From positions 55,749 to 119,748 of the IMG/VR virus record IMGVR_UViG_3300042371_001161: DNA of 64,000 nt, one strand, 5' to 3'. The position numbers were made by a program, and so were the translations under genes. The notes beneath the pieces are model-generated. The model was given only the letters and a program-made list of their open reading frames with translations. It was not told where the DNA came from and made no database searches. Positions 1 through 64,000 of this stretch are shown here, in pieces. The first letter of the stretch is position 1. Each line of letters opens with the position of its first letter. The DNA is from a virus.

Positions 1-833
1 CTCCGGGAATGCCAGGAATGCCGCCGGGAATGCCGGGAATGCCTCCAGGTGTGCCAGGAATGCCCCCAGGACCAGTTCCGCCGGGCGGCGAACCTGTACC
101 GCTGGACGTCAATACGATGGCTGGGGCACTTGCGGAGTCCGCAGCCAGTGGCCAGCTTGCGCAAACAACAACCCCACCAGAGGCCTTTGGAGGCGGCGTA
201 CAGGCTCCAATGCCCCCAGGACCTATGTCCGTGGCATCGTCGCCGGATAACGAGATACAGGTAAAGTCCACGGAAGAAAAACAAGAGACCAAAGACGCAA
301 TTGACCGCAATGAACAGGCGATAGAGCGATGGACGAACATTCTAGCTCGTGGCATGGAGAGAGTTATTGAGCGCCAGCAACGAGTAGTTCTTGAAAAGGC
401 AAGCGGGACAAAATCAAGGAAAGCCCTAATGCACGGCACGCTTGATATTGAATCCGTATTGTCAATAGATACGTGGAACAAGCAGTTCGATGAGGATATT
501 CGTCCTGTTGTGTCATCAATTATTAATGATTCTTTTGAATCGAGAGTTAATGACGCATCCACAAACGGTCTCAAAATCAAAGCCTTGCCAGCAAAAGATG
601 TTCGAGCAATGGTTGATGCACATACATTGAGAATTAAGAAAATTAACGAGTCTCATTTCAATGAAATTAACTCTTTAATGCTCAAATCTTTCGTGTATGC
701 GGATGAAGAAAAACGGTTTAGTTTCTTTCGCGATGGTCTCGTAGAAATGTTCACGGATTTTTTTGCGCACCAACAAGAATTACTGGCAGAGCGCGAGACA
801 AGGTCGGCATGGAGTTTCGGCCAGACAGTTTAA
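1..833 (+). CDS. portal protein, C-terminal part (partial at window start)
   Basis: The reading frame is open to the first base, so the true start lies outside the window. The visible part begins with a Met-Pro-Gly repeat (MPGMPPG units, about residues 1-27 after the first visible Met). A charged helical region follows (roughly residues 85-270), including RWTNILARGMERVIERQQRV. A Pro/Gly-rich linker followed by a helical tail of this type is common at the C-terminus of HK97-type portal proteins of actinobacteriophages. The next gene begins with a prohead protease, which is the canonical portal-protease order. The portal ring is the DNA entry vertex of the capsid. The core portal fold is not in view, so the call rests on the tail and context; a head-morphogenesis protein is the alternative. 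Confidence 0.6.
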   Translation, partial: PGMPGMPPGMPGMPPGVPGMPPGPVPPGGEPVPLDVNTMAGALAESAASGQLAQTTTPPEAFGGGVQAPMPPGPMSVASSPDNEIQVKSTEEKQETKDAIDRNEQAIERWTNILARGMERVIERQQRVVLEKASGTKSRKALMHGTLDIESVLSIDTWNKQFDEDIRPVVSSIINDSFESRVNDASTNGLKIKALPAKDVRAMVDAHTLRIKKINESHFNEINSLMLKSFVYADEEKRFSFFRDGLVEMFTDFFAHQQELLAERETRSAWSFGQTV

Positions 834-875
834 AGAAATTACTATTTCAGTAAAATAAATAATATTTTCTTTAAA
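829..875. repeat. AT-rich inverted repeat after the portal gene
   Basis: A perfect 10-bp inverted repeat (TTTAAAGAAA at 829-838 and TTTCTTTAAA at 866-875) encloses a smaller one (TTACT/AGTAA at 839-853). It overlaps the portal stop codon and occupies the start of the 126-bp gap before the next gene. It could be a weak terminator or an RNA processing site. There is no G/C-rich stem or clear T-run, so the role is open. Confidence 0.4.
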
Positions 876-959
876 CAAATAACTTTGGTGATAGTTGCAC
901 CGGACAGACTTCTAAATCGCTTATTATTTTCAATAGACACGACGTGAAGGGTCTATCGA

Positions 960-3900
960 ATGCCATCAGAATTGTTTGAATATAAGTCGTCTACGCTCGG
1001 GCACTCCGACTCCATCAATTTGGATGAAGCGCAGGGAATTGTCGAATGCTTCGTGGCTGGCATCGGCAACAAGGACTCTGTGGGCGACATCGTTGCCACT
1101 GGAGCATTCACGAAGAGCCTCCAACGCCGTAAGCCGCGCGTTGTCTGGGGACACAGTTGGAATGACCCCATTGGCAAGGTTCTAGAGATTTACGAAGTTC
1201 CGAACACGGATAATCGCCTTCCTATGAAAATGAAGATGGCCGGAATTGGTGGCCTGTTCGCTCGAGTTCAGTTCAATCTCAATTCAGAAAAAGGTCGCGA
1301 AGCATTCGCCATGGTCGCCTTCTTTGGCGAAGAGCAGGAGTGGTCGATTGGTTACAAGACACTTCGAGCTCAGTTTGACCAGAAATCCCAAGCAAATATC
1401 ATTTATGAACTTGAGTTATATGAGGTATCTCCGGTTCTGCATGGCGCAAACCAGCTAACTGGGACTATTTCCGTTAAGTCCGAAGAGTTGTCCGGTGGAA
1501 TCTTGATGTCCATGATGAACGAAGAAAACCCAATTGACAAGGCAGAGATAGAAAAGCAGCTTGCTGCAATTTTGGGCGCAAAAGTATCTTTAATGGAAGT
1601 TAACGACGAAGAGATTACGTTTGCGCGAAGAATGGACAACGGAGAAGTTGGCCGCTACAAGTGTGGATTCAGCAATAATCGCGGACATTATATGTTCGGT
1701 GCGCCGCGCCCCATTGTTGTAATGCCCGTGCGTAAGCCCATTGCTCCTGTAAGCGCAATGCCAATGGCGATGCCAGGTATGCCCCCAAATGAGCCACAAA
1801 GAATTGTTCGGCCTTCTCAAATGCCATCAATCCCAGTTGCTATTAAGCCAGGCGAAAACGGCAACCAGATAGTTCCTTTGCCACCAGTGCAATACGAAAA
1901 CGATAATGGAAGTCGATTTGACCCAAGTAATCTTGACCAAGAAGAAGCTGACTTAAGAGATGCTCTTTTAAAAATCGTAAAGCGTCACGGAAAGTTTAAC
2001 GAAGATTCCGAGGGAGTATGGGCAGCGTATACCCCTGCTGCACAAAATGAAGTTGCCGGAATCGGCGTCAAGTGCTCCAACTGCGTCTTTTATCAGGGTG
2101 GAAGCGCCTGCAAGATAATCGACATGGAAGTAGAACCTGAAGGTAAGTGTCGTTTTGCCGTCATCCCAAAGGGCGTTGTCAAGGGAGCCGGCTCAAAAGC
2201 ATATGAACTCGACGAGGAATTCGCCGAAGAAGATTACGTCGCTGACCTCGAGGTGAAATACCCCGGGGAATTAGCAGTTGCAGGACTTCGTGGAGTGGTC
2301 GGCAAGCGGAGAAAGAAGCGTCGGAGCTTTAAGTTCTTGAGTGAATTTGGTTCCAAGAGTGAAGATTTTGAAGACAAGCCATACTTACTTCCAGTTGTAC
2401 CTCAGTTCGCGTTCCAAGTAAAACAAGTTCTTGACCCAATCTTTGATTACCATGGTGTTGATTCTTACGTCGACACAAGCGGTATCTTCATGACTTCTGG
2501 CGTTACTTACGAATTGATTGAGGCAGTCGACAACGCTGTCGCAAATTTAAAAAAAAAATCCTTAAGTGAAAACAACCTAGAGTGGAAAGCAGCCGGGTAT
2601 CGCCTCGGCAGAGCTATCAGCAGTCGATTAATTGACCGCCCAAACATCGGCGGAGGTCGTTCTCGCGGTCGTTTCTTCACATCTGTGGGTGCGGAAGACT
2701 TTGACCCATTCACTGCACGCGACTCCAACCTTAACGGCATCGTAGGAGAGGGACTGTTCCTGCGTGGAGTTCCGCTTGCCGTAAATGACCCAACACCAGA
2801 TGGTCCTGGCTCTATTCGTAACCCCAAGCCATCCCCCAGGCAGGTTGCGAAGCCGAATGCTGCAGCAATTTCTCGAGCGGAAATTCAAGTAGAGAAAATA
2901 ACAAAACCTAAAGAGCGCCAGAAACTTTCCTCTGGAAGCGAGCTTGTAAATCTTCCGCGAATAGACGACCCGGATGTTGATTCGGCAGAAAAATATGGCG
3001 CAGCAGAGTCGCAGCGTGACGAGCTTCAAGGCGTTTTGGATGGAGCATCAGATTCTGACCAAATAAAGAAGTTAAAGAAGGCCATTGCGGAAATCGACAA
3101 ATACATGGAACGTGTCGAGAAGATGGCCGAAGGCGAAATGGCTGATACTGAAAAGCCAAAGAAAAAGCCCGTAAAGAAGCAGGTAGAAAAGACCAGTCAG
3201 GGTCTTTCAAGCGGCTACGGCAAGTATCTAAATAAGCCCGAGGCGAAGCGGACGCAAGACGAGCGCCGCAAATATGACGGCCCCCTGTCCTCGCTTTCAT
3301 CAGGAAAGTTGGCAGACAAGGCAGAGCTTCCCGAAGGCTCCAGCCAGCTTGAAGAGTTATACAAGGAAATGGCAAAAGATATTGTCGCTATTTTGCAGGA
3401 ACTCGCCAACAATCCAGACGCATCAAAAAGATGGGAATTGCCATGGCGTAATGCCGAGAATTATGCGCGGAATCCAACTAGTGACCGCATCTACCAAGGC
3501 ATGAATCAGATGATTTTGTCCCTTACGGGCTCAGCTCGCGGCTACAAAATGAATCGATGGGCCGGAGAGGGACAGTGGAAAAAGTTAGGCGGCAAAGTAA
3601 AACCGGGAGGCAGAAACAGGGGAGTGCAGGTTCTCGTTCCTCGTGAAGGACGAAGCTTTACTGATTCAACTGGCAAGCAAGTTGAAATGGGTCGCTACTA
3701 TTCTGTTCAAACGGTATACAACGTCGATGAAATTGCAGGACTCCCAGAAAGTTTCTACGAGCTTGGTGATGTAGAAATAAACCAAGAGCAACGGTTGCAG
3801 GATATAGAAAATGTCATTAAGGAAATAGGTCCTTCTTTTGTCGAATCTCTAGGCTCGCAGGCTTTTTATCGCCCCGCCACCGACAAAATTCATATGCCTG

Positions 3901-6900
3901 CATTTGAACAGTTCAAGGATGCTTTGGCTTTTTATGGAACTGCAATGCATGAGACAATCCACTGGACATCGCATCCGAGTCGACTCGACAGAAAATTGGG
4001 GAAAACGTTTGGAGACGAAGATTACGCCTTTGAAGAACTTATTGCAGAAATAGGCTCCGCGTTTGCAATGGGCGCAATGGGCCTTGAACCAACGATACAA
4101 GAAAACCATTTGCTTTACCTAAGTAGCTGGATAAAGAAACTACAAAAAGACCCGCTAGCAATTCACCGGGCCATTCTGCAGGCGCAGAAAGCAAATGACT
4201 ACATAATGGACCGCTCTGCCACAATGCGCAAGCTCGCAGGTATCCCTGACGGCGAACGCAAGGGCAAGGACTCGGGCTGGTTTGAAATACCAATGATTGC
4301 TGGATATCCGGGTGGAGAAAAAATAAAGTCACCAACAACAATCACGGGACCAATGGAAGACCTGCTTGACATGGAGCAGTACGACGAACTTGTTCCGGAT
4401 GCTCGAAATCTAAGTATCGAAGAGCGCGAAATGCGCTCCTTCCAGATTCATCCAAATGCTATACGCAGGAACAAAGACGGCGTAGTAATTACGCCATCTG
4501 GAGCTTTGGCAAGCGGCAAAAAGGCTGGCCCAATCAAGAGCAGGAAGGGCGCTCCCGACGTAGAGCGCACCGATGAAGATATTTCCATGAAGTTTGCGTT
4601 CGGCTTAAGTAATGAGCCAACAAACGAGCAGCGAGACATTATGGATGTTGTTATGCGTCTTGTTCGTGAGAAAAACCCACAAATCATGTCTATTCTTGCT
4701 GGTGCAGGAACAGGAAAAACTACAACCCTGAAGAGTATTGCATGGGCGTTGGCTCGTGAATTCAACCTATGGCCAGAAGGCGACGAGCGTCGCAAAGAAC
4801 AACTCAAGTATTTAGCAGATAGATATAAGATTGATTTTAGCAAGATGTCTTCAGAAGAAATTGCGTTAGCAGTAGCAAAACTTGCAAAAGACAACCCCAT
4901 GGGCAATATGTATTACACGGTTTTTAACACAAAAAACCAGCATGAAGCCGAGAAAGAATTCCCTAAAAATACGGGTATAGCCACGACCGACAAGCTTTTT
5001 CTTTGGTCTCTAATGCTAGGTGGTGGCGACAAAAGATTTGGTCCTGCGTTCCGTAGAAAAATGGCAGTCCAGAAACTTAAAGCAGATAACTCAGCCGCCG
5101 GAAGCGGTAAAGATAATCCAAAATTTATAAGTAAAGAAAAAACTCCAGATGAACCAAGGAGAATTGGTTCCGATTTTGTTCGCGAACATTTTGATGGCAC
5201 GATTGAAACATTTGTAGGAGAGGAGCCTGGTTACAGGACCCTTGGTTGGCAGAGACTTGATGATGCCGTGGACTGGATTAAATTCCTTGGGATAGACAAA
5301 TGGCCCGACCAGCAAACCAGAAGAAGAGACCGAGTACAGAAGGACTCCAAGGGCAGAACAGTCCGTGACGCCAACGGCAAAGAAGTTCGTGAACAATACG
5401 ACGAGTCAATATTTATTCTCCCTGATGGAAGAGGAACAACACAAGTAACCACTGAAGAAATGGCCGATATTCTCAGTAACGCTCTCGGAAGATGGGAAAT
5501 ATCAAAAGAAGAAAAAGCAGCAGCATGGATGTTTACGCCGTCGGCATATCGTGCAGAGGGCCGCACCACCCCTAAAGGCCAGGGAAAAGACATTCATGTC
5601 GTGGACACGGTCCTCACAGAGGACCAAGTACCCAAATTGTGGGTTGAGGCCCTCCAGCAAGCGATAGATGCAATGATGGACGGCAACAGCAACATGATTC
5701 CGCGAAGGGACTCTGTTCAAAAACTATGGCTACTTTCGAATCCGGACTTAAGAACCGACCCTGGCCTCATAACGCATTCTGAAAATCAAACAAGAAACAA
5801 AGTGCCGATACCGAATACATACAAAGTTGGAGACAAGTATGTTGACGAGAACGGTGAAGAATGGATTGTGGCGGGAACCTCGCGAGATGGTTCAAGTAGC
5901 AAAGTAAAAGCAAGACTTGCCAAGCGGGTTGCCACTGTCGAGAATCCACTCAGCGCGTTCATGGTAGACGAGTCTCAAGACTCTAATGAAATTTTGGAAA
6001 CCGTATTAGAAAACAATAGAAAAAATCTTCCAATAATTTTAGTGGGTGATGATAGACAGGCTGTTTATGCTTTCCGCGATGCGAAGAACATACTTGATTC
6101 CCTTGATGCTGAATATTCGCTATCAATAACCGAATCATTTAGGTATGGACCAGTCGTCGCTCACTTAACCAACATGGCACTTGGTCGACAGAACCTCTAC
6201 CTGAGAGGACAGGAAGTTCCGCAGTCAATGGACTGGAAGCATGTGAAGGGTCAGGCACAAGAGGTCATAAACATGTTGTTTGACCCAGTGCTTGCAAAAA
6301 AAGACAGAAAAGGCGCAAATCAAGTTCCAGAAATCAACGACAAAACACGCGCCCTGATTATCGACGATATTGAAAAAAGATTTTCAACACCAGATAAAAA
6401 AATTGAGATATCTGACAAGACCAGAGTTGCTCAGGATGCAATTCTAAAACAACTACGCGACGAGCTCTACGATGAAAGAGAAGGAAAAATAGTCGACTTT
6501 GTTGAACTCGCCAATCAAGGCATCTTCCCAGACGCCATTTTAACAGGGACTAATGCGGAAATTATAGACTGGGCCCTCAAGTTCATTGACCTAGTCATCA
6601 ATAGGCCGAACGCCGAAAAAGACGAAAATGGATTCCCAAAAATACCAGAAGTAGTTATTCCAGCCAAAAAACATGAAGATTTGTTGGCATTTACTATTCA
6701 ACTTGACTACATCATGAAAAGTCCAGAACAGCAAGCGGCATACGAAAAAATATTTGGGGGACGTCCCCCTGAATCCCAGTGGCTTGGGCCAGTCTGGACA
6801 CAGGGAAGACTTCAACAATTACTTAAACAATCCAGGTCCCAACAGCTAACCACCGCATACAGACTCATAACGACAGCCCCACCAGGACAAGCGCCTCTTG

Positions 6901-9623
6901 GAACTCGCGGAATGCTCACCCTTCTTCGGGGTGAAAATATTGTTGAAGAAGTAAACGGCAAACAAAAAATTCGCACCGTTCCTGCGGTGCTATTGCCAGA
7001 AAGAAAAACTCAACAACTAAACAATTTTACTGGCGATGACTCAGACCCATCAAAAGGTGTCAGGGCAGTAGTTATGGGAATATCTCGCGGCACCAAAGCG
7101 GCAGAAGCAGAACAGGCGAGTGATAGTCAGCGTAAAAAAATAATTATAATTCCTCAACCAACTGGAGCCACCGATGGAAGGTCGGCTGTTTATGCACAGC
7201 TCGAAATTAATGGTGGTAGCAGTACGAAACCAGGAAAGCCAACCGGCAAAATAATCATTACTGGAGATGGCGTTGATAGTAATCGGCCAAAAATCAACGA
7301 TGATGGTTCTGAGTCAAGAAACAAGGCACCCAATCAAAGGGTTGGTAACGGTAGATTCAGAAGGAATCTCGAGAAAATAATTCAAAGATATGGACTTCAA
7401 GACAAGGTTAAGCCCAAAGAAGAGGCAGAGGGGGCCATGAAGGGAGGTTCTAAGCGTCGCCTGTATGACGGTTGGGTGATTGAAGGAGAAACTCTACAAG
7501 AAAGTTCGGACATATTGGAACTTCTCGGTCAGGCTCTTCGTGACGAAGCAAAGGAAGTTGGCGGAGATGTTCAAATAACCACGATGGCACTGAGCAAGGG
7601 GCGGGAATTCGACTATCTCGTTATGGCGGACGACATTGACGACCCTGATGACTTATTGCCTCAAAGTACACCGAAGGGTGAGGCTTCCATAGGATGGATG
7701 CAGGCAACGAATCTCATACATGTAGGCCTTTCACGTGCTAAAAAAATGATAGACCCAGGAGCAAAGACCTTTGCCTTTTATTTGCACGACCAGAAAACGA
7801 AGCCAGTTCGCGAAGCGATGGCTCAAGCCGTAAAAGATGGACACATCCCAGAAGGGCTCGACAGAGGAGCATTTGGCGATGAGGGCGGAATACCGCTGCC
7901 GGACTTCTATCAAAAACTAAACGCCATGCGCGTCGAAGATATCAATTTCGACAACCTCCCTGCAAGGGGCGGCGCAAAACCAGACCCATCGACAGGCCTG
8001 TCAAGTGGAGCGGGTAGTGGCCCCAAAAATACACCAACTCGTCGCGACGGCAGACTCAATAGAAGAGGGTCGTCAGGCGGCAGTAGAATTTACGATGGCA
8101 GCGGAAGCGCACAAGAAATTGCTGGCATTCGCTTTAGGGGTGACTTAAAGTCGCCAAAAGAGCAAGCCAAGTTGAATTTCTCAATGAACGTGTGGAAGCG
8201 TTTCCGTGACGTCGGAATAGCAATAGATGTGGACGACGATGCATCAGAAACCGAAGCACGCAAATCTAAAAACGCTGCAACAATAAAGTCAGTTGGTGCA
8301 GAGATGAAGAAGCGCCAAAACCTCGTTCGTGTCGGCAGAGTGGGCGACAATAACGTGAATGACGCTCCCTCGGCGCTGACATGGATGCTGTCCGTGGACA
8401 AACTTGCTGAAACTCTAAGAGTTCCGACCGAATTTGTTTCCGCCAATAGGGACGGGAAGAGTTCGCTACAGTGGACTCAGACCCGCCCGGTTACACGCAA
8501 AGAGCTTGCAACACTTCTTGGCTTGAATGGTCCAGATACGGCAGCCCTGGAAGCGCCGGACGCCGGCATCAACCATGATGCTGTCAGACTGCTTATTGCC
8601 GAACTCGGCAAGCAACCAGAGCTGAGCGCATGGCGATACTTTTCCCCAGTTAGCGCCGAAGAAGTAGCAAAGATTATCCCGCCATCACCCAGTGGTGATG
8701 TTGAAGGATTCTCAAAGATAGACCTTGCTTTGGAAAATGTTGGTCGCGCAAACATGCGTGACAGGTTCATAATCGAGACCTTCGGCAAGGACGCGTTCCC
8801 TCATTGGTTCGACCCGGAAGAGGGCGAGTCCATAACGCCAGACGAATACAGCAAGCTTGGCGAAATTAGCGCAGTGTCTAAATTCCGCGCAACTGGTCGC
8901 TTTGACCCAGAGGACCCGACCAAGGGCGACTCAGAGGCAGAATACGACCTCTACGGAGAGCTTATTGATGGCGTTCTGCCTAGTGCGGAACCAGATGGTG
9001 AGATAATTAGTGGAGACAAAACAAGCAGAGAAGATTTTGAATTAGAGCAGCTTCTGAAATATCTAGGAATCGATAGACAAGAATGGAAGACGACCCTTAA
9101 AGAACGAATGTCTGCTGCTTTCGGAATGGATGCCGTCGGAGCATGGGACGAATGGAAGAAAGACGGAATACCAACGGCCACGGTCGCTCACATGATTAGA
9201 ACTGGGTTAATACCTAACGCCGCTTCAGTCTGGAAAGACGCGTCCACGGGCGAAAGATTTGACAACGAACTGAAGAAATCAAAATACGCCGTGTATGAAG
9301 CATTAAACGAATTTATTGACAAGAGTTTTCCTGATAGCAAGCTCAATAGCCAAGCCAGTCGAAACAAGATAACTGGAAGAACTGACATGGGTGTTGCGTT
9401 AAGAGATGCTGCGACGGCAAAAGGCTCGGCATGGTCTCCGAAAAAAGGAAACGAAGCAAGATTCTCTGACTCAGAATTGCAATCAATAGTTGACAGATTT
9501 AATGAAGTGTTCGGAACCAATCACACCATCGATGACATATTTAGCGCCGAACAACTGAGAACTGCCGCAGAAAGAATTGAGTCTGGTGAAACCTTGTCTG
9601 GCAAAAAGAGAAAAGTAAGTTAG
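960..9623 (+). CDS. P1: prohead protease fused to ArdC-like / zincin / SF1 helicase polyprotein
   Basis: A 2887-residue protein, far longer than a normal prohead protease (about 200 aa). Residues 1-170 resemble HK97-family prohead protease, with His65 (WGHSW) and Ser129 (EWSIGYK) as likely catalytic residues. A four-Cys cluster follows (Cys372, 375, 384, about 398; HiPIP or zinc-like). Residues about 800-1060 resemble ArdC: an N-terminal ssDNA-binding part and a zincin with HETIH at 997-1001. Residues about 1215-2270 form an SF1 UvrD-like helicase with NEQ Q-motif, Walker A GAGTGKT at 1248-1254, Walker B VDES near 1669-1672, and GDDRQAVYAF. The last 540 residues are not recognised. LSSG occurs at 656, 749, 779 and 2347, with LASG at 1183, mostly between these domains. 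The first Met follows an AAGGG ribosome site. The likely role is capsid maturation plus delivery of anti-restriction and DNA-processing modules; self-processing at LSSG is inference. Confidence 0.85.
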   Translation: MPSELFEYKSSTLGHSDSINLDEAQGIVECFVAGIGNKDSVGDIVATGAFTKSLQRRKPRVVWGHSWNDPIGKVLEIYEVPNTDNRLPMKMKMAGIGGLFARVQFNLNSEKGREAFAMVAFFGEEQEWSIGYKTLRAQFDQKSQANIIYELELYEVSPVLHGANQLTGTISVKSEELSGGILMSMMNEENPIDKAEIEKQLAAILGAKVSLMEVNDEEITFARRMDNGEVGRYKCGFSNNRGHYMFGAPRPIVVMPVRKPIAPVSAMPMAMPGMPPNEPQRIVRPSQMPSIPVAIKPGENGNQIVPLPPVQYENDNGSRFDPSNLDQEEADLRDALLKIVKRHGKFNEDSEGVWAAYTPAAQNEVAGIGVKCSNCVFYQGGSACKIIDMEVEPEGKCRFAVIPKGVVKGAGSKAYELDEEFAEEDYVADLEVKYPGELAVAGLRGVVGKRRKKRRSFKFLSEFGSKSEDFEDKPYLLPVVPQFAFQVKQVLDPIFDYHGVDSYVDTSGIFMTSGVTYELIEAVDNAVANLKKKSLSENNLEWKAAGYRLGRAISSRLIDRPNIGGGRSRGRFFTSVGAEDFDPFTARDSNLNGIVGEGLFLRGVPLAVNDPTPDGPGSIRNPKPSPRQVAKPNAAAISRAEIQVEKITKPKERQKLSSGSELVNLPRIDDPDVDSAEKYGAAESQRDELQGVLDGASDSDQIKKLKKAIAEIDKYMERVEKMAEGEMADTEKPKKKPVKKQVEKTSQGLSSGYGKYLNKPEAKRTQDERRKYDGPLSSLSSGKLADKAELPEGSSQLEELYKEMAKDIVAILQELANNPDASKRWELPWRNAENYARNPTSDRIYQGMNQMILSLTGSARGYKMNRWAGEGQWKKLGGKVKPGGRNRGVQVLVPREGRSFTDSTGKQVEMGRYYSVQTVYNVDEIAGLPESFYELGDVEINQEQRLQDIENVIKEIGPSFVESLGSQAFYRPATDKIHMPAFEQFKDALAFYGTAMHETIHWTSHPSRLDRKLGKTFGDEDYAFEELIAEIGSAFAMGAMGLEPTIQENHLLYLSSWIKKLQKDPLAIHRAILQAQKANDYIMDRSATMRKLAGIPDGERKGKDSGWFEIPMIAGYPGGEKIKSPTTITGPMEDLLDMEQYDELVPDARNLSIEEREMRSFQIHPNAIRRNKDGVVITPSGALASGKKAGPIKSRKGAPDVERTDEDISMKFAFGLSNEPTNEQRDIMDVVMRLVREKNPQIMSILAGAGTGKTTTLKSIAWALAREFNLWPEGDERRKEQLKYLADRYKIDFSKMSSEEIALAVAKLAKDNPMGNMYYTVFNTKNQHEAEKEFPKNTGIATTDKLFLWSLMLGGGDKRFGPAFRRKMAVQKLKADNSAAGSGKDNPKFISKEKTPDEPRRIGSDFVREHFDGTIETFVGEEPGYRTLGWQRLDDAVDWIKFLGIDKWPDQQTRRRDRVQKDSKGRTVRDANGKEVREQYDESIFILPDGRGTTQVTTEEMADILSNALGRWEISKEEKAAAWMFTPSAYRAEGRTTPKGQGKDIHVVDTVLTEDQVPKLWVEALQQAIDAMMDGNSNMIPRRDSVQKLWLLSNPDLRTDPGLITHSENQTRNKVPIPNTYKVGDKYVDENGEEWIVAGTSRDGSSSKVKARLAKRVATVENPLSAFMVDESQDSNEILETVLENNRKNLPIILVGDDRQAVYAFRDAKNILDSLDAEYSLSITESFRYGPVVAHLTNMALGRQNLYLRGQEVPQSMDWKHVKGQAQEVINMLFDPVLAKKDRKGANQVPEINDKTRALIIDDIEKRFSTPDKKIEISDKTRVAQDAILKQLRDELYDEREGKIVDFVELANQGIFPDAILTGTNAEIIDWALKFIDLVINRPNAEKDENGFPKIPEVVIPAKKHEDLLAFTIQLDYIMKSPEQQAAYEKIFGGRPPESQWLGPVWTQGRLQQLLKQSRSQQLTTAYRLITTAPPGQAPLGTRGMLTLLRGENIVEEVNGKQKIRTVPAVLLPERKTQQLNNFTGDDSDPSKGVRAVVMGISRGTKAAEAEQASDSQRKKIIIIPQPTGATDGRSAVYAQLEINGGSSTKPGKPTGKIIITGDGVDSNRPKINDDGSESRNKAPNQRVGNGRFRRNLEKIIQRYGLQDKVKPKEEAEGAMKGGSKRRLYDGWVIEGETLQESSDILELLGQALRDEAKEVGGDVQITTMALSKGREFDYLVMADDIDDPDDLLPQSTPKGEASIGWMQATNLIHVGLSRAKKMIDPGAKTFAFYLHDQKTKPVREAMAQAVKDGHIPEGLDRGAFGDEGGIPLPDFYQKLNAMRVEDINFDNLPARGGAKPDPSTGLSSGAGSGPKNTPTRRDGRLNRRGSSGGSRIYDGSGSAQEIAGIRFRGDLKSPKEQAKLNFSMNVWKRFRDVGIAIDVDDDASETEARKSKNAATIKSVGAEMKKRQNLVRVGRVGDNNVNDAPSALTWMLSVDKLAETLRVPTEFVSANRDGKSSLQWTQTRPVTRKELATLLGLNGPDTAALEAPDAGINHDAVRLLIAELGKQPELSAWRYFSPVSAEEVAKIIPPSPSGDVEGFSKIDLALENVGRANMRDRFIIETFGKDAFPHWFDPEEGESITPDEYSKLGEISAVSKFRATGRFDPEDPTKGDSEAEYDLYGELIDGVLPSAEPDGEIISGDKTSREDFELEQLLKYLGIDRQEWKTTLKERMSAAFGMDAVGAWDEWKKDGIPTATVAHMIRTGLIPNAASVWKDASTGERFDNELKKSKYAVYEALNEFIDKSFPDSKLNSQASRNKITGRTDMGVALRDAATAKGSAWSPKKGNEARFSDSELQSIVDRFNEVFGTNHTIDDIFSAEQLRTAAERIESGETLSGKKRKVS

Positions 9624-9668
9624 AGATGCTAAAAAATCAAAGAGAAGTATTGGGTGTTCCTAATTCAC

Positions 9669-9694
9669 TCACGTATAGCGTGATAGGTTATAAT
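9669..9694 (+). promoter_or_regulatory. promoter-like -10 with adjacent dyad, upstream of scaffold gene
   Basis: TATAAT lies at 9689-9694 in the 130-bp gap before the acidic head protein. A 5-bp dyad (TCACG at 9669-9673, CGTGA at 9679-9683) sits just upstream, where a regulator could bind. No good -35 is present. A GGGAG ribosome site precedes the ATG at 9754. Confidence 0.4.
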
Positions 9695-9753
9695 TTAAAT
9701 ACATTATTGGTTAATGGTCTATCCGGTCATTTCCCTGCACTAACGGGAGCTGT

Positions 9754-11496
9754 ATGAAATACGACGAAAAAGTTACGCTAAGCATTGACGGTGGCGGCAA
9801 TGTTCTTAAGTGCGCAAAAGGCGCTGTCGCAGATTGCGGCTTCGTCAAGGGCGCAGAACTATGTGCCAAGTGCGGAGCTATGCCCGTAGAAATGAAGATG
9901 GTGCCCGCTGTTGCTGAACCAGAAGCAGACGAGGAGATGGATGAGGAAGAGTTGTTGAATCCCACCTCTGCTTCCGTCAAGAAAAAAGGCAATAATAAAA
10001 AGCCTGGACATGCACTTCTTGAGATGGCCGACGAAGGTGACGAACCAGACATGACGGAGGAAGAAATGGCCGCCGTTATGCCGAAGAAGAAGGGCATGGT
10101 CGCGCCCATGGAGCTCGAGGAAGAAGAAGTCGAAGAAGACGAAAAGATGATGCATGCAATGCCTAAGAAGAAAAAAGGCATGGGCATGGCCGTCCCAGCA
10201 ATGGATGACGAAGAAGACGTCATGGAAGAAGACGAAGAAGACGAAGAAGACGAAGAATACAAGCAGATGATGCGAATGCGTCGCGCCGGCCGAAAGAACA
10301 TGGAAGGCGCTATGCCAGTCATGGATGGCGAAGAAGACGACGAGGAGCTCGAGGAAGAAGAAGTCGAAGAAGAGCTCGAAGAGGACGAAGAAGTAAAGAT
10401 GAATGGTCGTCGACACGTCAAGGGTCGCCGAAAGGGCATGGAAGGCGCCATGCCAGATATGGATGCCGAAGAAGAAGACGAAGAGCTCGAAGAAGACGAA
10501 GATGAAGAAGAGGAAGATGAAGAGTACGCAGAAATGGGTGCCAAGTCTTTCTCCCCGCTTCATACTGAGTGGGAAGAGATTCGTCGCGCTCGTATTGGGT
10601 CCATGGGACTGAAGGTCGCTGATATTGGTGCGACAGGCTATGTGTGCGCTATTGAGCGCAAGGCCTATGGTGGCTCTTCGCCAGTTTGCGATGACTGCCC
10701 AGGAGGTTGCGTTGCCGAAAAAGGCATGCCAGGGATTCTTCATGTTGAAGGTCTCGCTGAGAAAATGTTTGATGGCGTAGTCGTTGATTCTGGTTATTCG
10801 CCAGATGCCGATATGTTCGTTGTGGATGTACAGGTAAAAGATGGTTCCGTAAACGAAGTTTTTGTCGATGGTACCTCTGCGGAAATTCTTGGTTTCCACA
10901 AACTTGACATGACGGAATTCGATAAGAAATCAGACATCGGTAGTTTCAGACTAATTGACTTTACGGAAGCTGCTGAAATTGCTGTCAAATCAATTGATGG
11001 AACAGTAGTAGCGATTGAGCCCGATATATTTGAGGGCTTTGATTCGTATGCCGTTGAAATAGAAGGCTTTGATGGCAAGTCATATGACGTATTCGTGGCA
11101 TTGGATGGAGAAGTCCTCGGCTACGACAAGTATGAATCCGACGAGATTGAAGGAATTGAAGCCGAAGCGGCAGAAATTGCGATGAAAAATGCGTTCTCGG
11201 AAGAGAGGCGCATGGACTTGGCAAAAGATGGCATGGCCATGGAAGACGGGTCTTACCCAATTGTCTCTGAAGGCGATTTGCGTAATGCAATTCAAGCATT
11301 TGGTCGAGCAAAAGACAAAGAGGCAACCAAGAAGCACATTATGAAACGTGCTCGCGCCCTCAAGTTAGAGAGCTTGATTCCAGCAAACTGGATAGCCGGT
11401 GGAGAAGAAAAAAGCAGCAGTAATTTAAGTGACGCAGAATTCATGGCGTCTCTTGTCGAGTTTCAGCTGCTCGAAGACTCCGTAGACGACAACTAA
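9754..11496 (+). CDS. acidic scaffold-like head protein with DUF6582-like C-terminus
   Basis: A 580-residue protein in the slot between protease and capsid genes, where a scaffold is expected. The N-terminus has a four-Cys cluster (Cys20, 28, 37, 40). Residues about 45-265 are extremely Glu/Asp-rich, built from degenerate repeats of acidic blocks and Met/Lys-rich blocks (MPKKKG, GRRxxxGxMEGAMP). A second Cys cluster lies near residues 295-320. A PepSY-like region covers about 400-470. Residues about 498-546 (from YPIVSEGDLRNAIQAFGRAK) match a module I associate with actinophage head proteins and DUF6582. Start is ATG with GGGAG upstream. High acidity and repeats fit a scaffold or DNA-mimic interior protein; the scaffold role is inferred from position and composition. 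Confidence 0.6.
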   Translation: MKYDEKVTLSIDGGGNVLKCAKGAVADCGFVKGAELCAKCGAMPVEMKMVPAVAEPEADEEMDEEELLNPTSASVKKKGNNKKPGHALLEMADEGDEPDMTEEEMAAVMPKKKGMVAPMELEEEEVEEDEKMMHAMPKKKKGMGMAVPAMDDEEDVMEEDEEDEEDEEYKQMMRMRRAGRKNMEGAMPVMDGEEDDEELEEEEVEEELEEDEEVKMNGRRHVKGRRKGMEGAMPDMDAEEEDEELEEDEDEEEEDEEYAEMGAKSFSPLHTEWEEIRRARIGSMGLKVADIGATGYVCAIERKAYGGSSPVCDDCPGGCVAEKGMPGILHVEGLAEKMFDGVVVDSGYSPDADMFVVDVQVKDGSVNEVFVDGTSAEILGFHKLDMTEFDKKSDIGSFRLIDFTEAAEIAVKSIDGTVVAIEPDIFEGFDSYAVEIEGFDGKSYDVFVALDGEVLGYDKYESDEIEGIEAEAAEIAMKNAFSEERRMDLAKDGMAMEDGSYPIVSEGDLRNAIQAFGRAKDKEATKKHIMKRARALKLESLIPANWIAGGEEKSSSNLSDAEFMASLVEFQLLEDSVDDN

Positions 11497-11509
11497 GAGG
11501 GGGCGCCAC

Positions 11510-14500
11510 GTGGCGAATACCCCAGCAATGCGGGAAAGAGTAATAGTTTCAGCACAACTCATGGTGCCGTCTTCGTGCTGCGGCGACTTCAATGAAAAGG
11601 CAGTTCTTTTCAGGCAGTCGATTAACTCGTCTCTGTCAACTGGAAAACTTCAGGCCGAGCTTGTCACAAAAACTATTACAGAAGGTTTTGGCATACGCGT
11701 AAAAGCCGATGTCGATACCGACGGGAAAAAACGAGAATTCACCGGAGACAGTCGACCTGGTGTCGAATCCAATGAATTTGGATATAGATGGGAAACGGGA
11801 GGAAAGTGGGAACCCGGTTCGAGGCTTGTCTTGAGCCCTCCTTTTCAATCTCGCGAGGGAATGGGCACAGAGCCCAACTTTGGCTGGTTGCCGCCGGAAG
11901 ATAAGTCAACGACAACATTTGAAGAAATGCTTCGGGCCTATAGGGAAAAGCCAAAAATAAAGTTAAGCAAATACAAGGTAAATCCAAGGACAGATGAGGT
12001 CATACCTGATTCCGAAAAAATCATTGACCCATTCGGAATAGCGGCAGGGCTTAGCTATGAAGAAAAACAGCAAGCCTTACGTAAAAATGAAAAAAACACC
12101 CTAGAAGAAAAAAGATTACCGGGTCGCAGTCTTGAATCCAGAGTTCCAGGAGGCTCGCTCCTTTCGCGAGCTGCAGCCGTGTTTGGCATCCTTCGTGACG
12201 AAAACAATAAATTTAGATGTCCTCCAGGAACGCCTGCAGCAAATCAATTTACAGACGCCACTGGAGCAAACTGTTTTGGATTCAGTGCATCGAAATTCTC
12301 TCGCTTTGCAGCGCGACAGGCAGCCAAGCTCACTGCCCAAGGTGAATATACGGGATTGCGCCAAAACGCCGCAGACTTCTTCAGATGGATACATGGCCCC
12401 AGGTCGAAAAGAGACCCTGCTCTTGCGGAAAAGTGCGCCTACTGGGGAATCAAAATACCGGAATGGCGAGACATCGCCGTCCCAGAGAATTTACGTTTAT
12501 TTAAAAACGGAGCCATTCGTGGTCAGGATGATATTGCTCGTCAAAAAGCCGAAGTTGTGCGCATGTACGACGCATTGGGGATTGACGCCGACGACCCAGA
12601 TGCTCCGGTTAAGGCGCTTAAAAAACTAAAAGAAATGCATTCGCAAACAGGCGGCACTGCTGGCTGGGATGTGCAAGTTCTTGATGTTTCCGGAAAAGGG
12701 GACGAGCTATTAACAGATGTAGAAATAAAAGAATTTGTAAAAACAAGACTCTCATCTACTCCTGGCTGGAACAGGCTCTCTAGTAAAGAACAAGAAAGAC
12801 TATTGAAGTCTGATTTTGAGCGATACAAGACCACTCAACGAGCAATGCTTGAAACCTTACTTGACCAATTCATGACAGACCCAGGCAGCATGCGTGGGGT
12901 TGGTCGAATTGAATTCAACTTCATGACAGATGATGAAGCTGGTACGTCCTTCTATAGAACGCAAAATGGGATGAAAACGGCAATACACATCAATATGGGG
13001 ATGATTAGTGCCAATCAAGAAACCATGCTTCCGAACATGGGCGGAGACGAGCGTTTAGCAATATCTGCTATTGGTGCTAGAAGCGAAGCAGAAGGACGAC
13101 TTGCGGTTGCTGATTTCATGGTAAATGCAGACCATACGGCCAGAGGCATGGCCGGCCTCCTTGATGGCGTGTATGGATTTTCAAGTCATATCATGCTCCA
13201 TGAAATAGCTCACCACAAACAATCTCAAGTATTCCTGGACAAAATACAGAAAGAAATTACAGAAAAAGGTTTCATTTCCGTTGCGGTCAGAAATAAAAAA
13301 GGAGCTGTTGTTGGCGAGCGTGAAGTTAAGAACATCAATAGCCTGACAGGCTCCGACCTTATGTCAATAATGACTGGCATTGCTGACTCAATCAATATTG
13401 AATCGCTAAATGACGCAATGACCAGAATCCAGGCAATTGCTCCATTGGCTGGGGCATACCCGCGTGATGGATACGCTGTAGGTTCGGAAGTATGGGCGCT
13501 GGAAGCATCTGCCGAGATTTGGGCACTACGCGAACGCGGAATTATCTTTGGCGACGATGTTGACGCTGCTCTTGAGTGGATGGACAACATGTCCTTCTCT
13601 GTGGCGGCAAGAGACCGAACGGCAAGTGATGACACAGATGGTCAGAGAAAATTAGATGACGTATTTGATATTCCCGCGGACCCCGTTGACCCAGGTTCAG
13701 TATCAGATGAAGACATCGACGCGCGAGCTACCGCCGCAATCCGTGAAGAACTTAAGCGATTCAAAACAGAGTTCTCCAAATTTTCAGAAGAAGAAATGTT
13801 TGAAGAGGCAGCAATCATTGGCTCTCAGCGTGACGCCAGTGCCAGACGGCTGGAATTATTAGAGGTAGAAGAGATAGAAGACCCCTTTTTCCCGCTTACC
13901 ACATCAGGAAAAATCGTTCGAGACATACTCAAGGCTGATGCAGTGCGGGAAGCCAAGAGAGAATTTGATTTTCACGCAAAACGATACGACGAGGCGTCAA
14001 AAATTTGGCGCAAGAAGTACGGTATAGGCGCTAGTGGTGAAAGAAAAAGATTTGATGATGAGGTCTACTCGATACGTAAGCGAGAAGGTCTGCTTGATTC
14101 AAAAGAAATGGCCGATATTGCTCGCAGGGCCGACCTCGATGATTTGCGCGACAGAGTTAAATCAATGCCCGAAAAGAAAACTATCAGCCTCTTGGTTGAC
14201 GACAAGGTAAGACTCTCGAAACTCGACTCTTCGTCTGATGAATTTAAGAAATTGGCCGACGAGATTGAGGTCATTAGAGAACAGTACGTAGAAAATATGA
14301 AGTCCGCAGGAGATACGCGGACTAAAGCACAAATCAAAAAAGAACTTGATAAAAAAGTCAATGACATCATAAATCCACCATCGAAGCCTAAGAAGAAATT
14401 CAAGAGCGCTGATGAAGCTCGAAAGCACGGCGCAAAAGAGCGCGCCCGAGTAAAAGCAACGCCCGAACAAAAAAAGGCTATGAAGGAGCTTGGAGATGTA

Positions 14501-17500
14501 GCGGAATCAGATGTAGGGATGCTTCTTGACCCGGTTTCGCAAACAAGAGCCGGCCGAGCAATAAATAAGCGCAACGCACGCCTCAAAAAGCTCGGCTTAA
14601 AGGTAGATAAAACATCTTCTGAAGAAGGAGATGTCGTTCAGCAGGTAGAAAATCTACTCATACCGACGATGGAGGCAATCGATGGGACGTCGGTAGGCGA
14701 ACCATTTGAGATGGAAGCAATAATTGACTTTGAATCTGGTGTTTTGAAGGGGAAAATAGATGGCAAAGAAGTCAGCCTGGACCAGTTCATTTCCGGAAGA
14801 GTCATAACAAGTAGGACTAAAAAAACAGATATGCCGGAACGCGGAAAGCGTGACCCCAAGTCCGGAAAAACCAAGCGGCGAGTTATTCTTTCCGTGCGTG
14901 AAAAAGACCGCGGACTATTCCCAACTACGGGAGGGGATTCGGAGCAGAAATTTGTTGCTCCGCCGGGGAGAATAAGAATAATTGGCAGAGATGCTGACGG
15001 AACTATCCGTGCAGAAATTTCATATCAAAAAGATACTGTAGAAGTCGTCGACTCATTGGCGGAAAATCTCTCCAAGAACACGACAGACGCAATCTGGGCT
15101 AGAAGTCATGGCAAAAAAATTCAAGCCATGGCGGACAAGTACGTGACCAAGCGACGCTCATCTGGGAAAGCAGGCCCTGGACCACGAAGTGATTCTGACG
15201 AGTCTGCCAGCACCCGAAGTAAGGCGACTTTAGATAAGGTTACTGATGCTGGCGGCTCATTTGCCGATTACGACAATCCAGACAGCGGCTCAGGGGCCCT
15301 CTCTTCTGGAGCCACCACGCCCGATGGAGTACTAGGGAAGCCATCTACGCGTCAGCAAAGAACAGAGTCACGTACGGCGGCAAACTCCTCAATTATCAGA
15401 AACATAAAAGACGTACTAGGCGGTGGCGGGAAAGATGGAGCCATATCTCGTGGGGATATTCATCCAGAGGTGGCGAAATTTATAGCCGACACTCCGGAAG
15501 AAGAAATCATAGCCAAGGCAGCTGAAACCGCCTACAGAATGCATGAGGGTTTTGATAGAAGAGTTCGCGTTAGGGCAACAGATTCGGACATAGATAAACT
15601 TGCATCAGGCGCTGGTGTGCGCTCCCCGTTTTCCGTGCCATCAGCGGATGGTTCTCGCCCAACAAGAAGAGCGCAGAGACTTGCACAAATGGGACCAGAA
15701 GAACGTTCCGAAAGACTTTCTTCAGGCAGAACGATAGATACAAGCGGAAGCCTGGCCGAACGTAGGCGTCAAGAGGGGGAAGTCGCAAAAAAGGCTTTGG
15801 AAGTTTTCAATGATGTTGTCGATAGCGGCACAAATATTAACGACATGTCCGATGATGAGATATCTAAAAAGTTCGGTGGAGCGGTAAGGCGTTCTGGCAG
15901 GCGTTCGATTAGCGAGAAGGACTCGAATCTATACGAAGTCGACGACGTTCATACAGCCGTAGCAATGATGATGCTTGGACACCACGTCGAAGTTAAAGAA
16001 CAAGACATACGCCTAACCGAACAAGCACAGAAAGCCTTTGAAAAAGAAGTTAAAACAGTTGCAAAAAATCACATAAAAGACAATCATCCAAAATGGCGCT
16101 CATTCCAGGAAGACTATGCAAAGAGAAATCCTGATGCGGACCTAAATGACCCCAAGACGCGCGAATCCATGGAGGGTGAATACATCGGCAATTATCAGGC
16201 GGACCTATGTTCCCTATACAACCCGGCGAATAACCTTATGTGTTCAGGGCATATCGGTATTGACAGAGAAAAAATGCCTCAAACAAATGGGCGGTCATCT
16301 GGCCACAAGACCAAAGCAATTCGAGCACTAAAAAATGGGATTGCAGCAGGTAAATGGGAACCATCAAAGGACGAGAACGGCGACCCGCTCGTGTCTAGAG
16401 ATAGGGGACTTGAAATAGAGTTTGCAGACGAACTAGACAAAGCAATAAAAAAACAAAACGCTAAACGCGCAGAAAAAGGAAAGCCTCCCGTATCTGATGA
16501 GGAAATATCTGGAATCCTGTACGGAATCATCGCCGACAAGCACTCATTAAAGAACGAAATGGGCGGGAAGACGGCAGCGGAGCACAGGGCAGATTCTTTT
16601 TCTACACTTTCAGATAGAGCGAAAGAGTGGCTTTATGAAAATACTGACTGGAATGATACCGAGGTAAACCTTGAAACACCATTTATTGATTGGCTTAACG
16701 GACTAATCAAGGTTGATGACCCAGAAAATGGTCCTGCAGTTAGACGTCGTGATGTGGACCCAAGTGAGTATGCCCCTTCTCAGCAACAAATAGTAGCTAG
16801 CAAGGCAGATGGAACCGCTCAAACGGTTCAAGAAAAAGCAATTGAAGTAGCAGAAAAAATAAGAAAAGATAACCCTAAGATATCTGACAAAGATTTTAGA
16901 GATAAATATTTAGAAGAAATGCGAAAAGAATGGTTCATGCAACCAATTCTCACAACAAAAGATTCATATATTCTCGATGGACATCATAGATGGGCTGGAA
17001 TAGTCGTCGCGAATAGGTCATTATCAGAAGAGCTTCAACTGCCACTCTCAGCAAACGAAGTACAAACAGACATTATTGAAGGACTGACCCTGGGTAAGGT
17101 TTTCCAAGATGCATTTGGAATCAAGGAAGCTCGCTTGGGAGCGGAAAATCGATGGGAAGTTGGCGAAATTGAAGATATGAGCGCTGATGAGTTTTCTGAT
17201 ATCGCCAAGGACTTAACGGATAACGCCCCAAGCTTAATCGACGCAAAATATGAACAAGGGGATTACATCCAACTTGGCTCAGTGGGTCTCACAAACAATC
17301 CAGATTATGCAGCAAGGTCCAAGGAAAGGCAAGCTACTGCCGCTCGAGATGAAACTAGAAAAATAGCCAGCGATGTTGTTGCAAAAGTCCGTAAGCGCGG
17401 CAAACCTCTTCACGAATACACTCCAGAGGAGCTAAAAGAAGATTTTGGTGACTCAATAAAGCCAAGCGACCTAAAGCCTTTGTTCACTAGCGCGGACCCC

Positions 17501-20059
17501 AAGGACATGGCTGTTTACAAAGTAGACAATGTCGGACAGGCAATAGCGTTAATGGCCCTCGGTCATCACGTCAGTCTGGAATACTCCTCCGATGAAGCGA
17601 TTGCTAAAAAACAAAAAGAATCTTTAAGTTTTGCAAAGACACTCCAGGAAGAATTTTTCAAAGATATCAAAAAAATGGGTCAAGACGTTATTGCAAATAA
17701 CGAAAAAGAATGGCTTGATTTCAAAACAAAGGAAGAAGCTGCGATTACTAGTAGTGGCGGAGACCCTGCCGCCTTTGAGGAAGTAATTAAAAAGAATTTC
17801 TTGAAAAAATTTGCCGACCAATACAAAACGAATCTTTGCAATTTCTACGATGGAGACGAAAACGTTTTCTGTGGAAACAACCTAGGTATCCCACGGGCAA
17901 AAATGCCACAGGCCGGCGGGCGCTTGGTTGGAGCGAATACTCGCGGAGCAGAGCTTGGTCTTGCTGGAGAGATTCCTCTCAAAAAAGTAACACACAAACA
18001 TATGGACCCTTATGGCATAAAGAAATGGGAGGGCGAAGATAGATTTCAAGAAATTATGGCTAGGGTCAAGAAAGGCCCAGAATCTGCTTCTGCAATATCG
18101 GATGAAGATAGACAGTTCGTCATGGATAATCTTGATTGGGACGTTACTGAAATTGACGGAACGGGGATGATTAAAGAAATAATAAGAGGAAAACTGGGTG
18201 ACGATGCAATAAAAGAAAATATTGCCGTCGACCCGTCCCAATACACCCCATCCCAACAGGAGTTGGATGCCGTGCAAACTGACGGAATGCACGAATCACT
18301 AAAGGCTGCCGTCGAGCACTATACCAAAACGCTTACGGAAGACGGCAAATATAAGAGGGGTACGAAAGAGTTTACCGATGCCTTAGTTCAAGCCCTAAAA
18401 GATGACGACGACACTGCAGCCAAGGCCTCTGGAAGACAGTTCGGTGCTCAAGGCATGATGGACCCTATTTTGGCAACCTCGGACAAATACCTGCTCGACG
18501 GACATCATAGATGGAGTGCTATTACCGTTTACAACGGAGAAGTAGACGACGACCAGAAAGTCCCCCTGCATGTTGACGAAGTTCAGACAGACATAGTAAG
18601 CGGTCTTACTTTAACAAAAGTACTTCAAAGAGGATTGGGACTTAAGGACGCAAAACTAACTGGAGCCGTTGATTTTGAAGAAGGCGACGTTAAGAAAGTT
18701 GAAATTGGGGAAAGAGCCAGAGTGCTAAAGGAAATCAATGACAGTATGGATTTGCTTGCGGCCGACATTTATGCTGAAGGCGATTTCATTGAAATAGATT
18801 CAGTTGGCATGAGAAACAATCCTCAATACGCAGAAGAGATTCTGACGCGACAGCAAGATGCGCTGTCGAGGCCTGCTAAGCGAACGGCGAATGCGAGCCA
18901 ATCTGCAGGTTCGCCAGATGCCGATACAGCCGACACTCTTTCGAGTGGCAGAACAAGCGTTGGTGACAGGGCGAGACTTCGCTCCTCAACGGGCGGTGTC
19001 GGCGTGTCTTCCAGTCGCGAGTCAGAAGTCGAACCTGGAAGCACTGTTGGACTGTCCTCGGAAAACTACGCACGCGAATACTATTCACGCATCGGTATCC
19101 CGGATTCCGTAGACGGAGATTTGCTTCCAGTAAGCGGATATCTCGTACATAAGTCCCACATGGACAAAAAGAAACAAGACGTAACGAAGGGTCGTTCTGG
19201 AAATCTAAGACCAGATGCTGTTTTTGAGATTGGCGACGAAGATGTCGTTGGAGATGGATTGACTGCCCTTGGCGATATTGAGATAGTTTTGCGGCCCGGT
19301 GTCTCAGAAAGAACCGCTTATGGACGTGGAAACTCAATTAGTTCTGCCCATAGGCCCGTGAGATTAAACTCAAGAAATCGCGAAGATGTGGCGGACGCAT
19401 TACTCAACTCCGACGGAGTCAGCGCTGACAGTAACCGACAAGATGCGTTCATCAACATGATTTCAGCATCGTTAAATAACGATTTCTCAAATGTCAATGC
19501 CACACGCGGCAAAAACGGCAAAATGCCAAACTCATTTGAATCCAAACTCCCCGAGGGCTCTTCTCGTGAGCCTTTCGAGGCGCAAATACTTGGTGGATTC
19601 GACATTTCTGACGTAGAGCAAATAAATATACCTTTCAAAAGACTTGAAGCAGCTTCTGCAAAAGAGGACATCAGCGATGTAGTCAATACTAAAACAATCG
19701 CAGACAGACTACGTTCTGCCGGATTTTCCCCCGAAGAAATTGATTACTTCTACTCCATTGGTGGAGGTCAACTTAACACGGAGAGCATGGCCATGTTAAG
19801 AAATTACAGAGCTTCACAAAAGATGAAAAATGATTTAGCTGGTCGCGGGTTCAATAATGTCAAATTTGCCCACCCAACCGGATTCAATATTGAAGACCCA
19901 CGCTCTCACTCAAAAAGCCCTATTGGCGGAGACTCAGCCGAAGCCACACTCATTAGAGCAATAAGCGATGAAATTATAAAAGCGGCAAAAGAATTGTTAA
20001 ATGACATGAAAAAAACAAACAAGCCCACCCTCACTACGACAGCAGGGGGCTTGATGTGA
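11510..20059 (+). CDS. P2: giant polyvalent protein with zincin and duplicated ParB-like modules
   Basis: A 2849-residue protein starting at GTG with GAGGGG just upstream. An unrecognised N-terminus has SSCCGDF near residue 22 and a Cys pair in a CPxG...FTD...C context near 236-257. A zincin follows, with HEIAHH at 564-569 and a later EASAEIWA stretch that may give the third ligand. Long charged helices cover about 740-1010. Residues about 1430-1945 and 1950-2455 are two diverged copies of one module, each with ILDGHHRW or LLDGHHRW (Asp1823, Asp2330), a ParB/sulfiredoxin-like signature. The C-terminal 370 residues contain EAQILGGFDI, faintly like phage ADP-ribosyltransferases. LSSG occurs at 1264, 1403 and 2477, with LSSE at 2515. 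The location between scaffold candidate and capsid gene suggests an internal head cargo. Confidence 0.75.
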   Translation: MANTPAMRERVIVSAQLMVPSSCCGDFNEKAVLFRQSINSSLSTGKLQAELVTKTITEGFGIRVKADVDTDGKKREFTGDSRPGVESNEFGYRWETGGKWEPGSRLVLSPPFQSREGMGTEPNFGWLPPEDKSTTTFEEMLRAYREKPKIKLSKYKVNPRTDEVIPDSEKIIDPFGIAAGLSYEEKQQALRKNEKNTLEEKRLPGRSLESRVPGGSLLSRAAAVFGILRDENNKFRCPPGTPAANQFTDATGANCFGFSASKFSRFAARQAAKLTAQGEYTGLRQNAADFFRWIHGPRSKRDPALAEKCAYWGIKIPEWRDIAVPENLRLFKNGAIRGQDDIARQKAEVVRMYDALGIDADDPDAPVKALKKLKEMHSQTGGTAGWDVQVLDVSGKGDELLTDVEIKEFVKTRLSSTPGWNRLSSKEQERLLKSDFERYKTTQRAMLETLLDQFMTDPGSMRGVGRIEFNFMTDDEAGTSFYRTQNGMKTAIHINMGMISANQETMLPNMGGDERLAISAIGARSEAEGRLAVADFMVNADHTARGMAGLLDGVYGFSSHIMLHEIAHHKQSQVFLDKIQKEITEKGFISVAVRNKKGAVVGEREVKNINSLTGSDLMSIMTGIADSINIESLNDAMTRIQAIAPLAGAYPRDGYAVGSEVWALEASAEIWALRERGIIFGDDVDAALEWMDNMSFSVAARDRTASDDTDGQRKLDDVFDIPADPVDPGSVSDEDIDARATAAIREELKRFKTEFSKFSEEEMFEEAAIIGSQRDASARRLELLEVEEIEDPFFPLTTSGKIVRDILKADAVREAKREFDFHAKRYDEASKIWRKKYGIGASGERKRFDDEVYSIRKREGLLDSKEMADIARRADLDDLRDRVKSMPEKKTISLLVDDKVRLSKLDSSSDEFKKLADEIEVIREQYVENMKSAGDTRTKAQIKKELDKKVNDIINPPSKPKKKFKSADEARKHGAKERARVKATPEQKKAMKELGDVAESDVGMLLDPVSQTRAGRAINKRNARLKKLGLKVDKTSSEEGDVVQQVENLLIPTMEAIDGTSVGEPFEMEAIIDFESGVLKGKIDGKEVSLDQFISGRVITSRTKKTDMPERGKRDPKSGKTKRRVILSVREKDRGLFPTTGGDSEQKFVAPPGRIRIIGRDADGTIRAEISYQKDTVEVVDSLAENLSKNTTDAIWARSHGKKIQAMADKYVTKRRSSGKAGPGPRSDSDESASTRSKATLDKVTDAGGSFADYDNPDSGSGALSSGATTPDGVLGKPSTRQQRTESRTAANSSIIRNIKDVLGGGGKDGAISRGDIHPEVAKFIADTPEEEIIAKAAETAYRMHEGFDRRVRVRATDSDIDKLASGAGVRSPFSVPSADGSRPTRRAQRLAQMGPEERSERLSSGRTIDTSGSLAERRRQEGEVAKKALEVFNDVVDSGTNINDMSDDEISKKFGGAVRRSGRRSISEKDSNLYEVDDVHTAVAMMMLGHHVEVKEQDIRLTEQAQKAFEKEVKTVAKNHIKDNHPKWRSFQEDYAKRNPDADLNDPKTRESMEGEYIGNYQADLCSLYNPANNLMCSGHIGIDREKMPQTNGRSSGHKTKAIRALKNGIAAGKWEPSKDENGDPLVSRDRGLEIEFADELDKAIKKQNAKRAEKGKPPVSDEEISGILYGIIADKHSLKNEMGGKTAAEHRADSFSTLSDRAKEWLYENTDWNDTEVNLETPFIDWLNGLIKVDDPENGPAVRRRDVDPSEYAPSQQQIVASKADGTAQTVQEKAIEVAEKIRKDNPKISDKDFRDKYLEEMRKEWFMQPILTTKDSYILDGHHRWAGIVVANRSLSEELQLPLSANEVQTDIIEGLTLGKVFQDAFGIKEARLGAENRWEVGEIEDMSADEFSDIAKDLTDNAPSLIDAKYEQGDYIQLGSVGLTNNPDYAARSKERQATAARDETRKIASDVVAKVRKRGKPLHEYTPEELKEDFGDSIKPSDLKPLFTSADPKDMAVYKVDNVGQAIALMALGHHVSLEYSSDEAIAKKQKESLSFAKTLQEEFFKDIKKMGQDVIANNEKEWLDFKTKEEAAITSSGGDPAAFEEVIKKNFLKKFADQYKTNLCNFYDGDENVFCGNNLGIPRAKMPQAGGRLVGANTRGAELGLAGEIPLKKVTHKHMDPYGIKKWEGEDRFQEIMARVKKGPESASAISDEDRQFVMDNLDWDVTEIDGTGMIKEIIRGKLGDDAIKENIAVDPSQYTPSQQELDAVQTDGMHESLKAAVEHYTKTLTEDGKYKRGTKEFTDALVQALKDDDDTAAKASGRQFGAQGMMDPILATSDKYLLDGHHRWSAITVYNGEVDDDQKVPLHVDEVQTDIVSGLTLTKVLQRGLGLKDAKLTGAVDFEEGDVKKVEIGERARVLKEINDSMDLLAADIYAEGDFIEIDSVGMRNNPQYAEEILTRQQDALSRPAKRTANASQSAGSPDADTADTLSSGRTSVGDRARLRSSTGGVGVSSSRESEVEPGSTVGLSSENYAREYYSRIGIPDSVDGDLLPVSGYLVHKSHMDKKKQDVTKGRSGNLRPDAVFEIGDEDVVGDGLTALGDIEIVLRPGVSERTAYGRGNSISSAHRPVRLNSRNREDVADALLNSDGVSADSNRQDAFINMISASLNNDFSNVNATRGKNGKMPNSFESKLPEGSSREPFEAQILGGFDISDVEQINIPFKRLEAASAKEDISDVVNTKTIADRLRSAGFSPEEIDYFYSIGGGQLNTESMAMLRNYRASQKMKNDLAGRGFNNVKFAHPTGFNIEDPRSHSKSPIGGDSAEATLIRAISDEIIKAAKELLNDMKKTNKPTLTTTAGGLM
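15780..17340 (+). repeat. P2 duplicated module, copy 1
   Basis: First copy of an internal duplication of about 500 codons. Ordered anchors shared with copy 2 are: a GHHV helix (MMMLGHHVEV / LMALGHHVSL), a two-Cys segment ending REKMPQ / RAKMPQ, DPSEYAPSQQ / DPSQYTPSQQ, DGHHRW, NEVQTDIIEGLTL / DEVQTDIVSGLTL, and GDYIQLGSVG / GDFIEIDSVG. Boundaries are approximate. Confidence 0.8.
17341..18870 (+). repeat. P2 duplicated module, copy 2
   Basis: Second copy. The DGHHRW motif falls 507 residues after that of copy 1. The protein sequence has diverged well beyond recent duplication, yet all anchor motifs are kept in order, so both copies appear to be under selection. It ends shortly before the LSSG at residue 2477. 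Confidence 0.8.
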
Positions 20060-20571
20060 AGTCAGTACTGGTTGGTCTCTTGAACGATAGTCGTGTCTAT
20101 TATGACCTAGATGCAAAGCCTGGACAAAAAGACGCAATAGTCGAACGTTCTGACGGCTCTGCATTGAAAGCTGACATCATTCACCTCTCGAGCACTGCTC
20201 GGAATTTTACAAAACTTCGCACTACCCCATTTCAGAGATTTATGTGGGACGCTCCCAAAAGACCAACATCTGGCGCATGGTATGAAACTTTTATAACCAA
20301 AACAAGACCAGTCAACGATTCATTACTTGAGTCAATGCCTTCGCATGCTGTTGTCGGCAAAAATAAGAAAAAGATTGACAAAACAAAACGTGCAGTCAAA
20401 TCATTTATCTCAGAAACCATTGAACAGAGAATGCTTACGAAGTCATGCTGCAATCAAATGGTAAAGTTAAATGCAAATAACTTTATTTTCAAAACCGCGG
20501 AAGAACGAGATTTCGCATGGCGGGCTACAAAAACACTTCGCCAACTAGAGGAGCAGCAAGATGTCGGATAA
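20056..20571 (+). CDS. unknown head-region protein
   Basis: 171 residues, starting at a GTG that overlaps the P2 stop codon (ATGTGA), so translation is probably coupled. It is basic in its second half (GKNKKKIDKTKRAVK) and carries a Cys-Cys pair (KSCCNQ) near residue 134. No family recognised. It is the first of five overlapping genes running from P2 to just before the capsid gene, which suggests a small structural or head-completion role. Confidence 0.7.
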   Translation: MKSVLVGLLNDSRVYYDLDAKPGQKDAIVERSDGSALKADIIHLSSTARNFTKLRTTPFQRFMWDAPKRPTSGAWYETFITKTRPVNDSLLESMPSHAVVGKNKKKIDKTKRAVKSFISETIEQRMLTKSCCNQMVKLNANNFIFKTAEERDFAWRATKTLRQLEEQQDVG

Positions 20572-21217
20572 CGAGCTAATTAAAGCGGACCCGCTTGGTG
20601 GCATGCTGCCGCAAGAGCTTGTTACTGGCGATGTCCTGCGTGGCTACGGCCCTCGGAGAGGCAACCTCGAGCGTCTTCTTAGGTACTGGCGTCCGATAAT
20701 GAAAAAGCCCGGTGGCTTCAGACGATGTAGGGTCATTCTCGCCAATCACCCCGAGCTATATCCGTTGAACAATATCTGCGCATGGCTGCACCATGAGACG
20801 ACTGGACTGTGGCCGAATGAAGGATGCCATCATCCAGGGATGAAAAATTGCCGCAAAAAATTTAGAAAACTCACCAATTGGACAGACTCTCAATTTGCAT
20901 CAGCGCTTGACGGGAAAAAACCCAAAAACATAATTCGGAATTCTGGGAAGAGCGCGGACTCGTCACTTAATTCAGATATTTTTTTCTACGAGCATTCAGA
21001 AATTGAGTCCAAAACAGAACAAAATTTCGTAGTTACCGAGTCTGACATAATGCATGCAATAAAAGTTTTAGGTGAATTTTCTGAAATGGAACCCAAATTT
21101 ATCAAATTTCTTCAAGATGAAAATAACTGGCAAATAGAAGGCGAAGATGAGAACGGCAAAAAGGCGTACTCTGTAGTTATTCGTACTGCGTCCCTGGAAG
21201 AGGAATGTTGTGGCTGA
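20561..21217 (+). CDS. unknown head-region protein with conserved Cys/His/Trp core
   Basis: 218 residues, overlapping its upstream neighbour by 11 nt. The core at about 35-110 is rich in Arg, Trp, His and Cys (FRRCRVIL, ICAWLHHETTGLWPNEG, CHHPGMKNC), which looks like a metal-binding or nucleic-acid-contacting fold. I have an impression of similar proteins in other actinophages but cannot name a function. The last residues are EEECCG, a Cys-Cys-Gly motif shared with neighbouring genes. The downstream gene starts within its 3' end. Confidence 0.7.
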   Translation: MSDNELIKADPLGGMLPQELVTGDVLRGYGPRRGNLERLLRYWRPIMKKPGGFRRCRVILANHPELYPLNNICAWLHHETTGLWPNEGCHHPGMKNCRKKFRKLTNWTDSQFASALDGKKPKNIIRNSGKSADSSLNSDIFFYEHSEIESKTEQNFVVTESDIMHAIKVLGEFSEMEPKFIKFLQDENNWQIEGEDENGKKAYSVVIRTASLEEECCG

Positions 21218-23231
21218 TTTTCAGGAATGTTGTGGAGATGGTGAGGTTCTCGTAACTCGAGTTATTTTGTTTAATGCTGCCACGAAACAAAACTTAGACT
21301 ACATGCGTGGTGTAAAAGCATCCTCTCAGGGGGCGACAGAATATAAAGCCCTATCAAAGAGGTTCAATAACACTCGGCGAACCAAGCGAGACCCTTATTC
21401 AAATGAAATGCAATTCAAGGCTAATGCTGGTCGCCAAATTGCAAGCACAATTCGCAGCACCCTACTCCCTGGTGACACGGGCCCGTTGAGGTCTCCCGTC
21501 CGCTCTGCTTTTTATCGGACCATAACACCAGGACGACCTGGTGGTCGTGGCGGCTCTCTCCCTGGACAGAATAGGGCACACAGATGCCCAGAGGGCTACC
21601 AGTACGGCGGAAGGTTCACTGACAACCGCCTTTCTACATGCGGGGCAAAACTGTTTGGAATACCCTCTGCTTTAGGTGCTGCGATAAGTGCCGGGCGACG
21701 AGCATTGACTTCTGGAATAACCCCAGAAACAACAGGAAGGGACATAACTGGGGCACCGTACGACAGTTCAATCATCCTCTCCAGGGCTCCACAAATCCCT
21801 AAAGTTACGTACGACAATCCCAAAACAGCAGCGTCAAGACTGAATGATTCAATCAAGTCCATAGGCGCGTTTAACAAGGATTCTGGCATCAAGGTGCGCC
21901 GCATGGTGAGGCGTGACGGCTTCGTGCTTGAACCGGTAGTTCCAAACAAAGTTTTGAGAGCAATCCCAGACAACAGAGACATGGAGGGGGCATTATTTAT
22001 AATGTCAGCGCTTTCACCAAAGGATATTGGCGGCGAAGAGCTTGGTCTTCTGTCAAATACTGGTGTTAAGTCCTTGGTCTATGTTCTCCCCGGGGGCTCA
22101 TATCTGAGATTAGAAAAAGCTAGGAAATTGGAAATTGGAGAGCGAAGAAAACTAGGACGCGTCGTCAATCAGGCCATGGCTATGGATAATTCGCGCGACC
22201 CAGCCAAAAGACTACGCAATGTTGCCGAAGAGATAGGGGACGGTCTCAAATATTCCGAATCTTTTACTGGTGTCAAAAACCCCAATGAAGTCATAAAGGG
22301 GAGAATGAGCTGGGCGTCTCAGGTCTGGGGCAAGAGACTTTCGTCGATGACCGAGTCTTCGTCCGTAAGAAATACCGAATCATTTGGACCACGACGCAAA
22401 CTCATAAAAAGCGTGGATGAAGCTATTCAATTTATTGTTGATGGGGGAAGCCTTTCTTCGGTTGACCCCTCAATCATGCCTAAGATACTCGCAAAAGCTG
22501 GAGTAGTACAAAGACAGAGATTGGCCAACAACATCAGCGCCGTATCCACCCCGTCAGAAAGTCTTTTTCTTTACGAAAAGCCATCCAAGTTTCAGCATAT
22601 TGCCGAAAGATTCGCATCAGATGTACAGCAGACCCTCGGGCTGGAATCTCCAGACGTCGTCTTTGCATCAAAACCAGGCGATTCACGTCAGTTCTTGAGA
22701 CAAGAGGTGACTGCAGCAATACCTGGAGCCGTCTTCAATCCTGATGCAAAGTTTAACGAACTTGACCCTCAGGACGTGGCCGCAATGCTTGTGTCGGATT
22801 TCCTCACCGACCAGCGCGAACGTCCGATGACGTCTATATACACGCTAGATACCCCTGACGCTCGAAGGCTCGTACTGGGGCAAAACTCCACATCCGGATT
22901 AATAGACTTGTCTAAAATTGAAATTACGAATCGCATGAAAATGACGCTCAGCGAATTTTATAGTTCACAAGCAACTCCGGCATATTCCGATTATTACCAA
23001 GCACTAAAAGCCGAACAAAGATTGTTGTTTATGAAATATCTAAACATCCTAATAAATAGAGCAAGGAAATTCAATCCTAAAAATTTCAACAACTCGATGA
23101 ATCAATATGGTATTTCCGAAGGAGAAAGAATACATATGAATATCATTGGGAAGCTATTCGAAGTACGCCTTGAAGGTTTGCAAAGTGGTAAAAACAGCCT
23201 AAAACTACTGTTCTCTGGAGGCAATGTATGA
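21210..23231 (+). CDS. unknown 673-aa head-region protein
   Basis: Starts at GTG within the end of the previous gene (8-nt overlap). The N-terminus has QECCGDG and a Gly/Pro/Arg-rich stretch (about residues 85-120). Next comes RCPEGYQYGGRFTD with a downstream Cys (about 126-146), a motif that recurs in P2 (RCPPGTPAANQFTD...C). Residues about 190-670 are mixed alpha/beta with many basic patches. No known domain recognised. Position suggests a minor head protein. It ends with FSGGNV, overlapping the next start (ATGA). Confidence 0.7.
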   Translation: MADFQECCGDGEVLVTRVILFNAATKQNLDYMRGVKASSQGATEYKALSKRFNNTRRTKRDPYSNEMQFKANAGRQIASTIRSTLLPGDTGPLRSPVRSAFYRTITPGRPGGRGGSLPGQNRAHRCPEGYQYGGRFTDNRLSTCGAKLFGIPSALGAAISAGRRALTSGITPETTGRDITGAPYDSSIILSRAPQIPKVTYDNPKTAASRLNDSIKSIGAFNKDSGIKVRRMVRRDGFVLEPVVPNKVLRAIPDNRDMEGALFIMSALSPKDIGGEELGLLSNTGVKSLVYVLPGGSYLRLEKARKLEIGERRKLGRVVNQAMAMDNSRDPAKRLRNVAEEIGDGLKYSESFTGVKNPNEVIKGRMSWASQVWGKRLSSMTESSSVRNTESFGPRRKLIKSVDEAIQFIVDGGSLSSVDPSIMPKILAKAGVVQRQRLANNISAVSTPSESLFLYEKPSKFQHIAERFASDVQQTLGLESPDVVFASKPGDSRQFLRQEVTAAIPGAVFNPDAKFNELDPQDVAAMLVSDFLTDQRERPMTSIYTLDTPDARRLVLGQNSTSGLIDLSKIEITNRMKMTLSEFYSSQATPAYSDYYQALKAEQRLLFMKYLNILINRARKFNPKNFNNSMNQYGISEGERIHMNIIGKLFEVRLEGLQSGKNSLKLLFSGGNV

Positions 23232-23920
23232 AAATTGGTTTCATAAAAGACGTATTTAGTGGAATGCCGCACGTTATGGCATCGATGGAAAATGAAGTTA
23301 TTCACGTAAAATCGATTACTGAATTTGGTAAATCAATTATTGAAGATTTTGATTTTGATGAAAAAAACATTGGTGCAAACGTGCCTGTTGGTTGCGTTTT
23401 TACTGGATTTTTTGCTGACAAAAATAATCTCCAAGTGCCAGAAAAAGAAAACCAGGTTAAGCAAGAAAATTTTACATATGCCAGAAAATCAATAAATGAC
23501 ATATCGCATCGAAAAATTAATGCGATTGGACTAGAAATGAATAAGTTCACAAACAGCACTAATAAAATTAATGCTATTGCATTCAAAGCTGAATCATTCA
23601 AGAATTCTGTGCGCAGGTCTAACTTCATCCGAAGAATACATAGCGGGAAGATAATTTTTAACGAAAAAATGGGGCGGATTGAACTAAATCCAAAGTTTGC
23701 CTTTAGCAGTATCGAGAAAGAAGTTCTTAATTCTTCTTTCGGTAAGAGTTTCATTAGAAAATCAGCCGATAAAGAAATAATGCAAAGTAGCGATAAGCGT
23801 AGAGTCGCACGCAGGGCAAAGGTCCTTCTTGGGCTAGTAGGCGGAGAACGTTCTCCTGAAAAACAACAAATTTCAGAACGAATAAACAAGGCTCGTAGGC
23901 AGGTCAAAAATGGCAAGTAA
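23228..23920 (+). CDS. unknown basic head-region protein
   Basis: 230 residues, start ATG overlapping the previous stop (ATGA). It is rich in Lys, Asn, Ile and Phe, with repeated short segments such as KFTNSTNKINAIAFK and SFKNSVRRSNF. Base composition is more A/T-rich than its neighbours. No domain recognised. The tight overlaps on both sides make it a genuine member of the head operon. Confidence 0.65.
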   Translation: MKIGFIKDVFSGMPHVMASMENEVIHVKSITEFGKSIIEDFDFDEKNIGANVPVGCVFTGFFADKNNLQVPEKENQVKQENFTYARKSINDISHRKINAIGLEMNKFTNSTNKINAIAFKAESFKNSVRRSNFIRRIHSGKIIFNEKMGRIELNPKFAFSSIEKEVLNSSFGKSFIRKSADKEIMQSSDKRRVARRAKVLLGLVGGERSPEKQQISERINKARRQVKNGK

Positions 23921-24572
23921 AAAAGATTTGGTAAAAAAAGCCGATGCTCTACGTCTAGCCAAAGATATTGGCTGTTCTGGTGCCCACAAGGACCGCAAAG
24001 GAAATTGGATACCTTGTGAATCAATAGAGGAACTAGAAAGAATATCCAATACTGCCGAAACATCAAAATGGCGAACCGTGGTTCCTGGTTCAAAATCATC
24101 AAAGGAACGTACCAAGGGGAAAAATAAACGCCGGCCTGACGGCTGGGAAAACCTAAGAGAAAAGCCAATTCGTGGCATTGAGTCACTCTCTGGCGTGGGG
24201 CTCGTTTCAGGCTCTTCATTTAATTCAAAATCACTTAACTGCTGTGGCACGAAAGGGACCGGACCTGAATTCGTACGCGACAATGATGTCGATGTGTTCT
24301 TGGATGCAGACTCAGCGAGGGCTCGTTCCCGTCAAATCGGATGCATAGGTATTAGTAGGCGAATAAGCAAGTCTGGGCGCACGGTTTGGATGCCATGTAC
24401 CAATATGAGCGATTATTCAAACAGGACTGGTTCTACTGATTTAGGGCGCAGAAACATGCGGAATCGTCGCGAAGAAGAGACGCGACGTGCAGTAAGAACA
24501 GTTCTAAGAGAGACTTCTAAGCCAACTGTAGCGAGAAAAAGTTCGCTAGCAAAAGAACTACGTATTAAATAA
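23910..24572 (+). CDS. unknown protein with two IGC...PC motifs
   Basis: 220 residues, overlapping the upstream gene by 11 nt. Two copies of a short motif are visible: DIGCSGAH...GNWIPCES near residues 20-45 and QIGCIGIS...RTVWMPCTN near 145-170. Each has a Cys, then about 13-16 residues, then Trp-(Ile/Met)-Pro-Cys. Between them lies LNCCGTKG. Cys spacing of this type suggests metal binding or disulfides. Function unknown. It is the last gene before the capsid promoter/leader. Confidence 0.65.
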   Translation: MASKKDLVKKADALRLAKDIGCSGAHKDRKGNWIPCESIEELERISNTAETSKWRTVVPGSKSSKERTKGKNKRRPDGWENLREKPIRGIESLSGVGLVSGSSFNSKSLNCCGTKGTGPEFVRDNDVDVFLDADSARARSRQIGCIGISRRISKSGRTVWMPCTNMSDYSNRTGSTDLGRRNMRNRREEETRRAVRTVLRETSKPTVARKSSLAKELRIK

Positions 24573-24647
24573 TACTTCATCTATTTACGTACTTTAATTG
24601 CAAAATATTATTAGTTCCACTGGAGAGTGTAAATCATCTGTTATTTT

Positions 24648-24736
24648 TGATTATACATAGTGCTGGGTGCTGACCTAAGCCTAGATAAACAACAACAACA
24701 ACAACCCAACACTCAATCTCAACAGAGGAGAAACAA
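24648..24736 (+). promoter_or_regulatory. capsid gene promoter-like site and CAA-rich leader
   Basis: The 164-bp gap before the capsid gene holds TATACA at 24652-24657 as a candidate -10. A run of CAA units follows (about 24687-24706), and then a strong ribosome site (AGAGGAGA) 5-6 nt before ATG 24737. The CAA run should leave the leader single-stranded, fitting a highly translated message. No convincing -35 is present. Confidence 0.45.
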
Positions 24737-26086
24737 ATGTCGCAAGACAATTCCCGTACCGAGGAGCTTCAATCAGCCCTCCGTCAGAAGATGGCAGACA
24801 ACAAGACCATCGCTGACTCATTCAAGGTAGAAGACGGCACAGTAGTCGTCACTACGGAACAGAAGACCGCGTTCGACAAGAACATGCGAGACATCAAGGA
24901 AATCAAGTCGCTTCTTAGTGACCTTGATACCATGAAGTCAGTCGACCAGTGGGGCTCACAGCCTGCAGGCGAATCAGCCGCAGCAATGTACGCTGCCGCT
25001 GCCGCAGACCTCAGTCACTTGTCTTCACGTGAAATCAAGAGCATCGGTCAGCTATTTCTTGATTCTCCGGAATTCAAGGCACTCAATGGTGGTCGCAATG
25101 GCGCAAACATGGTTGCCCCATGGACCGTCGCTGCTTCACTGACGACCCAAGGAATGTACAACGTCAAGGATGTCTTCTCGGCAACCCCGACCGGCACCCC
25201 TGGTTCGTTTGGAACGATTCAGCGTGACCCGATGGTGACCCCGCCGACCCGCACAAAGCGCGTTCGCGACTTGTTCCCGGCCCGTAAGACCAATGCTGCT
25301 GTTATCGAATACTTCCGTCAGTTGGGTTTCACGACCCTACAGACGGGCCATGGTACGAACAGCGCCTCATCGGTTGCTGAGCGAAATAGCGGCAACACCG
25401 CCTTTGGCCTCAAGCCACAGTCGTCGTTCGCCTTCGTTGGTGAGCAAGCCCCAATTCGCACACTCGCACACTGGGAAGCTGCACACCGCAACGTTCTGTC
25501 GGACGAGCCGCAATTGCGTTCAATCATCGACAACGAACTCATGTACGGTCTCCGTCTCCTTGAGGATAATCAAATCCTCAATGGTGATGGCGTCGGCGAG
25601 AACTTGCTTGGTGTTTTGAATACCCCCAACATCCAGCAATACGCCTGGTCAGATGGAGAAAACTCCCCGGTCGCAGATACAAAGGCCGATGCACTTCGTC
25701 GCGCCGCAACTCTCTCGTTCCTTGCTTACTACGAGCCATCTGGCGTCGTACTGCACCCGAACGACTGGGAAGACATCGAATTGACCAAGGATGCCAATGG
25801 CCAGTACCTCATCGCAGTTTCGGTTGCAATGGGTGGCGAGCCACGCGTCTGGAGAATGCCGGTAATTGATACCCCAGCAATGACCGCTGGCAAGGCCCTT
25901 GTCGGAGCATTCGGTACAGGAGCACAGTTGTACGACCGCGAAGAGGCGAGCATTCGTATCTCTGAGCAGCACTCGGACTTCTTCATCCGTAACGCAATCG
26001 TGATTCTCGCCGAGCAGCGTTTAGCTCTCGCAGTGAAGCGTCCCGAAGCGTTCGTTGAGGTTACCTTCGACAACGAGCCAGCCTGA
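24737..26086 (+). CDS. major capsid protein (HK97 fold)
   Basis: 449 residues, start ATG with a strong ribosome site. Residues 1-75 are charged and helical, as in a delta/scaffold domain. An Ala-rich linker leads to LSSR at 95-98, near the expected maturation cut. The rest matches phage_capsid proteins: TPTRTKRVRDLFPARKT, an E-loop-like region with repeated Ser/Asn/Gly, LMYGLRLLEDNQILNGDG (the LLxGDG capsid signature), GVVLHPNDWEDIELTKDANGQYL, and a C-terminal RPEAFVEVTF strand. It forms the icosahedral shell. It is flanked by its own leader and a terminator, consistent with high separate expression. The fold assignment is confident; the cut site is inferred. Confidence 0.93.
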   Translation: MSQDNSRTEELQSALRQKMADNKTIADSFKVEDGTVVVTTEQKTAFDKNMRDIKEIKSLLSDLDTMKSVDQWGSQPAGESAAAMYAAAAADLSHLSSREIKSIGQLFLDSPEFKALNGGRNGANMVAPWTVAASLTTQGMYNVKDVFSATPTGTPGSFGTIQRDPMVTPPTRTKRVRDLFPARKTNAAVIEYFRQLGFTTLQTGHGTNSASSVAERNSGNTAFGLKPQSSFAFVGEQAPIRTLAHWEAAHRNVLSDEPQLRSIIDNELMYGLRLLEDNQILNGDGVGENLLGVLNTPNIQQYAWSDGENSPVADTKADALRRAATLSFLAYYEPSGVVLHPNDWEDIELTKDANGQYLIAVSVAMGGEPRVWRMPVIDTPAMTAGKALVGAFGTGAQLYDREEASIRISEQHSDFFIRNAIVILAEQRLALAVKRPEAFVEVTFDNEPA

Positions 26087-26104
26087 TAACTTCTAGCTCT
26101 TAAG

Positions 26105-26156
26105 GGTTCCCCCCGGAAGTAGCCGCTTAAATGTGGTGAAACCGGGGGGTTTCCTT
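26105..26156 (+). terminator. rho-independent terminator after capsid gene
   Basis: CCCCCCGG at 26109-26116 pairs with CCGGGGGG at 26142-26149 across a 25-nt loop, followed by TTTCCTTTA. It lies just after the capsid stop and would end the late head transcript. Confidence 0.75.
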
Positions 26157-26190
26157 TATATCGACACATTTATGTGGGAAGATTGTGTAT

Positions 26191-27006
26191 ATGACAAACC
26201 CTATTGACGAAACCCAGAAGCTTTATGAAGAGCTACAGGCAATATCTGACCAAATTGAATCAGAAATAGTCCTTGAGCAAATTACCGAGCAATCCATAAT
26301 CGAACTCAAGCGCCTTGAAATGCAACCCATGTTCGACGAGTACTATGGTTCCTCTGTCTTCAGTAAGATGATTGAAAAGAGCGTCAGCAAGCCTGTCTAT
26401 CGTGACCCTAAGGGTGGACTGACCGCAGCCGGACGAGCGTATTTCCGCAGAAAAGAAGGGGCCAACCTTAAGCCGGGGGTAATGGGTGCTGCGAATACCC
26501 CAGAGAAAATGAGAAGAAAAGGCTCCTTTCTAACTAGATTTTTTACGAACCCCTCTGGACCCATGAAAGATGAAAAGGGAAGAGCAACAAGACTCGCGTT
26601 GTCCGCTGCCGCATGGGGAGAGCCAGTGCCACAAAACGTGGATGATGCCAAAAAGCTCGCAGCTAAGGGACGCCGCATGCTCCAGCGTTATCAAAAAACA
26701 AAAGATAAAACAAAATCATATTCCGAGTTCGATATCTTCAACAAAAATGCGTCTGAAAATTACTACTCAAATCTTGATTCAGAAGAAATGAAAGGCGTTT
26801 GCCCAACAGGTGGGATTTTTGATTATTCTGACATTGACGCAGACGGCGAACTGTCTCTCAGGATTGCGGCAAGACGTGAACTAGCGAGCTTGGTCCCATC
26901 CCTCAAGTCCTCTATGTCGTATATTCCGTCAGACGCAGACAAGGCCAAGAGAATTGCTAGTGCCTCAAAAATGATGCGAAAGCGGAGAAAGCAAAAAAAT
27001 GGCTGA
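26191..27006 (+). CDS. DUF6321-like protein
   Basis: About 271 residues from ATG 26191 (a GTG at 26185 is an alternative start). The segment from about residue 75 (GLTAAGRAYFRRKEGANLKP) to about 165 (AAKGRRMLQRYQ) matches the DUF6321 pattern seen in large phages: a Gly-Leu-Thr-x-x-Gly-Arg start, a K(E)MRRKGSFL helix and a Trp-Gly-Glu-Pro-Val-Pro segment. It is strongly basic, so DNA or RNA contact is plausible but unproven. Next to it is a nuclease gene whose start overlaps its stop codon. The C-terminus is Lys/Arg-rich. Confidence 0.65.
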   Translation: MTNPIDETQKLYEELQAISDQIESEIVLEQITEQSIIELKRLEMQPMFDEYYGSSVFSKMIEKSVSKPVYRDPKGGLTAAGRAYFRRKEGANLKPGVMGAANTPEKMRRKGSFLTRFFTNPSGPMKDEKGRATRLALSAAAWGEPVPQNVDDAKKLAAKGRRMLQRYQKTKDKTKSYSEFDIFNKNASENYYSNLDSEEMKGVCPTGGIFDYSDIDADGELSLRIAARRELASLVPSLKSSMSYIPSDADKAKRIASASKMMRKRRKQKNG

Positions 27007-27397
27007 ACAATTTTGGTATGCAGCAAAAGTTATTAAGGTGGTTGATGGGGACACGCTTGATGTTCTCATTGACCTCGGCTTCAATATTCATCATAAGGTA
27101 AGAGTTCGGCTCTACGGACTCAACACCCCCGAGTCAAGAACTAAGGATTTGGGAGAAAAAGAGATGGGACTAAAAGCCAAATCTTTCACTCAAGACTGGA
27201 CCACTAGGCATCAAGTAGTTTTTCTTAAAACAATCGCAGGAAAAGATGACAAATACGGCAGAGTTCTTGCACAGATTTATTCAGACAAGGACATAAAGTC
27301 AGAAAAAACAGCTTGTCTCAACCTTGACATTGTATCTGCGGGTTATGCTCGCGAATATTTTGGTGTGGGCGACAAGACATGGGAGGAATTCAAGTGA
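26999..27397 (+). CDS. thermonuclease-family (SNase-like) nuclease
   Basis: 132 residues with the staphylococcal nuclease fold signature. VVDGDTLDVLID lies near 14-25 (Asp ligands for calcium), RVRLYGLNTPE near 35-45 (catalytic Arg and Glu), and DDKYGRVLAQIY near 85-96 (second Arg). These are the expected catalytic positions for 5'-phosphodiester cleavage of DNA or RNA. There is no signal peptide, so it probably acts inside the cell, for example in host DNA degradation. The start overlaps the upstream gene. Confidence 0.88.
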   Translation: MAEQFWYAAKVIKVVDGDTLDVLIDLGFNIHHKVRVRLYGLNTPESRTKDLGEKEMGLKAKSFTQDWTTRHQVVFLKTIAGKDDKYGRVLAQIYSDKDIKSEKTACLNLDIVSAGYAREYFGVGDKTWEEFK

Positions 27398-27852
27398 GCG
27401 ACAATACGTGGGCTTCTTATAATGGGCCAATCAAGGGTATTCGCATAGAGGAAAAAGCAGACGATTCCGCCAAATGCCCGACAGCAACAAAGGACATTTC
27501 TGTAAATCTTCAAAATCGTAAAAAGGCAATTGCCGTTGCTGATTATGGTCCACTTAATCCAGGAGAGGAAAATGAAGAGTTCTGGTCAAAGCTTGCCAAT
27601 GAGTGGGAAGTAAGTGCTGAAGAGGCCAAAAAGCAAAAATGTGGTAACTGCTCCGTATTTATTGTTACCCCGCAAATGAAGTCATGCATACAGGGCGGGC
27701 TCGTTGGGGAAGAAAAAAAAGATGAATGGGAAGCAATAGACAAAGCCGGCGAACTAGGCTACTGCGAAGCGTTTGATTTTAAGTGTGCATCCAAGAGAAC
27801 TTGCCGCGCATGGGTTGCTGGCGGACCGATAACTAGCGTCAAGCAAGACTGA
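27394..27852 (+). CDS. small Cys-rich protein (Fe-S or zinc-like)
   Basis: About 152 residues from GTG 27394, which overlaps the nuclease stop (GTGA) and has GGAGG 7 nt upstream; an ATG 15 nt earlier is less well placed. The C-terminal half holds a Cys cluster: KCGNCSVF, MKSCIQ, GYCEAF, FKCASKRTCRAW. The arrangement resembles small phage proteins likened to HiPIP or ferredoxins, and also the cluster inside P1. The ligand could be Fe-S or zinc. Function unknown. Confidence 0.7.
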   Translation: MSDNTWASYNGPIKGIRIEEKADDSAKCPTATKDISVNLQNRKKAIAVADYGPLNPGEENEEFWSKLANEWEVSAEEAKKQKCGNCSVFIVTPQMKSCIQGGLVGEEKKDEWEAIDKAGELGYCEAFDFKCASKRTCRAWVAGGPITSVKQD

Positions 27853-27887
27853 ATCGACCATGAACAATATAAGTAGAGGAAAATAAA

Positions 27888-28595
27888 ATGGCAGCACAAA
27901 AAGGTATTGGAGTTGTTTTTCATTGTTCAGACTGTGACCCCTATGAGGTGAGGTCTTACGGCTGGGGTGGTGAATGGCCAGGTTCGGACTGCGGTTATCA
28001 CGCACTTACCGAAAACGCCAGAAGGTACATTCACGCTCATCCCGAAGAGAACCACACGTTTGAAGACATGGTTGCCTTGGAGGTGGGAGACGAAGTATTA
28101 CCAGTACTCATTGATTTGGGAAATCAAATACAATCAGGCTATGAAGTAGTAAAAGATGGCGTAGTAGACGCATACGAATGGTTGGATAAGAACGCCTGCA
28201 ACATAGCGGTGACTGCAGCAATCTCGGCCGGGGTTGTTGCCTATTTTACGCCAGCACAGCCCGCAGGAGCGGCAACATCAACCTCTCTATCAATTATGGC
28301 ACAGCCGCTTCTTTATGTTGCAGATATGGCAACTAAGGCTGTAATAGTAACGGCAATGAGTGAAATCATAACGGAAGGATTTCTGCTAATACCATTCGTT
28401 AGCGAGAGCATTGACCACACACTATTGAAAAACATAATCTCAAACTGTTTAGCCAAAAGTTTAGATTCAGCAGCACTGTGGGCAACGCCAGCGGGTGTTG
28501 GCATTGCAATCGGAGCAGCGGTTGCGCCTGTTATTGCAGATTTGATATGTACAAAAACCTGTCCTGAGGGATTTACCAAAGCGTTTAACGGGTAA
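27888..28595 (+). CDS. unknown protein with Cys-rich start and hydrophobic core
   Basis: 235 residues with an AGAGGA-type ribosome site. The first 40 residues hold Cys13, Cys16 and Cys35 with His residues, resembling a small zinc finger. An acidic helix follows, then Ala/Ile/Val-rich hydrophobic stretches at about 104-122, 135-165 and 195-220 that could be membrane-inserting. A CTKTCPEGF segment ends the protein. The mix of a small metal site and hydrophobic helices is unusual. A membrane-acting or inner-capsid protein is possible; no family recognised. Confidence 0.6.
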   Translation: MAAQKGIGVVFHCSDCDPYEVRSYGWGGEWPGSDCGYHALTENARRYIHAHPEENHTFEDMVALEVGDEVLPVLIDLGNQIQSGYEVVKDGVVDAYEWLDKNACNIAVTAAISAGVVAYFTPAQPAGAATSTSLSIMAQPLLYVADMATKAVIVTAMSEIITEGFLLIPFVSESIDHTLLKNIISNCLAKSLDSAALWATPAGVGIAIGAAVAPVIADLICTKTCPEGFTKAFNG

Positions 28596-28616
28596 AGAAG
28601 AATGCAGGACAAATAA

Positions 28617-28742
28617 GTGAAAAAGAAAATAACTAACGTCATAAACTGGATGGCAGCGATTGTTTCCACCATTGTCGTAGCAAGAATGGCTATCAAAATT
28701 AAAAAAGCAGCGGGTCACCCCAACCCTGAAATGTGGGAATGA
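28617..28742 (+). CDS. small 41-aa protein, possible membrane segment
   Basis: A GTG-initiated 41-codon ORF preceded by AGGAC. The protein starts with a basic KKK, then a hydrophobic stretch (VINWMAAIVSTIVVAR), and ends in NPEMWE. It lies 21 nt after the previous gene and its 3' end runs into the end of the convergent gene. Coding status is likely but not certain. Confidence 0.45.
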   Translation: MKKKITNVINWMAAIVSTIVVARMAIKIKKAAGHPNPEMWE

Positions 28743-29098
28743 ATTGTGTGCTCGGCGCACGAAACGTAACGCCTGCCAGATTCTTCCTCTTTGCGGGCGT
28801 ATCCCTGTTCCCCACATCTTTCACATATAGTAAAAGAACTTTCTTCAATAGCAATAATCAATGAATTCACTTTCATGTAGCTATCCATGTCTGTGAGATT
28901 AAAATAAAACCGCAATCCACCCATCTTTTCTTTGACCTGTGCGATTGTGTAGTTTGGGTCTTGTGCGAATAAAATATCATCGCATTCCCTTATTAGGTTC
29001 GCCCAACCATACCCGCAGTCAATCGTTGCCGGTATCCCGTCAGCAAAACGGTCAAGGATGTTTTGAAAATCAGGGTCTGAGCCTATGTTGGTGTCCAT
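28715..29098 (-). CDS. conserved hypothetical with zinc ribbon
   Basis: 127 residues. The middle carries IAQVKEKMGGLRFYF, typical of a widespread family of small bacterial and phage proteins of unknown function. The C-terminal part has CERCG...CAEH, a likely zinc ribbon. It is the last gene of the minus-strand block that also carries tRNA-Arg, HNH and nrdJ. Its 3' end overlaps that of the convergent small ORF. Confidence 0.65.
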   Translation of the reverse strand: MDTNIGSDPDFQNILDRFADGIPATIDCGYGWANLIRECDDILFAQDPNYTIAQVKEKMGGLRFYFNLTDMDSYMKVNSLIIAIEESSFTICERCGEQGYARKEEESGRRYVSCAEHTIHSHISGLG

Positions 29099-29121
29099 AA
29101 TTAAATCCTATACTCACGTTG

Positions 29122-29194
29122 CGCGCCGGGCAGGATTCGAACCTGCAATCGACAGATTAGAAGTCTGTTGCCTTATCCCTTGGGCCACCGACGC
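29122..29194 (-). tRNA. tRNA-Arg (TCT)
   Basis: A cloverleaf is visible on the minus strand: acceptor GCGTCGG pairs with CCGGCGC (one G-T pair), the anticodon stem is CAGA/TCTG and the loop is CTTCTAA giving TCT. The T-arm loop is TTCGAAT. No CCA is encoded. It abuts the HNH gene, whose stop codon touches its first base. It would read AGA codons, which are frequent in the phage genes here. Confidence 0.9.
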
Positions 29195-29697
29195 TAGGGG
29201 TTTTGCTTGTTTTTTCTAGCATGATACAGATTTCTTTGCCGTTCATTTTGCTTCTCTTTGTTTTTTAGACGGTACTCGCGCTTGCATTCTTTACAAACTC
29301 TGTATTCTTTACCAATTTGTCTGCCTTGCTTCTTTACATAGACAAGAGGTTCAAACTCTTCAAAAGAGTGACCCTTCTTGCAGCCATCTTTCTTCCTATT
29401 AGAAGTTCCTTGTCTGTTTTTGTTAAACATGTCCCTTGAGTTGGCAGAATAGGTGTCGGCCCACAGGTGCTCTGGATTGACACATGCCGGAACATCGCAG
29501 GTATGACAGATTATTAAACCATCAGGGATTTCACCCTTATGGATGATATAAGAATAATGGTGGGCCGAGGTTGTCTTGCGGTTTACCGCGAAAGAACCAT
29601 ACCCGCGAGAGTTTGGCGCTCCAGTCCATAACCAACAGGAATCAGTCTTGTTTACCTTTTGGAAAAAACGTTCTTCGAGGGACATGTTTTTAGGCAT
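29194..29697 (-). CDS. HNH endonuclease (HNH_3 type)
   Basis: 167 residues. The N-terminus (CWLWTG, GYGSF) and the core AHHYSYIIHKGEIPDGLIIC followed by HTCDVPACVNPEHL match HNH_3 endonucleases, with His-Asn-His metal ligands. The C-terminus is Lys/Arg-rich with a CKECKREYR zinc-like element for DNA binding. It is squeezed between nrdJ (4-nt gap) and tRNA-Arg, a location typical of free-standing homing endonucleases, which often sit beside ribonucleotide reductase genes. Confidence 0.85.
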   Translation of the reverse strand: MPKNMSLEERFFQKVNKTDSCWLWTGAPNSRGYGSFAVNRKTTSAHHYSYIIHKGEIPDGLIICHTCDVPACVNPEHLWADTYSANSRDMFNKNRQGTSNRKKDGCKKGHSFEEFEPLVYVKKQGRQIGKEYRVCKECKREYRLKNKEKQNERQRNLYHARKNKQNP

Positions 29698-29701
29698 GTG
29701 A

Positions 29702-31627
29702 CTACTTTACCGGACAAGCTCCAGTTGCGCAATCGTCCATATCAATCTCTCCGTTGAACTTCTCTTGTACTAATGGAATGGAGAAGTCGATTTTAGAGAC
29801 CATCTTTTCGTATAGTTCTTTTGTTATCTCTTCATATGGAGGGAGAACGAAGTTGTGGTCGCTGTGCAAGAGGAATGATACGGACTTCACGCTCTTGTCG
29901 TAGTTCTCAGTCAACCACTCCTGAATGCTTTTTAGCTCTTCTTTGCGGTAATAGACCGTAACGGAAACAGCATTGTCTGCCCACTCGGTTTGAACTTTCT
30001 TTACCCACTCAAGCTGCTGCACTGCTGTCATTTCGCTTGCCAAAGTTGAGCCCTCTGGAGACATGCAGGGGAATTCCACAACATAACGCGTATGGTCTTC
30101 TCGGCCATCAATGCCGATATCCCATACGACCTTGTAGCCACGCTTGCGACATGCGTCAACAAGTGGGTCTGCCGCTCCAAAACGAACGCGCCGGATGTAG
30201 TGAGGGGCAAAAGCCGGGTGAATGCCCGGAGTAACGCCTGGAAGCAGCGAGAGAGTGCCTGAAGGCTGAACCGTGGTCATTCTCACAGACTCAGGGAACC
30301 CCTTTTCCGCGGAATACTCCTTATCAAGGTCGCGTAAGTACTTGTACGCCGTATCGAGCCACGAAACCTGCTGTTCAGTTGCCTGAAGAACTCCAGTAAT
30401 GCTTTGACCAAGGCGTGCATTGGCCCTGACAATAGATGTCGTCTTCTCGTACGGGTACGGGAGTCTGGTGATTTGCTTCTGCGTCATGTAAAGGAGACGC
30501 GAAAGTGACAAGAATTGCGGCAAAGATTCGATATTAGGAAGAAAAATTGTCGCGAGATTGCACGATTCTCCATCTGCAAGTGCAATTTCCGCACATGGAT
30601 TAAAGCCCTCGATTGTTGCGTCTGGGCGTTTTTCGCCAAGGCGACCGTGAGTTCGTGCGAGCTTCCTATTAACTAGACCGTATGGCTCTCCCGAGCCGTC
30701 ATATCCACGCCATAGTTCTGCTGGTATTTCTTCCCAGCCGTCGGCATATAGCGAATTGTTACTATTTGCTCGCCACCCAGGAATGTTTCCTGAACCCCAG
30801 TTCTTTGCTCGGAGGAAGAGAACATCGTCAGGGTCGCCCATTGCGATTTGCGCCGAACGCCTTGATGAACCGGAAACAACAATTCGACCAATGATATTGC
30901 AGATATCCAAAACATCGATTGACCTAAGCTTCTTGCCGACACGGTTATCTAAAACCTTGCAAATATCGCTAATACCATCAATGAGGGCTCCAGGTCCGGA
31001 AGCAGTACCGCCAAACGTCTTGAGAGGTGCACCAAACTCACGAATCAAAATGGTCGAATAGGTAAAGGACTTGCCGGTATCAAAGTACGACTTAAGAACG
31101 CTATGCAAAAGGCGACGCCAGCCAGTACGACTGTCTGGAACAATAATGTCAGCGTCGTTACTACGCTCCTGTGTAATAGTTACTCCACTCTTGATTCTGG
31201 GCAAGTCGTGAATCTTTGAACGCTCTACGGAAAAACCCACGCCACCGCCAAGCATCAGGTAGTCAAACAGCATTTCAAAATCTTCAACTTTTTCGATATT
31301 CGTGAAGTAGCAGTTGTTTAAAGACGCTCCGCCAAAACGTGCAACCATTCCAGTTCCTAGTTGCCACAAAGCACGCCCACTCATTGAGCAGCGCAGGTTA
31401 TACATGTGGTCAAAAAGCTCTTCCGCTTCTTCGCGGGTGTAGGGAACGCCAATTTCTATTGCACCATTGACAACACGCTGAATCGTTTCGGGCCATGTTT
31501 CGATGTTGCCGTTGTCTTTTGTGCGGCTATAGGTACGGAGAAAAACAATTTCTCCCATGCCATTGAAGCCCCATGGAACGGGACGATTGGCGTAAGAAGC
31601 AACGAATTTGTCATCAATGTGGTTCAT
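29702..31627 (-). CDS. nrdJ: class II (B12-dependent) ribonucleoside-triphosphate reductase
   Basis: 641 residues, monomeric RTPR type and somewhat shorter than cellular forms (about 740). NNCYFTN with Cys106 and SCNLATIF with Cys356 are the likely redox pair. NPCAEIALADGESC at 343-356 gives the Asn343, Cys345 (thiyl radical) and Glu347 active site. The C-terminal CATGAC motif is the reducible tail. It makes dNTPs for phage DNA synthesis using adenosylcobalamin and works with a thioredoxin; one is encoded at 49.5 kb. Start ATG has AGGAAA upstream. An HNH gene follows immediately. Confidence 0.93.
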   Translation of the reverse strand: MNHIDDKFVASYANRPVPWGFNGMGEIVFLRTYSRTKDNGNIETWPETIQRVVNGAIEIGVPYTREEAEELFDHMYNLRCSMSGRALWQLGTGMVARFGGASLNNCYFTNIEKVEDFEMLFDYLMLGGGVGFSVERSKIHDLPRIKSGVTITQERSNDADIIVPDSRTGWRRLLHSVLKSYFDTGKSFTYSTILIREFGAPLKTFGGTASGPGALIDGISDICKVLDNRVGKKLRSIDVLDICNIIGRIVVSGSSRRSAQIAMGDPDDVLFLRAKNWGSGNIPGWRANSNNSLYADGWEEIPAELWRGYDGSGEPYGLVNRKLARTHGRLGEKRPDATIEGFNPCAEIALADGESCNLATIFLPNIESLPQFLSLSRLLYMTQKQITRLPYPYEKTTSIVRANARLGQSITGVLQATEQQVSWLDTAYKYLRDLDKEYSAEKGFPESVRMTTVQPSGTLSLLPGVTPGIHPAFAPHYIRRVRFGAADPLVDACRKRGYKVVWDIGIDGREDHTRYVVEFPCMSPEGSTLASEMTAVQQLEWVKKVQTEWADNAVSVTVYYRKEELKSIQEWLTENYDKSVKSVSFLLHSDHNFVLPPYEEITKELYEKMVSKIDFSIPLVQEKFNGEIDMDDCATGACPVK

Positions 31628-31716
31628 GATTTCCTGTCAGGTGGGTGGATTGAATAGTAACTAGGAAACGAGTGTAGCGCACAGATGAATAAAGAAAAAG
31701 TCGAGAGAATATAAAA

Positions 31717-32052
31717 TTAATTTAAAAAGCCAAGTCTCCTGGCTTCGGCGATAGAAATGTTTTTGCCTTTTTTATGGACAACTATTTTTGTAACAATACC
31801 TGGCGCAATTTCTCGCTCTTCGCAATAATCCTCTTGCATACAAAACGCCAAGGAGTCATCGAGAGAAGAGTGCGTGTTGTAGCCCCAAATATCTTCCGGC
31901 AACAAACTTGCAGAATTGCCCTCACAATCGCCAGTCGGGTGACCGCAAACGGGACACGGAAGCCTGTCGGCCCGAAGAATACTAAACCCAGAATGTTTAT
32001 CTTCAAATATGGACATTTCGCCAAATCCTGGGCTATCGTAAAATGCATTCAC
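31717..32052 (-). CDS. small phage protein with CPVCGHPTGDC motif
   Basis: 111 residues. A zinc-finger-like CPVCGHPTGDC lies near residues 33-43. The acidic middle is followed by a C-terminus beginning VVHKKGKNISIAEARRLG, a short helix-turn-like element also typical of small actinophage proteins. It lies 89 bp upstream of nrdJ on the same strand and may share its transcript. Function unknown. Confidence 0.65.
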   Translation of the reverse strand: MNAFYDSPGFGEMSIFEDKHSGFSILRADRLPCPVCGHPTGDCEGNSASLLPEDIWGYNTHSSLDDSLAFCMQEDYCEEREIAPGIVTKIVVHKKGKNISIAEARRLGFLN

Positions 32053-32066
32053 ATTAATAAGTTTAT

Positions 32067-32780
32067 CTAAATAATGCTCTGCATAATAAAACCAAAACTG
32101 GCTATTTTTGCAGCAGCATCGAGAAGGCTCTGGTCGTCGACCGATTCGCTGGGCCCCATTTGAAGAACTCTATTTAACATGTGGGGGTATTTTGTTTGTT
32201 TTGTATGGTGTTCTGCTTTTTCCGGATAAACCAGCACCTCTTTCCAGTGCACCTTGCGCCCTAACGCAATCTTGTATGGGGCGGCAACCATGGATGTAGG
32301 CGTAATATGGCCATTTTCTTCGTCAATTGACGCATGGCTAACCGTCAGGCATTCATATATGGGCAATTTGGGGTCCGAAAACGCCAAAGCTAGGTCCATA
32401 TTCTTGGTTTTATGGGAGTCTAGGGAGCAGTAACCCTCCGAGACCATGGTGATGGCCGTGGCCCACATATCCTTGCGGAGTACCTTGCACACCTCTTTGC
32501 ATCTTTCAAAGCGTACTTCTGGGTCCAATTTCATTGTTTCAGAGTTCATTTGAGATATCGAAATCAGTCCGTCATCCATCCACGCTAGAAAATGGATGGC
32601 CAAATCCTCCCCAACCCCATGTTCCTCGACTGCCGTATCTTTCGCCAGCTGGGCCGATGTCAGGGCAAGAGCCATTTTACTAAAATCATCCATGTATTGG
32701 TCCACGAGGCATTTTAGACAAATATTCTTCATTTCCATGGTAAACAAATAAACCGCTTTTGCAACGGCCGACACACTCAT
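32067..32780 (-). CDS. unknown 237-aa protein
   Basis: Up to 237 residues; a start at an internal ATG (32738, MEMKNICLKC) is equally possible because neither has a ribosome site. Several Cys residues lie in the N-terminal half (ICLKC, RCKEVCKVL). The protein is mostly helical at first, then mixed. No family recognised. Its start is 16 bp from the divergent H1-like gene, so the two promoters must overlap. Confidence 0.55.
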   Translation of the reverse strand: MSVSAVAKAVYLFTMEMKNICLKCLVDQYMDDFSKMALALTSAQLAKDTAVEEHGVGEDLAIHFLAWMDDGLISISQMNSETMKLDPEVRFERCKEVCKVLRKDMWATAITMVSEGYCSLDSHKTKNMDLALAFSDPKLPIYECLTVSHASIDEENGHITPTSMVAAPYKIALGRKVHWKEVLVYPEKAEHHTKQTKYPHMLNRVLQMGPSESVDDQSLLDAAAKIASFGFIMQSII

Positions 32781-32796
32781 GCGCTAAGGTTGCATC

Positions 32797-33117
32797 ATGA
32801 CTGAAAGCATCAAAAAGAACCAAACAAAGACCCCCAAGAAGGCCGCCGTTAAAAAGGCTCCTGCAAAGAAAACCGCCCCCAAGAAGGCCGCCGCCAAGAA
32901 GTCCCCGGTGAAGAAGGCCGCTGCCAAGAAGGCTCCTGTGAAGAAGGCCGCGGAGAAGCAGCCCGAAGTTCAATTCGATATCTTGGATGAGCTTCGCGAT
33001 GAGGTCATTGAATGGGCCGACGATTTTATTGCCGCAAATCCGAATGTAAAAGTAAATGGCAAGGTTGGAATTTTACAGACTTGGTTCCGTAAGTTCTTTA
33101 GTCGTCGCGCTAAATAA
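32797..33117 (+). CDS. histone H1-like Lys/Ala/Pro-rich protein
   Basis: 106 residues. Positions about 10-56 are built from KKAA/KKAP-type repeats, as in the H1 C-terminal tail and bacterial H1-like proteins such as HupS-type tails. The C-terminal 50 residues (FDILDELRDEVIEWADDF and a basic RKFFSRRAK end) form a small helical domain. It probably binds and condenses DNA non-specifically, either in the host nucleoid or in the phage genome. No Shine-Dalgarno is visible. TAAGGT lies 6 nt before the ATG, fitting a leaderless message. Confidence 0.75.
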   Translation: MTESIKKNQTKTPKKAAVKKAPAKKTAPKKAAAKKSPVKKAAAKKAPVKKAAEKQPEVQFDILDELRDEVIEWADDFIAANPNVKVNGKVGILQTWFRKFFSRRAK

Positions 33118-33140
33118 CTGCGCGAGTTGCATCTTTCATA

Positions 33141-33554
33141 ATGACAACAGAAAGACGCAGAGCCCCACGTAAAAAAATAACATCTATCGAGAAGACCGGT
33201 AGGTGGGGTCATCTTGTTTATCATCACAAACTTGAATGTGGTCATATCGACGTACGCAAAAGAGCCGCAACATCTGATGAAATAGCATGCATGTGGTGCC
33301 TTAGGGCGGAAGAACAAGATGTTGAGATTAAAAAAATGTCTGCGCCTTTAGTTCAAAATGTTTTTTATGACGACAATCTAGCTGCAGAAGAAACGCGCAT
33401 TGAAAAAACCAGAGCTGCAATTGCTGCACGTATTGGCGTACCAATGGAGGCAGTGGATATTTCTTCAGAAGATGTTGCTGGTTTGCTTGTGATTCGCAGC
33501 GCAGTCGTGTATCTTTCTGCACGCGACATAGTTCGCATTGCGGGGGGAATTTAG
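33141..33554 (+). CDS. unknown small protein with zinc-like pairs
   Basis: 137 residues. The first half shows a basic start, then HKLECGHIDVRKR and CMWCLRAEE, a Cys/His arrangement fitting a single zinc site. The second half is helical (TRIEKTRAAIAARIGVPMEAVDI). It sits in a run of small plus-strand genes leading to WhiB and the primase. No ribosome site is evident. Confidence 0.6.
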   Translation: MTTERRRAPRKKITSIEKTGRWGHLVYHHKLECGHIDVRKRAATSDEIACMWCLRAEEQDVEIKKMSAPLVQNVFYDDNLAAEETRIEKTRAAIAARIGVPMEAVDISSEDVAGLLVIRSAVVYLSARDIVRIAGGI

Positions 33555-33580
33555 CTCTCGCCCATACAACGGAGGTTCAA

Positions 33581-33904
33581 TTGGAATCAGTCAGTAGGGT
33601 GGACGTAATGCCGCGAGGCGGAAAATGCACGGGACATAATCCAAATATATGGTTCCCTATGGCTGACAAATCTCAGCCTGGTCAGTTTTCTGAAAATTAC
33701 AGACAGGCCAGAGCAGATACTCAAATTGCTAAACAAATATGCGGAACGTGCGAAATTAAAATTGAATGCCTCTCGTATGCTCTCTATCATGAGATGTTTG
33801 GTATTTGGGGAGGGACATCCGAGCGCGAGCGTCATAGAATGCGGAGACAAATGAACATCGTCCCCGTACCTAAGATACCATTCAACATACTCCTACCTCA
33901 TTAG
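33581..33904 (+). CDS. WhiB-family Fe-S transcription regulator
   Basis: 107 residues from TTG 33581, chosen because GGAGG lies 5 nt upstream. Cys16, Cys54, Cys57 and Cys63 match the four cluster ligands (C...CxxCxxxxxC), followed by GIWGG at 74-78, the turn that contacts the sigma factor. The basic ERERHRMRRQM segment after it is the DNA-contacting part. WhiB proteins are essentially limited to Actinobacteria and their phages. They bind the main sigma factor, so this one may redirect host transcription. Confidence 0.92.
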   Translation: MESVSRVDVMPRGGKCTGHNPNIWFPMADKSQPGQFSENYRQARADTQIAKQICGTCEIKIECLSYALYHEMFGIWGGTSERERHRMRRQMNIVPVPKIPFNILLPH

Positions 33905-33922
33905 AAAAAGAGCGATTAGCCA

Positions 33923-35767
33923 ATGCCTACTATTCCATCGCCAGAAACAGAAAACTTTCTAGGACTCTTGGATGGCGTGCGTAAGGCTGGCTCTGGCTGG
34001 ATTGCGCGCTGTCCGTGTAGAAATGATGATTCAAATCCATCCCTATCCGTGGGACAAGGGGCGGACGGTCGTGTCCTTGTCACCTGTCATCGTGGCATGT
34101 CATGCAACGTTGACGACATATGCCAGTCTGTTGGCATTAGTGTTTCTGACTTGATGCCGAAAAAAGACGAATATGACAGGCCTTTTAAACAGGAGACGCG
34201 ACAACTTCCAGCCGCAAAGAATAGAGAAACAAAAGATTTGAGTGAAAAAATTTCCCGACCACCCAAGAAACTCACCTTGACCAATACCTATGACTACACG
34301 GACGAGAATGGTCTACTTCTTTTTCAAAAACTCCGCTACATAGATGAAGACGGAAAGAAATCTTTCAGTCAGCGCAAGCCCGACGGCAAGAGTGGATGGG
34401 AATACAGCTTAGGTGATGTCCCGAAAGTCCTATACAACCTCCCTGGAGTTATCTCAGCGCGAGCATTTGATGCAACCATATGGGTGGTCGAGGGGGAGAA
34501 GGATGCAGACACACTAATTGAGGCAGGTTTCGTTGCAACGACGATGCCAGGTGGGGCTGGTAAATGGCTCGAGATACACACCGAACCCTTGAGTGGGAGC
34601 GTTGTTGAAATAGTCGCAGACAATGACGAAGTTGGTATCAAGCATGCGCTTAATGTTTGTGAGAAATTAATTGACGCTGGTTGTGACGCTCAGGTTTGGA
34701 TATGTCCATCCCACAAGGACATAACCGACCACCTTTCTGCTGGAATGTCAATTGATGATTTGGTCGCCTACGAAGCGCCTCCCGTGCTCAATGATTATTC
34801 AGTTTCAGAAAATGGGTTTACGGAAGTTGAACTAACGGGAATAAAAATTAATGAGGATTTGTCGCCAGAGGACCTTGCCCTACAGAAGCTAAAGGAATTA
34901 ATAGAAAGGGACGACCTCAATGTTAAGCAAAAAATTGCTAAAAGCAATCTCATATTGGCCACAGCCACCGTCTCCTTTTCGCTTGATACTGGCCGCCTAG
35001 TTCACTGGAATGATTTCCTTAAAGAGACTGATGGAGACACCTACGATTGGGTCATACCAGGACTTCTTGAGAGAAGCGAGCGTGTCATAGTCGTGGCCGC
35101 TGAGGGTGTTGGTAAGACAATGCTCGCCCGACAAGTGGCGCTCCTCTGCGCTGCAGGAATCCACCCGTTCTCTTTTCAGCCCATGCCAGCCATAAAGACG
35201 CTCACCCTCGACCTAGAAAACCCAGACAGAATTATTAGACGTACTGGTCACTCAATTGCTATGCAGGCAATGGCTTCTGGCCGAGTGACTAGACTAAATG
35301 CAGAACTATTGACCAGGCCGTCCGGAATGGACCTGCTCAAGGCAAGCGATAGGGCATCACTTGAAGAGGCCCTAGACAGGGTGCGTCCTGACTTACTAGT
35401 CATTGGCCCGCTATATAAGGCTTTCCTTGACCCAGGCGGGCGGACCTCTGAATCAATCGCCCTAGAAGTAGCAAAATATCTAGACACCATTAGGACTGTT
35501 TATAAATGTGCGCTATGGATTGAGCACCACGCCCCACTTGGCACAAGCATGACCAGCAGGGACCTGCGGCCATTTGGTTCTGCCGTGTGGTCGAGGTGGC
35601 CGGAATTTGGCATATCCCTTCAGCCAGACCCAACAGCTCTCGGCGCATATGTTTACGATGTCCGTCATTTCCGTGGTGCACGTGACGAGCGCCAATGGCC
35701 GACTAAAATAAAGAGAGGCGTCAAATTCCCGTTTGAGGTCATTGACTGGTCTAAGGCTGTAACGTGA
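33923..35767 (+). CDS. DNA primase-helicase (Toprim + RecA-like ATPase)
   Basis: 614 residues. The N-terminal zinc element uses Cys30, Cys32, Cys55 and Cys61 (CHC2-like). The Toprim domain covers about 180-270, with Glu190 in VVEGEKDAD and the acidic pair in VADND at 231-235. A RecA-like ATPase follows, with Walker A AEGVGKT near 393-399 and a likely Walker B at LLVIGPLYK. It matches phage RepA/gp4-like primase-helicases that prime and unwind at the fork. Its stop overlaps the next start (GTGA). Confidence 0.88.
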   Translation: MPTIPSPETENFLGLLDGVRKAGSGWIARCPCRNDDSNPSLSVGQGADGRVLVTCHRGMSCNVDDICQSVGISVSDLMPKKDEYDRPFKQETRQLPAAKNRETKDLSEKISRPPKKLTLTNTYDYTDENGLLLFQKLRYIDEDGKKSFSQRKPDGKSGWEYSLGDVPKVLYNLPGVISARAFDATIWVVEGEKDADTLIEAGFVATTMPGGAGKWLEIHTEPLSGSVVEIVADNDEVGIKHALNVCEKLIDAGCDAQVWICPSHKDITDHLSAGMSIDDLVAYEAPPVLNDYSVSENGFTEVELTGIKINEDLSPEDLALQKLKELIERDDLNVKQKIAKSNLILATATVSFSLDTGRLVHWNDFLKETDGDTYDWVIPGLLERSERVIVVAAEGVGKTMLARQVALLCAAGIHPFSFQPMPAIKTLTLDLENPDRIIRRTGHSIAMQAMASGRVTRLNAELLTRPSGMDLLKASDRASLEEALDRVRPDLLVIGPLYKAFLDPGGRTSESIALEVAKYLDTIRTVYKCALWIEHHAPLGTSMTSRDLRPFGSAVWSRWPEFGISLQPDPTALGAYVYDVRHFRGARDERQWPTKIKRGVKFPFEVIDWSKAVT

Positions 35768-36432
35768 GCGACGAAAAATCAAAACCAATTACTACTAAAG
35801 AGTTCCTCCACGAGCGCGATATGCGCATCTTCAAGATGAGGCAAGCCGGAACTTCTGTTAATGAGATAGCCCGACGATTCGGCATATCTACTCAGTCGGT
35901 AGCACGCTCAGTTCAGCGTCAATTAGAAAAAATGAACAAGGAGGCCATTCTTGCGTATCCAGAAATTCTGAGAATGGAGCTCGAACGGCTAGATAATCTC
36001 CAGCAAGCAATTTGGCCAATGACACAACATAGACGTGTCTCAATGGACGACGGAACAGAAGTGCAGGTCGAGCCAGACCTCAAGGCAATTCAACAGGTCC
36101 TATCAATCATGGACCGAAGAACAAAACTACTCGGCATGGAGCAGACAAATGTTAATGTAAATGTTGACGCAAATATCAACTCTACAATTAGGGCAACCAT
36201 TGCCGGACAGCCTGGTGTAATCATGCCTGCTTCCGGCTTTGACGCTGAATCAGAAGCCAGAAAACTACTAGAACTCATGGGTATAGCAGGCGTTCTACCT
36301 GCGGAAACAGTTTCATCTATTCTTGCAAAAAATCAAAAACCTGACGACGGCATTATCGATGCTGAAGTAGTATCGGATTTAGAAGACAGGCCGATTTACA
36401 GGGATTTTGACAACAATGACCCAGGACAGTAA
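35764..36432 (+). CDS. helix-turn-helix DNA-binding protein (possible small terminase)
   Basis: 222 residues, start GTG overlapping the primase stop. A helix-turn-helix is clear at about 31-53 (VNEIARRFGISTQSVARSVQ), followed by a long helix. The order HTH, then helical oligomerisation region, then acidic C-terminus fits small terminase subunits. No large terminase is adjacent, so a replication or regulatory DNA-binding role is equally possible. Confidence 0.6.
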   Translation: MSDEKSKPITTKEFLHERDMRIFKMRQAGTSVNEIARRFGISTQSVARSVQRQLEKMNKEAILAYPEILRMELERLDNLQQAIWPMTQHRRVSMDDGTEVQVEPDLKAIQQVLSIMDRRTKLLGMEQTNVNVNVDANINSTIRATIAGQPGVIMPASGFDAESEARKLLELMGIAGVLPAETVSSILAKNQKPDDGIIDAEVVSDLEDRPIYRDFDNNDPGQ

Positions 36433-36742
36433 CCCAGAAGAAGACAATATTCGTGCGGCAATGGACAAAGTGGCAGAAACAATAACGCCAACGGTCTCCC
36501 CGTTAATCAATGCTGCTGATGGCCCTGCGGATAAGCAGGTTTTAATCAGAACCAACGATTATGAACGAAATAGATGGAAAGAGGCCGCAACGCTCGAACA
36601 GGTAACTCTTTCTGCGTGGATACGGAATACCCTCAATTCAGAGGCCAAGCGTCTTCTGGAGTGTGAACACCCGCTGAACATGATGCGCTTCTACCCGTGG
36701 GCAAAAATATGCACCAAATGCGGCGCTCGCCTCAAATCCTAG
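36416..36742 (+). CDS. ribbon-helix-helix-like protein with C-terminal Cys motif
   Basis: 108 residues from ATG 36416; an in-frame TTG lies 9 nt upstream. Residues about 40-80 (VLIRTNDYERNRWKEAATLE to SAWIRNTLNSEAKR) fit a ribbon-helix-helix or DUF1778-type DNA-binding fold. A CEHP...CTKCG zinc-like element ends the protein. It overlaps the upstream HTH gene and is followed by the P3 promoter. Confidence 0.6.
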   Translation: MTQDSNPEEDNIRAAMDKVAETITPTVSPLINAADGPADKQVLIRTNDYERNRWKEAATLEQVTLSAWIRNTLNSEAKRLLECEHPLNMMRFYPWAKICTKCGARLKS

Positions 36743-36753
36743 GTTATTTACAA

Positions 36754-36762
36754 TGGTATTAT
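36754..36762 (+). promoter_or_regulatory. extended -10 promoter for P3 (leaderless or very short leader)
   Basis: TGG directly precedes TATTAT (36757-36762), an extended -10 with 8 nt to the P3 ATG at 36771. No Shine-Dalgarno is present between. No -35 is recognisable. Confidence 0.5.
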
Positions 36763-36770
36763 TTAATTAA

Positions 36771-39700
36771 ATGTCTGTAGATAACAATGAGTTCCACATC
36801 CCCTTTGAGGAAACGCGTCGCGGTGTAGATTCAAACACCGAAGAAAAGGCCGCCCTCGGTCGGCTGGGGCGCTATTTGGGCTCCAGAGCCACAAACAGAC
36901 CCACTATCGGCCAGAGGCGAAGAGGCAGGGGCGGTGGTCGAGGGGTCGAAATACCTACCGGCGGCAAGCCAGGCACACGAAACCCAACGGGCTCGCGAAG
37001 GGACGTCGATGGAGACGGCTGGGCTGACGAAGGAACCAAGAAGCCGGTATGGGTGGGGATGGGGAATACGGAGCCCGCATCAAAACCAAAGCCTCAAGCG
37101 CAAAGACAAACAGCGAAAAGAACCGAGACAGAAGTTGCCAAGAAGCTATCCAGTGGATTGGAGCAACTGTCGCCGTTAGAGCGTTACGACTATGGTCCAG
37201 TGGTTGCTGCCAAAAAAATCAAAAGCAAAGACACCGAATACAGGCTAGTCATTAGGAATGACTTTGATATTGGCATCTATCTTGAATCAGATTTCAACAA
37301 AGCACGCGACGTTTTAGTCGAGAGATTCAACAAACTTGGAGCGAACCCCTTCAACGATAAGCCATCTCCATTGGGTCCGGAGGATATCGACGACAGGGAT
37401 GTTCTGAGGTTCATGCTCGACAACGATAAGACCATAAAAACCATGTCGGCCATGCAAGTATGGTCGCCCGGTGGCGGCAGTCGAACTGAAGTTTTTCAAA
37501 TCAACACAAGACCCAAACACCAAAGACGTGGTCTCGCAGCAGAGATGTTCAATACACATAGGGAAACTTTCCCTGAGTTGGACCTTCAGCACAGTGATGC
37601 GTTGAGCGAGGATGGTCGAGCATTTTCAAAAGCAGTACCGGCTACGTCCAACATGGAATCCCCAGATAGGCCGTCCAGTCTTTCGTCTGGAAAAAAATAT
37701 CAAGAGCTTGTCGATGCTCAGCCAGAATTAACCGAAGAAAAGTTGCGTCAGATAGACGAGCTTAATGAATTATTAAGAAGCGATTTACTTGATAGCGCCG
37801 ACTCGTATAGTGAAGATACTGATGTATTTGGCACAGGAATAGATATTTTAAATGATTCACCAGAGCGTGCAGCACAAAGAAAAAGAGTGCATGATTTATT
37901 ACGTGAAATTTTTAGTGGAGAAATTGAGTTAGAGGAAGACATCATCGTCACCGCTACTAATGGCGAAAAAATAAATTTAGGAAAAACTGTTGTTGTTGAT
38001 GTTGCTGAATCTTTCGAAGCCCTTGGCTGGCAGGTGGAGATAGACGAAGTAAGTGAAGAAGATATACAACTAGTCCAAGACCAAACTTTTGAACCATTTC
38101 TTTCAGCCGATTCAACCGGCATTGGCCTAGCCGCAAGATTTCAATTCAAACTAACCCCCACTGCCGATGCCGCAGAACGACTAACTGCAGCCGGGGTGCC
38201 AGATGAAATGATTTGGGATGAGATGATGTCGGTTGGGCCCGGCACCCAAGGAGAAGTGCAATTTGGTCGCTCCGCAAGAATGCTTTCGTATTTTCCTGGA
38301 GATAAACCAACGGCGACGATGCAGCATGAGACTTTCTTTCTGAATTCGGAGTCTCAAGGACACGGCATAGGAAGCGCATTCAATGCAAGAAATGAAAAAA
38401 TATACGAAGCTATCGGTCAATTAAAAATATTTGCAGCGGGGACGTCCAATACCGAAGAATCCATTGGGGCGACGCACTGGCCTAGAAATGGATTCACGTG
38501 GGCCGGGGAACCAGGGAAACAAACTTTTCTTGGGACAATCGCAGAAGCCCTCGATGATACTGAACAGAACTGGTTTAGTCCGGAAGAGAAATCCCGGATA
38601 TCGTCATTAATACGGAAAAATCCTGATACGGGCTTATTTGAAACTGACTCAACCCCAGAAAATCTTCTCAAATTCCAACGAGCAACGGAATTATTCAAAG
38701 AAAAAGAATTGTCGATTCTTTACGTGCGTGAAGTATCCAAGAGAAAGACTCCAGCCGGCGCACTTTCCAGTGGGCGCATCGGAACCGTAAAAACAGAACC
38801 AGTCGAGATGATGCGTTCAACGGAGTTTCCGAAACTAGGTACTAAATTAATTGATTCTGGCGGTACGCCCGACCCCACCTCTAGTCAAAAACAATATATG
38901 GAATTCCCGGTTTACGAAATTGACGGGAAAAAATTTGCGTTTGGCAATACTGACTTGGGCCGATTCCAGCCTGAGTTCAATACCGAAGATATAGAGATAG
39001 TCCCTCTAAATCCTTACGCAATTGTCGGACTGCCCAAAACCTCCACCGAAGGACAAGAGTGGGCGTTGAAAATGTTTCATGCGATTCAAGCAGTTTCTCT
39101 TCTTGACGACATTGAGGCTGGGCGTGTTGGCAATAGAAAAGTTGGCCTAGTCGCAGCTTTAACTTATGCTGCGAAGCGGGGAGATAAGCCTGCCCTAGAA
39201 GAACTGGAACGTTTGGCAAAAATTGGTGAGGAGCTTTTAGTAAACAACCGACGAGATTTCGTATCGGCTGCGAAGGTGTACAACGAACAGATGTGGGACG
39301 TTGACGGCACCTATTGGGACGACACGCCAAATATGCAAGTCGTTCTTGGCCCGACAAGAACCAATGAATACGGCGACACCGTCCGCACAACAAGAGCACT
39401 AGGCATCGATGACATGTTTCTTGTTCACCAAACATCATATAAGCCTCAGTATGATGACGACGGCAATATTATTCTTAAACCAACCGGGGATTTTATCCCA
39501 ATTGACCCCAATACTGGCGAGCAATTATTGGACCCCATATCAGGCAAGCCAGTCGCCATGCCAGACCGCGATTCCATACATATGACCCTTAATCACATGG
39601 TCAAGGGTCATATGTGGAGAAATGAGCCCACGGAATCAACAAGCGTTATCATCGTTCCACTAAGAGACGTACTTGACGCTAACCCCGGCTCCTTGGACAA

Positions 39701-42700
39701 CCTTTTCGTAGTTGACACATTCCTCACACCAAAGCCAGGTGAAGGACTTGTCATACCAATGAAAAAAGGAAAGGTCGTGGAAGGCTCTGGCAAGGAATTG
39801 AAGGAATCCGTTCATGAGGCCTTGCTTGAAGTAGGCAAACTGCACAATGGGCATCCCGAATATATTACGCCGACGCTTTTAGGCGGAGAAAGTTTTTCAG
39901 AAACGCCGAATGCCGACGACCGGGTGGGGGTGGTCGCACTGCAGGATATACCGAAAGAATACCCCGAATATGCCGAAGGTGTCGTGGGGTCGCCTCACGC
40001 AGACCACCCAAGTGTCAGGTTGGCAGAATTTGATAATTTTTATGTAAATAGCGCCTCTTCTCGCATGGCCGCCTATGACTACGGCCGATTGAGTCCTAAT
40101 GCAAAATTAAGAATTTACGATAGCAATTCGGATAAGTACTCCTCAGCCAGAATTGAAACAATTTATGAAGACAGTGGGTTTTCTTCTGGAAGAGTACAAC
40201 GACGTACGCCAAAATCTGGAGCAAACCTCGCGGATGCGTTTGATGAACCAAGAGAAGTAACTCAAGAAGAGGCCACTCGAATGGGCTCATCGCGAGAGGT
40301 GTTGACCAGCAAAAGAGTTGCTGAAAGAATAATAAAAAAAATAGAAGAAAAAACCGGCACAGAGCTAACAACAAATCAAAAGAACACTATTGAAAATACT
40401 ATTCCTGGTTTATTGGACGAAATTGCTGAAAAAACACTCTTAGATGTTGAGGTCAGCGACGCATTTTCCGAAACTGGGGAGCAGTTACTGTCCTCGATAG
40501 CGATTGATATTGCTTCTGACGGAATCCCGTTCGTGTCTGCTGACCCAATACCTCAACTGGCAGAACAAATTCCAGACAAACGAGACTGGAGTACTGTCGA
40601 GCTACCAAAACGAGATGATGTTCTTTCGATACTTGATGAAGCACTTAAAGACACTCTTATATTTAAAAACAATGTTTGGCTCGACACTGATGGCAATATT
40701 GTTGCAAGAAAAATAGATAAAGATGGCAGCTCTTCCTTGGAATTTGAGAGCGAAGAAGCCAGAACTAGATTCCCATTGTTGGAAATGATAGCTCCATTAG
40801 GATTCGTAATAGCGGGTGACAAGCTCAGTCTTCCACGCTTACAGCAAGACACATTGCCCAAGCCATATATCGAGGCATGGAAAAAACATTCAGAATTTAT
40901 GGTGGAGCTTTCGCGTCGGGCTGGCAAATTGATGGGGGATGAGGGACTCTTTGTTCAAGGCTCTAGAAGAATTCACAACTCTTCTACCTATATTCGTGGT
41001 TACATCGGCGGGATAACTGACCCATCTAAATTTAATATGGGGCTCACTGGTAAGGCTCTTCAGGATTCTCATGACCTATTCGGGCACTTGGGAACAGGAA
41101 GAGGCTTTGACCGTCACGGGGAGTGGGCCAATGACCTAGCCATGATGTCAATCATTGACCACCCCGATTCTCCTTTGACGCCAAAAGAAAAATTAGCTGT
41201 AAAACACCTTCACTATTTACTTTACTCTGCCAATCGAATCAAAGAGGGTAGAAATGATGAGGCAAAAGATACTACAGGAATCGTTCAGCGCATTAATCGA
41301 GCAAGAACCATACTTGACGTCGCATATCAAGACGTAGGCGATACACGCACATCAACACCACGCGTATATGCAGGTGATTTTGGTTCCGTTATCAAGAAAC
41401 TTGATGCAGCATCAACCACTAAGGGGCTTTCATCTGGCCGTAAGTCAATCTATGAAGCCGACCCTGAAGATGTTGAGCTTGCTCTTGCGTATGACGCCTT
41501 AGGAATGAGCAATAGACTTGCATCCGGACGAGAGCGTCCTCGCATACTTGCAAGACCCATTCTGAGACGCCCAACTATTGAACCAGGAAGACGTGCAGTA
41601 AAGGGGTACGGCAAGCCAGATGCTTCCGGGAATGAAGTACGCAGAAACTCAAATAAGTGGCTTGCTGGAATGACCCCAGAAGAAATCTCTCGCGTTATTA
41701 TTCCGAGCTCACAAGCGGAACATTTTGAAATGTGGGCAGACGATATGGCTGGTGGTTCATGGAGAACAAACAGCAAAGAGCGCGAGTTCCTGCAGAAGTA
41801 CTACGACGAGTTGAGGGCTAATAAAAACAGTCTAGATATTGATTACTCACCAGAGAACGTAAAAGCTACACAAGAGTTAGTGGAGGGAATGCTCAAATCT
41901 TCTCCACAGATGTTGTGGATGTTTGAAAACTTTGGTTCGCCGATGATTGTTTCCTTCACGCGTGAAGCAATGGAGGGTTTTGAAGTATCTCCCGAAATGA
42001 AAGAACGCTTAGAACTCAGTCGTCAGCAACGCGGAGCGGAAAAGTCGCAATTTATTAGCGGTTTATCTTCTCCTGCATTTGGATTAATAGGGCTAGCACC
42101 ACGCGCCCTCATTGACAGAGAGTCGATGACAACGAATGAAAAAGGCGTTTACCCGATTAATCTTGACCCTGCCAGAATTCCTCAACCACGAGATGCACAC
42201 GTTGATAGGTCGCTCCACGGTGTTGTAATGCACGAATATGGTCACTGGCTTCATTACAGGGCCGCATGGGACTCGGAGGCGAATGGTAAATCGCGCAAAG
42301 AAAAGTCTTTCTACGGCTCCGGGGATATTGGTGACCCACGCTATGTCGCTGCATTAGAAGTAGCAGACGAGTACATGAACCCCGATGCGGACGATGAGGC
42401 TATTAAAATCTGGTCTGAGTTCATAGACTTAACTGAACGTAGTGCGGAGGAAATGTTCGGAGCCAATCGCGACAAGGCCCTAACGGCAACGTCATATGGA
42501 AATGTAAACAAGCGGGAAGCTATTGCCGAAGCATTTGTTGCAATTATGCATCCAAACAAAGACATGCCCAAACTTGCTCTGAGCAAAAAACTACGCGATG
42601 ACGTGTATGCGCTCGCCGGTGTTGACCCCAGTAATTTGCCATGGGCAGCTCGTACCGACGGAAGGCCGACGATTCAACTTTCTTCTAACGCTGAGACGAG

Positions 42701-45700
42701 GGTTGCTCCGGATGGAGAACGCAGCGTCATGTCTAGAATATTTGACGTGGTGCGGACAGGGGAGGGTCGGACTAGTACGCCGTCAAGAAAAGAATCTTTA
42801 TCTTCTGGGAAAAAACCCCATACTCCAAAATGGAAATCCGTCGAAGACATTATTGATTATGCTGCAGTGGGAGCATTACCCGACCACGACCAGCAACAAA
42901 AAGAACAAGTAATGAGCGAGTCGGTAAGGGACTGGGAAGAATGGATGCCGTGTCGTCAGATAAGAATGGCTTCTTACGAACTTGCCGGAATAAAAGATTA
43001 TTCTGACAGAGACCCCAATATTGATGAAACTCGTGGATTTTGGGGAGATGCAATGCGATTTGACGCCACCGTCTCTCCAGAAGCAAGAACCGAGCAGGCT
43101 CGCTATATTATGGCCAACATCGTTGATTCTTTGCTAAATAAAGGCAAATACGACAGACAGCCCTATCTATACAGGGCCATGACATTCTCCTCCCCGGAAG
43201 AAGCAAAACAATTTTTTGACGCAATGCAAGTTGGTGCTCAGGTCGATATTCCATTAATTGCTTTTGTTGATAAAGGACCATCCCCTAGTGGAGGACATTT
43301 TTTGACCAAGTTTGGTACCGATGCTCTTTTGGTTCTCGAAGACTTCCCTGGCGCCTATAAAGCAGAAGGAACATTTGAACCACTTTTCAATAGCACGGAT
43401 GAAAGCGACACTCTTTACAATATTAATGAGTTTGCGGAAAGCATCTTGGCTGGTGTAGAAAGAGGAGAAATTGATGAAGAGAATATCGAGTTTGATACAG
43501 AGTTTGCTAACAGACTTATTAAACTTGTTGAAGACTATAGAGAGTCTAGAGACCCATCGGAGAGGCGCCGTTTAAAAACGGAGATGGGAGAAGCTCTTGA
43601 AGAAACAGGAAATGAAAGCATAAATCTCGAATGGGAGGGAGAGCCCCTTCCAGAAGACCACGAAGGCTATTACGAGGCACTGTATTATCACGAGTCATTA
43701 TATGATGAAAGCAGTAACAGGAGCCCACGTGAGCATATTTCTGGAGGAAGGCTTGAAGTTATTAGCGTTGAGCCGGACCCAGCAGGACTATATAAAGAAG
43801 TAGTCACCCTACGTCAGGTTGGCGCTTTTGACCCTCAAGAAAAGGGTGCCTTAGTTCTCAAGACGGACGGACAAGCACGAAGCGCGGCACTGTCTTCTGG
43901 CAACAGAAACAATTCATACAATCTTGTTGCCATAGAAACAGACGACTCAACGCCGGACATGCTGGAATCCCTCAAAGAAAAACTCGGGGATGCTTTAGTT
44001 AGTCATGAAACATCAACAGTTGATTTAGGCGCCAGAGGACAGACGAACGTCAGAAAGAAACATACCTTCACTATTTCGAGCGAAAAATTACGAAATACCC
44101 ACGCGCATAATTATGCAACAAATAGAAGCTTCATGGCGCAAATACAAGAGCTTTCATCTGGAGCGAAGCCTCCGCAATATCCTCGTAAGCCAACCATGGG
44201 CGCCTTTATTGGCTCTGCGGATTCGGAATTTGACGGAATAACTAATTGGGAAGATTTCAAGAGCGCCATTGCAGACAAAGAAATAGTTTTCATTGACTAC
44301 GAAACAACTGGTCTTAAATTTGACAAGTTCAACGAATCTGCAGGGAACGGCTCTCCTACTCAAATAGGCGCTGTAAAAATGAAGAATGGTGAAGTAATTG
44401 CGCGATTCAACGTTTTTGTTAACCCCGGCATGCCAATGTCGGAATGGGAAAAATGGTCGCAAGACAATCTCAAGGATGGAGATGGCAACCCAATAACAGA
44501 TGCATACCTAGCAGACAAGCCTTCAATAGCAGAGGCCCATAGGCAACTGGTTGAATTCATGGGTGATACAGAGTTGATGGGCATGCAAAATGCTGTTTTC
44601 GATAACGAAGTCCTAGAAGACGCGTTGAAAGAATCAGGCATTGAATGGAGACCCAAGGGAATTATTGACACCAAGGAAATTTCCGACATGGTACTTCCAA
44701 AATGGTCAGAGACGAATCCCGACGCACCGTTCAGAGTGAACAAGGATGGGACCAAGTCACCTTCAAACTCACTTGGGGACATAACTAAATATCTTGGCGT
44801 TGACCTTGGGGACAAGCATCATAACGCCGATGCGGACGCCGAAGCAACGGCAAAAGTTCTACAAGCAATTGTTGATGGTGCTATTGAAAATAATTGGCCA
44901 GCTGACGTCCTAGACAAAGGCAAGCGTCGTGATAAAGAGAGTAAGACGCAAATTAAATTTGAGAAAGCGGTTTCTGAATTTGAGGATGCTAAACGAAAGT
45001 TCATAGAAGACTCAGAACAGGAATCCCTCTCTTCTGGTGGCGACACTCTTAGTAGTGGTTCAACAATACTTTCTCAATGGATGGACGTCACTGCAAGTGA
45101 TTCATTTGGCAAATCAGGGTCGGAATTACGAAATACTTTTGGGCGAGCAGACTTAGAACGGTTGCAAAAAGTATTACAAGACGAACAATCTGCCTTGTCA
45201 AAAACTATTGATGAATGGCAAAAAACGGGCGTATGGAATGGGGAAACAAACGGCGTCGCATTACCACGAACGAAAAATCCCAAATCAGGCATAACCCGAA
45301 ATATCTCAGCAGAAGAATCAAGTGGGATGGGGGACAAGGACACTTTAAGTTCCACATTTAATGGCTACCTATCTCAAATTGAAAAACAACTAGACCACGT
45401 AAATGAACGACTTATCAATTTGGACAGAATGGAAAATGATGGAGATATTGCACATGTAAATGCCGTATCAATCGCCGACCTCCCAAATTTTGCAGCCCTA
45501 GCCGAACGTGGCAAAAAAATAAGAGAATCACGTGGTTCGTGGGAGGACAGGGAGTGGTCGTTAACCAAAGATGACCCCGATGCGATGTGGTTGATTCATA
45601 CTGGCGCACCGATACTCGAGGGCGGAGTCCTCGACCCATCATTTACGCTACCCAAGGGCGGAGACGGAACCTACTTGCGTCAAGGCATGGATACCCAGAG

Positions 45701-46688
45701 GCTCAATGAGACAACCCGAAACAGTATAATTAGCCTCTACGAGGAGGCGGAAAGCAATTTCAATGCCTATCAACTCGCGCTGAAAGAATATGATGAAACT
45801 GGAGTTTGGGATGGGCCAAAGTTGGCCCAAAACACAAGAGTTCCAGGCAGGGATAGGGACCGCAAGGAATATCAGACCTACGTAGCGGGCCAAGATGACG
45901 AACGCATTAATCCTGAATATTTGAGGGACATTGCTCGTGGCTATATTGATAATGGACGAAGGGTGATGGCGCGATATGAATATGCCTATCCGCTAGCAAA
46001 AGCAGGCAAAGAACATCTTAGTTATAACCATGCTTCCTTCGGGCCTAGCAGGGGATACGTGCGCAATGCCTTCCCAACAAGTAAAACATATCTCGTAAGA
46101 GTTCCCGAGCGAGAGGTAGTAGAAGGGTTCCCGTCTCAGGAGTATCAGATTTTTGAGGCCAGAACACCGATAGCAAGTTTTGAGGTACCAAATCAGTTCA
46201 ACGTTCCAAATATGACAGAAGTAGAAGATGCTTCTATCGCCCTTTTTGAACAGGCCGCACAGAAACACCTTTCAAGTGGTGCAACAGACGACAACGGGGG
46301 TCGCCTACTACGAAGTATGCAATTGCATGACGATGAATTCGAGAAAAAATATAATCAGAAAGTCCCTAACGGAGACGGAGATTGCTTTAGTGAAGCAATA
46401 GAGCAGGCAAGAGATTTGGCCGAAACTTATGAAAGCATGAAAATAGCTCATGGCTATCCCCTTGGAACGGGAGGAGATGCCGAAGGACTCAGGTTCCCGC
46501 ACGCATGGAACGAATTCATGAGAGACGGCGTCGAGTGGGTTAGGGACTACTCTAATGGGAATGAAGTTGAAATCCCGAAGGCTGTTTATTACGCCATTGG
46601 CAACATTGCAGAGCAGGACGTAAGTGTATTCAGCCTTGAAGAAGCAGAAAAGAGCATGAGCGAAAATGGACACTATGGGCCCTGGTAA
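36771..46688 (+). CDS. P3: giant polyvalent effector polyprotein
   Basis: 3305 residues. A disordered Arg/Gly-rich start includes RDVDGDGWADEGTKKP. Modules in order: GNAT-like (QRRGLA at 251-256); second GNAT-like (QGHGIG at 529-534); an unknown module of about 470 aa; an unknown module with HDLFGH; zincin with HEYGHW at 1821-1826; ADP-ribosyltransferase-like (LYRAM, Arg2135); DnaQ-like DEDDh exonuclease (Asp2509, Glu2511, HHNAD at 2683-2687); a module with IHTGAPILEGGVLDP; and a papain/transglutaminase-like end with Cys3205 and His3244 (GDCFSEA, HAW). LSSG lies at 126, 304, 665, 1553, 2010, 2374, 2461, 2753, 2760 and 3167, with FSSG at 1137 and LASG at 1583. The content matches phage polyvalent proteins that travel with the genome and counter host defences. 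Exonuclease and zincin calls are firm; ART and papain-like calls are tentative. Confidence 0.85.
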   Translation: MSVDNNEFHIPFEETRRGVDSNTEEKAALGRLGRYLGSRATNRPTIGQRRRGRGGGRGVEIPTGGKPGTRNPTGSRRDVDGDGWADEGTKKPVWVGMGNTEPASKPKPQAQRQTAKRTETEVAKKLSSGLEQLSPLERYDYGPVVAAKKIKSKDTEYRLVIRNDFDIGIYLESDFNKARDVLVERFNKLGANPFNDKPSPLGPEDIDDRDVLRFMLDNDKTIKTMSAMQVWSPGGGSRTEVFQINTRPKHQRRGLAAEMFNTHRETFPELDLQHSDALSEDGRAFSKAVPATSNMESPDRPSSLSSGKKYQELVDAQPELTEEKLRQIDELNELLRSDLLDSADSYSEDTDVFGTGIDILNDSPERAAQRKRVHDLLREIFSGEIELEEDIIVTATNGEKINLGKTVVVDVAESFEALGWQVEIDEVSEEDIQLVQDQTFEPFLSADSTGIGLAARFQFKLTPTADAAERLTAAGVPDEMIWDEMMSVGPGTQGEVQFGRSARMLSYFPGDKPTATMQHETFFLNSESQGHGIGSAFNARNEKIYEAIGQLKIFAAGTSNTEESIGATHWPRNGFTWAGEPGKQTFLGTIAEALDDTEQNWFSPEEKSRISSLIRKNPDTGLFETDSTPENLLKFQRATELFKEKELSILYVREVSKRKTPAGALSSGRIGTVKTEPVEMMRSTEFPKLGTKLIDSGGTPDPTSSQKQYMEFPVYEIDGKKFAFGNTDLGRFQPEFNTEDIEIVPLNPYAIVGLPKTSTEGQEWALKMFHAIQAVSLLDDIEAGRVGNRKVGLVAALTYAAKRGDKPALEELERLAKIGEELLVNNRRDFVSAAKVYNEQMWDVDGTYWDDTPNMQVVLGPTRTNEYGDTVRTTRALGIDDMFLVHQTSYKPQYDDDGNIILKPTGDFIPIDPNTGEQLLDPISGKPVAMPDRDSIHMTLNHMVKGHMWRNEPTESTSVIIVPLRDVLDANPGSLDNLFVVDTFLTPKPGEGLVIPMKKGKVVEGSGKELKESVHEALLEVGKLHNGHPEYITPTLLGGESFSETPNADDRVGVVALQDIPKEYPEYAEGVVGSPHADHPSVRLAEFDNFYVNSASSRMAAYDYGRLSPNAKLRIYDSNSDKYSSARIETIYEDSGFSSGRVQRRTPKSGANLADAFDEPREVTQEEATRMGSSREVLTSKRVAERIIKKIEEKTGTELTTNQKNTIENTIPGLLDEIAEKTLLDVEVSDAFSETGEQLLSSIAIDIASDGIPFVSADPIPQLAEQIPDKRDWSTVELPKRDDVLSILDEALKDTLIFKNNVWLDTDGNIVARKIDKDGSSSLEFESEEARTRFPLLEMIAPLGFVIAGDKLSLPRLQQDTLPKPYIEAWKKHSEFMVELSRRAGKLMGDEGLFVQGSRRIHNSSTYIRGYIGGITDPSKFNMGLTGKALQDSHDLFGHLGTGRGFDRHGEWANDLAMMSIIDHPDSPLTPKEKLAVKHLHYLLYSANRIKEGRNDEAKDTTGIVQRINRARTILDVAYQDVGDTRTSTPRVYAGDFGSVIKKLDAASTTKGLSSGRKSIYEADPEDVELALAYDALGMSNRLASGRERPRILARPILRRPTIEPGRRAVKGYGKPDASGNEVRRNSNKWLAGMTPEEISRVIIPSSQAEHFEMWADDMAGGSWRTNSKEREFLQKYYDELRANKNSLDIDYSPENVKATQELVEGMLKSSPQMLWMFENFGSPMIVSFTREAMEGFEVSPEMKERLELSRQQRGAEKSQFISGLSSPAFGLIGLAPRALIDRESMTTNEKGVYPINLDPARIPQPRDAHVDRSLHGVVMHEYGHWLHYRAAWDSEANGKSRKEKSFYGSGDIGDPRYVAALEVADEYMNPDADDEAIKIWSEFIDLTERSAEEMFGANRDKALTATSYGNVNKREAIAEAFVAIMHPNKDMPKLALSKKLRDDVYALAGVDPSNLPWAARTDGRPTIQLSSNAETRVAPDGERSVMSRIFDVVRTGEGRTSTPSRKESLSSGKKPHTPKWKSVEDIIDYAAVGALPDHDQQQKEQVMSESVRDWEEWMPCRQIRMASYELAGIKDYSDRDPNIDETRGFWGDAMRFDATVSPEARTEQARYIMANIVDSLLNKGKYDRQPYLYRAMTFSSPEEAKQFFDAMQVGAQVDIPLIAFVDKGPSPSGGHFLTKFGTDALLVLEDFPGAYKAEGTFEPLFNSTDESDTLYNINEFAESILAGVERGEIDEENIEFDTEFANRLIKLVEDYRESRDPSERRRLKTEMGEALEETGNESINLEWEGEPLPEDHEGYYEALYYHESLYDESSNRSPREHISGGRLEVISVEPDPAGLYKEVVTLRQVGAFDPQEKGALVLKTDGQARSAALSSGNRNNSYNLVAIETDDSTPDMLESLKEKLGDALVSHETSTVDLGARGQTNVRKKHTFTISSEKLRNTHAHNYATNRSFMAQIQELSSGAKPPQYPRKPTMGAFIGSADSEFDGITNWEDFKSAIADKEIVFIDYETTGLKFDKFNESAGNGSPTQIGAVKMKNGEVIARFNVFVNPGMPMSEWEKWSQDNLKDGDGNPITDAYLADKPSIAEAHRQLVEFMGDTELMGMQNAVFDNEVLEDALKESGIEWRPKGIIDTKEISDMVLPKWSETNPDAPFRVNKDGTKSPSNSLGDITKYLGVDLGDKHHNADADAEATAKVLQAIVDGAIENNWPADVLDKGKRRDKESKTQIKFEKAVSEFEDAKRKFIEDSEQESLSSGGDTLSSGSTILSQWMDVTASDSFGKSGSELRNTFGRADLERLQKVLQDEQSALSKTIDEWQKTGVWNGETNGVALPRTKNPKSGITRNISAEESSGMGDKDTLSSTFNGYLSQIEKQLDHVNERLINLDRMENDGDIAHVNAVSIADLPNFAALAERGKKIRESRGSWEDREWSLTKDDPDAMWLIHTGAPILEGGVLDPSFTLPKGGDGTYLRQGMDTQRLNETTRNSIISLYEEAESNFNAYQLALKEYDETGVWDGPKLAQNTRVPGRDRDRKEYQTYVAGQDDERINPEYLRDIARGYIDNGRRVMARYEYAYPLAKAGKEHLSYNHASFGPSRGYVRNAFPTSKTYLVRVPEREVVEGFPSQEYQIFEARTPIASFEVPNQFNVPNMTEVEDASIALFEQAAQKHLSSGATDDNGGRLLRSMQLHDDEFEKKYNQKVPNGDGDCFSEAIEQARDLAETYESMKIAHGYPLGTGGDAEGLRFPHAWNEFMRDGVEWVRDYSNGNEVEIPKAVYYAIGNIAEQDVSVFSLEEAEKSMSENGHYGPW

Positions 46689-46908
46689 AGAAGAAGACAA
46701 CAAAGATATTTTTAGTTTAGAATTAAACGAAATAGGAAAACGTGGACTACCTGTTGCGAAAAGACAAATGACGGGAAAAAATAAGGCAAAAGAAGAAACA
46801 AAAAATAGTAAGGTTTCTGTTTTAGACATACCGTCCTTGGGCACTCCAACGCCACCTATATATATGAAGCCGCTCAAGAGAGAACAAAAAGAGAAAAAGA
46901 AAAAATGA
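46675..46908 (+). CDS. small Lys-rich protein downstream of P3
   Basis: About 77 residues from ATG 46675, overlapping the P3 stop. It is Lys/Glu-rich with a hydrophobic VLDIPSLGTPTPPIYM segment near the end and a poly-Lys C-terminus. It ends in ATGA overlapping the next start. The tight coupling supports it as a real gene in the P3 transcript; no family recognised. Confidence 0.55.
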   Translation: MGPGKEEDNKDIFSLELNEIGKRGLPVAKRQMTGKNKAKEETKNSKVSVLDIPSLGTPTPPIYMKPLKREQKEKKKK

Positions 46909-47393
46909 GAGAAAATAAAAATTCACCGGACTCGCCTGCTTGGGTCGAAGACTCAATCGCAAAGTTTGTAGAAGATGCCCCAGGGGTGCTGGAAAAAACT
47001 GCAAAAATGTCTTACACGAAGCCGAATGTTCGCGAACGGATTAAGAACCGAATAATGGCTGGCTCGCGAGGAGGGAAGCCTGGTCAGTGGAGTGCAAGAA
47101 AAGCGCAGCTTCTGGCGATGGAATACCGAAAAGCTGGCGGAGGATATAGGGGCAAGCCGAAGAAAGCACAGCGCTCTCTAAAGAAGTGGACTCGTGAAAA
47201 ATGGACGACCTCTGACGGCAAGCCCGCAATCAGAAAAGGTGGAACTACCAGATACTTGCCAGCAAAGGCGTGGTCAAAGTTGACGCCGGCACAAAGAACT
47301 GCAACCAATAGAAAGAAAACAATAGGAAGCCGCAAGGGCCGACAGTTTGTCCCCAATACTGAAGCCGCGGCCAAAGCGAGAAAAAAAGCATAA
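46905..47393 (+). CDS. DUF5872-like basic protein
   Basis: 162 residues. The core from about residue 40 (RERIKNRIMAGSRGGKPGQW) through KAQLLAMEYRKAGGGYRGKP, WTREKW and RYLPAKAW to GRQFVPNT matches a pattern I associate with DUF5872, found in large phages and giant viruses. It is highly basic with conserved Trp and Tyr, so nucleic-acid or virion interior binding is plausible. Start overlaps the upstream gene by 4 nt. Confidence 0.7.
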   Translation: MRENKNSPDSPAWVEDSIAKFVEDAPGVLEKTAKMSYTKPNVRERIKNRIMAGSRGGKPGQWSARKAQLLAMEYRKAGGGYRGKPKKAQRSLKKWTREKWTTSDGKPAIRKGGTTRYLPAKAWSKLTPAQRTATNRKKTIGSRKGRQFVPNTEAAAKARKKA

Positions 47394-47394
47394 C

Positions 47395-47580
47395 ATGGCA
47401 ACGCATTTTGACCCAGACGACGAAGAATATCTACAGCTCCTAGCCGAGTACGAAAGATATATGCAGCATAGTCCTGGCGCATACGAGGACTTTGATGACT
47501 GGCTTGAGCTAGAATATGGTTCATCCAGGCGAAAGGCGCTCAAGCGCAATACAAGGTTCCGTAAAGAGAAGGACTTTTAA
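47395..47580 (+). CDS. small acidic/aromatic protein
   Basis: 61 residues from ATG 47395, one nucleotide after the previous stop. The sequence is acidic and Tyr-rich (HFDPDDEEYLQLLAEYERYM, DFDDWLELEYG) with a basic C-terminus. Start chosen by tight gene spacing. Function unknown. Confidence 0.6.
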   Translation: MATHFDPDDEEYLQLLAEYERYMQHSPGAYEDFDDWLELEYGSSRRKALKRNTRFRKEKDF

Positions 47581-47581
47581 T

Positions 47582-47788
47582 ATGACATTCCCAGGATTTG
47601 ATGGCGATATTAAAATTCTCGCAGACATCGCCGCTATTGACTCAAAAAGACTCACTCAGGACCAGGAACGGGCCCTCGACTTGGTCGCCACGCTTAAGCA
47701 CTTGCGAAAAAACATGCGATTTAAAACCGGAGAACTGGCTTTTTCAGAAGAAAAAGACGACCAAGAAGAAGACCAGGACGAGGACTAG
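47582..47788 (+). CDS. small acidic protein
   Basis: 68 residues from ATG 47582, one nucleotide after the previous stop. It has a helical middle (RLTQDQERALDLVATLKHLR) and a Glu/Asp/Gln-only C-terminus. It ends by overlapping the convergent gene's stop (CTAG). Function unknown. Confidence 0.6.
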   Translation: MTFPGFDGDIKILADIAAIDSKRLTQDQERALDLVATLKHLRKNMRFKTGELAFSEEKDDQEEDQDED

Positions 47789-48033
47789 GGCTTGCGAGTC
47801 TTGCGTGATTTGGTGGAATTTAACGCAGAAGCTTTCTTGACAAGTTCTTTCATTTCGGCTTCATAGATTTCGTCAAACTCGTCCCAGTAGCGAGTCTTGA
47901 GTACCAGGTGTGCACGACGACGTGCTTCCTGACGAAGCGAGTTTCGTAGCGTTGATGCGGCCTTCTGCTCTGGGCTATGTGGAGGCCTACCTCGGTTAAT
48001 TCCTTTTTGAAGAAGCTTGCTGTATTCTGACAT
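47785..48033 (-). CDS. small basic protein, unknown
   Basis: 82 residues on the minus strand with GGGAG upstream of the ATG. It is basic at both ends (NRGRPPHSPEQK, KSRKTRKP) with a long helix between (RNSLRQEARRRAHLVLKTRYWDEFDEIYEAEMKELV is its extent, about residues 30-66). It may bind nucleic acid. It is convergent with the preceding plus-strand gene. Confidence 0.6.
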   Translation of the reverse strand: MSEYSKLLQKGINRGRPPHSPEQKAASTLRNSLRQEARRRAHLVLKTRYWDEFDEIYEAEMKELVKKASALNSTKSRKTRKP

Positions 48034-48150
48034 TTTTATCTCCCTTTTAATAAGTGGGTTGATGGGAATTCAAATGATATGGCGACCTTTTTGCTTTAGC
48101 AACATTTTTTTTTAAAAAGTTTTTAATTCACCAAATGTGCCCATAAATGC

Positions 48151-48189
48151 AAAAACCCGACCATACCAGGCTTCCCTAGTGGTCGGGTT
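48151..48189 (-). terminator. rho-independent terminator for ssb
   Basis: AACCCGACCA at 48154-48163 and TGGTCGGGTT at 48180-48189 form a perfect 10-bp stem with a 16-nt loop. Read on the minus strand it is followed by a T-run. It lies 50 nt after the ssb stop. The 120 bp between it and the gene at 47785-48033 is A/T-rich with homopolymer runs and no gene. Confidence 0.85.
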
Positions 48190-48239
48190 CTTGCTCTTCG
48201 TGTGGGGCTTATTAGGCCCCTATAACGGCTACTTAATGC

Positions 48240-48716
48240 TCAGAATGGTTCTTCTGATTCTGGCATCAACATTGCGCCTGCTGGGACTTTTGCCGCGCTT
48301 GGGCGAGCTCGACGTGGCTGAGCAGAACCTCCACGAGGTGCTCCGCCTTCGGAGTTTTCACTGCGCAGGCGACGCTCGATGGTCTCTAGTGACTTGGTGG
48401 AGATTGCAATTTCCTCTGCAACTACCTCAACAACAGAGCGCTTATTGCCCTCTTTGTCATCGTAGGTGCGTTGCTCAAGACGGCCATAGACGATGACTCC
48501 AATACCTTTTTCAAGGGTGCGTGCGGAGTTCTCGGCAAGATAGCGCCATGCAGTGATGTTGAAGAAACTAGTCTTCTCTTGCTTTTCTCCGGCAGCGTCG
48601 TACCAGATATGGGTGTTTGCTACAGAGAAGCTAAGCTTCCCTTGTCCTGTTGTTGTGTAGGTAAGTTCGGGGTCTGCTGTCAGATTCCCGATGATTGTGA
48701 TTGGGGCTAAATTCAT
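48240..48716 (-). CDS. ssb: single-stranded DNA-binding protein
   Basis: 158 residues from ATG 48716; a longer upstream reading frame is not needed because the OB fold begins right here (MNLAPITIIGNLTADPELTYT). Residues 1-110 match bacterial SSB, with SFSVANTHIWYDAAGEK, FFNITAWRYLAENSARTLEKG and VYGRLEQRTYDDKEGNKRS. The C-terminus is Gly/Pro/Arg-rich and ends MPESEEPF, the acidic tail that recruits partners. It coats ssDNA at phage replication forks. It has a strong promoter and its own terminator, so it is a single-gene transcript. Confidence 0.93.
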   Translation of the reverse strand: MNLAPITIIGNLTADPELTYTTTGQGKLSFSVANTHIWYDAAGEKQEKTSFFNITAWRYLAENSARTLEKGIGVIVYGRLEQRTYDDKEGNKRSVVEVVAEEIAISTKSLETIERRLRSENSEGGAPRGGSAQPRRARPSAAKVPAGAMLMPESEEPF

Positions 48717-48758
48717 TGGTTTGTCTCTTTTCTCTAAGTGTTGCCCTAAGGCGTACTC

Positions 48759-48787
48759 ACTATACAGGCTCGATGGTAGTCTGTCAA
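48759..48787 (-). promoter_or_regulatory. sigma70-type promoter for ssb
   Basis: On the minus strand TTGACA (48782-48787) and TATAGT (48759-48764) are separated by 17 bp, a near-consensus housekeeping promoter. Transcription would begin about 35 nt before the ssb ATG at 48716. The -35 overlaps the region just upstream of the divergent gene at 48790. Confidence 0.8.
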
Positions 48788-48789
48788 CC

Positions 48790-49029
48790 ATGACACACTC
48801 AAGCGGAGCAGAACTTAGACTTTCTCTAAGTGATTTAATTGCAAACACAATTTATCATTTCATAGATAAAGAAGACATCGGTCCAGGTGACGAGCGAGAA
48901 AATCTCCTTAACGCGGAAGACGCTGCCGAAAATATATTTGAAATTCTTGGTCTGCAAGTCAATGACGGGCCGAACGCCGAAGGCGAAATTGAGACTTTAA
49001 TTACTAGAGATGTGCCGGATGAGCTATAA
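48790..49029 (+). CDS. small acidic protein
   Basis: 79 residues from ATG 48790. Acidic and helical (DLIANTIYHFIDKEDIGPGD, NAEDAAENIFEILGL). No ribosome site, but TAGTCT lies 7 nt upstream, compatible with a leaderless message divergent from ssb. Its end overlaps the following nuclease-like gene. Confidence 0.6.
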   Translation: MTHSSGAELRLSLSDLIANTIYHFIDKEDIGPGDERENLLNAEDAAENIFEILGLQVNDGPNAEGEIETLITRDVPDEL

Positions 49030-49465
49030 GTTCGACATCCCAGCACGGAATTTTGACTTTGCATCTGACTTGAAATTTGGACAACAAAGCGAAAATGATA
49101 TATCCGATTTTCTCAATGTCCTGTCAGACGGTTCTTTTGAAGTCAAGACGGATAGGTACAGAAACGGCAGAATGTTTGTAGAAACAGACCAAAACCCGAA
49201 AGGGTTGCGCGACCAAAATGATGAATCAATTTGGAAAAAAAGCGGCATCAATGTCACTGAAGCGAAGTGGTGGGTTTATGTATTTTCACCAAAACAAGGA
49301 TTTGTAATTGTGGATGTCAATAGACTAAAAAGATACTTACGTTTAAATAAGGATAAATTTAACGAATCCACAAAGACTTCCGTCGGTGGCAGCAACCCAA
49401 CCATGGGTTTCCTGTTGATGGCTGAAGATGTAAAAGATTTACTCACAAAAGAAATCTACGACTAA
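49019..49465 (+). CDS. PD-(D/E)XK-like phage nuclease
   Basis: About 148 residues from ATG 49019; an ATG 9 nt upstream is an alternative. The core DLKFGQQSENDISDFL, then FEVKTDRYRNGRMFVETD and later WWVYVFSPKQGFVIVDVNRLKRYL fits small phage PD-(D/E)XK enzymes: a Glu in the first helix and a Glu-x-Lys (EVK) strand. Such proteins act in DNA repair, resolution or host DNA degradation. The start overlaps the upstream gene. The family call is by motif pattern only. Confidence 0.6.
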   Translation: MSYKFDIPARNFDFASDLKFGQQSENDISDFLNVLSDGSFEVKTDRYRNGRMFVETDQNPKGLRDQNDESIWKKSGINVTEAKWWVYVFSPKQGFVIVDVNRLKRYLRLNKDKFNESTKTSVGGSNPTMGFLLMAEDVKDLLTKEIYD

Positions 49466-49502
49466 ATTTAATAAACGCTGCACTTTTCATTAACTACTAG
49501 GA

Positions 49503-49515
49503 TACTATCTGCATC
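49503..49515 (+). promoter_or_regulatory. -10 promoter element for leaderless thioredoxin message
   Basis: TACTAT at 49503-49508 lies 7 nt before ATG 49516, so transcription should begin at or next to the start codon. No Shine-Dalgarno. The -35 (TGCACT at 49479-49484) is weak. Confidence 0.4.
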
Positions 49516-49854
49516 ATGACAACAGAGCTGACATCTGATACATACGACGAATTTATTAACAGCGCCGAACTGCCGGTTATTGTTGATTTTTGGGCACCAT
49601 GGTGCAAACCCTGCCTCCAGATAGCTCCAATTATTGACGAACTCGCAACAGAGATGCAAAGCGAGATTACATTTGCAAAACTCAACATTGAAGATTTCCC
49701 AGAGTTTGGCAAACGGTACGAAATCTTATCGATACCTGCTCTCCTCGTCATTAAAAACGGCTTGCCCAATGGACGAGTAGTAATGAACGGTGGCTTCAAT
49801 AAGGAACGCATGATAGAGGCTATGCGAAAAGCCATAAACGAAACAACAACCTGA
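49516..49854 (+). CDS. thioredoxin
   Basis: 112 residues, one thioredoxin domain with the WCKPC redox centre at 29-33, VDFWAPW before it and the cis-Pro turn at SIPALLV near 72-78. It is a cytosolic dithiol reductant and the natural partner for the class II ribonucleotide reductase at 29.7-31.6 kb. Phage thioredoxins can also act as polymerase processivity factors. It is followed 8 nt later by a small ribbon-helix-helix-like gene. Confidence 0.92.
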   Translation: MTTELTSDTYDEFINSAELPVIVDFWAPWCKPCLQIAPIIDELATEMQSEITFAKLNIEDFPEFGKRYEILSIPALLVIKNGLPNGRVVMNGGFNKERMIEAMRKAINETTT

Positions 49855-49862
49855 AGGTGAAT

Positions 49863-50021
49863 ATGTCAAACGATAAAGATTTTGAACGAGTGGTTCTTCA
49901 TATTTCACGCGAGTTGCATAACAGACTTTTGGTCGCTTCAGATAAAAAGAAGTTGTCAATCGGCTCCATGCTTAGAGAAGCAGTTCGCACATATTTAGAT
50001 GAAAGCGAAAGTAAAAAGTAA
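49863..50021 (+). CDS. small ribbon-helix-helix-like protein
   Basis: 52 residues with GAAGGTG just before the ATG. The pattern ERVVLHISRELHNRLLVAS (strand then helix) followed by KKLSIGSMLREAVRTYLDE (second helix) fits an Arc/CopG-type ribbon-helix-helix dimer. Probably a DNA-binding regulator of nearby genes. It is located 8 nt after thioredoxin. Confidence 0.65.
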   Translation: MSNDKDFERVVLHISRELHNRLLVASDKKKLSIGSMLREAVRTYLDESESKK

Positions 50022-50052
50022 TGCCCACGACAACAAAGAAAAAGGAATCAAA

Positions 50053-50475
50053 ATGAAACGACTCATTCCAATCATTATCGGCACACTCGTACTCGTAGGT
50101 TGCGGAAGCAAGACCGTGTATGTCACTAGTACCGAAGCACCCGACACAACAGTCAAGGTGACCAAGACAACTGACGCACCGATTGCGACCCCAGCACCCA
50201 CTCAGCCACCTGTAGCGTGGAGCGACGAAGAGGAGTTCATCTACGACATCTACAACGAAAACACTGGTCCCATCTACCTTGAAGACCAAGACCTGATTGA
50301 CACAGGATATGCGGTTTGTGATGGTTTACGCAGTGGCATGACTGGCTATGATGCACTTGACGCAATTGTCTCATCATCTGAAGGTGATGCCGCAGTAGAA
50401 GAACTGCTTATCAATGTTACAGCAGCCGCGGTTGTGAACTTCTGTCCCGAACAGGCCTACAAGTTTGACAACTAA
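50053..50475 (+). CDS. DUF732-like lipoprotein A
   Basis: 140 residues. A lipoprotein signal is visible (MKRLIPIIIGTLVLVGCGSK, lipobox VGC at about 15-17). A Thr/Pro-rich spacer (about 20-52) follows, then a domain with DEEEFIYDIYNE, DTGYAVCDGLRSGMTGYDAL and a late Cys (NFCPEQA), matching the DUF732 pattern of mycobacterial-type exported proteins. It would be anchored outside the membrane. A paralogue lies just downstream. Possible roles are superinfection exclusion or host-surface change. Confidence 0.75.
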   Translation: MKRLIPIIIGTLVLVGCGSKTVYVTSTEAPDTTVKVTKTTDAPIATPAPTQPPVAWSDEEEFIYDIYNENTGPIYLEDQDLIDTGYAVCDGLRSGMTGYDALDAIVSSSEGDAAVEELLINVTAAAVVNFCPEQAYKFDN

Positions 50476-50595
50476 ATGAGGAACTTTTTTACCAAATTGC
50501 TTCATAAATTTGACGCAATCTTGGTCTGGTCATTGGTTGTATGTTCTTGGGCAATGTGTATAATCCTTTTTCTGTTACTGATGTTTTTTGTGTGA
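50476..50595 (+). CDS. small single-pass membrane protein
   Basis: 39 residues, starting directly after the lipoprotein stop. A short basic/aromatic start (MRNFFTKLLHKF) is followed by a long hydrophobic stretch (LVWSLVVCSWAMCIILFLLL) to the end. It could be a small holin-like or membrane-anchor peptide. It lies between two DUF732-like paralogues and may be part of that unit. Confidence 0.5.
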   Translation: MRNFFTKLLHKFDAILVWSLVVCSWAMCIILFLLLMFFV

Positions 50596-50622
50596 AAACT
50601 CCTATCTAAAGAAAGCAACGAT

Positions 50623-51045
50623 ATGAAAAGCCTACTACCACTAACATTTCTTTTCCTCGTCGGTTGTTCGGCAGGAATCTCCGATGGAGAGACGACTACT
50701 CTTGCTCCCTTACCAACGACTGGAGTCCCAGTCTTCGACACAATCCCGTCCACGGATAGTCCATTCACTCAAGAGCAAACATCATTCTTGGATGACGTGT
50801 ATTTCTTTTACGGCTCAACGCCAACAATGCCTGACGAAGAAATCGTACAGACAGGCGAGTTGTGGTGTCAGTTGATGAACGAGGGCATGACTGCTGACGA
50901 TGTGATTGGCCGCATTAACGAAGGCTCGGCGGATAATGATGAGGCAAAACTTCATTACTCTATAGTTATGTCTGGTGGAGAGAACTTGTGCAAAGACCAG
51001 TTCGCTAAGGCTGAGTCAATCGCTCTACGTCCGCTCACTCCGTAG
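50623..51045 (+). CDS. DUF732-like lipoprotein B
   Basis: 140 residues. Lipoprotein signal MKSLLPLTFLFLVGCSAG (lipobox VGC), a Thr/Pro spacer, then QEQTSFLDDVYFFYGS, GELWCQLMNEGMTADDVI and a late Cys (NLCKDQFA), the same layout as lipoprotein A (both Cys positions kept). The two probably arose by duplication. After it, 51046-51179 holds no gene, only A/T-rich sequence leading to the next start. Confidence 0.7.
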   Translation: MKSLLPLTFLFLVGCSAGISDGETTTLAPLPTTGVPVFDTIPSTDSPFTQEQTSFLDDVYFFYGSTPTMPDEEIVQTGELWCQLMNEGMTADDVIGRINEGSADNDEAKLHYSIVMSGGENLCKDQFAKAESIALRPLTP

Positions 51046-51179
51046 AACTGCTAGCGAAAGTAGAAAATCGTGACCGAGGCGTGCCCGCTTTATATCAAAT
51101 TCATTTGTAAATTGAAAACCATAATTGATTTAAAATTTTATAATATTCCTTACAAATTAAAACCCAAAGGATAAAATAC

Positions 51180-51482
51180 ATGGCGAACAACAAGGGGACA
51201 CTAGGAGCCATACATGTTGAGGGCAAGGACCTTGATGTTGTGTATGTTATTTGGCATACATCTGACCCCTCTAAAAGATGGTTTGTGACGGTAGAGGAAA
51301 CCAAAGAGAGAGCAATATTGCAATCACTAGTGGACCGACGGCCCCATCCCGGAAATCAAGGGTACACTCAGGACGCATGGACATACGAAATAGTTAGCGA
51401 AAAAACATGGCTACGAATGAATGCCGGCGGGCTTCCAATCCCTCCGAAAAGAATGTTAGTAAACACAAACTCAAATCAATAG
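51180..51482 (+). CDS. unknown 100-aa protein
   Basis: 100 residues with an AAGGAT-type ribosome site. It shows beta-strand-like segments (DVVYVIWHTSD, RWFVTVEETKERA) and a Pro/Gly-rich end. No family recognised. A tRNA follows 13 nt after its stop. Confidence 0.6.
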   Translation: MANNKGTLGAIHVEGKDLDVVYVIWHTSDPSKRWFVTVEETKERAILQSLVDRRPHPGNQGYTQDAWTYEIVSEKTWLRMNAGGLPIPPKRMLVNTNSNQ

Positions 51483-51495
51483 AAGTTCCGAACTA

Positions 51496-51572
51496 GGGCC
51501 TGTAGCTCAGATGGTTAGAGCAGGGGACTCATAATCCCTTGGCCGCGGGTTCAAGTCCTGCCGGGCCCACCA
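51496..51572 (+). tRNA. tRNA with CAT anticodon (Met, or Ile2 if lysidine-modified)
   Basis: Acceptor GGGCCTG pairs with CGGGCCC, the D-arm is AGCTCAG...GAGC, the anticodon stem GGGGA/TCCCT encloses CTCATAA (CAT), and the T-arm is GCGGG/CCTGC. CCA is encoded at 51570-51572. The first pair is G-C, not the mismatch of initiator tRNA, so it is elongator Met or Ile(CAU). Confidence 0.9.
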
Positions 51573-51601
51573 AATAAAAGAAACATAGGAAGAGGATAGT
51601 C

Positions 51602-51784
51602 GTGACAGACAAGAAGAATAAACCATCACCAAAACAAAAAGCACTTCCGCGCACGACCGTAAGGCCGATAAAAAGCGAATCGACCGCAGCCTCGACGACT
51701 ACTGCCGTCGCTCGTGTGAAAATTCTGCCGATTGATAAGGCGGCCATTGCATTATCCAAAATCAAGAAAAGGAAAACACAATGA
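51602..51784 (+). CDS. small basic Ser/Thr/Lys-rich protein
   Basis: 60 residues from GTG 51602 with GAGGA-like sequence upstream. Lys/Pro-rich start, Thr/Ala/Ser middle, and a basic IKKRKTQ end that overlaps the next start (ATGA). Probably disordered. Function unknown. Confidence 0.5.
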   Translation: MTDKKNKPSPKQKALPRTTVRPIKSESTAASTTTAVARVKILPIDKAAIALSKIKKRKTQ

Positions 51785-52050
51785 CAACAAGAGAGAAAAT
51801 TTCTAAACTTTTTGAAGAGATGGATGAATCAGTTCTTCTGATGGACGGATTTGAAGAAGCTTTTATTGGATACAGCCAGAGAATGAACGAACCAGTCCTG
51901 GCGGTTTACTCTTATGAAAAAATGCTTGGCGTACTTGTCCGTCGAGACGACATGGACTACGACGAAGCTGCCGAATACATCAGTTATAACTGCCTCGGCG
52001 CATGGGTAGGGGAAAGGACCCCAATCATCGTAAACGACTCCCCGTTTTAG
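51781..52050 (+). CDS. conserved small phage protein
   Basis: 89 residues, overlapping the previous gene by 4 nt. The pattern LMDGFEEAFIGYSQRMNEPV, then VYSYEKML and DMDYDEAAEYISYNCLGAWVGE, is one I recognise as a widespread small phage protein without assigned function. Acidic, single domain. The 190-bp gap after it holds a weak hairpin (AACAG/CTGTT near 52113-52127) followed by a T-rich stretch that may end transcription. Confidence 0.75.
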   Translation: MTTREKISKLFEEMDESVLLMDGFEEAFIGYSQRMNEPVLAVYSYEKMLGVLVRRDDMDYDEAAEYISYNCLGAWVGERTPIIVNDSPF

Positions 52051-52240
52051 GGGCAGCACCGCCGGCTTGGACCCTTACGTATACTGTGGCGACCCTCTAT
52101 CTCAGATACGGGAACAGCGCCCCTGTTGGGGTTCTTTTCATCTGAGGGTTTTTCTTCTGATTTCTTTTTACGAAGCATGAATCAATTTTCTCACAATTTC
52201 AACGACCTTAGATTAGCTACGGCCAATAAATCTGAAATTG

Positions 52241-52438
52241 TTAAAAAAGTGAATGATTTTCGGGAATTTTAACCTCACTGCAAAACACATGTTTGTACTC
52301 GTACATTTCCTCAATTACGCGATTTACTGTCTTGCCGTTTCCTTTTAGCCAAACAGAAGCTTTACGCTCTACTGTATTGTCGCCAGGACGAAGTGACAGC
52401 CCGCAACCCTTGCAAGTAAACATCGATGGGAGATTCAA
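52241..52438 (-). CDS. small zinc-finger-like protein
   Basis: 65 residues from TTG 52438, chosen because GAGG lies 7 nt upstream and the TTGA overlaps the stop of the upstream small gene; an ATG at 52423 lacks any ribosome site. FTCKGCGLSL and a later CSE give a CxxC...C arrangement. The central VERKASVWLKGNGKTVNRV is a beta-hairpin-like segment. Function unknown. Confidence 0.6.
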   Translation of the reverse strand: MNLPSMFTCKGCGLSLRPGDNTVERKASVWLKGNGKTVNRVIEEMYEYKHVFCSEVKIPENHSLF

Positions 52439-52524
52439 TCTTTTTCCTCAAATCTTTTTGACTTCTTCAAAATTACATAAACCACACCCAGTAGGGCGAG
52501 TACAGGAATCGTCGTCCAGTTCAT
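52435..52524 (-). CDS. 29-aa membrane peptide coupled to zinc-finger-like gene
   Basis: 29 codons: MNWTTIPVLALLGVVYVIL followed by KKSKRFEEKD, a classic one-pass membrane peptide with a positively charged cytosolic tail. Its stop codon (TGA) overlaps the next start (TTG). Coding is likely given the coupling; function unknown. Confidence 0.45.
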   Translation of the reverse strand: MNWTTIPVLALLGVVYVILKKSKRFEEKD

Positions 52525-52630
52525 TATTCCCAGCCCTTTGCAAAATTTTTCATATTTACCCTTCTTTAAGTGTCTAGTAATAATACCCAGACTATTCAGA
52601 AATATGCAATCCCATGTATTAGTATTTTCT

Positions 52631-52694
52631 TAAATCGGTGAGGCTCGCTCAATCTCTCCTTTCGACATATCCCTGTGCGAGTCTCGCCGATTTA
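52631..52694 (+). promoter_or_regulatory. long hairpin upstream of SNF2 helicase
   Basis: Arms at 52631-52648 and 52677-52694 are 18 nt each and pair fully in RNA if two G-U pairs are allowed, with a 28-nt loop. No T-run follows, so it is not a standard terminator. It lies 16 nt before the helicase ATG at 52711 and could control its translation or be a small structured RNA. The rest of the gap (52525-52630) shows nothing further. Confidence 0.6.
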
Positions 52695-52710
52695 CAGTAC
52701 CCTGTATCCA

Positions 52711-54627
52711 ATGAAGTTGTATTTAGACAAAAACGAGATAGTGCTCGATTTCCCTTACGACGCCCAACAGGTATCAGAGCTTAAACAGATTCGTGGGGCG
52801 CGATGGGACAAGCAGTCCAAGCTTTGGCGGGTTCCAATAACCTCCCTTGCTGAAGCACGTGATTTTGCCATAAATCATGACTTCGAAGTGACAATCGATG
52901 TTCTTACATTCAGTGCACCGAAGCCACGCACAGGAAGCGCCAGGGTCTCCCTAGAGAATGACGCGATTGCTATTCGCGTACCATATGAGCGCGTCATCAT
53001 TAAGGCCGTCAAGCAGATTCCTGCAGTTTCATGGAATGCAGATAAGCATTATTGGGAGGCTCCAAATTCATCAGTAATCAACGTCATGGAATGGGCCGAA
53101 AAGTTTGACGTCGTCGTCCAGCCAGATGTGTCGGCGATGTCGAGTGAGGTTACCGCTCGTATGAATCAGTTCATCGAGGCTTCACGCTCTACTGATGCAA
53201 AAGTAGAAATTCCAAATCTTCAGGGGGATTTACTTCCGTATCAGCATGCCGGCGTTGCGTATGCAGCAAATGCACGTCGAACATTTATCGCCGATGATAT
53301 GGGACTGGGAAAAACTTTACAATCGATTGCAACATTAGAATACGTATGGGATTCGTATCCTGCAGTTGTTGTATGTCCACCAAGCCTTGTTTTAAATTGG
53401 GTTGCTGAATGGAATCGATGGCTACCTAATCGAAAGATTGCGCCGGTAATAAATCGCAAAGATTTCCCCGAAAAAGGTTCTTATGACGTTGTCGTTATTG
53501 GTTACAGCAACATTGCTCACTGGGAAAAGCGCCTAACCGGCCATCGCTCTTATATTTTTGACGAGAGCCACTATGCAAAAACGCCAACAGCCCAGAGAAC
53601 AAAGGCTGCTGTAAAAATAGCAAAGTCCGCACACAAAGATGGGATTGTTCTTTGTCTCACCGGGACACCAGTAACAAATCGACCTAACGAATATGCGTCA
53701 CAGCTAGACATTCTCGGTCGCCTTAAAGACTTTGGGGGACTGTGGGGCTTCTATCGCCGTTACTGCGGAGCATTCCAAGACAATTTTGGACAATGGAACA
53801 TCAGTGGGAACTCCCATCTCGATGAGCTTAATGAAAGACTCCGAGGCACCTGTTACATACGCCGCACGAAAGACCAAGTTCTTTCAGATTTACCACCGGT
53901 AGTGCACAGTAAGGTTCTCGTCGAAGGTAACCCTGCAGCGATGAAAGAATACATCAAGGCAGAAAAAGACATTTTGTTGTACATCGCAGAACGGGCTCGA
54001 CAACTTGCCCTAGAGCAAGGGAAGCCGTCTTATGGCGCAGCTATCGCCGCAATGATTAGAGCTGAAGCCAATGAACACCTAGTGCGGTTGTCTGTTCTTC
54101 GTAGACTAGCCGCTAAAGCAAAAATGGAAGTTGCGGCGGAATGGATTAATGGACGCATTGAGAATGGCAAGAAAGTCGTAGTTGCTGCTCACCACCGTGA
54201 GGTCGTTGATGAGCTCGCTCGCAAGTTCGGAAATATTCGAATCCAGGGTGGTATGTCAGTAGAAGAAGTAGAGGAAAATAAACGTCGTTTTCAGACGGAG
54301 AGTATTGACAGTGCGCCTGTAATAGTTCTTTCTATACAGGCAGCAAAAACCGGACACACATTAACGGCAGCTGAAGAATGCCTTTTTGTCGAACTGCCAT
54401 GGACGCCAGCAGACCTTGACCAGACATACAGTCGCTTGCATCGTATTGGTCAGAAAGGAAGCGTCACTTCAACATATATGCTTGCGGCAGGAACGATAGA
54501 TGAAGACATTTATGATTTAATAGAAAAGAAACGGGCTGTCGTTGACGCCGCCATAGAAGGTGGCGAAGTATCCGATGAAAACAGCACCGTGCAGATGATT
54601 ATGAGATTATTTGAAAAGTTAAACTAA
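52711..54627 (+). CDS. SNF2-family helicase with HARP-like N-terminus
   Basis: About 638 residues from ATG 52711; a GTG at 52675 lies inside the hairpin and is unlikely. Two N-terminal repeats (FPYDAQQVSELKQIRGARWD near 14-33 and VPYERVIIKAVKQIPAVSWN near 90-109) resemble HARP annealing domains of SMARCAL1-type enzymes. SF2 motifs follow: ADDMGLGKT at 194-202, DESH at 284-287, LTGTP, and the C-terminal QTYSRLHRIGQ. It likely remodels forks or anneals strands in phage replication or repair. Such genes are common in large phages. Confidence 0.9.
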   Translation: MKLYLDKNEIVLDFPYDAQQVSELKQIRGARWDKQSKLWRVPITSLAEARDFAINHDFEVTIDVLTFSAPKPRTGSARVSLENDAIAIRVPYERVIIKAVKQIPAVSWNADKHYWEAPNSSVINVMEWAEKFDVVVQPDVSAMSSEVTARMNQFIEASRSTDAKVEIPNLQGDLLPYQHAGVAYAANARRTFIADDMGLGKTLQSIATLEYVWDSYPAVVVCPPSLVLNWVAEWNRWLPNRKIAPVINRKDFPEKGSYDVVVIGYSNIAHWEKRLTGHRSYIFDESHYAKTPTAQRTKAAVKIAKSAHKDGIVLCLTGTPVTNRPNEYASQLDILGRLKDFGGLWGFYRRYCGAFQDNFGQWNISGNSHLDELNERLRGTCYIRRTKDQVLSDLPPVVHSKVLVEGNPAAMKEYIKAEKDILLYIAERARQLALEQGKPSYGAAIAAMIRAEANEHLVRLSVLRRLAAKAKMEVAAEWINGRIENGKKVVVAAHHREVVDELARKFGNIRIQGGMSVEEVEENKRRFQTESIDSAPVIVLSIQAAKTGHTLTAAEECLFVELPWTPADLDQTYSRLHRIGQKGSVTSTYMLAAGTIDEDIYDLIEKKRAVVDAAIEGGEVSDENSTVQMIMRLFEKLN

Positions 54628-54648
54628 GTTAACTGTGGGGGCGCCTTC

Positions 54649-54677
54649 TTTTCAAAGAGATGCCGTGGATGTATAAT
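54649..54677 (+). promoter_or_regulatory. promoter upstream of endolysin
   Basis: TATAAT at 54672-54677 with TTTTCA at 54649-54654 (17-bp spacer, 4 of 6 matches to TTGACA). The leader then carries CCAGGAG before ATG 54713. It suggests the lysis region can be transcribed separately from the helicase. Confidence 0.55.
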
Positions 54678-54712
54678 GGTACTTGTCGAATAATCAACCA
54701 GGAGACCCCCGC

Positions 54713-55531
54713 ATGTCCAAGTATCCTTTCATTAAACTCGTAGTACCAACACCACTTAAGCAGTTCAAGAATGGCCAGTTGCCAGCAAATGTTTTGGCAA
54801 AAGTCAAAACTGGCGGACAAATGTACGCCCCGGTTGCGGAACAATTTAACAAGATGTACGACGCTGCCCTCGCTGCTGGTTTCAAGCTTAAGAATGTTGG
54901 CGACTATCGTTCATTCGAAGGTCAGCTGAGCATGTTTATGGACCGCTACGTGACCACCGATACTGGCACTGGCGTCACCCGTCAGTACGAAGGCAAGACT
55001 TGGTACCTCAAGAAGGGCAAGGCCCCTTCGGCAGCACCGGACCCTACTGGTCTTAAGGGCTCGAATCATGGTTGGGGCCTCGCGATTGACCTTGGGTATG
55101 ATGTCAATGGCAAACTCACCTCAATGGGTGGCGCCTGTGGCGACTGGATGTGCGCAAATGCACCAAAGTGGGGCTTCTACCTCCAAGGCGACAATCCTGC
55201 CTCTAAAGAATTTGAACTATGGCACTGGCAATACGCCCTCGGTGACGCTTCTCCCGATGGTTCCGCCGCTGCCGCACCTGCTCCTGCCGCCGCTGCTGCT
55301 GCACCTGCCGGTGGCGGTGGGGGTTTGACGTTTGGCTACCCGGGCGCCCCTGTCAAAAAGGGCTCCAAGGGAGACGCAGTAAAACTTGTTCAAGCAATGG
55401 TTAAGGCCAACCCCGTTGATGGCGACTTTGGTGCCGGTACCGAGGCTCAGGTCAAGGTCTGGCAAAAGGCTAATGGTCTCACCGCAGACGGCGTCATTGG
55501 ACCCGTCACTTGGAAGAAAATGTTCGGCTGA
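54713..55531 (+). CDS. endolysin: M15 peptidase + peptidoglycan-binding domain
   Basis: 272 residues from ATG 54713 with GGAG upstream. The catalytic part (1-178) resembles D-Ala-D-Ala carboxypeptidase/VanY (M15): SNHGWGLAIDLG gives His119 and Asp126, and ELWHWQY gives His171, the zinc ligands. An Ala/Pro linker (about 183-208) leads to a PG_binding_1 domain (about 214-272, KGSKGDAVKLVQ, DGDFGAGTEAQVKVWQKANG, DGVIGPVTW). It cuts peptide stems of host peptidoglycan at lysis. No signal peptide, so a holin is expected; a two-helix membrane protein lies two genes downstream. Confidence 0.92.
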   Translation: MSKYPFIKLVVPTPLKQFKNGQLPANVLAKVKTGGQMYAPVAEQFNKMYDAALAAGFKLKNVGDYRSFEGQLSMFMDRYVTTDTGTGVTRQYEGKTWYLKKGKAPSAAPDPTGLKGSNHGWGLAIDLGYDVNGKLTSMGGACGDWMCANAPKWGFYLQGDNPASKEFELWHWQYALGDASPDGSAAAAPAPAAAAAAPAGGGGGLTFGYPGAPVKKGSKGDAVKLVQAMVKANPVDGDFGAGTEAQVKVWQKANGLTADGVIGPVTWKKMFG

Positions 55532-55552
55532 CGGCCCGAAAGAAGAGGTGCC

Positions 55553-55744
55553 ATGAAAATTCATAGATTAGCAATTGGCTTATCTTTAATTCTTGCCCCA
55601 TTCCTGGCTTCTTGCGGGGATGGTTCATATAGATATGCATGTCAAGACCCTGCAAACTGGGAGAACATGGAATGCAACCCACCTATTTGCGAAGTAAATG
55701 GACATTGTTGGTACACGCTTGTCGGAAAAGGAAGTCAACCATGA
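55553..55744 (+). CDS. small Cys-rich lipoprotein in lysis region
   Basis: 63 residues with AGAGGTG upstream. Lipoprotein signal with lipobox LASC near residue 20. The mature part has four Cys (ACQDPANWENMECNPPICEVN...C), a pattern I have seen in small proteins near phage lysis genes. A spanin-like or cell-envelope role is possible. Its stop overlaps the next start (ATGA). Confidence 0.65.
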   Translation: MKIHRLAIGLSLILAPFLASCGDGSYRYACQDPANWENMECNPPICEVNGHCWYTLVGKGSQP

Positions 55745-56010
55745 GAAAGAAACGCTATTCGTCAGATGAGCTGGATGCTCGCCTGAAATTTGTTATTGGC
55801 TGCGTCCTTGGCGGAGTTCTTCTTATTACGACAGGTGCAATCCTGTATGCGCTCGTGTTCGTCACCCAGCCCATCGGTGTTCAAGCCGAGAACGACAAGA
55901 TGTTTTTCAGCGTTCTTTCAAGCGTTGCAACTTTCATTACGGGAACTCTCGCCGGCTTGATGATTTCCAACTCACGCAAAGGTACAGACGACACAGATTC
56001 GGAAGTCTGA
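55741..56010 (+). CDS. two-helix membrane protein, candidate holin
   Basis: 89 residues. A charged N-terminus (MRKKRYSSDELDARLK) is followed by two hydrophobic helices at about 17-40 (FVIGCVLGGVLLITTGAIL) and about 58-75 (FFSVLSSVATFITGTLAGLM) with a short loop, then a polar acidic tail. Size, topology and position after the endolysin fit a class II holin, which would release the endolysin. Not proven by family match. Confidence 0.6.
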   Translation: MRKKRYSSDELDARLKFVIGCVLGGVLLITTGAILYALVFVTQPIGVQAENDKMFFSVLSSVATFITGTLAGLMISNSRKGTDDTDSEV

Positions 56011-56327
56011 TGACCCAGGCTTCCTTATTCCCCGAAGGGCCGAAAACCGCTCAATGTTCAGCATGTCTTTCTTTGCTGCCATGCACGCAACAACGGTCAT
56101 ACCCTGACCTGGGTTGGGTGCTGCCGTTTGATACGTTCGGCTACTACGGGGGATTCGACGACAACACTGACGTACTCTCTGGGTATATGCGTTCCAGGGA
56201 ATGGATTCTCTGCCACGATTGTGTTGTGAAGTTTCTCGAGACATTTCCTTTACTTGCCCAGACCATTGGGCAGAATTGTCATCAAAGCAACTCGAGCTCC
56301 TCGACGCCATGCTGCAATCACGCCTAA
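56010..56327 (+). CDS. small Cys-rich protein
   Basis: 105 residues, start overlapping the previous stop by 1 nt. Cys pairs at QCSACLSLLPC, LCHDC and a terminal PCCNHA suggest zinc binding. The central VLPFDTFGYYGGFDDN is acidic and aromatic. I recognise the general type from phage genomes but no function. Confidence 0.65.
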   Translation: MTQASLFPEGPKTAQCSACLSLLPCTQQRSYPDLGWVLPFDTFGYYGGFDDNTDVLSGYMRSREWILCHDCVVKFLETFPLLAQTIGQNCHQSNSSSSTPCCNHA

Positions 56328-56363
56328 GAAGAATTAAGTCTCGGATTTAAGAAGAAGTTCGCG

Positions 56364-56392
56364 TTGACATCGTGATTTCGTCTAGGTAAAAT
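56364..56392 (+). promoter_or_regulatory. consensus sigma70 promoter of a leaderless gene
   Basis: TTGACA at 56364-56369 and TAAAAT at 56387-56392 with a 17-bp spacer. The ATG at 56399 is 6 nt after the -10, so transcription starts at the start codon. Confidence 0.8.
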
Positions 56393-56398
56393 GCCCAC

Positions 56399-56632
56399 AT
56401 GATGGACGAAGAATATACCGACAATCAAATCATTAACGACATGGAATATTTGAGAAGACTAGGCCTAATAGAGGTCGTGGGTATGAATGCCGACGGCGAA
56501 TGGCTTTGGGGCGCTACGTCAAAAGGCCATGAAGTATCAAGTCGGATGTCGAACTCTTCACTCAAAGAAGAGACCCTCCGTATACTCAACGAGGAATCCG
56601 CAAATATTTTTGGAGATGACGAAATTGGATGA
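56399..56632 (+). CDS. small winged-helix-like protein
   Basis: 77 residues from ATG 56399 (a second ATG follows directly). The sequence YTDNQIINDMEYLRRLGLIE, then VVGMNADGEWLWGATSKG, resembles a winged helix: recognition helices, then a beta-hairpin wing. An early-acting small regulator is plausible because it has its own near-consensus promoter and a leaderless start. Function not established. Confidence 0.65.
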   Translation: MMDEEYTDNQIINDMEYLRRLGLIEVVGMNADGEWLWGATSKGHEVSSRMSNSSLKEETLRILNEESANIFGDDEIG

Positions 56633-56801
56633 AGGTCGTATTTACGCCTACTCCTATAACGCCGATAATCCATCTATTTGCACGCTATTGTGCTCCACTC
56701 ATGAAATTGACGTCTGGGAAGAAATAGGCACCGTCGATAGGCAATATGCGCAACTTATTGTCGTGGCACTAAATCACCCACATGAGAAAATGTACAATTA
56801 G
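56616..56801 (+). CDS. small hypothetical protein
   Basis: About 61 residues from ATG 56616, or 58 from TTG 56625, which has a better spaced GGAG. It overlaps the end of the previous gene and meets the convergent lysozyme gene at its 3' end. The sequence (GRIYAYSYNADNPSICTLLC, DVWEEIGTVDRQYAQLIVVAL) looks like a compact alpha/beta protein. Coding is likely but start uncertain. Confidence 0.45.
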   Translation: MTKLDEGRIYAYSYNADNPSICTLLCSTHEIDVWEEIGTVDRQYAQLIVVALNHPHEKMYN

Positions 56802-57310
56802 CACCTGGTTGCCCAAGGCCTCCAGCCACACTTGTTGCGTTCTTGGCTGTAATTCCACATGGCCAATCCTGCACGTAGATTGACTTCAGGGATAAACAAG
56901 TCCTCGCAAGTATTGAGGATTCCCTTTGCCTGAAGCCAGCCAGTTGGGTTGTACTTGTTCTTTTTGCACCAGTAGCCGTTGATTTGAATGAGCCCACGAC
57001 TTCCGCCATTTGGGTCAGTCCTATTGAATGACATTGTATTACAACGTGATTCACGGTACATCACGAAACTCAACTTCTTCCAATGCGCCTCAGTCCAGCC
57101 AACCGAAATAGCCAAGTCGTGGTATTCACCGCACCGCCCGTACATAAAACGAGCTAGTTCGGTCCAATTGACTCCAGATAAATCAATAGGGGCTGTTGTA
57201 CTGACCGTTTGTGCTGCTTTCGCCTTGTCCTCGCCGGCACCGCAGGTAGCCACGGTCACAACTAGGGATACGAGAACAATGCCAATTAACCATCTTTTTA
57301 ATAGCTTCAT
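56798..57310 (-). CDS. exported lysozyme/transglycosylase-like protein 1
   Basis: 170 residues from ATG 57310 with GAGAGGA upstream. A signal anchor (LLKRWLIGIVLVSLVVTVATC) may be a lipoprotein signal, though Thr before Cys is atypical. The domain holds YRESRCN (likely catalytic Glu), GLIQINGYW and NLRAGLAMWNY, the pattern of lysozyme-like/SLT domains, with several Cys likely forming disulfides. It would cut peptidoglycan outside the membrane. A paralogue lies upstream on the same strand. Confidence 0.75.
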   Translation of the reverse strand: MKLLKRWLIGIVLVSLVVTVATCGAGEDKAKAAQTVSTTAPIDLSGVNWTELARFMYGRCGEYHDLAISVGWTEAHWKKLSFVMYRESRCNTMSFNRTDPNGGSRGLIQINGYWCKKNKYNPTGWLQAKGILNTCEDLFIPEVNLRAGLAMWNYSQERNKCGWRPWATRC

Positions 57311-57321
57311 TTTGTTTCCTC

Positions 57322-57861
57322 TCACTTACACGGACGTGACCATGGCTTGAAGCCACAGTAGCCGTGGTCCTCATGCCATCTGTACATTTCCCATGCCCAA
57401 GCAAAGTTGTAACGAGGGTCATTGACTACACGCCAGTCACCATACTTTGCTTCAATGTCATCAAGCCAAACTTGGTTGATTTGAAGTGGTCCTCGGTCAT
57501 GACCATTCCATTGAGGGTGACCCTCAATCACATTCTGACAACGAGACTCGGACCAGACTTCACGTAGAAGTTCGGGGAGTAGGTGCCAAGGCCATCCAGC
57601 ATCGAGTGCCGTTTGAGCCCATTCTTGACACGGAACCTCGGGAGGAAGCGTCGGCAGAGAGAAGCCTTCAGGAAGCGTCACCACAGTTGTTGTAACAACT
57701 GGAACAACAGTTATCGGCGGTGTCGTTGTTGTAACGGCAGGGGCGACAATTGTCGTTGTAAGGCTCACGCTTTCTTCCTCTCTTCCTTGAGCATTCACTC
57801 CAACTGCAACAGCTAGAAGTATGGCGGGTATGGAAAATAGAAGTTTCAGCGGATATTTCAT
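57322..57861 (-). CDS. exported lysozyme/transglycosylase-like protein 2
   Basis: 179 residues with CAGGAGA upstream. A Sec signal peptide (cut near NAQG, about residue 25) is followed by a Thr/Val/Pro-rich spacer (about 30-70). The domain holds WSESRCQN (likely catalytic Glu), GPLQINQVW and FAWAWEMYRWHED, then a C-terminal CGFKPWSRPCK, similar in layout to protein 1 (CGWRPWATRC). The pair likely arose by duplication. Exported wall enzymes on the opposite strand to the endolysin may aid infection or block competitors. Confidence 0.75.
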   Translation of the reverse strand: MKYPLKLLFSIPAILLAVAVGVNAQGREEESVSLTTTIVAPAVTTTTPPITVVPVVTTTVVTLPEGFSLPTLPPEVPCQEWAQTALDAGWPWHLLPELLREVWSESRCQNVIEGHPQWNGHDRGPLQINQVWLDDIEAKYGDWRVVNDPRYNFAWAWEMYRWHEDHGYCGFKPWSRPCK

Positions 57862-58201
57862 TTATCTCCTGTGTTTGGGGAATACGGACGGCCCTGTTAA
57901 TAGTGGGCTCTTATTTGGTGGTAGTTAATTATACCATTTACACATCCTAGTGCACGGACCGGCCGAAGGCAACCCGCCCCCGGGGATAACTCCATTAAAC
58001 ACAAAAGCGACAGCAAATCGCGTTTTTTTTTTAGGGACCTACATATTCTGGATAAATTTATCCGACAGTGCTCAATGCCTCTCAAATTTATAGGGGTCCC
58101 CCTAAATATGAGTCAGAAAAATAAGCGCCGGCCTTTTATTCCTCCACGGAAGGGAGTCGGAATAGCCAGACGGATACCCAATTGGGATGTGAATTGTTCC
58201 C
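57862..58201. other. intergenic region with palindromes
   Basis: No gene seen in 340 bp. It contains a perfect 14-bp palindrome GGATAAATTTATCC (58050-58063), a GGGGTCCCC-type palindrome near 58092-58104, and GCGCCGGCCT near 58124. GGATAAATTTA and GCGCCGGCCT recur together near 58761-58796, so the two small minus-strand genes between are bracketed by similar sequence. Confidence 0.5.
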
Positions 58202-58441
58202 CTATTTTGGGGAAGGGGGGTCGACGCCAGGATGGCTGAGGAGGAAACAGTCTGTATGCCAGAACTTCTCATCACTCTTCTTGCCGGATTTGCCCGGAGA
58301 GGGGTCTAATTTGACCATAGAGCGTGCCCTATCCCATGTACCGCAGCGAGCACATCTTTTATCATCCAGCACCCTCTCAATGGCTATGGTGAACACCCAC
58401 AGAAACAGCACAATGACGGATGCGGCAATGATTGTAGTCAT
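58202..58441 (-). CDS. small membrane protein with zinc-like motif
   Basis: 79 residues. An N-terminal helix (IIAASVIVLFLWVFTIAIE) is followed by RCARCG and a later HTDC, a possible zinc site on the cytosolic side. The start has no ribosome site. TATATT lies 7 nt upstream, fitting a leaderless message with a palindromic operator next to it. Function unknown. Confidence 0.55.
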   Translation of the reverse strand: MTTIIAASVIVLFLWVFTIAIERVLDDKRCARCGTWDRARSMVKLDPSPGKSGKKSDEKFWHTDCFLLSHPGVDPPSPK

Positions 58442-58447
58442 GACAAC

Positions 58448-58469
58448 AAATATATATGGTCTCGAGACC
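58448..58469 (-). promoter_or_regulatory. -10 element and palindromic operator candidate
   Basis: Upstream of the minus-strand gene starting at 58441, TATATT (about 58449-58454) is followed further upstream by the perfect 12-bp palindrome GGTCTCGAGACC (58458-58469), located between -10 and -35 positions where a repressor would block transcription. Confidence 0.4.
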
Positions 58470-58481
58470 CCAAAACCACTA

Positions 58482-58739
58482 CTACTCCCCCGAAAGAACT
58501 TGCATATTCATCTCATCCCACAAATCCTTGACATGAACGTGAATGGAAGGATGAACCTCCTCTTTGTGAAAAGGGTCATACTTGGTAGCGCGAATCTTGT
58601 TGGCGATGTTGGGTCGAAACTCCCATAAACAGTTGAAATACACCTGCCCAAAGAGAATCGATGGGTCGACGGCCTTCAGATAGTCATACTCCTGGCGTAC
58701 AAAGATGCAAAATTCGTCATAACCATAGATTGTGCTCAT
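58482..58739 (-). CDS. small hypothetical protein
   Basis: 85 residues. Aromatic and acidic start (MSTIYGYDEFCIFVRQEYDY), a central LFGQVYFNCLWEFRPNIANK and a His-rich segment (EEVHPSIHVHVKDLW). It reads as a compact soluble protein. TACTGT lies 11 nt upstream of the start as a possible -10. Function unknown. Confidence 0.6.
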   Translation of the reverse strand: MSTIYGYDEFCIFVRQEYDYLKAVDPSILFGQVYFNCLWEFRPNIANKIRATKYDPFHKEEVHPSIHVHVKDLWDEMNMQVLSGE

Positions 58740-59002
58740 AAGGCGAGGATACAGTATGGCGCCGGCCTATGACAACTCAGGATATTGGATAAATTTAAAC
58801 AAAAAAAGAGGGGCTCTAAATTTTGATTTATGGCTGCCCACCGCTATCTGACGCGTTCGGAAAGCGTGCGGGGCTCACAGAGCACCCCCATTTTTCGCCG
58901 TTATGGGGGAGTGTCATTCGCCCACTCGCACTAATGAAGTGCCCCATAGTGACTAGCGATAGTCGGGTTCGGGACAGTCGGGCGGGCGGGCAGTGCTTGC
59001 GA

Positions 59003-59040
59003 ATAATGCTTACGGGGGTGGCGGATAATGCTTACGGGGG
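59003..59040. repeat. 16-bp direct repeat at edge of low-complexity region
   Basis: ATAATGCTTACGGGGG occurs at 59003-59018 and 59025-59040. The second copy runs into a G-run and the first TAGATAA element. The 58740-59002 stretch before it is G/C-rich without a gene. Confidence 0.7.
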
Positions 59041-59520
59041 GGGGTAATAGATAAGTCCAACGCAACACGCAACGACGCAACACGCTATGACGCAACGACG
59101 CAACACGCTATGACGAAACGCAATACACAACGACGAAACGCAACATCGCAACGAAACGCAATGCCCTGAACTAAACACGAAACGCAACGCAATACGAAAT
59201 GAAACGCAATACGCAACGCCTCAACGAAACACAAAACAAAACGCAATGCCTCAACGAAACACGCAACGCAATACGCAATACGCAATGCCTCAACGAAACG
59301 CACTAGCAACACGCAATGAAACGCAACGCACTAGCAACATCGCAACGCACTAGCGAAACGAAACACACAACATACAACGACGCGACGCGACGCAACGCCT
59401 CAATGAAACGCAACGCATACGACGCAACGCATAAGCAATACGCATACGACGCAATGCGCAATGCCATCAACGCAACGCATAGGGCAGGCACACCATCAAC
59501 GCAATGCCTCAAAGCAATAG
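59041..59520. repeat. degenerate AACGCA-type repeat block
   Basis: About 470 bp built almost only of variants of CAACGCAA, CAACACGCAA and CTATGACGCAA-like units, with no coding signal. Translations in this block are repetitive artefacts. TAGATAA elements lie at both borders (59048-59054 and 59523-59529). Confidence 0.8.
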
Positions 59521-60394
59521 AGTAGATAAGTGAAATCGCTAGGTGCTACGGGTATCCCATACCAATACCCCTCACCTCATAGCCATACCCCTTACCTGTA
59601 CCCATACCCCTCACTCATACCAATACCCCTATCACCTATCCCCATTACTCATCACCATTCACCCATACCCCTTGCTCATCACCACCACCCCTACTGCTCA
59701 TCACCCCCTATCACTCATCACCCATTACCTCGTACCCTTGACCTCGTATCACTTTCGCCAAGTGCTACGGGTATCTCACGGGTAGTCATACCCCACCACC
59801 CTTACTCATATCACTCACTACTAATACCCCTTGCCATCATTCATTCATTCGTTCATTCATTCACTACTCATACCCCCTACCATCACCTACCTCATTCACT
59901 CATACCCCTCACCTCATATCACTCACTCACCTAACACCATTCATCACTACTCATTCATTCATTCACTCATACCCCTCATTCACTCATACCTCTCACCATC
60001 ACCTACCTCATTCATTCATACCCCTCATACCATCACCCCCTACCTCTCACCATCACCTACCTCATTCATTCATACCCCTCATACCATCACCCCCTACCTC
60101 TCACCATCACCTCATACCATCACCTACCTCGCTCACTTACTAACTCATACCCCTCACCCATCGCTCACTCATACCACCCACCCCACCTAGCACCATTCAT
60201 CACTACTCGTGCCTATGACTACCCACTCACTACTCATTCATTGCTCATGCTCATTACTACTCACCTACGCCACTTACCTAATACCCTTACCTAGTCACTC
60301 ACCTCACTCGCTCACCTATTGCCCCTTACCTAATGCCCCTATTACATATCTCATTCACTCATATCACTCATATCACTCATTCACTAATACCCCT

Positions 60395-60462
60395 CATACA
60401 TACATACATACATACATACATACATACATACATACATACATACATACATACATACATACATA
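60395..60462. repeat. CATA tetranucleotide tandem array (17 units)
   Basis: A perfect run of 17 CATA units. Such microsatellites are rare in phages and indicate slippage either in vivo or in sequencing. Confidence 0.95.
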
Positions 60463-60825
60463 GCGCCTCACTCGCTACTGATACCCCCTACCTCGCACCA
60501 CTCACTCACTCATAGCCTTCCCTTCACCTAGTGCCTACCCTCATACCATTGCTCATATCACTCACTCATTCATTCACCCTTGCCCCTCGCTGTTCATCGC
60601 CCTTGTCTTTCGTCACCTTCACCACTGAACCCCTTGACCGGAAATCGCCAAGTGCCACGGGTATGCCACGGGTACTCATACCCCTACCACCCCCACCTAG
60701 TACCTCGACACCTTCACCCTTGCCACCTACCCTCGCTACCTATCCCTACCCCACCTCATACCCTTATCTACTCTTGCCCCTTGACCCCTTGCTCATACTC
60801 CTCGCCCACCTACCTCTTGCTCGAT

Positions 60826-60870
60826 GACCCATTGTGACCCATTGTGATACATCGTGATACATCGTGATAC
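60826..60870. repeat. 10-bp tandem repeats
   Basis: Two units of GACCCATTGT are followed by two of GATACATCGT and a partial third. The TAGATAA element in minus orientation lies nearby at 60764-60770. Confidence 0.8.
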
Positions 60871-61180
60871 GCACCCCACTACTCGCCTGCCTCGTACGCC
60901 TGCCCTCACACCCCGCAGTTTGCGACGCTTTCACCCCGCAACATATGACTATGCGCCTATCTATACGCCTACCCACCCCTCGTACCACCATCCCCCTTAT
61001 GCCCCCTTATGCCCCCTAACACTTTCCACTTAGTGCTTGACCCCCTTAGCCCCCGAAATCGCCAAGTGCCACGGGTACCCTACGGGTATCTGATTGGATA
61101 CCTATCCTCTACCACCCCTTACTCAATACCGATAGCCATACCATTGACTACCCACCACCGTCACGGTACGATACGAACCT

Positions 61181-61390
61181 ATGAACTCATTAGACCTACA
61201 CTCCACCACCATTGATAAACTCTCATTGGTAGGAACAGTCATTCATATCAACACCATTGGGAATACCGTAGAAGTGTGGTTAGCCGTACCTACCTCAGAT
61301 GGTACGCAACGCATTATCAGAAGTATCCCGTGTGAAACGCACTATCAGGCTCAGAGTGTTGCCCGACTGTGTAATGCGGTATGGTGCTAG
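61181..61390 (+). CDS. small hypothetical protein
   Basis: 69 residues from ATG 61181. Beta-rich sequence (LVGTVIHINTIGNTVEVWLAV) with a helical end (YQAQSVARLCNAVWC). TACGAT lies 8 nt before the ATG and there is no ribosome site, so a leaderless start is possible. First gene after the repeat region; function unknown. Confidence 0.55.
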   Translation: MNSLDLHSTTIDKLSLVGTVIHINTIGNTVEVWLAVPTSDGTQRIIRSIPCETHYQAQSVARLCNAVWC

Positions 61391-61392
61391 GT

Positions 61393-61566
61393 ATGAACAC
61401 TTACCGCATAACCGTCGTAGTCCGTAAAAGAGATGACATAGACGCACCATCGAGCATCGATGAAGCTGTGTCTATGGTTCATCAGTTACTAGAGCAGGGA
61501 AGCTTTCTAGAAGTTCTTGCCGTAGAGCCGGAAGAGAGACCGACGAACACAGTTCAGTGGGGATAG
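61393..61566 (+). CDS. small hypothetical protein
   Basis: 57 residues from ATG 61393, starting 2 nt after the previous stop (an ATG at 61381 would overlap it). The pattern NTYRITVVVRKRDD followed by a helix (SIDEAVSMVHQLLEQG) and a strand (FLEVLAVEPEE) is a compact alpha/beta fold. Function unknown. Confidence 0.55.
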   Translation: MNTYRITVVVRKRDDIDAPSSIDEAVSMVHQLLEQGSFLEVLAVEPEERPTNTVQWG

Positions 61567-61602
61567 GACACCCGCCCGCACAGTGAGTGGTACTCTCTCT
61601 CT

Positions 61603-61968
61603 GTGTCAGGAATTTACAGGCCACCCCACGCCCTCCATCAGTCCATTCGTGTTTCGTACCTGACCAACGACTACCTGACCGATGAAGAAAACTTAGAACA
61701 GATGCTCACTTGTTCATTGTTTCTAACAAAAGTTTTTCGTGCCTGCCGTGACGCAGGCGTGACGCCCCAGAGTGCCACGGGTAGTGAAGTAAACCTCGTA
61801 TCGCTTATGAGAGATACCGAGATGGAGTTGGACATCTATTGGTCACCGGATGAAATGGGCCGGCTCTCAGAACGGAAGCTATCCGAAGTCGAGAGCAGAA
61901 CGAAACAACGCAGGGGTTACTGCTATGCCGTTATGTACCGCATGACATCAGGACAAATAATCTCCTGA
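61603..61968 (+). CDS. hypothetical protein
   Basis: 121 residues from GTG 61603; no clear ribosome site, so the start is uncertain. Helical middle (NLEQMLTCSLFLTKVFRACRDAG) and a C-terminal KLSEVESRTKQRRGYCYAVMYRM. No family recognised. It is followed by a G-run and the TAGATAA control region of the next gene. Confidence 0.5.
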   Translation: MSGIYRPPHALHQSIRVSYLTNDYLTDEENLEQMLTCSLFLTKVFRACRDAGVTPQSATGSEVNLVSLMRDTEMELDIYWSPDEMGRLSERKLSEVESRTKQRRGYCYAVMYRMTSGQIIS

Positions 61969-62030
61969 AGCAAATGAGCGGGGCTCCTACCCACGAACAC
62001 GAAACAAATACCTTTTTTACAGGGTGCGTG

Positions 62031-62096
62031 GGGGGGTAATAGATAAGTTGTCTCCACTTAGAGTAGATAACTAAATCTGTCCGCCTAGTGGTACAG
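62031..62096 (+). promoter_or_regulatory. composite control element A (two TAGATAA boxes + inverted repeat + -10)
   Basis: A G-run and TAGATAA at 62040-62046, a second TAGATAA at 62064-62070, then CTGT (62077-62080) and GGTACAG (62090-62096), an imperfect form of the inverted repeat seen at elements B and C. TACAGT inside it can serve as -10. It lies upstream of the gene at 62130, which has a GGAAAGGG ribosome site. Confidence 0.6.
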
Positions 62097-62129
62097 TATT
62101 GACATCTACACGGAAAGGGAAAATCCAAA

Positions 62130-62831
62130 ATGCGTACAATCACAAGCCAGCAAGTTATTGCGGAAATGCTCACGGAGAACACGGGTCGTCATATCCTAGA
62201 TAGTGGCGATGCCTACGGGAGGCATTGGCAAAAGAATAACGGGCGCACGCTCTCAGAGTGGAACAGCGAACCCGAAGCGTGGGCAGACAGTTGGGGCGTA
62301 ACGCTCTCTGTCTATCACTACCTCACCAACCGTCTTGAGTATGCGCCACTCTTAGACGAAGAGTTCCGTAGTTTCTGCGAAGCAAACCCCGATGATAGTC
62401 ACCTCGGATTAGCCGAAAGTTTCGCAACCGAAAAAGACAGCAGTGCTCATTCGTGGAATACCTATAACGGGAATGACTCACTATCGCAGACATTACAGGG
62501 CGTGACATTCTCAGACGGTGACGAAGTTTTTGTCCTACTCCAAATACACGGGGGCGCAGATGTCCGAGGCGGATATACCACGCCTAGGGCGTTCCGTGTC
62601 ACGGTTGATATGGCGGAAGCGTTCCCGTATGACAACGCCGATTATTATCTCCACTGCCCGAACGATGAAGAGCACTCAGTGAGTGTGAACTACGGCGAAG
62701 CGGTCTCCCTTGTTCACGGGTACTCGCTCGCCGATGATGAGTCACCGATATTCGGCGAAGCAGGGTCAGAGTCCCCCTTGTGTCCTAAGTGCAAAATACC
62801 GTTCACGGTAGAAGCACCACAGGCGTACTAG
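62130..62831 (+). CDS. conserved hypothetical phage protein
   Basis: 233 residues. The start region (AEMLTENTGRHILDSGDAYG, then RHWQKNNGR) and YLTNRLEYAPLLDEEF, SQTLQGVTF and VLLQIHGGADVRGGYTTPRAF match a protein type I have seen in many large phages, without known function. The C-terminus has CPNDEEH and CPKC, a likely zinc site. It is controlled by composite element A. Soluble, probably early or mid expressed. Confidence 0.75.
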   Translation: MRTITSQQVIAEMLTENTGRHILDSGDAYGRHWQKNNGRTLSEWNSEPEAWADSWGVTLSVYHYLTNRLEYAPLLDEEFRSFCEANPDDSHLGLAESFATEKDSSAHSWNTYNGNDSLSQTLQGVTFSDGDEVFVLLQIHGGADVRGGYTTPRAFRVTVDMAEAFPYDNADYYLHCPNDEEHSVSVNYGEAVSLVHGYSLADDESPIFGEAGSESPLCPKCKIPFTVEAPQAY

Positions 62832-62876
62832 TTCGGTACACGACGCACGCACCGTGTCGGCGCTCATCTATGAGAG

Positions 62877-62986
62877 TAGATAAGTTGTCGGCTCGGTGCT
62901 TGTGCGCCTTGCTCAGTAGAAGTAGACCGCTAGGAGTCGCCACCTGTTATCTACTCTCACCACCGCCCGTGAGTGAGAGTAGATAA
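62877..62986. promoter_or_regulatory. intergenic cluster of three TAGATAA boxes
   Basis: In the 168-bp gap between the ends of convergent genes, TAGATAA occurs at 62877-62883 (+), 62947-62953 (-) and 62980-62986 (+), each as GAGAGTAGATAA or close to it. No gene starts here in the obvious direction, so the boxes are not all promoters of a start codon nearby. Confidence 0.6.
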
Positions 62987-62999
62987 CTTTTCGGCGTTG

Positions 63000-63188
63000 T
63001 TAGTGCATCGTTCGGGCGACGATGATATCGACTGAGCGCTCATTTTCTCTCGTTTCAGGAAAGTAGAACGCTAGCCCGAGATGTTTCATAGCGGATTTCT
63101 CACTACGAAAGCCCGTTCCGTCTACGGTCTTTACCGTTCGCCCGTCTGTCAATACCGCTACCCGATAGATGCTGAATGTATCTGACAT
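63000..63188 (-). CDS. small hypothetical protein
   Basis: 62 residues with AAAGGGG upstream of the ATG. Beta-rich (TFSIYRVAVLTDGRTVKTVDG) then a helix (RSEKSAMKHLGLAFYF). It is downstream of composite element C on the same strand. Function unknown. Confidence 0.6.
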   Translation of the reverse strand: MSDTFSIYRVAVLTDGRTVKTVDGTGFRSEKSAMKHLGLAFYFPETRENERSVDIIVARTMH

Positions 63189-63218
63189 TTCGTATCCCCT
63201 TTCACTTGGATACCTTTA

Positions 63219-63255
63219 GCGTACCACCACGGGTACAGACTTCTAAACTTATCTA
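63219..63255 (-). promoter_or_regulatory. composite control element C
   Basis: Minus strand: TAGATAA (63249-63255), then CTGTACC (63232-63238) and GGTACGC (63219-63225), an imperfect inverted repeat with TACGCT as -10. It lies 31 nt upstream of the gene that starts at 63188. Confidence 0.6.
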
Positions 63256-63341
63256 TCACCCCCCACGCCCGCCCCTAGCGGCCAGGAGCCCCGCAATAAT
63301 TCTTGACTCTCCCGCCTCGCTTCGCTCGTTGGGCTGACGCA

Positions 63342-63364
63342 CAAGCGAGAAATGCGCTCGCTTG
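63342..63364. repeat. 8-bp inverted repeat in intergenic DNA
   Basis: CAAGCGAG (63342-63349) and CTCGCTTG (63357-63364) around a 7-nt loop. The surrounding gap (63256-63437) is G/C-rich and otherwise holds only a TAGATAA box at 63419-63425 in minus orientation. Confidence 0.6.
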
Positions 63365-63437
63365 CTTGTCCTCGCTCTAGAGGTGAGAGGGGGCTAGGTC
63401 GGGCAAGTGTGCGCCGAGTTATCTACTCCCGTTGGGG

Positions 63438-63932
63438 TCACCACCCTTCCTGTTCCATCTCAAAGCGGATATTATCTCGTTCGCGCTCTTCGGGGGTCAT
63501 GTCCATATAGTAAGGCACGGGTTCTTCTCCGAGAACTTTCTGTCGCCACGCTTGTGGTGCGTCGCTTGCGAGTCCACCGCCCATAACCCAATTCATCACG
63601 AACTCTCCGTAGGCTTCGCCGTCTGCGTCGGTGTCGGCTTCCGCTTTATGGGCAAGTTCGGCTTGGCGTTCTAGTTCGTATTTGGAAACGGCGACGCCGT
63701 TCACCATTTCGTACTCACCCGAAAACATAAGCACCTCGTTCAGGTGGTCGGCGGTTGCGCTGTCCATCTTGCGAACCTTGGCGATGACTTGCGCCTTGGT
63801 CATAAGCCCTGGGAACTCAGCGATGATTTCATCATCTCCGTAGCAGGCGTAAATGGTTCCGTCGCCCTCGCAGGCGTTCATCAGGTTGAGGCTTGTGGTT
63901 CGGACTAAGTTGAGAAGTTCGGTTCGGTTCAT
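63438..63932 (-). CDS. hypothetical protein
   Basis: 164 residues. Mostly helical and acidic: RTELLNLVRTTSLNLMNACE, MTKAQVIAKVRKMDSATADH, and an Ala/Asp/Glu-rich middle, then YYMDMTPEERERDNIRFEME at the end. ATG lies 6 nt after the TACAGT of composite element B and lacks a ribosome site, so the message is probably leaderless. Function unknown. Confidence 0.6.
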   Translation of the reverse strand: MNRTELLNLVRTTSLNLMNACEGDGTIYACYGDDEIIAEFPGLMTKAQVIAKVRKMDSATADHLNEVLMFSGEYEMVNGVAVSKYELERQAELAHKAEADTDADGEAYGEFVMNWVMGGGLASDAPQAWRQKVLGEEPVPYYMDMTPEERERDNIRFEMEQEGW

Positions 63933-63939
63933 ACCCGAA

Positions 63940-63977
63940 CTGTACCACGGGGGGTACAGACTTGCGAGAGTTATCTA
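63940..63977 (-). promoter_or_regulatory. composite control element B
   Basis: Minus strand: a G-run, TAGATAA (63971-63977), then a perfect 7-bp inverted repeat CTGTACC/GGTACAG (63953-63959 and 63940-63946, 6-nt spacer). The -10-like TACAGT in its proximal arm ends 6 nt before the start codon of the gene at 63932, fixing its role as promoter. Confidence 0.65.
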
Positions 63978-64000
63978 TTACCCCCCCACGCTCGCCCCTC

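What the first reader, a model, noticed from the sequence alone, without database searches (positions are those of the whole stretch)
960..9623. Prohead protease fused to an anti-restriction and helicase polyprotein
P1 begins with an HK97-type prohead protease (His65, Ser129), continues with ArdC-like ssDNA-binding and zincin modules, and then a complete-looking SF1 helicase. A maturation protease is normally a short single-domain protein that acts inside the procapsid. Fusing it to effectors would bring them into the procapsid by the same route and allow self-release. Polyvalent proteins carrying ArdC, helicase and peptidase domains are known in phages (work of Iyer, Aravind and colleagues); the fusion to the maturation protease combined with LSSG spacing is what stands out.
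Basis: partly seen in the sequence, partly recalled or inferred. Interest (0 to 1): 0.85.

Follow-up and report, generated by a model that had tools for sequence, protein, structure and literature searches.

The report
Phage protease-led polyprotein with cut code
An uncultured virus of (probably) freshwater actinobacteria makes its capsid-maturation protease as the front end of a giant protein that also carries anti-restriction and helicase enzymes, and this protein and three other giant proteins are punctuated by the same four-letter peptide, whose variants change together within each virus genome, as expected if one protease cuts them all apart.

Summary
The 2,887-aa ORF (960-9623) is intact in independent contigs. 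It carries a prohead protease (S78; His65 and Ser129 invariant), a full-length ArdC (matches solved pSa ArdC, 1e-40), an SF1 helicase with all motifs, and a C-terminal domain of unknown fold. It holds the only S78 found in the record, directly after the portal gene.

The larger finding is the tetrapeptide. [LF][SA]SG occurs 24 times in four giant proteins (P1, P2, P3, tape measure) against 1.2 expected, and at chance in the other 105 ORFs. Sites avoid folded domains (1 of 64 inside, 20 expected). Coding 12-mers differ. The preceding residue is uniform per genome across separate genes (RLSSG 18/18; GLSSG 13/13), and more distant relatives use other repeated motifs (RFSSG, LRSSG, GLAS, GFAS, GMRS). 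P1 and P3 share a leader module.

Best reading: a self-processing polyprotein system whose reader is probably the P1 N-terminal protease unit; code divergence tracks that unit rather than the P2 zincin or capsid protein. Not shown: cleavage, virion location, the enzyme. The capsid protein does not follow the code, and tape-measure sites argue against action only inside procapsids.

The parts
960..9623 (+). P1, 2,887-aa polyprotein: S78 protease, leader module, ArdC, SF1 helicase, C-terminal domain
1038..1469 (+). prohead protease domain (Peptidase_S78, residues 27-170; His65, Ser129 invariant)
   Evidence: Pfam 1.2e-11, PHROG 4.5e-26; alignment; only S78 in the record
2592..2816 (+). leader module in P1 (about residues 545-619), homologous to the N-terminus of P3, before the first LSSG
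   Evidence: hhalign 99.65% probability, E 5e-25; hmmsearch finds it only in P1 and P3, plus one weak hit (0.005) in a 600-aa ORF cut by the end of the fetched stretch in G037
2925..2936 (+). LSSG site 1 (residue 656)
3204..3215 (+). LSSG site 2 (residue 749)
3294..3305 (+). LSSG site 3 (residue 779), 20 residues before ArdC
3354..4229 (+). ArdC: ArdcN plus zincin MPTase (residues 799-1090)
   Evidence: Pfam 1.7e-15 and 1.7e-39; PDB 6SNA 1.1e-40
4506..4517 (+). LASG site (residue 1183) between zincin and helicase; an LSSG lies in the same inter-domain region in L005
4623..7799 (+). SF1 UvrD-like helicase (about residues 1222-2280)
   Evidence: Pfam 4e-11; phrog_1967 7e-25; motifs
7998..8009 (+). 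LSSG site (residue 2347) after the helicase
8097..9620 (+). C-terminal domain of unknown fold, conserved in relatives
   Evidence: alignment; model pLDDT 75 with no fold match
11510..20059 (+). P2, 2,849-aa protein with LSSG at residues 1264, 1403, 2477 and LASG at 1364; zincin HEIAH near residue 564
36771..46688 (+). P3, 3,305-aa polyprotein with 10 LSSG, 1 FSSG, 1 LASG; N-terminal leader module; RNase_T exonuclease 2506-2697; zincin HEYGH near 1821
36852..37097 (+). leader module of P3 (residues 28-109)
24737..26086 (+). major capsid protein; N-arm L[ST]S at residue 95 does not follow the code
9..833 (+). C-terminal part of the portal protein gene directly upstream of P1
   Evidence: PHROG portal 2e-63 for the whole ORF in L015

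Best explanation
P1 is a self-processing polyprotein. Its N-terminal unit (S78 prohead protease, adjacent region and leader module, residues 1-655) recognises the sequence (R/G/K/S)-[LF]-[SA]-S-G, probably cutting after the second Ser (hydrophobic-x-Ser), in the linkers of P1 and in trans in P2, P3 and the tape measure protein. This frees ArdC (anti-restriction), the helicase, an exonuclease and other modules as separate enzymes. The leader shared by P1 and P3 would dock both in the assembling particle, as the T4 capsid-targeting sequence does, and be cut off at the following site. The freed enzymes would be delivered with the DNA and act early in the host. Shown here: the modules, the motif, its enrichment, linker placement, concerted change between genes, the shared leader, and better tracking of the code by the P1 N-terminal unit than by three other phage proteins or domains. 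Inferred: that the motif is cut, where it is cut, by which enzyme, and the delivery.
For: Enrichment: 24 [LF][SA]SG in P1, P2, P3 and the tape measure versus 1.17 expected, and 3 versus 2.79 in the other 105 ORFs; the F-type relative G042 has 24 versus 1.28, and 0 in the other ORFs. LSSG is the first or joint-first over-represented tetrapeptide in nearly all relatives with polyproteins; FSSG replaces it in G031 and G042, and the overlapping RLSS is first in two R-type genomes. Sites lie outside Pfam domains: 1 of 64 inside, 20.0 expected, often 7-21 residues before ArdC and at helicase edges. Selection acts on the protein: 18 of 18 coding 12-mers differ in the record of the window. Concerted change: the residue before LSSG agrees between P1 and P2/P3 of one genome in 0.471 of pairs versus 0.214 when genomes are permuted, 2 of 20,000; RLSSG 18/18 in G032, GLSSG 13/13 in G035 and 14/14 in G033; L replaced by F in P1 and P2 of G031, and in its near-identical longer contig G042 mostly in P3 and in the tape measure too. 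More distant S78-led proteins carry other repeated motifs: RFSSG, LRSSG (2 in P1, 5 in P2), GLAS, GFAS, GMRS. Tape measure proteins carry the motif near residues 42-50 and 570-613 in most genomes examined. P1 and P3 share a leader, E 5e-25. Code divergence measured in P2 and P3 alone tracks S78 (partial r 0.26, p 0.008) and the next 355 aa of P1 (0.36, p 0.0025), not the P2 zincin, capsid protein or a 670-aa ORF. Family precedent: the prohead protease of SPN3US cuts after A-X-E at P3-P2-P1 with Ser preferred at P1' (PMC10052503) and cuts ejection proteins; T4 gp21 trims internal proteins, two of which carry a targeting sequence (PMC9958956).
Against: No cleavage, no virion and no host were observed. 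The S78 core is nearly identical between phages whose sites are mostly F and those with only L (L257 versus L263), so S78 shows no clear switch residue. The capsid protein, the classical substrate, does not follow the code: it keeps L[ST]S in the F-type phage and lacks it in the GMRS and LRSSG phages. Tape measure proteins are not procapsid components. A P2 zincin is present in every P2 examined that carries the code and remains a candidate. The partial Mantel tests rest on 16 genomes and are known to be liberal. The AlphaFold model of S78 was poor (pLDDT 58) and gave no useful match.
Confidence: 0.58

Rival explanations
1. LSSG is a processing site, but the enzyme is a zincin: the metallopeptidase in the N-terminal part of P2 (HExxH near residue 565) or, less likely, the ArdC zincin in P1. 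S78 only matures the capsid.
For: The P2 zincin motif is present in all P2 proteins examined in the LSSG group, and in code-bearing outgroups whose P2 was seen. Outgroups without HExxH in P2 (L341, L342, L335) have a short unfused S78 and none of these short codes. Iyer et al. 2017 propose that such metallopeptidases process polyvalent proteins. Tape measure sites lie outside the procapsid. The capsid protein does not follow the code.
Against: Code divergence does not track the P2 zincin once S78 is accounted for (partial r 0.09, p 0.21; 0.03, p 0.41). The ArdC zincin is missing from the P1 of G033 and G035, which have the code.
Confidence: 0.22
2. A host protease reads the sites; the code changes because the phages move between hosts.
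For: A host enzyme would also give one code per genome and act on tail and head proteins alike. The host is unknown, so host shifts cannot be excluded.
Against: The code is restricted to four giant phage proteins, and its change tracks the P1 N-terminal unit and not phage relatedness as measured by the capsid protein.
Confidence: 0.1
3. LSSG is not cut. It is a binding or docking motif, for example a scaffold or chaperone ligand that spaces long proteins for packaging.
For: Short linear motifs in linkers that co-vary between genes could also be ligands; no cleavage was seen. The motif has information only over about six residues.
Against: Position at module borders fits excision. In G037 the ArdC module sits on a separate ORF, so joined and separate forms are interchangeable. 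The form hydrophobic-x-small followed by a small residue resembles prohead-protease sites.
Confidence: 0.08
4. An ordinary polyvalent protein; LSSG is a common flexible-linker sequence without function.
For: Linkers are rich in Ser and Gly; polyvalent proteins with ArdC and helicases are known.
Against: 24 versus 1.2 expected after shuffling that keeps composition; exact tetrapeptide with L or F required; concerted change between genes; different codes in outgroups.
Confidence: 0.02

Closest known systems
Polyvalent proteins of phages and conjugative elements (Iyer et al. 2017, PMC5512222)
   Same: Large multidomain proteins with ArdC-N, zincin MPTase and helicase domains; peptidases proposed to process them; assemblin-like peptidases noted in some.
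   Different: [quoted passage not shown] here S78 is N-terminal and is the only S78 gene found in the record. The passages read describe no repeated, genome-specific cut motif shared by several proteins.
T4 internal proteins IPI-III and Alt with prohead protease gp21
   Same: Targeting sequence, then a cut by the prohead protease, then an injected anti-host protein (IPI* inhibits a restriction enzyme).
   Different: In T4 the protease and each cargo are separate small proteins with one N-terminal cut; here protease and cargo share a chain with several sites.
SPN3US / phiKZ prohead proteases
   Same: One protease cuts several head and ejection proteins at a short motif (A-X-E or S-X-E) with free P2.
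   Different: Motif ends in Glu, not Ser-Gly; SPN3US gp245 is a 263-residue protein; cuts remove propeptides rather than divide enzymes.
Phage P1 Dar system (DarA, DarB, DdrB)
   Same: Large anti-restriction proteins in the virion; DarB packaged by an N-terminal signal; DdrB processed before packaging.
   Different: No protease-led polyprotein and no repeated code described in the passages read.
Bendigovirus (Gordonia phages Gray, DalanDe, GMA6) and Brevibacterium phage Cantare
   Same: Closest cultured S78 relatives (about 39% identity) in a similar head cassette; DalanDe gp27 (1,633 aa) is a long protein with S78 in its C-terminal part.
   Different: No LSSG code; no N-terminal protease joined to ArdC and helicase.

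Membership tests
Peptidase S78 (HK97-type prohead protease) | Sequence match over the family cut-off | tested here: met
   45.4 bits against a cut-off of 21
Peptidase S78 (HK97-type prohead protease) | Catalytic His and Ser | tested here: met
   His65 and Ser129 invariant in the sequences aligned
Peptidase S78 (HK97-type prohead protease) | Gene between portal and major capsid protein | tested here: met
   portal directly upstream; capsid protein about 15 kb downstream of the end of P1, with P2 and others between
Peptidase S78 (HK97-type prohead protease) | Herpes-protease-like fold | tested here: inconclusive
   model pLDDT 57.8, no meaningful match
Peptidase S78 (HK97-type prohead protease) | Cuts the capsid protein N-arm | not testable with these tools
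   a conserved L[ST]S lies at residue 95 but does not follow the code
ArdC antirestriction protein | ArdC-N plus C-terminal zincin with HExxH | tested here: met
   Pfam both domains, HETIH near residue 997, full-length match to 6SNA
SF1 UvrD-like helicase | Motifs I to VI present | tested here: met
Polyvalent protein | Several conflict domains in one long chain, in a virion-gene neighbourhood | tested here: met
Polyvalent protein | Packaged and injected with the DNA | not testable with these tools
   no virion data
Prohead-protease-processed internal protein (T4 IP type) | Shared targeting module before a cut site | tested here: inconclusive
   module shared by P1 and P3 before or near the first sites; targeting itself untested
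Prohead-protease-processed internal protein (T4 IP type) | Cut by the prohead protease shown | not testable with these tools
   only indirect, by co-variation

The most novel reading that the evidence does not exclude
A large group of uncultured actinophages uses a true polyprotein strategy, as picornaviruses do: one protease at the front of a giant protein cuts itself, two further giant proteins and the tail tape measure at a short code that each phage lineage has evolved separately (RLSSG, GLSSG, KLSSG, RFSSG, LRSSG, GLAS, GFAS, GMRS), releasing a cocktail of anti-defence and DNA enzymes for delivery.
Probability: 0.5. Interest if true: 0.88.

Novelty: new variant of a known kind. Interest (0 to 1): 0.76.

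Why it matters
Polyvalent proteins have been proposed to be cut into working parts, but no cut code was known to me and none was found in the papers searched. Here the sites can be read from sequence and differ by lineage, so protease specificity, module borders and the order of release become directly testable. It would give a tailed-phage parallel to viral polyprotein processing, a natural series of protease and site variants, and a rule for dividing giant phage proteins into functional units.

Tried and rejected
Capsid protein as a covarying substrate: rejected on present data; L[ST]S stays in the F-type phage and is absent in the GMRS and LRSSG phages. DNA-level repeat: rejected, coding 12-mers differ. 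A specificity residue in S78 explaining L to F: none found; both residues occur together in many phages and S78 is almost unchanged. Fold of the P1 C-terminal domain: fair model, no match in PDB or viral library. Same code in cultured Gordonia, Brevibacterium and Streptomyces phages: not found. P2 in cultured phages: no match. S78 in bacterial genomes: only distant copies, mostly in Streptomyces and related genera, no host for this group. Papers on an LSSG motif: none.

Full report
What is there. P1 (960-9623) is an intact 2,887-aa ORF. It is full length in independent contigs at 100%, 70% and 68% identity. From the N-terminus it holds a Peptidase_S78 domain (27-170), a region with a CxxC cluster, a leader module (about 545-619), three LSSG sites (656, 749, 779), ArdC-N plus zincin (799-1090), LASG (1183), a UvrD-like SF1 helicase (about 1222-2280), LSSG (2347) and a conserved C-terminal domain. 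The ArdC part matches solved ArdC along its length. The window is part of a 119,748-base virus record. The portal gene lies directly upstream, and the S78 in P1 is the only one found in this record; seven other records searched likewise show a single S78 place (most of these records are fragments). A WhiB-like protein in the window and S78 relatives in Gordonia, Brevibacterium and Streptomyces phages point to an actinobacterial host; that is inference.

The motif. In the whole record, [LF][SA]SG occurs 24 times in P1, P2 (11510-20059), P3 (36771-46688) and the tape measure protein; shuffling gives 1.17. The other 105 ORFs have 3 against 2.79. Over 249 sites from 17 genomes, information is confined to about six positions: a genome-dependent residue, L or F, S, S, G, then R, A or K. 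Coding 12-mers are almost all different, so selection acts on the peptide. In seven P1 proteins with Pfam maps, 1 of 64 sites falls inside a domain, against 20.0 expected. The domain spans used for this were partly joined by me from several Pfam hits and motif positions, so the expected number is approximate.

Concerted change. In the related genomes whose P1 is complete, P1 has 0 to 14 LSSG sites. The residue in front is uniform within a genome even across separate genes: R in 18 of 18 sites of G032, G in 13 of 13 of G035 and 14 of 14 of G033, mostly K in G039, mostly S in G030 and G023. Other genomes, including the one in the window, are mixed. Agreement between P1 and P2/P3 of one genome is 0.471, against 0.214 for permuted genomes, reached in 2 of 20,000 permutations. 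G031 has no LSSG but FSSG at six sites in P1 and P2; the longer, near-identical contig G042 shows FASG/FSSG in the tape measure and mostly FSSG in P3. Wider searches gave S78-led proteins with other repeated motifs: RFSSG, LRSSG, GLAS, GFAS, GMRS; GFAS and GMRS rest on four sites each, and GLRS in L245 and the motif in L271 on four and two looser matches. Read together they suggest hydrophobic-x-Ser as the core, with the next residue free outside the LSSG group. The L-to-F change is gradual rather than a clean switch, since several phages mix both.

Which enzyme. S78 is present in every member. Among 16 genomes, divergence of the code measured in P2 and P3 only is tracked by S78 (partial r 0.26, p 0.008) and by the next 355 residues of P1 (0.36, p 0.0025), not by the P2 zincin, the capsid protein or a 670-aa ORF (simpler versions). 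This favours the P1 N-terminal unit as reader, but partial Mantel tests are liberal and the zincin is close to saturation in distance. Against it: the S78 core is nearly invariant, the capsid protein does not follow the code, and phages with no HExxH in P2 have an unfused S78 and none of these codes, which fits the zincin rival.

Leader. P1 and P3 share a module of about 75 aa (hhalign 99.65%, E 5e-25), found in every P1 and every full P3 N-terminus examined and, apart from one weak hit (E 0.005, G037), nowhere else. In P3 it is the N-terminus; in P1 it follows the protease. In most genomes it lies before the first site; in G039, G030 and G023 an earlier site exists, and in G039 that site is at residue 201, which would release a canonical short protease. 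By analogy with the T4 capsid-targeting sequence and the N-terminal signal of DarB it may direct both polyproteins into the particle. That is inference.

Joined and separate forms. In G037, ArdC plus zincin is on a separate, overlapping ORF with its own five sites; the P1 of G035 has the helicase but no ArdC; others have a second SF1 helicase region. Modules therefore move as site-bounded units.

Compared with what is known. Iyer et al. 2017 describe polyvalent proteins with ArdC, zincins and helicases, suggest peptidase processing, and note assemblin-like peptidases always at the C-terminus. SPN3US shows one prohead protease cutting several head proteins at A-X-E. T4 shows targeting sequence plus gp21 cut. 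New here are the N-terminal maturation protease joined to effectors, the repeated cut-like code spread over four giant proteins including the tape measure, and its lineage-specific, concerted variation. I file it as a new variant of a known kind.

Limits. No cleavage, virion or host was observed. Gene calls used simple open frames. Many contigs are fragments. The shuffle control keeps composition only; a control that keeps linker composition was not run, but the concerted change does not depend on it.

Noticed in passing
window 11510-20059, residues about 1410-2470: P2 holds two similar regions with DGHHRW (DSYILDGHHRWAGIVV and DKYLLDGHHRWSAITV), like a duplicated ParB-type domain; one weak PHROG ParB hit (0.0013).
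   Followed up: no
window 36771-46688: P3 contains an RNase_T exonuclease (residues 2506-2697), a zincin HEYGH and motifs resembling acetyltransferases (HQRRGLAAEMF, QGHGIGSAFN); only the exonuclease is supported by a Pfam hit.
   Followed up: partly
L151 (G037): P1 ends after the protease part and an overlapping ORF carries ArdC plus zincin with its own LSSG sites: a natural split of the polyprotein.
   Followed up: partly
L158, L144, L139: Some relatives carry a second SF1 helicase region in the same P1 chain.
   Followed up: no
window 21210-23231 and 11510-20059: A cysteine motif (RCPPGTPAANQFTDATGANCFGF in P2; RCPEGYQYGGRFTDNRLSTCGAKLF in the 673-aa ORF) is shared by the two proteins.
   Followed up: no
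window about 2073-2153, 9754-11496, 27379-27852: Repeated CxxC clusters (CSNCVFYQGG, CDDCPGGC, CGNCSVF) in P1 and two other ORFs, reminiscent of small metal or iron-sulfur binding modules.
   Followed up: no
L341, L342 (downstream 2.4-kaa ORF): Relatives with a short unfused S78 carry a different repeat (RADFG within a longer repeated stretch) and no HExxH in P2.
   Followed up: partly
window 29702-31627, 33581-33904, 49516-49854: Ribonucleotide reductase-like, WhiB-like and thioredoxin-like ORFs, read by eye from the translations; WhiB suggests an actinobacterial host.
   Followed up: no
window 1-833: The C-terminal part of the portal has a PGMP/GMPP-rich repeat tail that recurs in relatives.
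   Followed up: no
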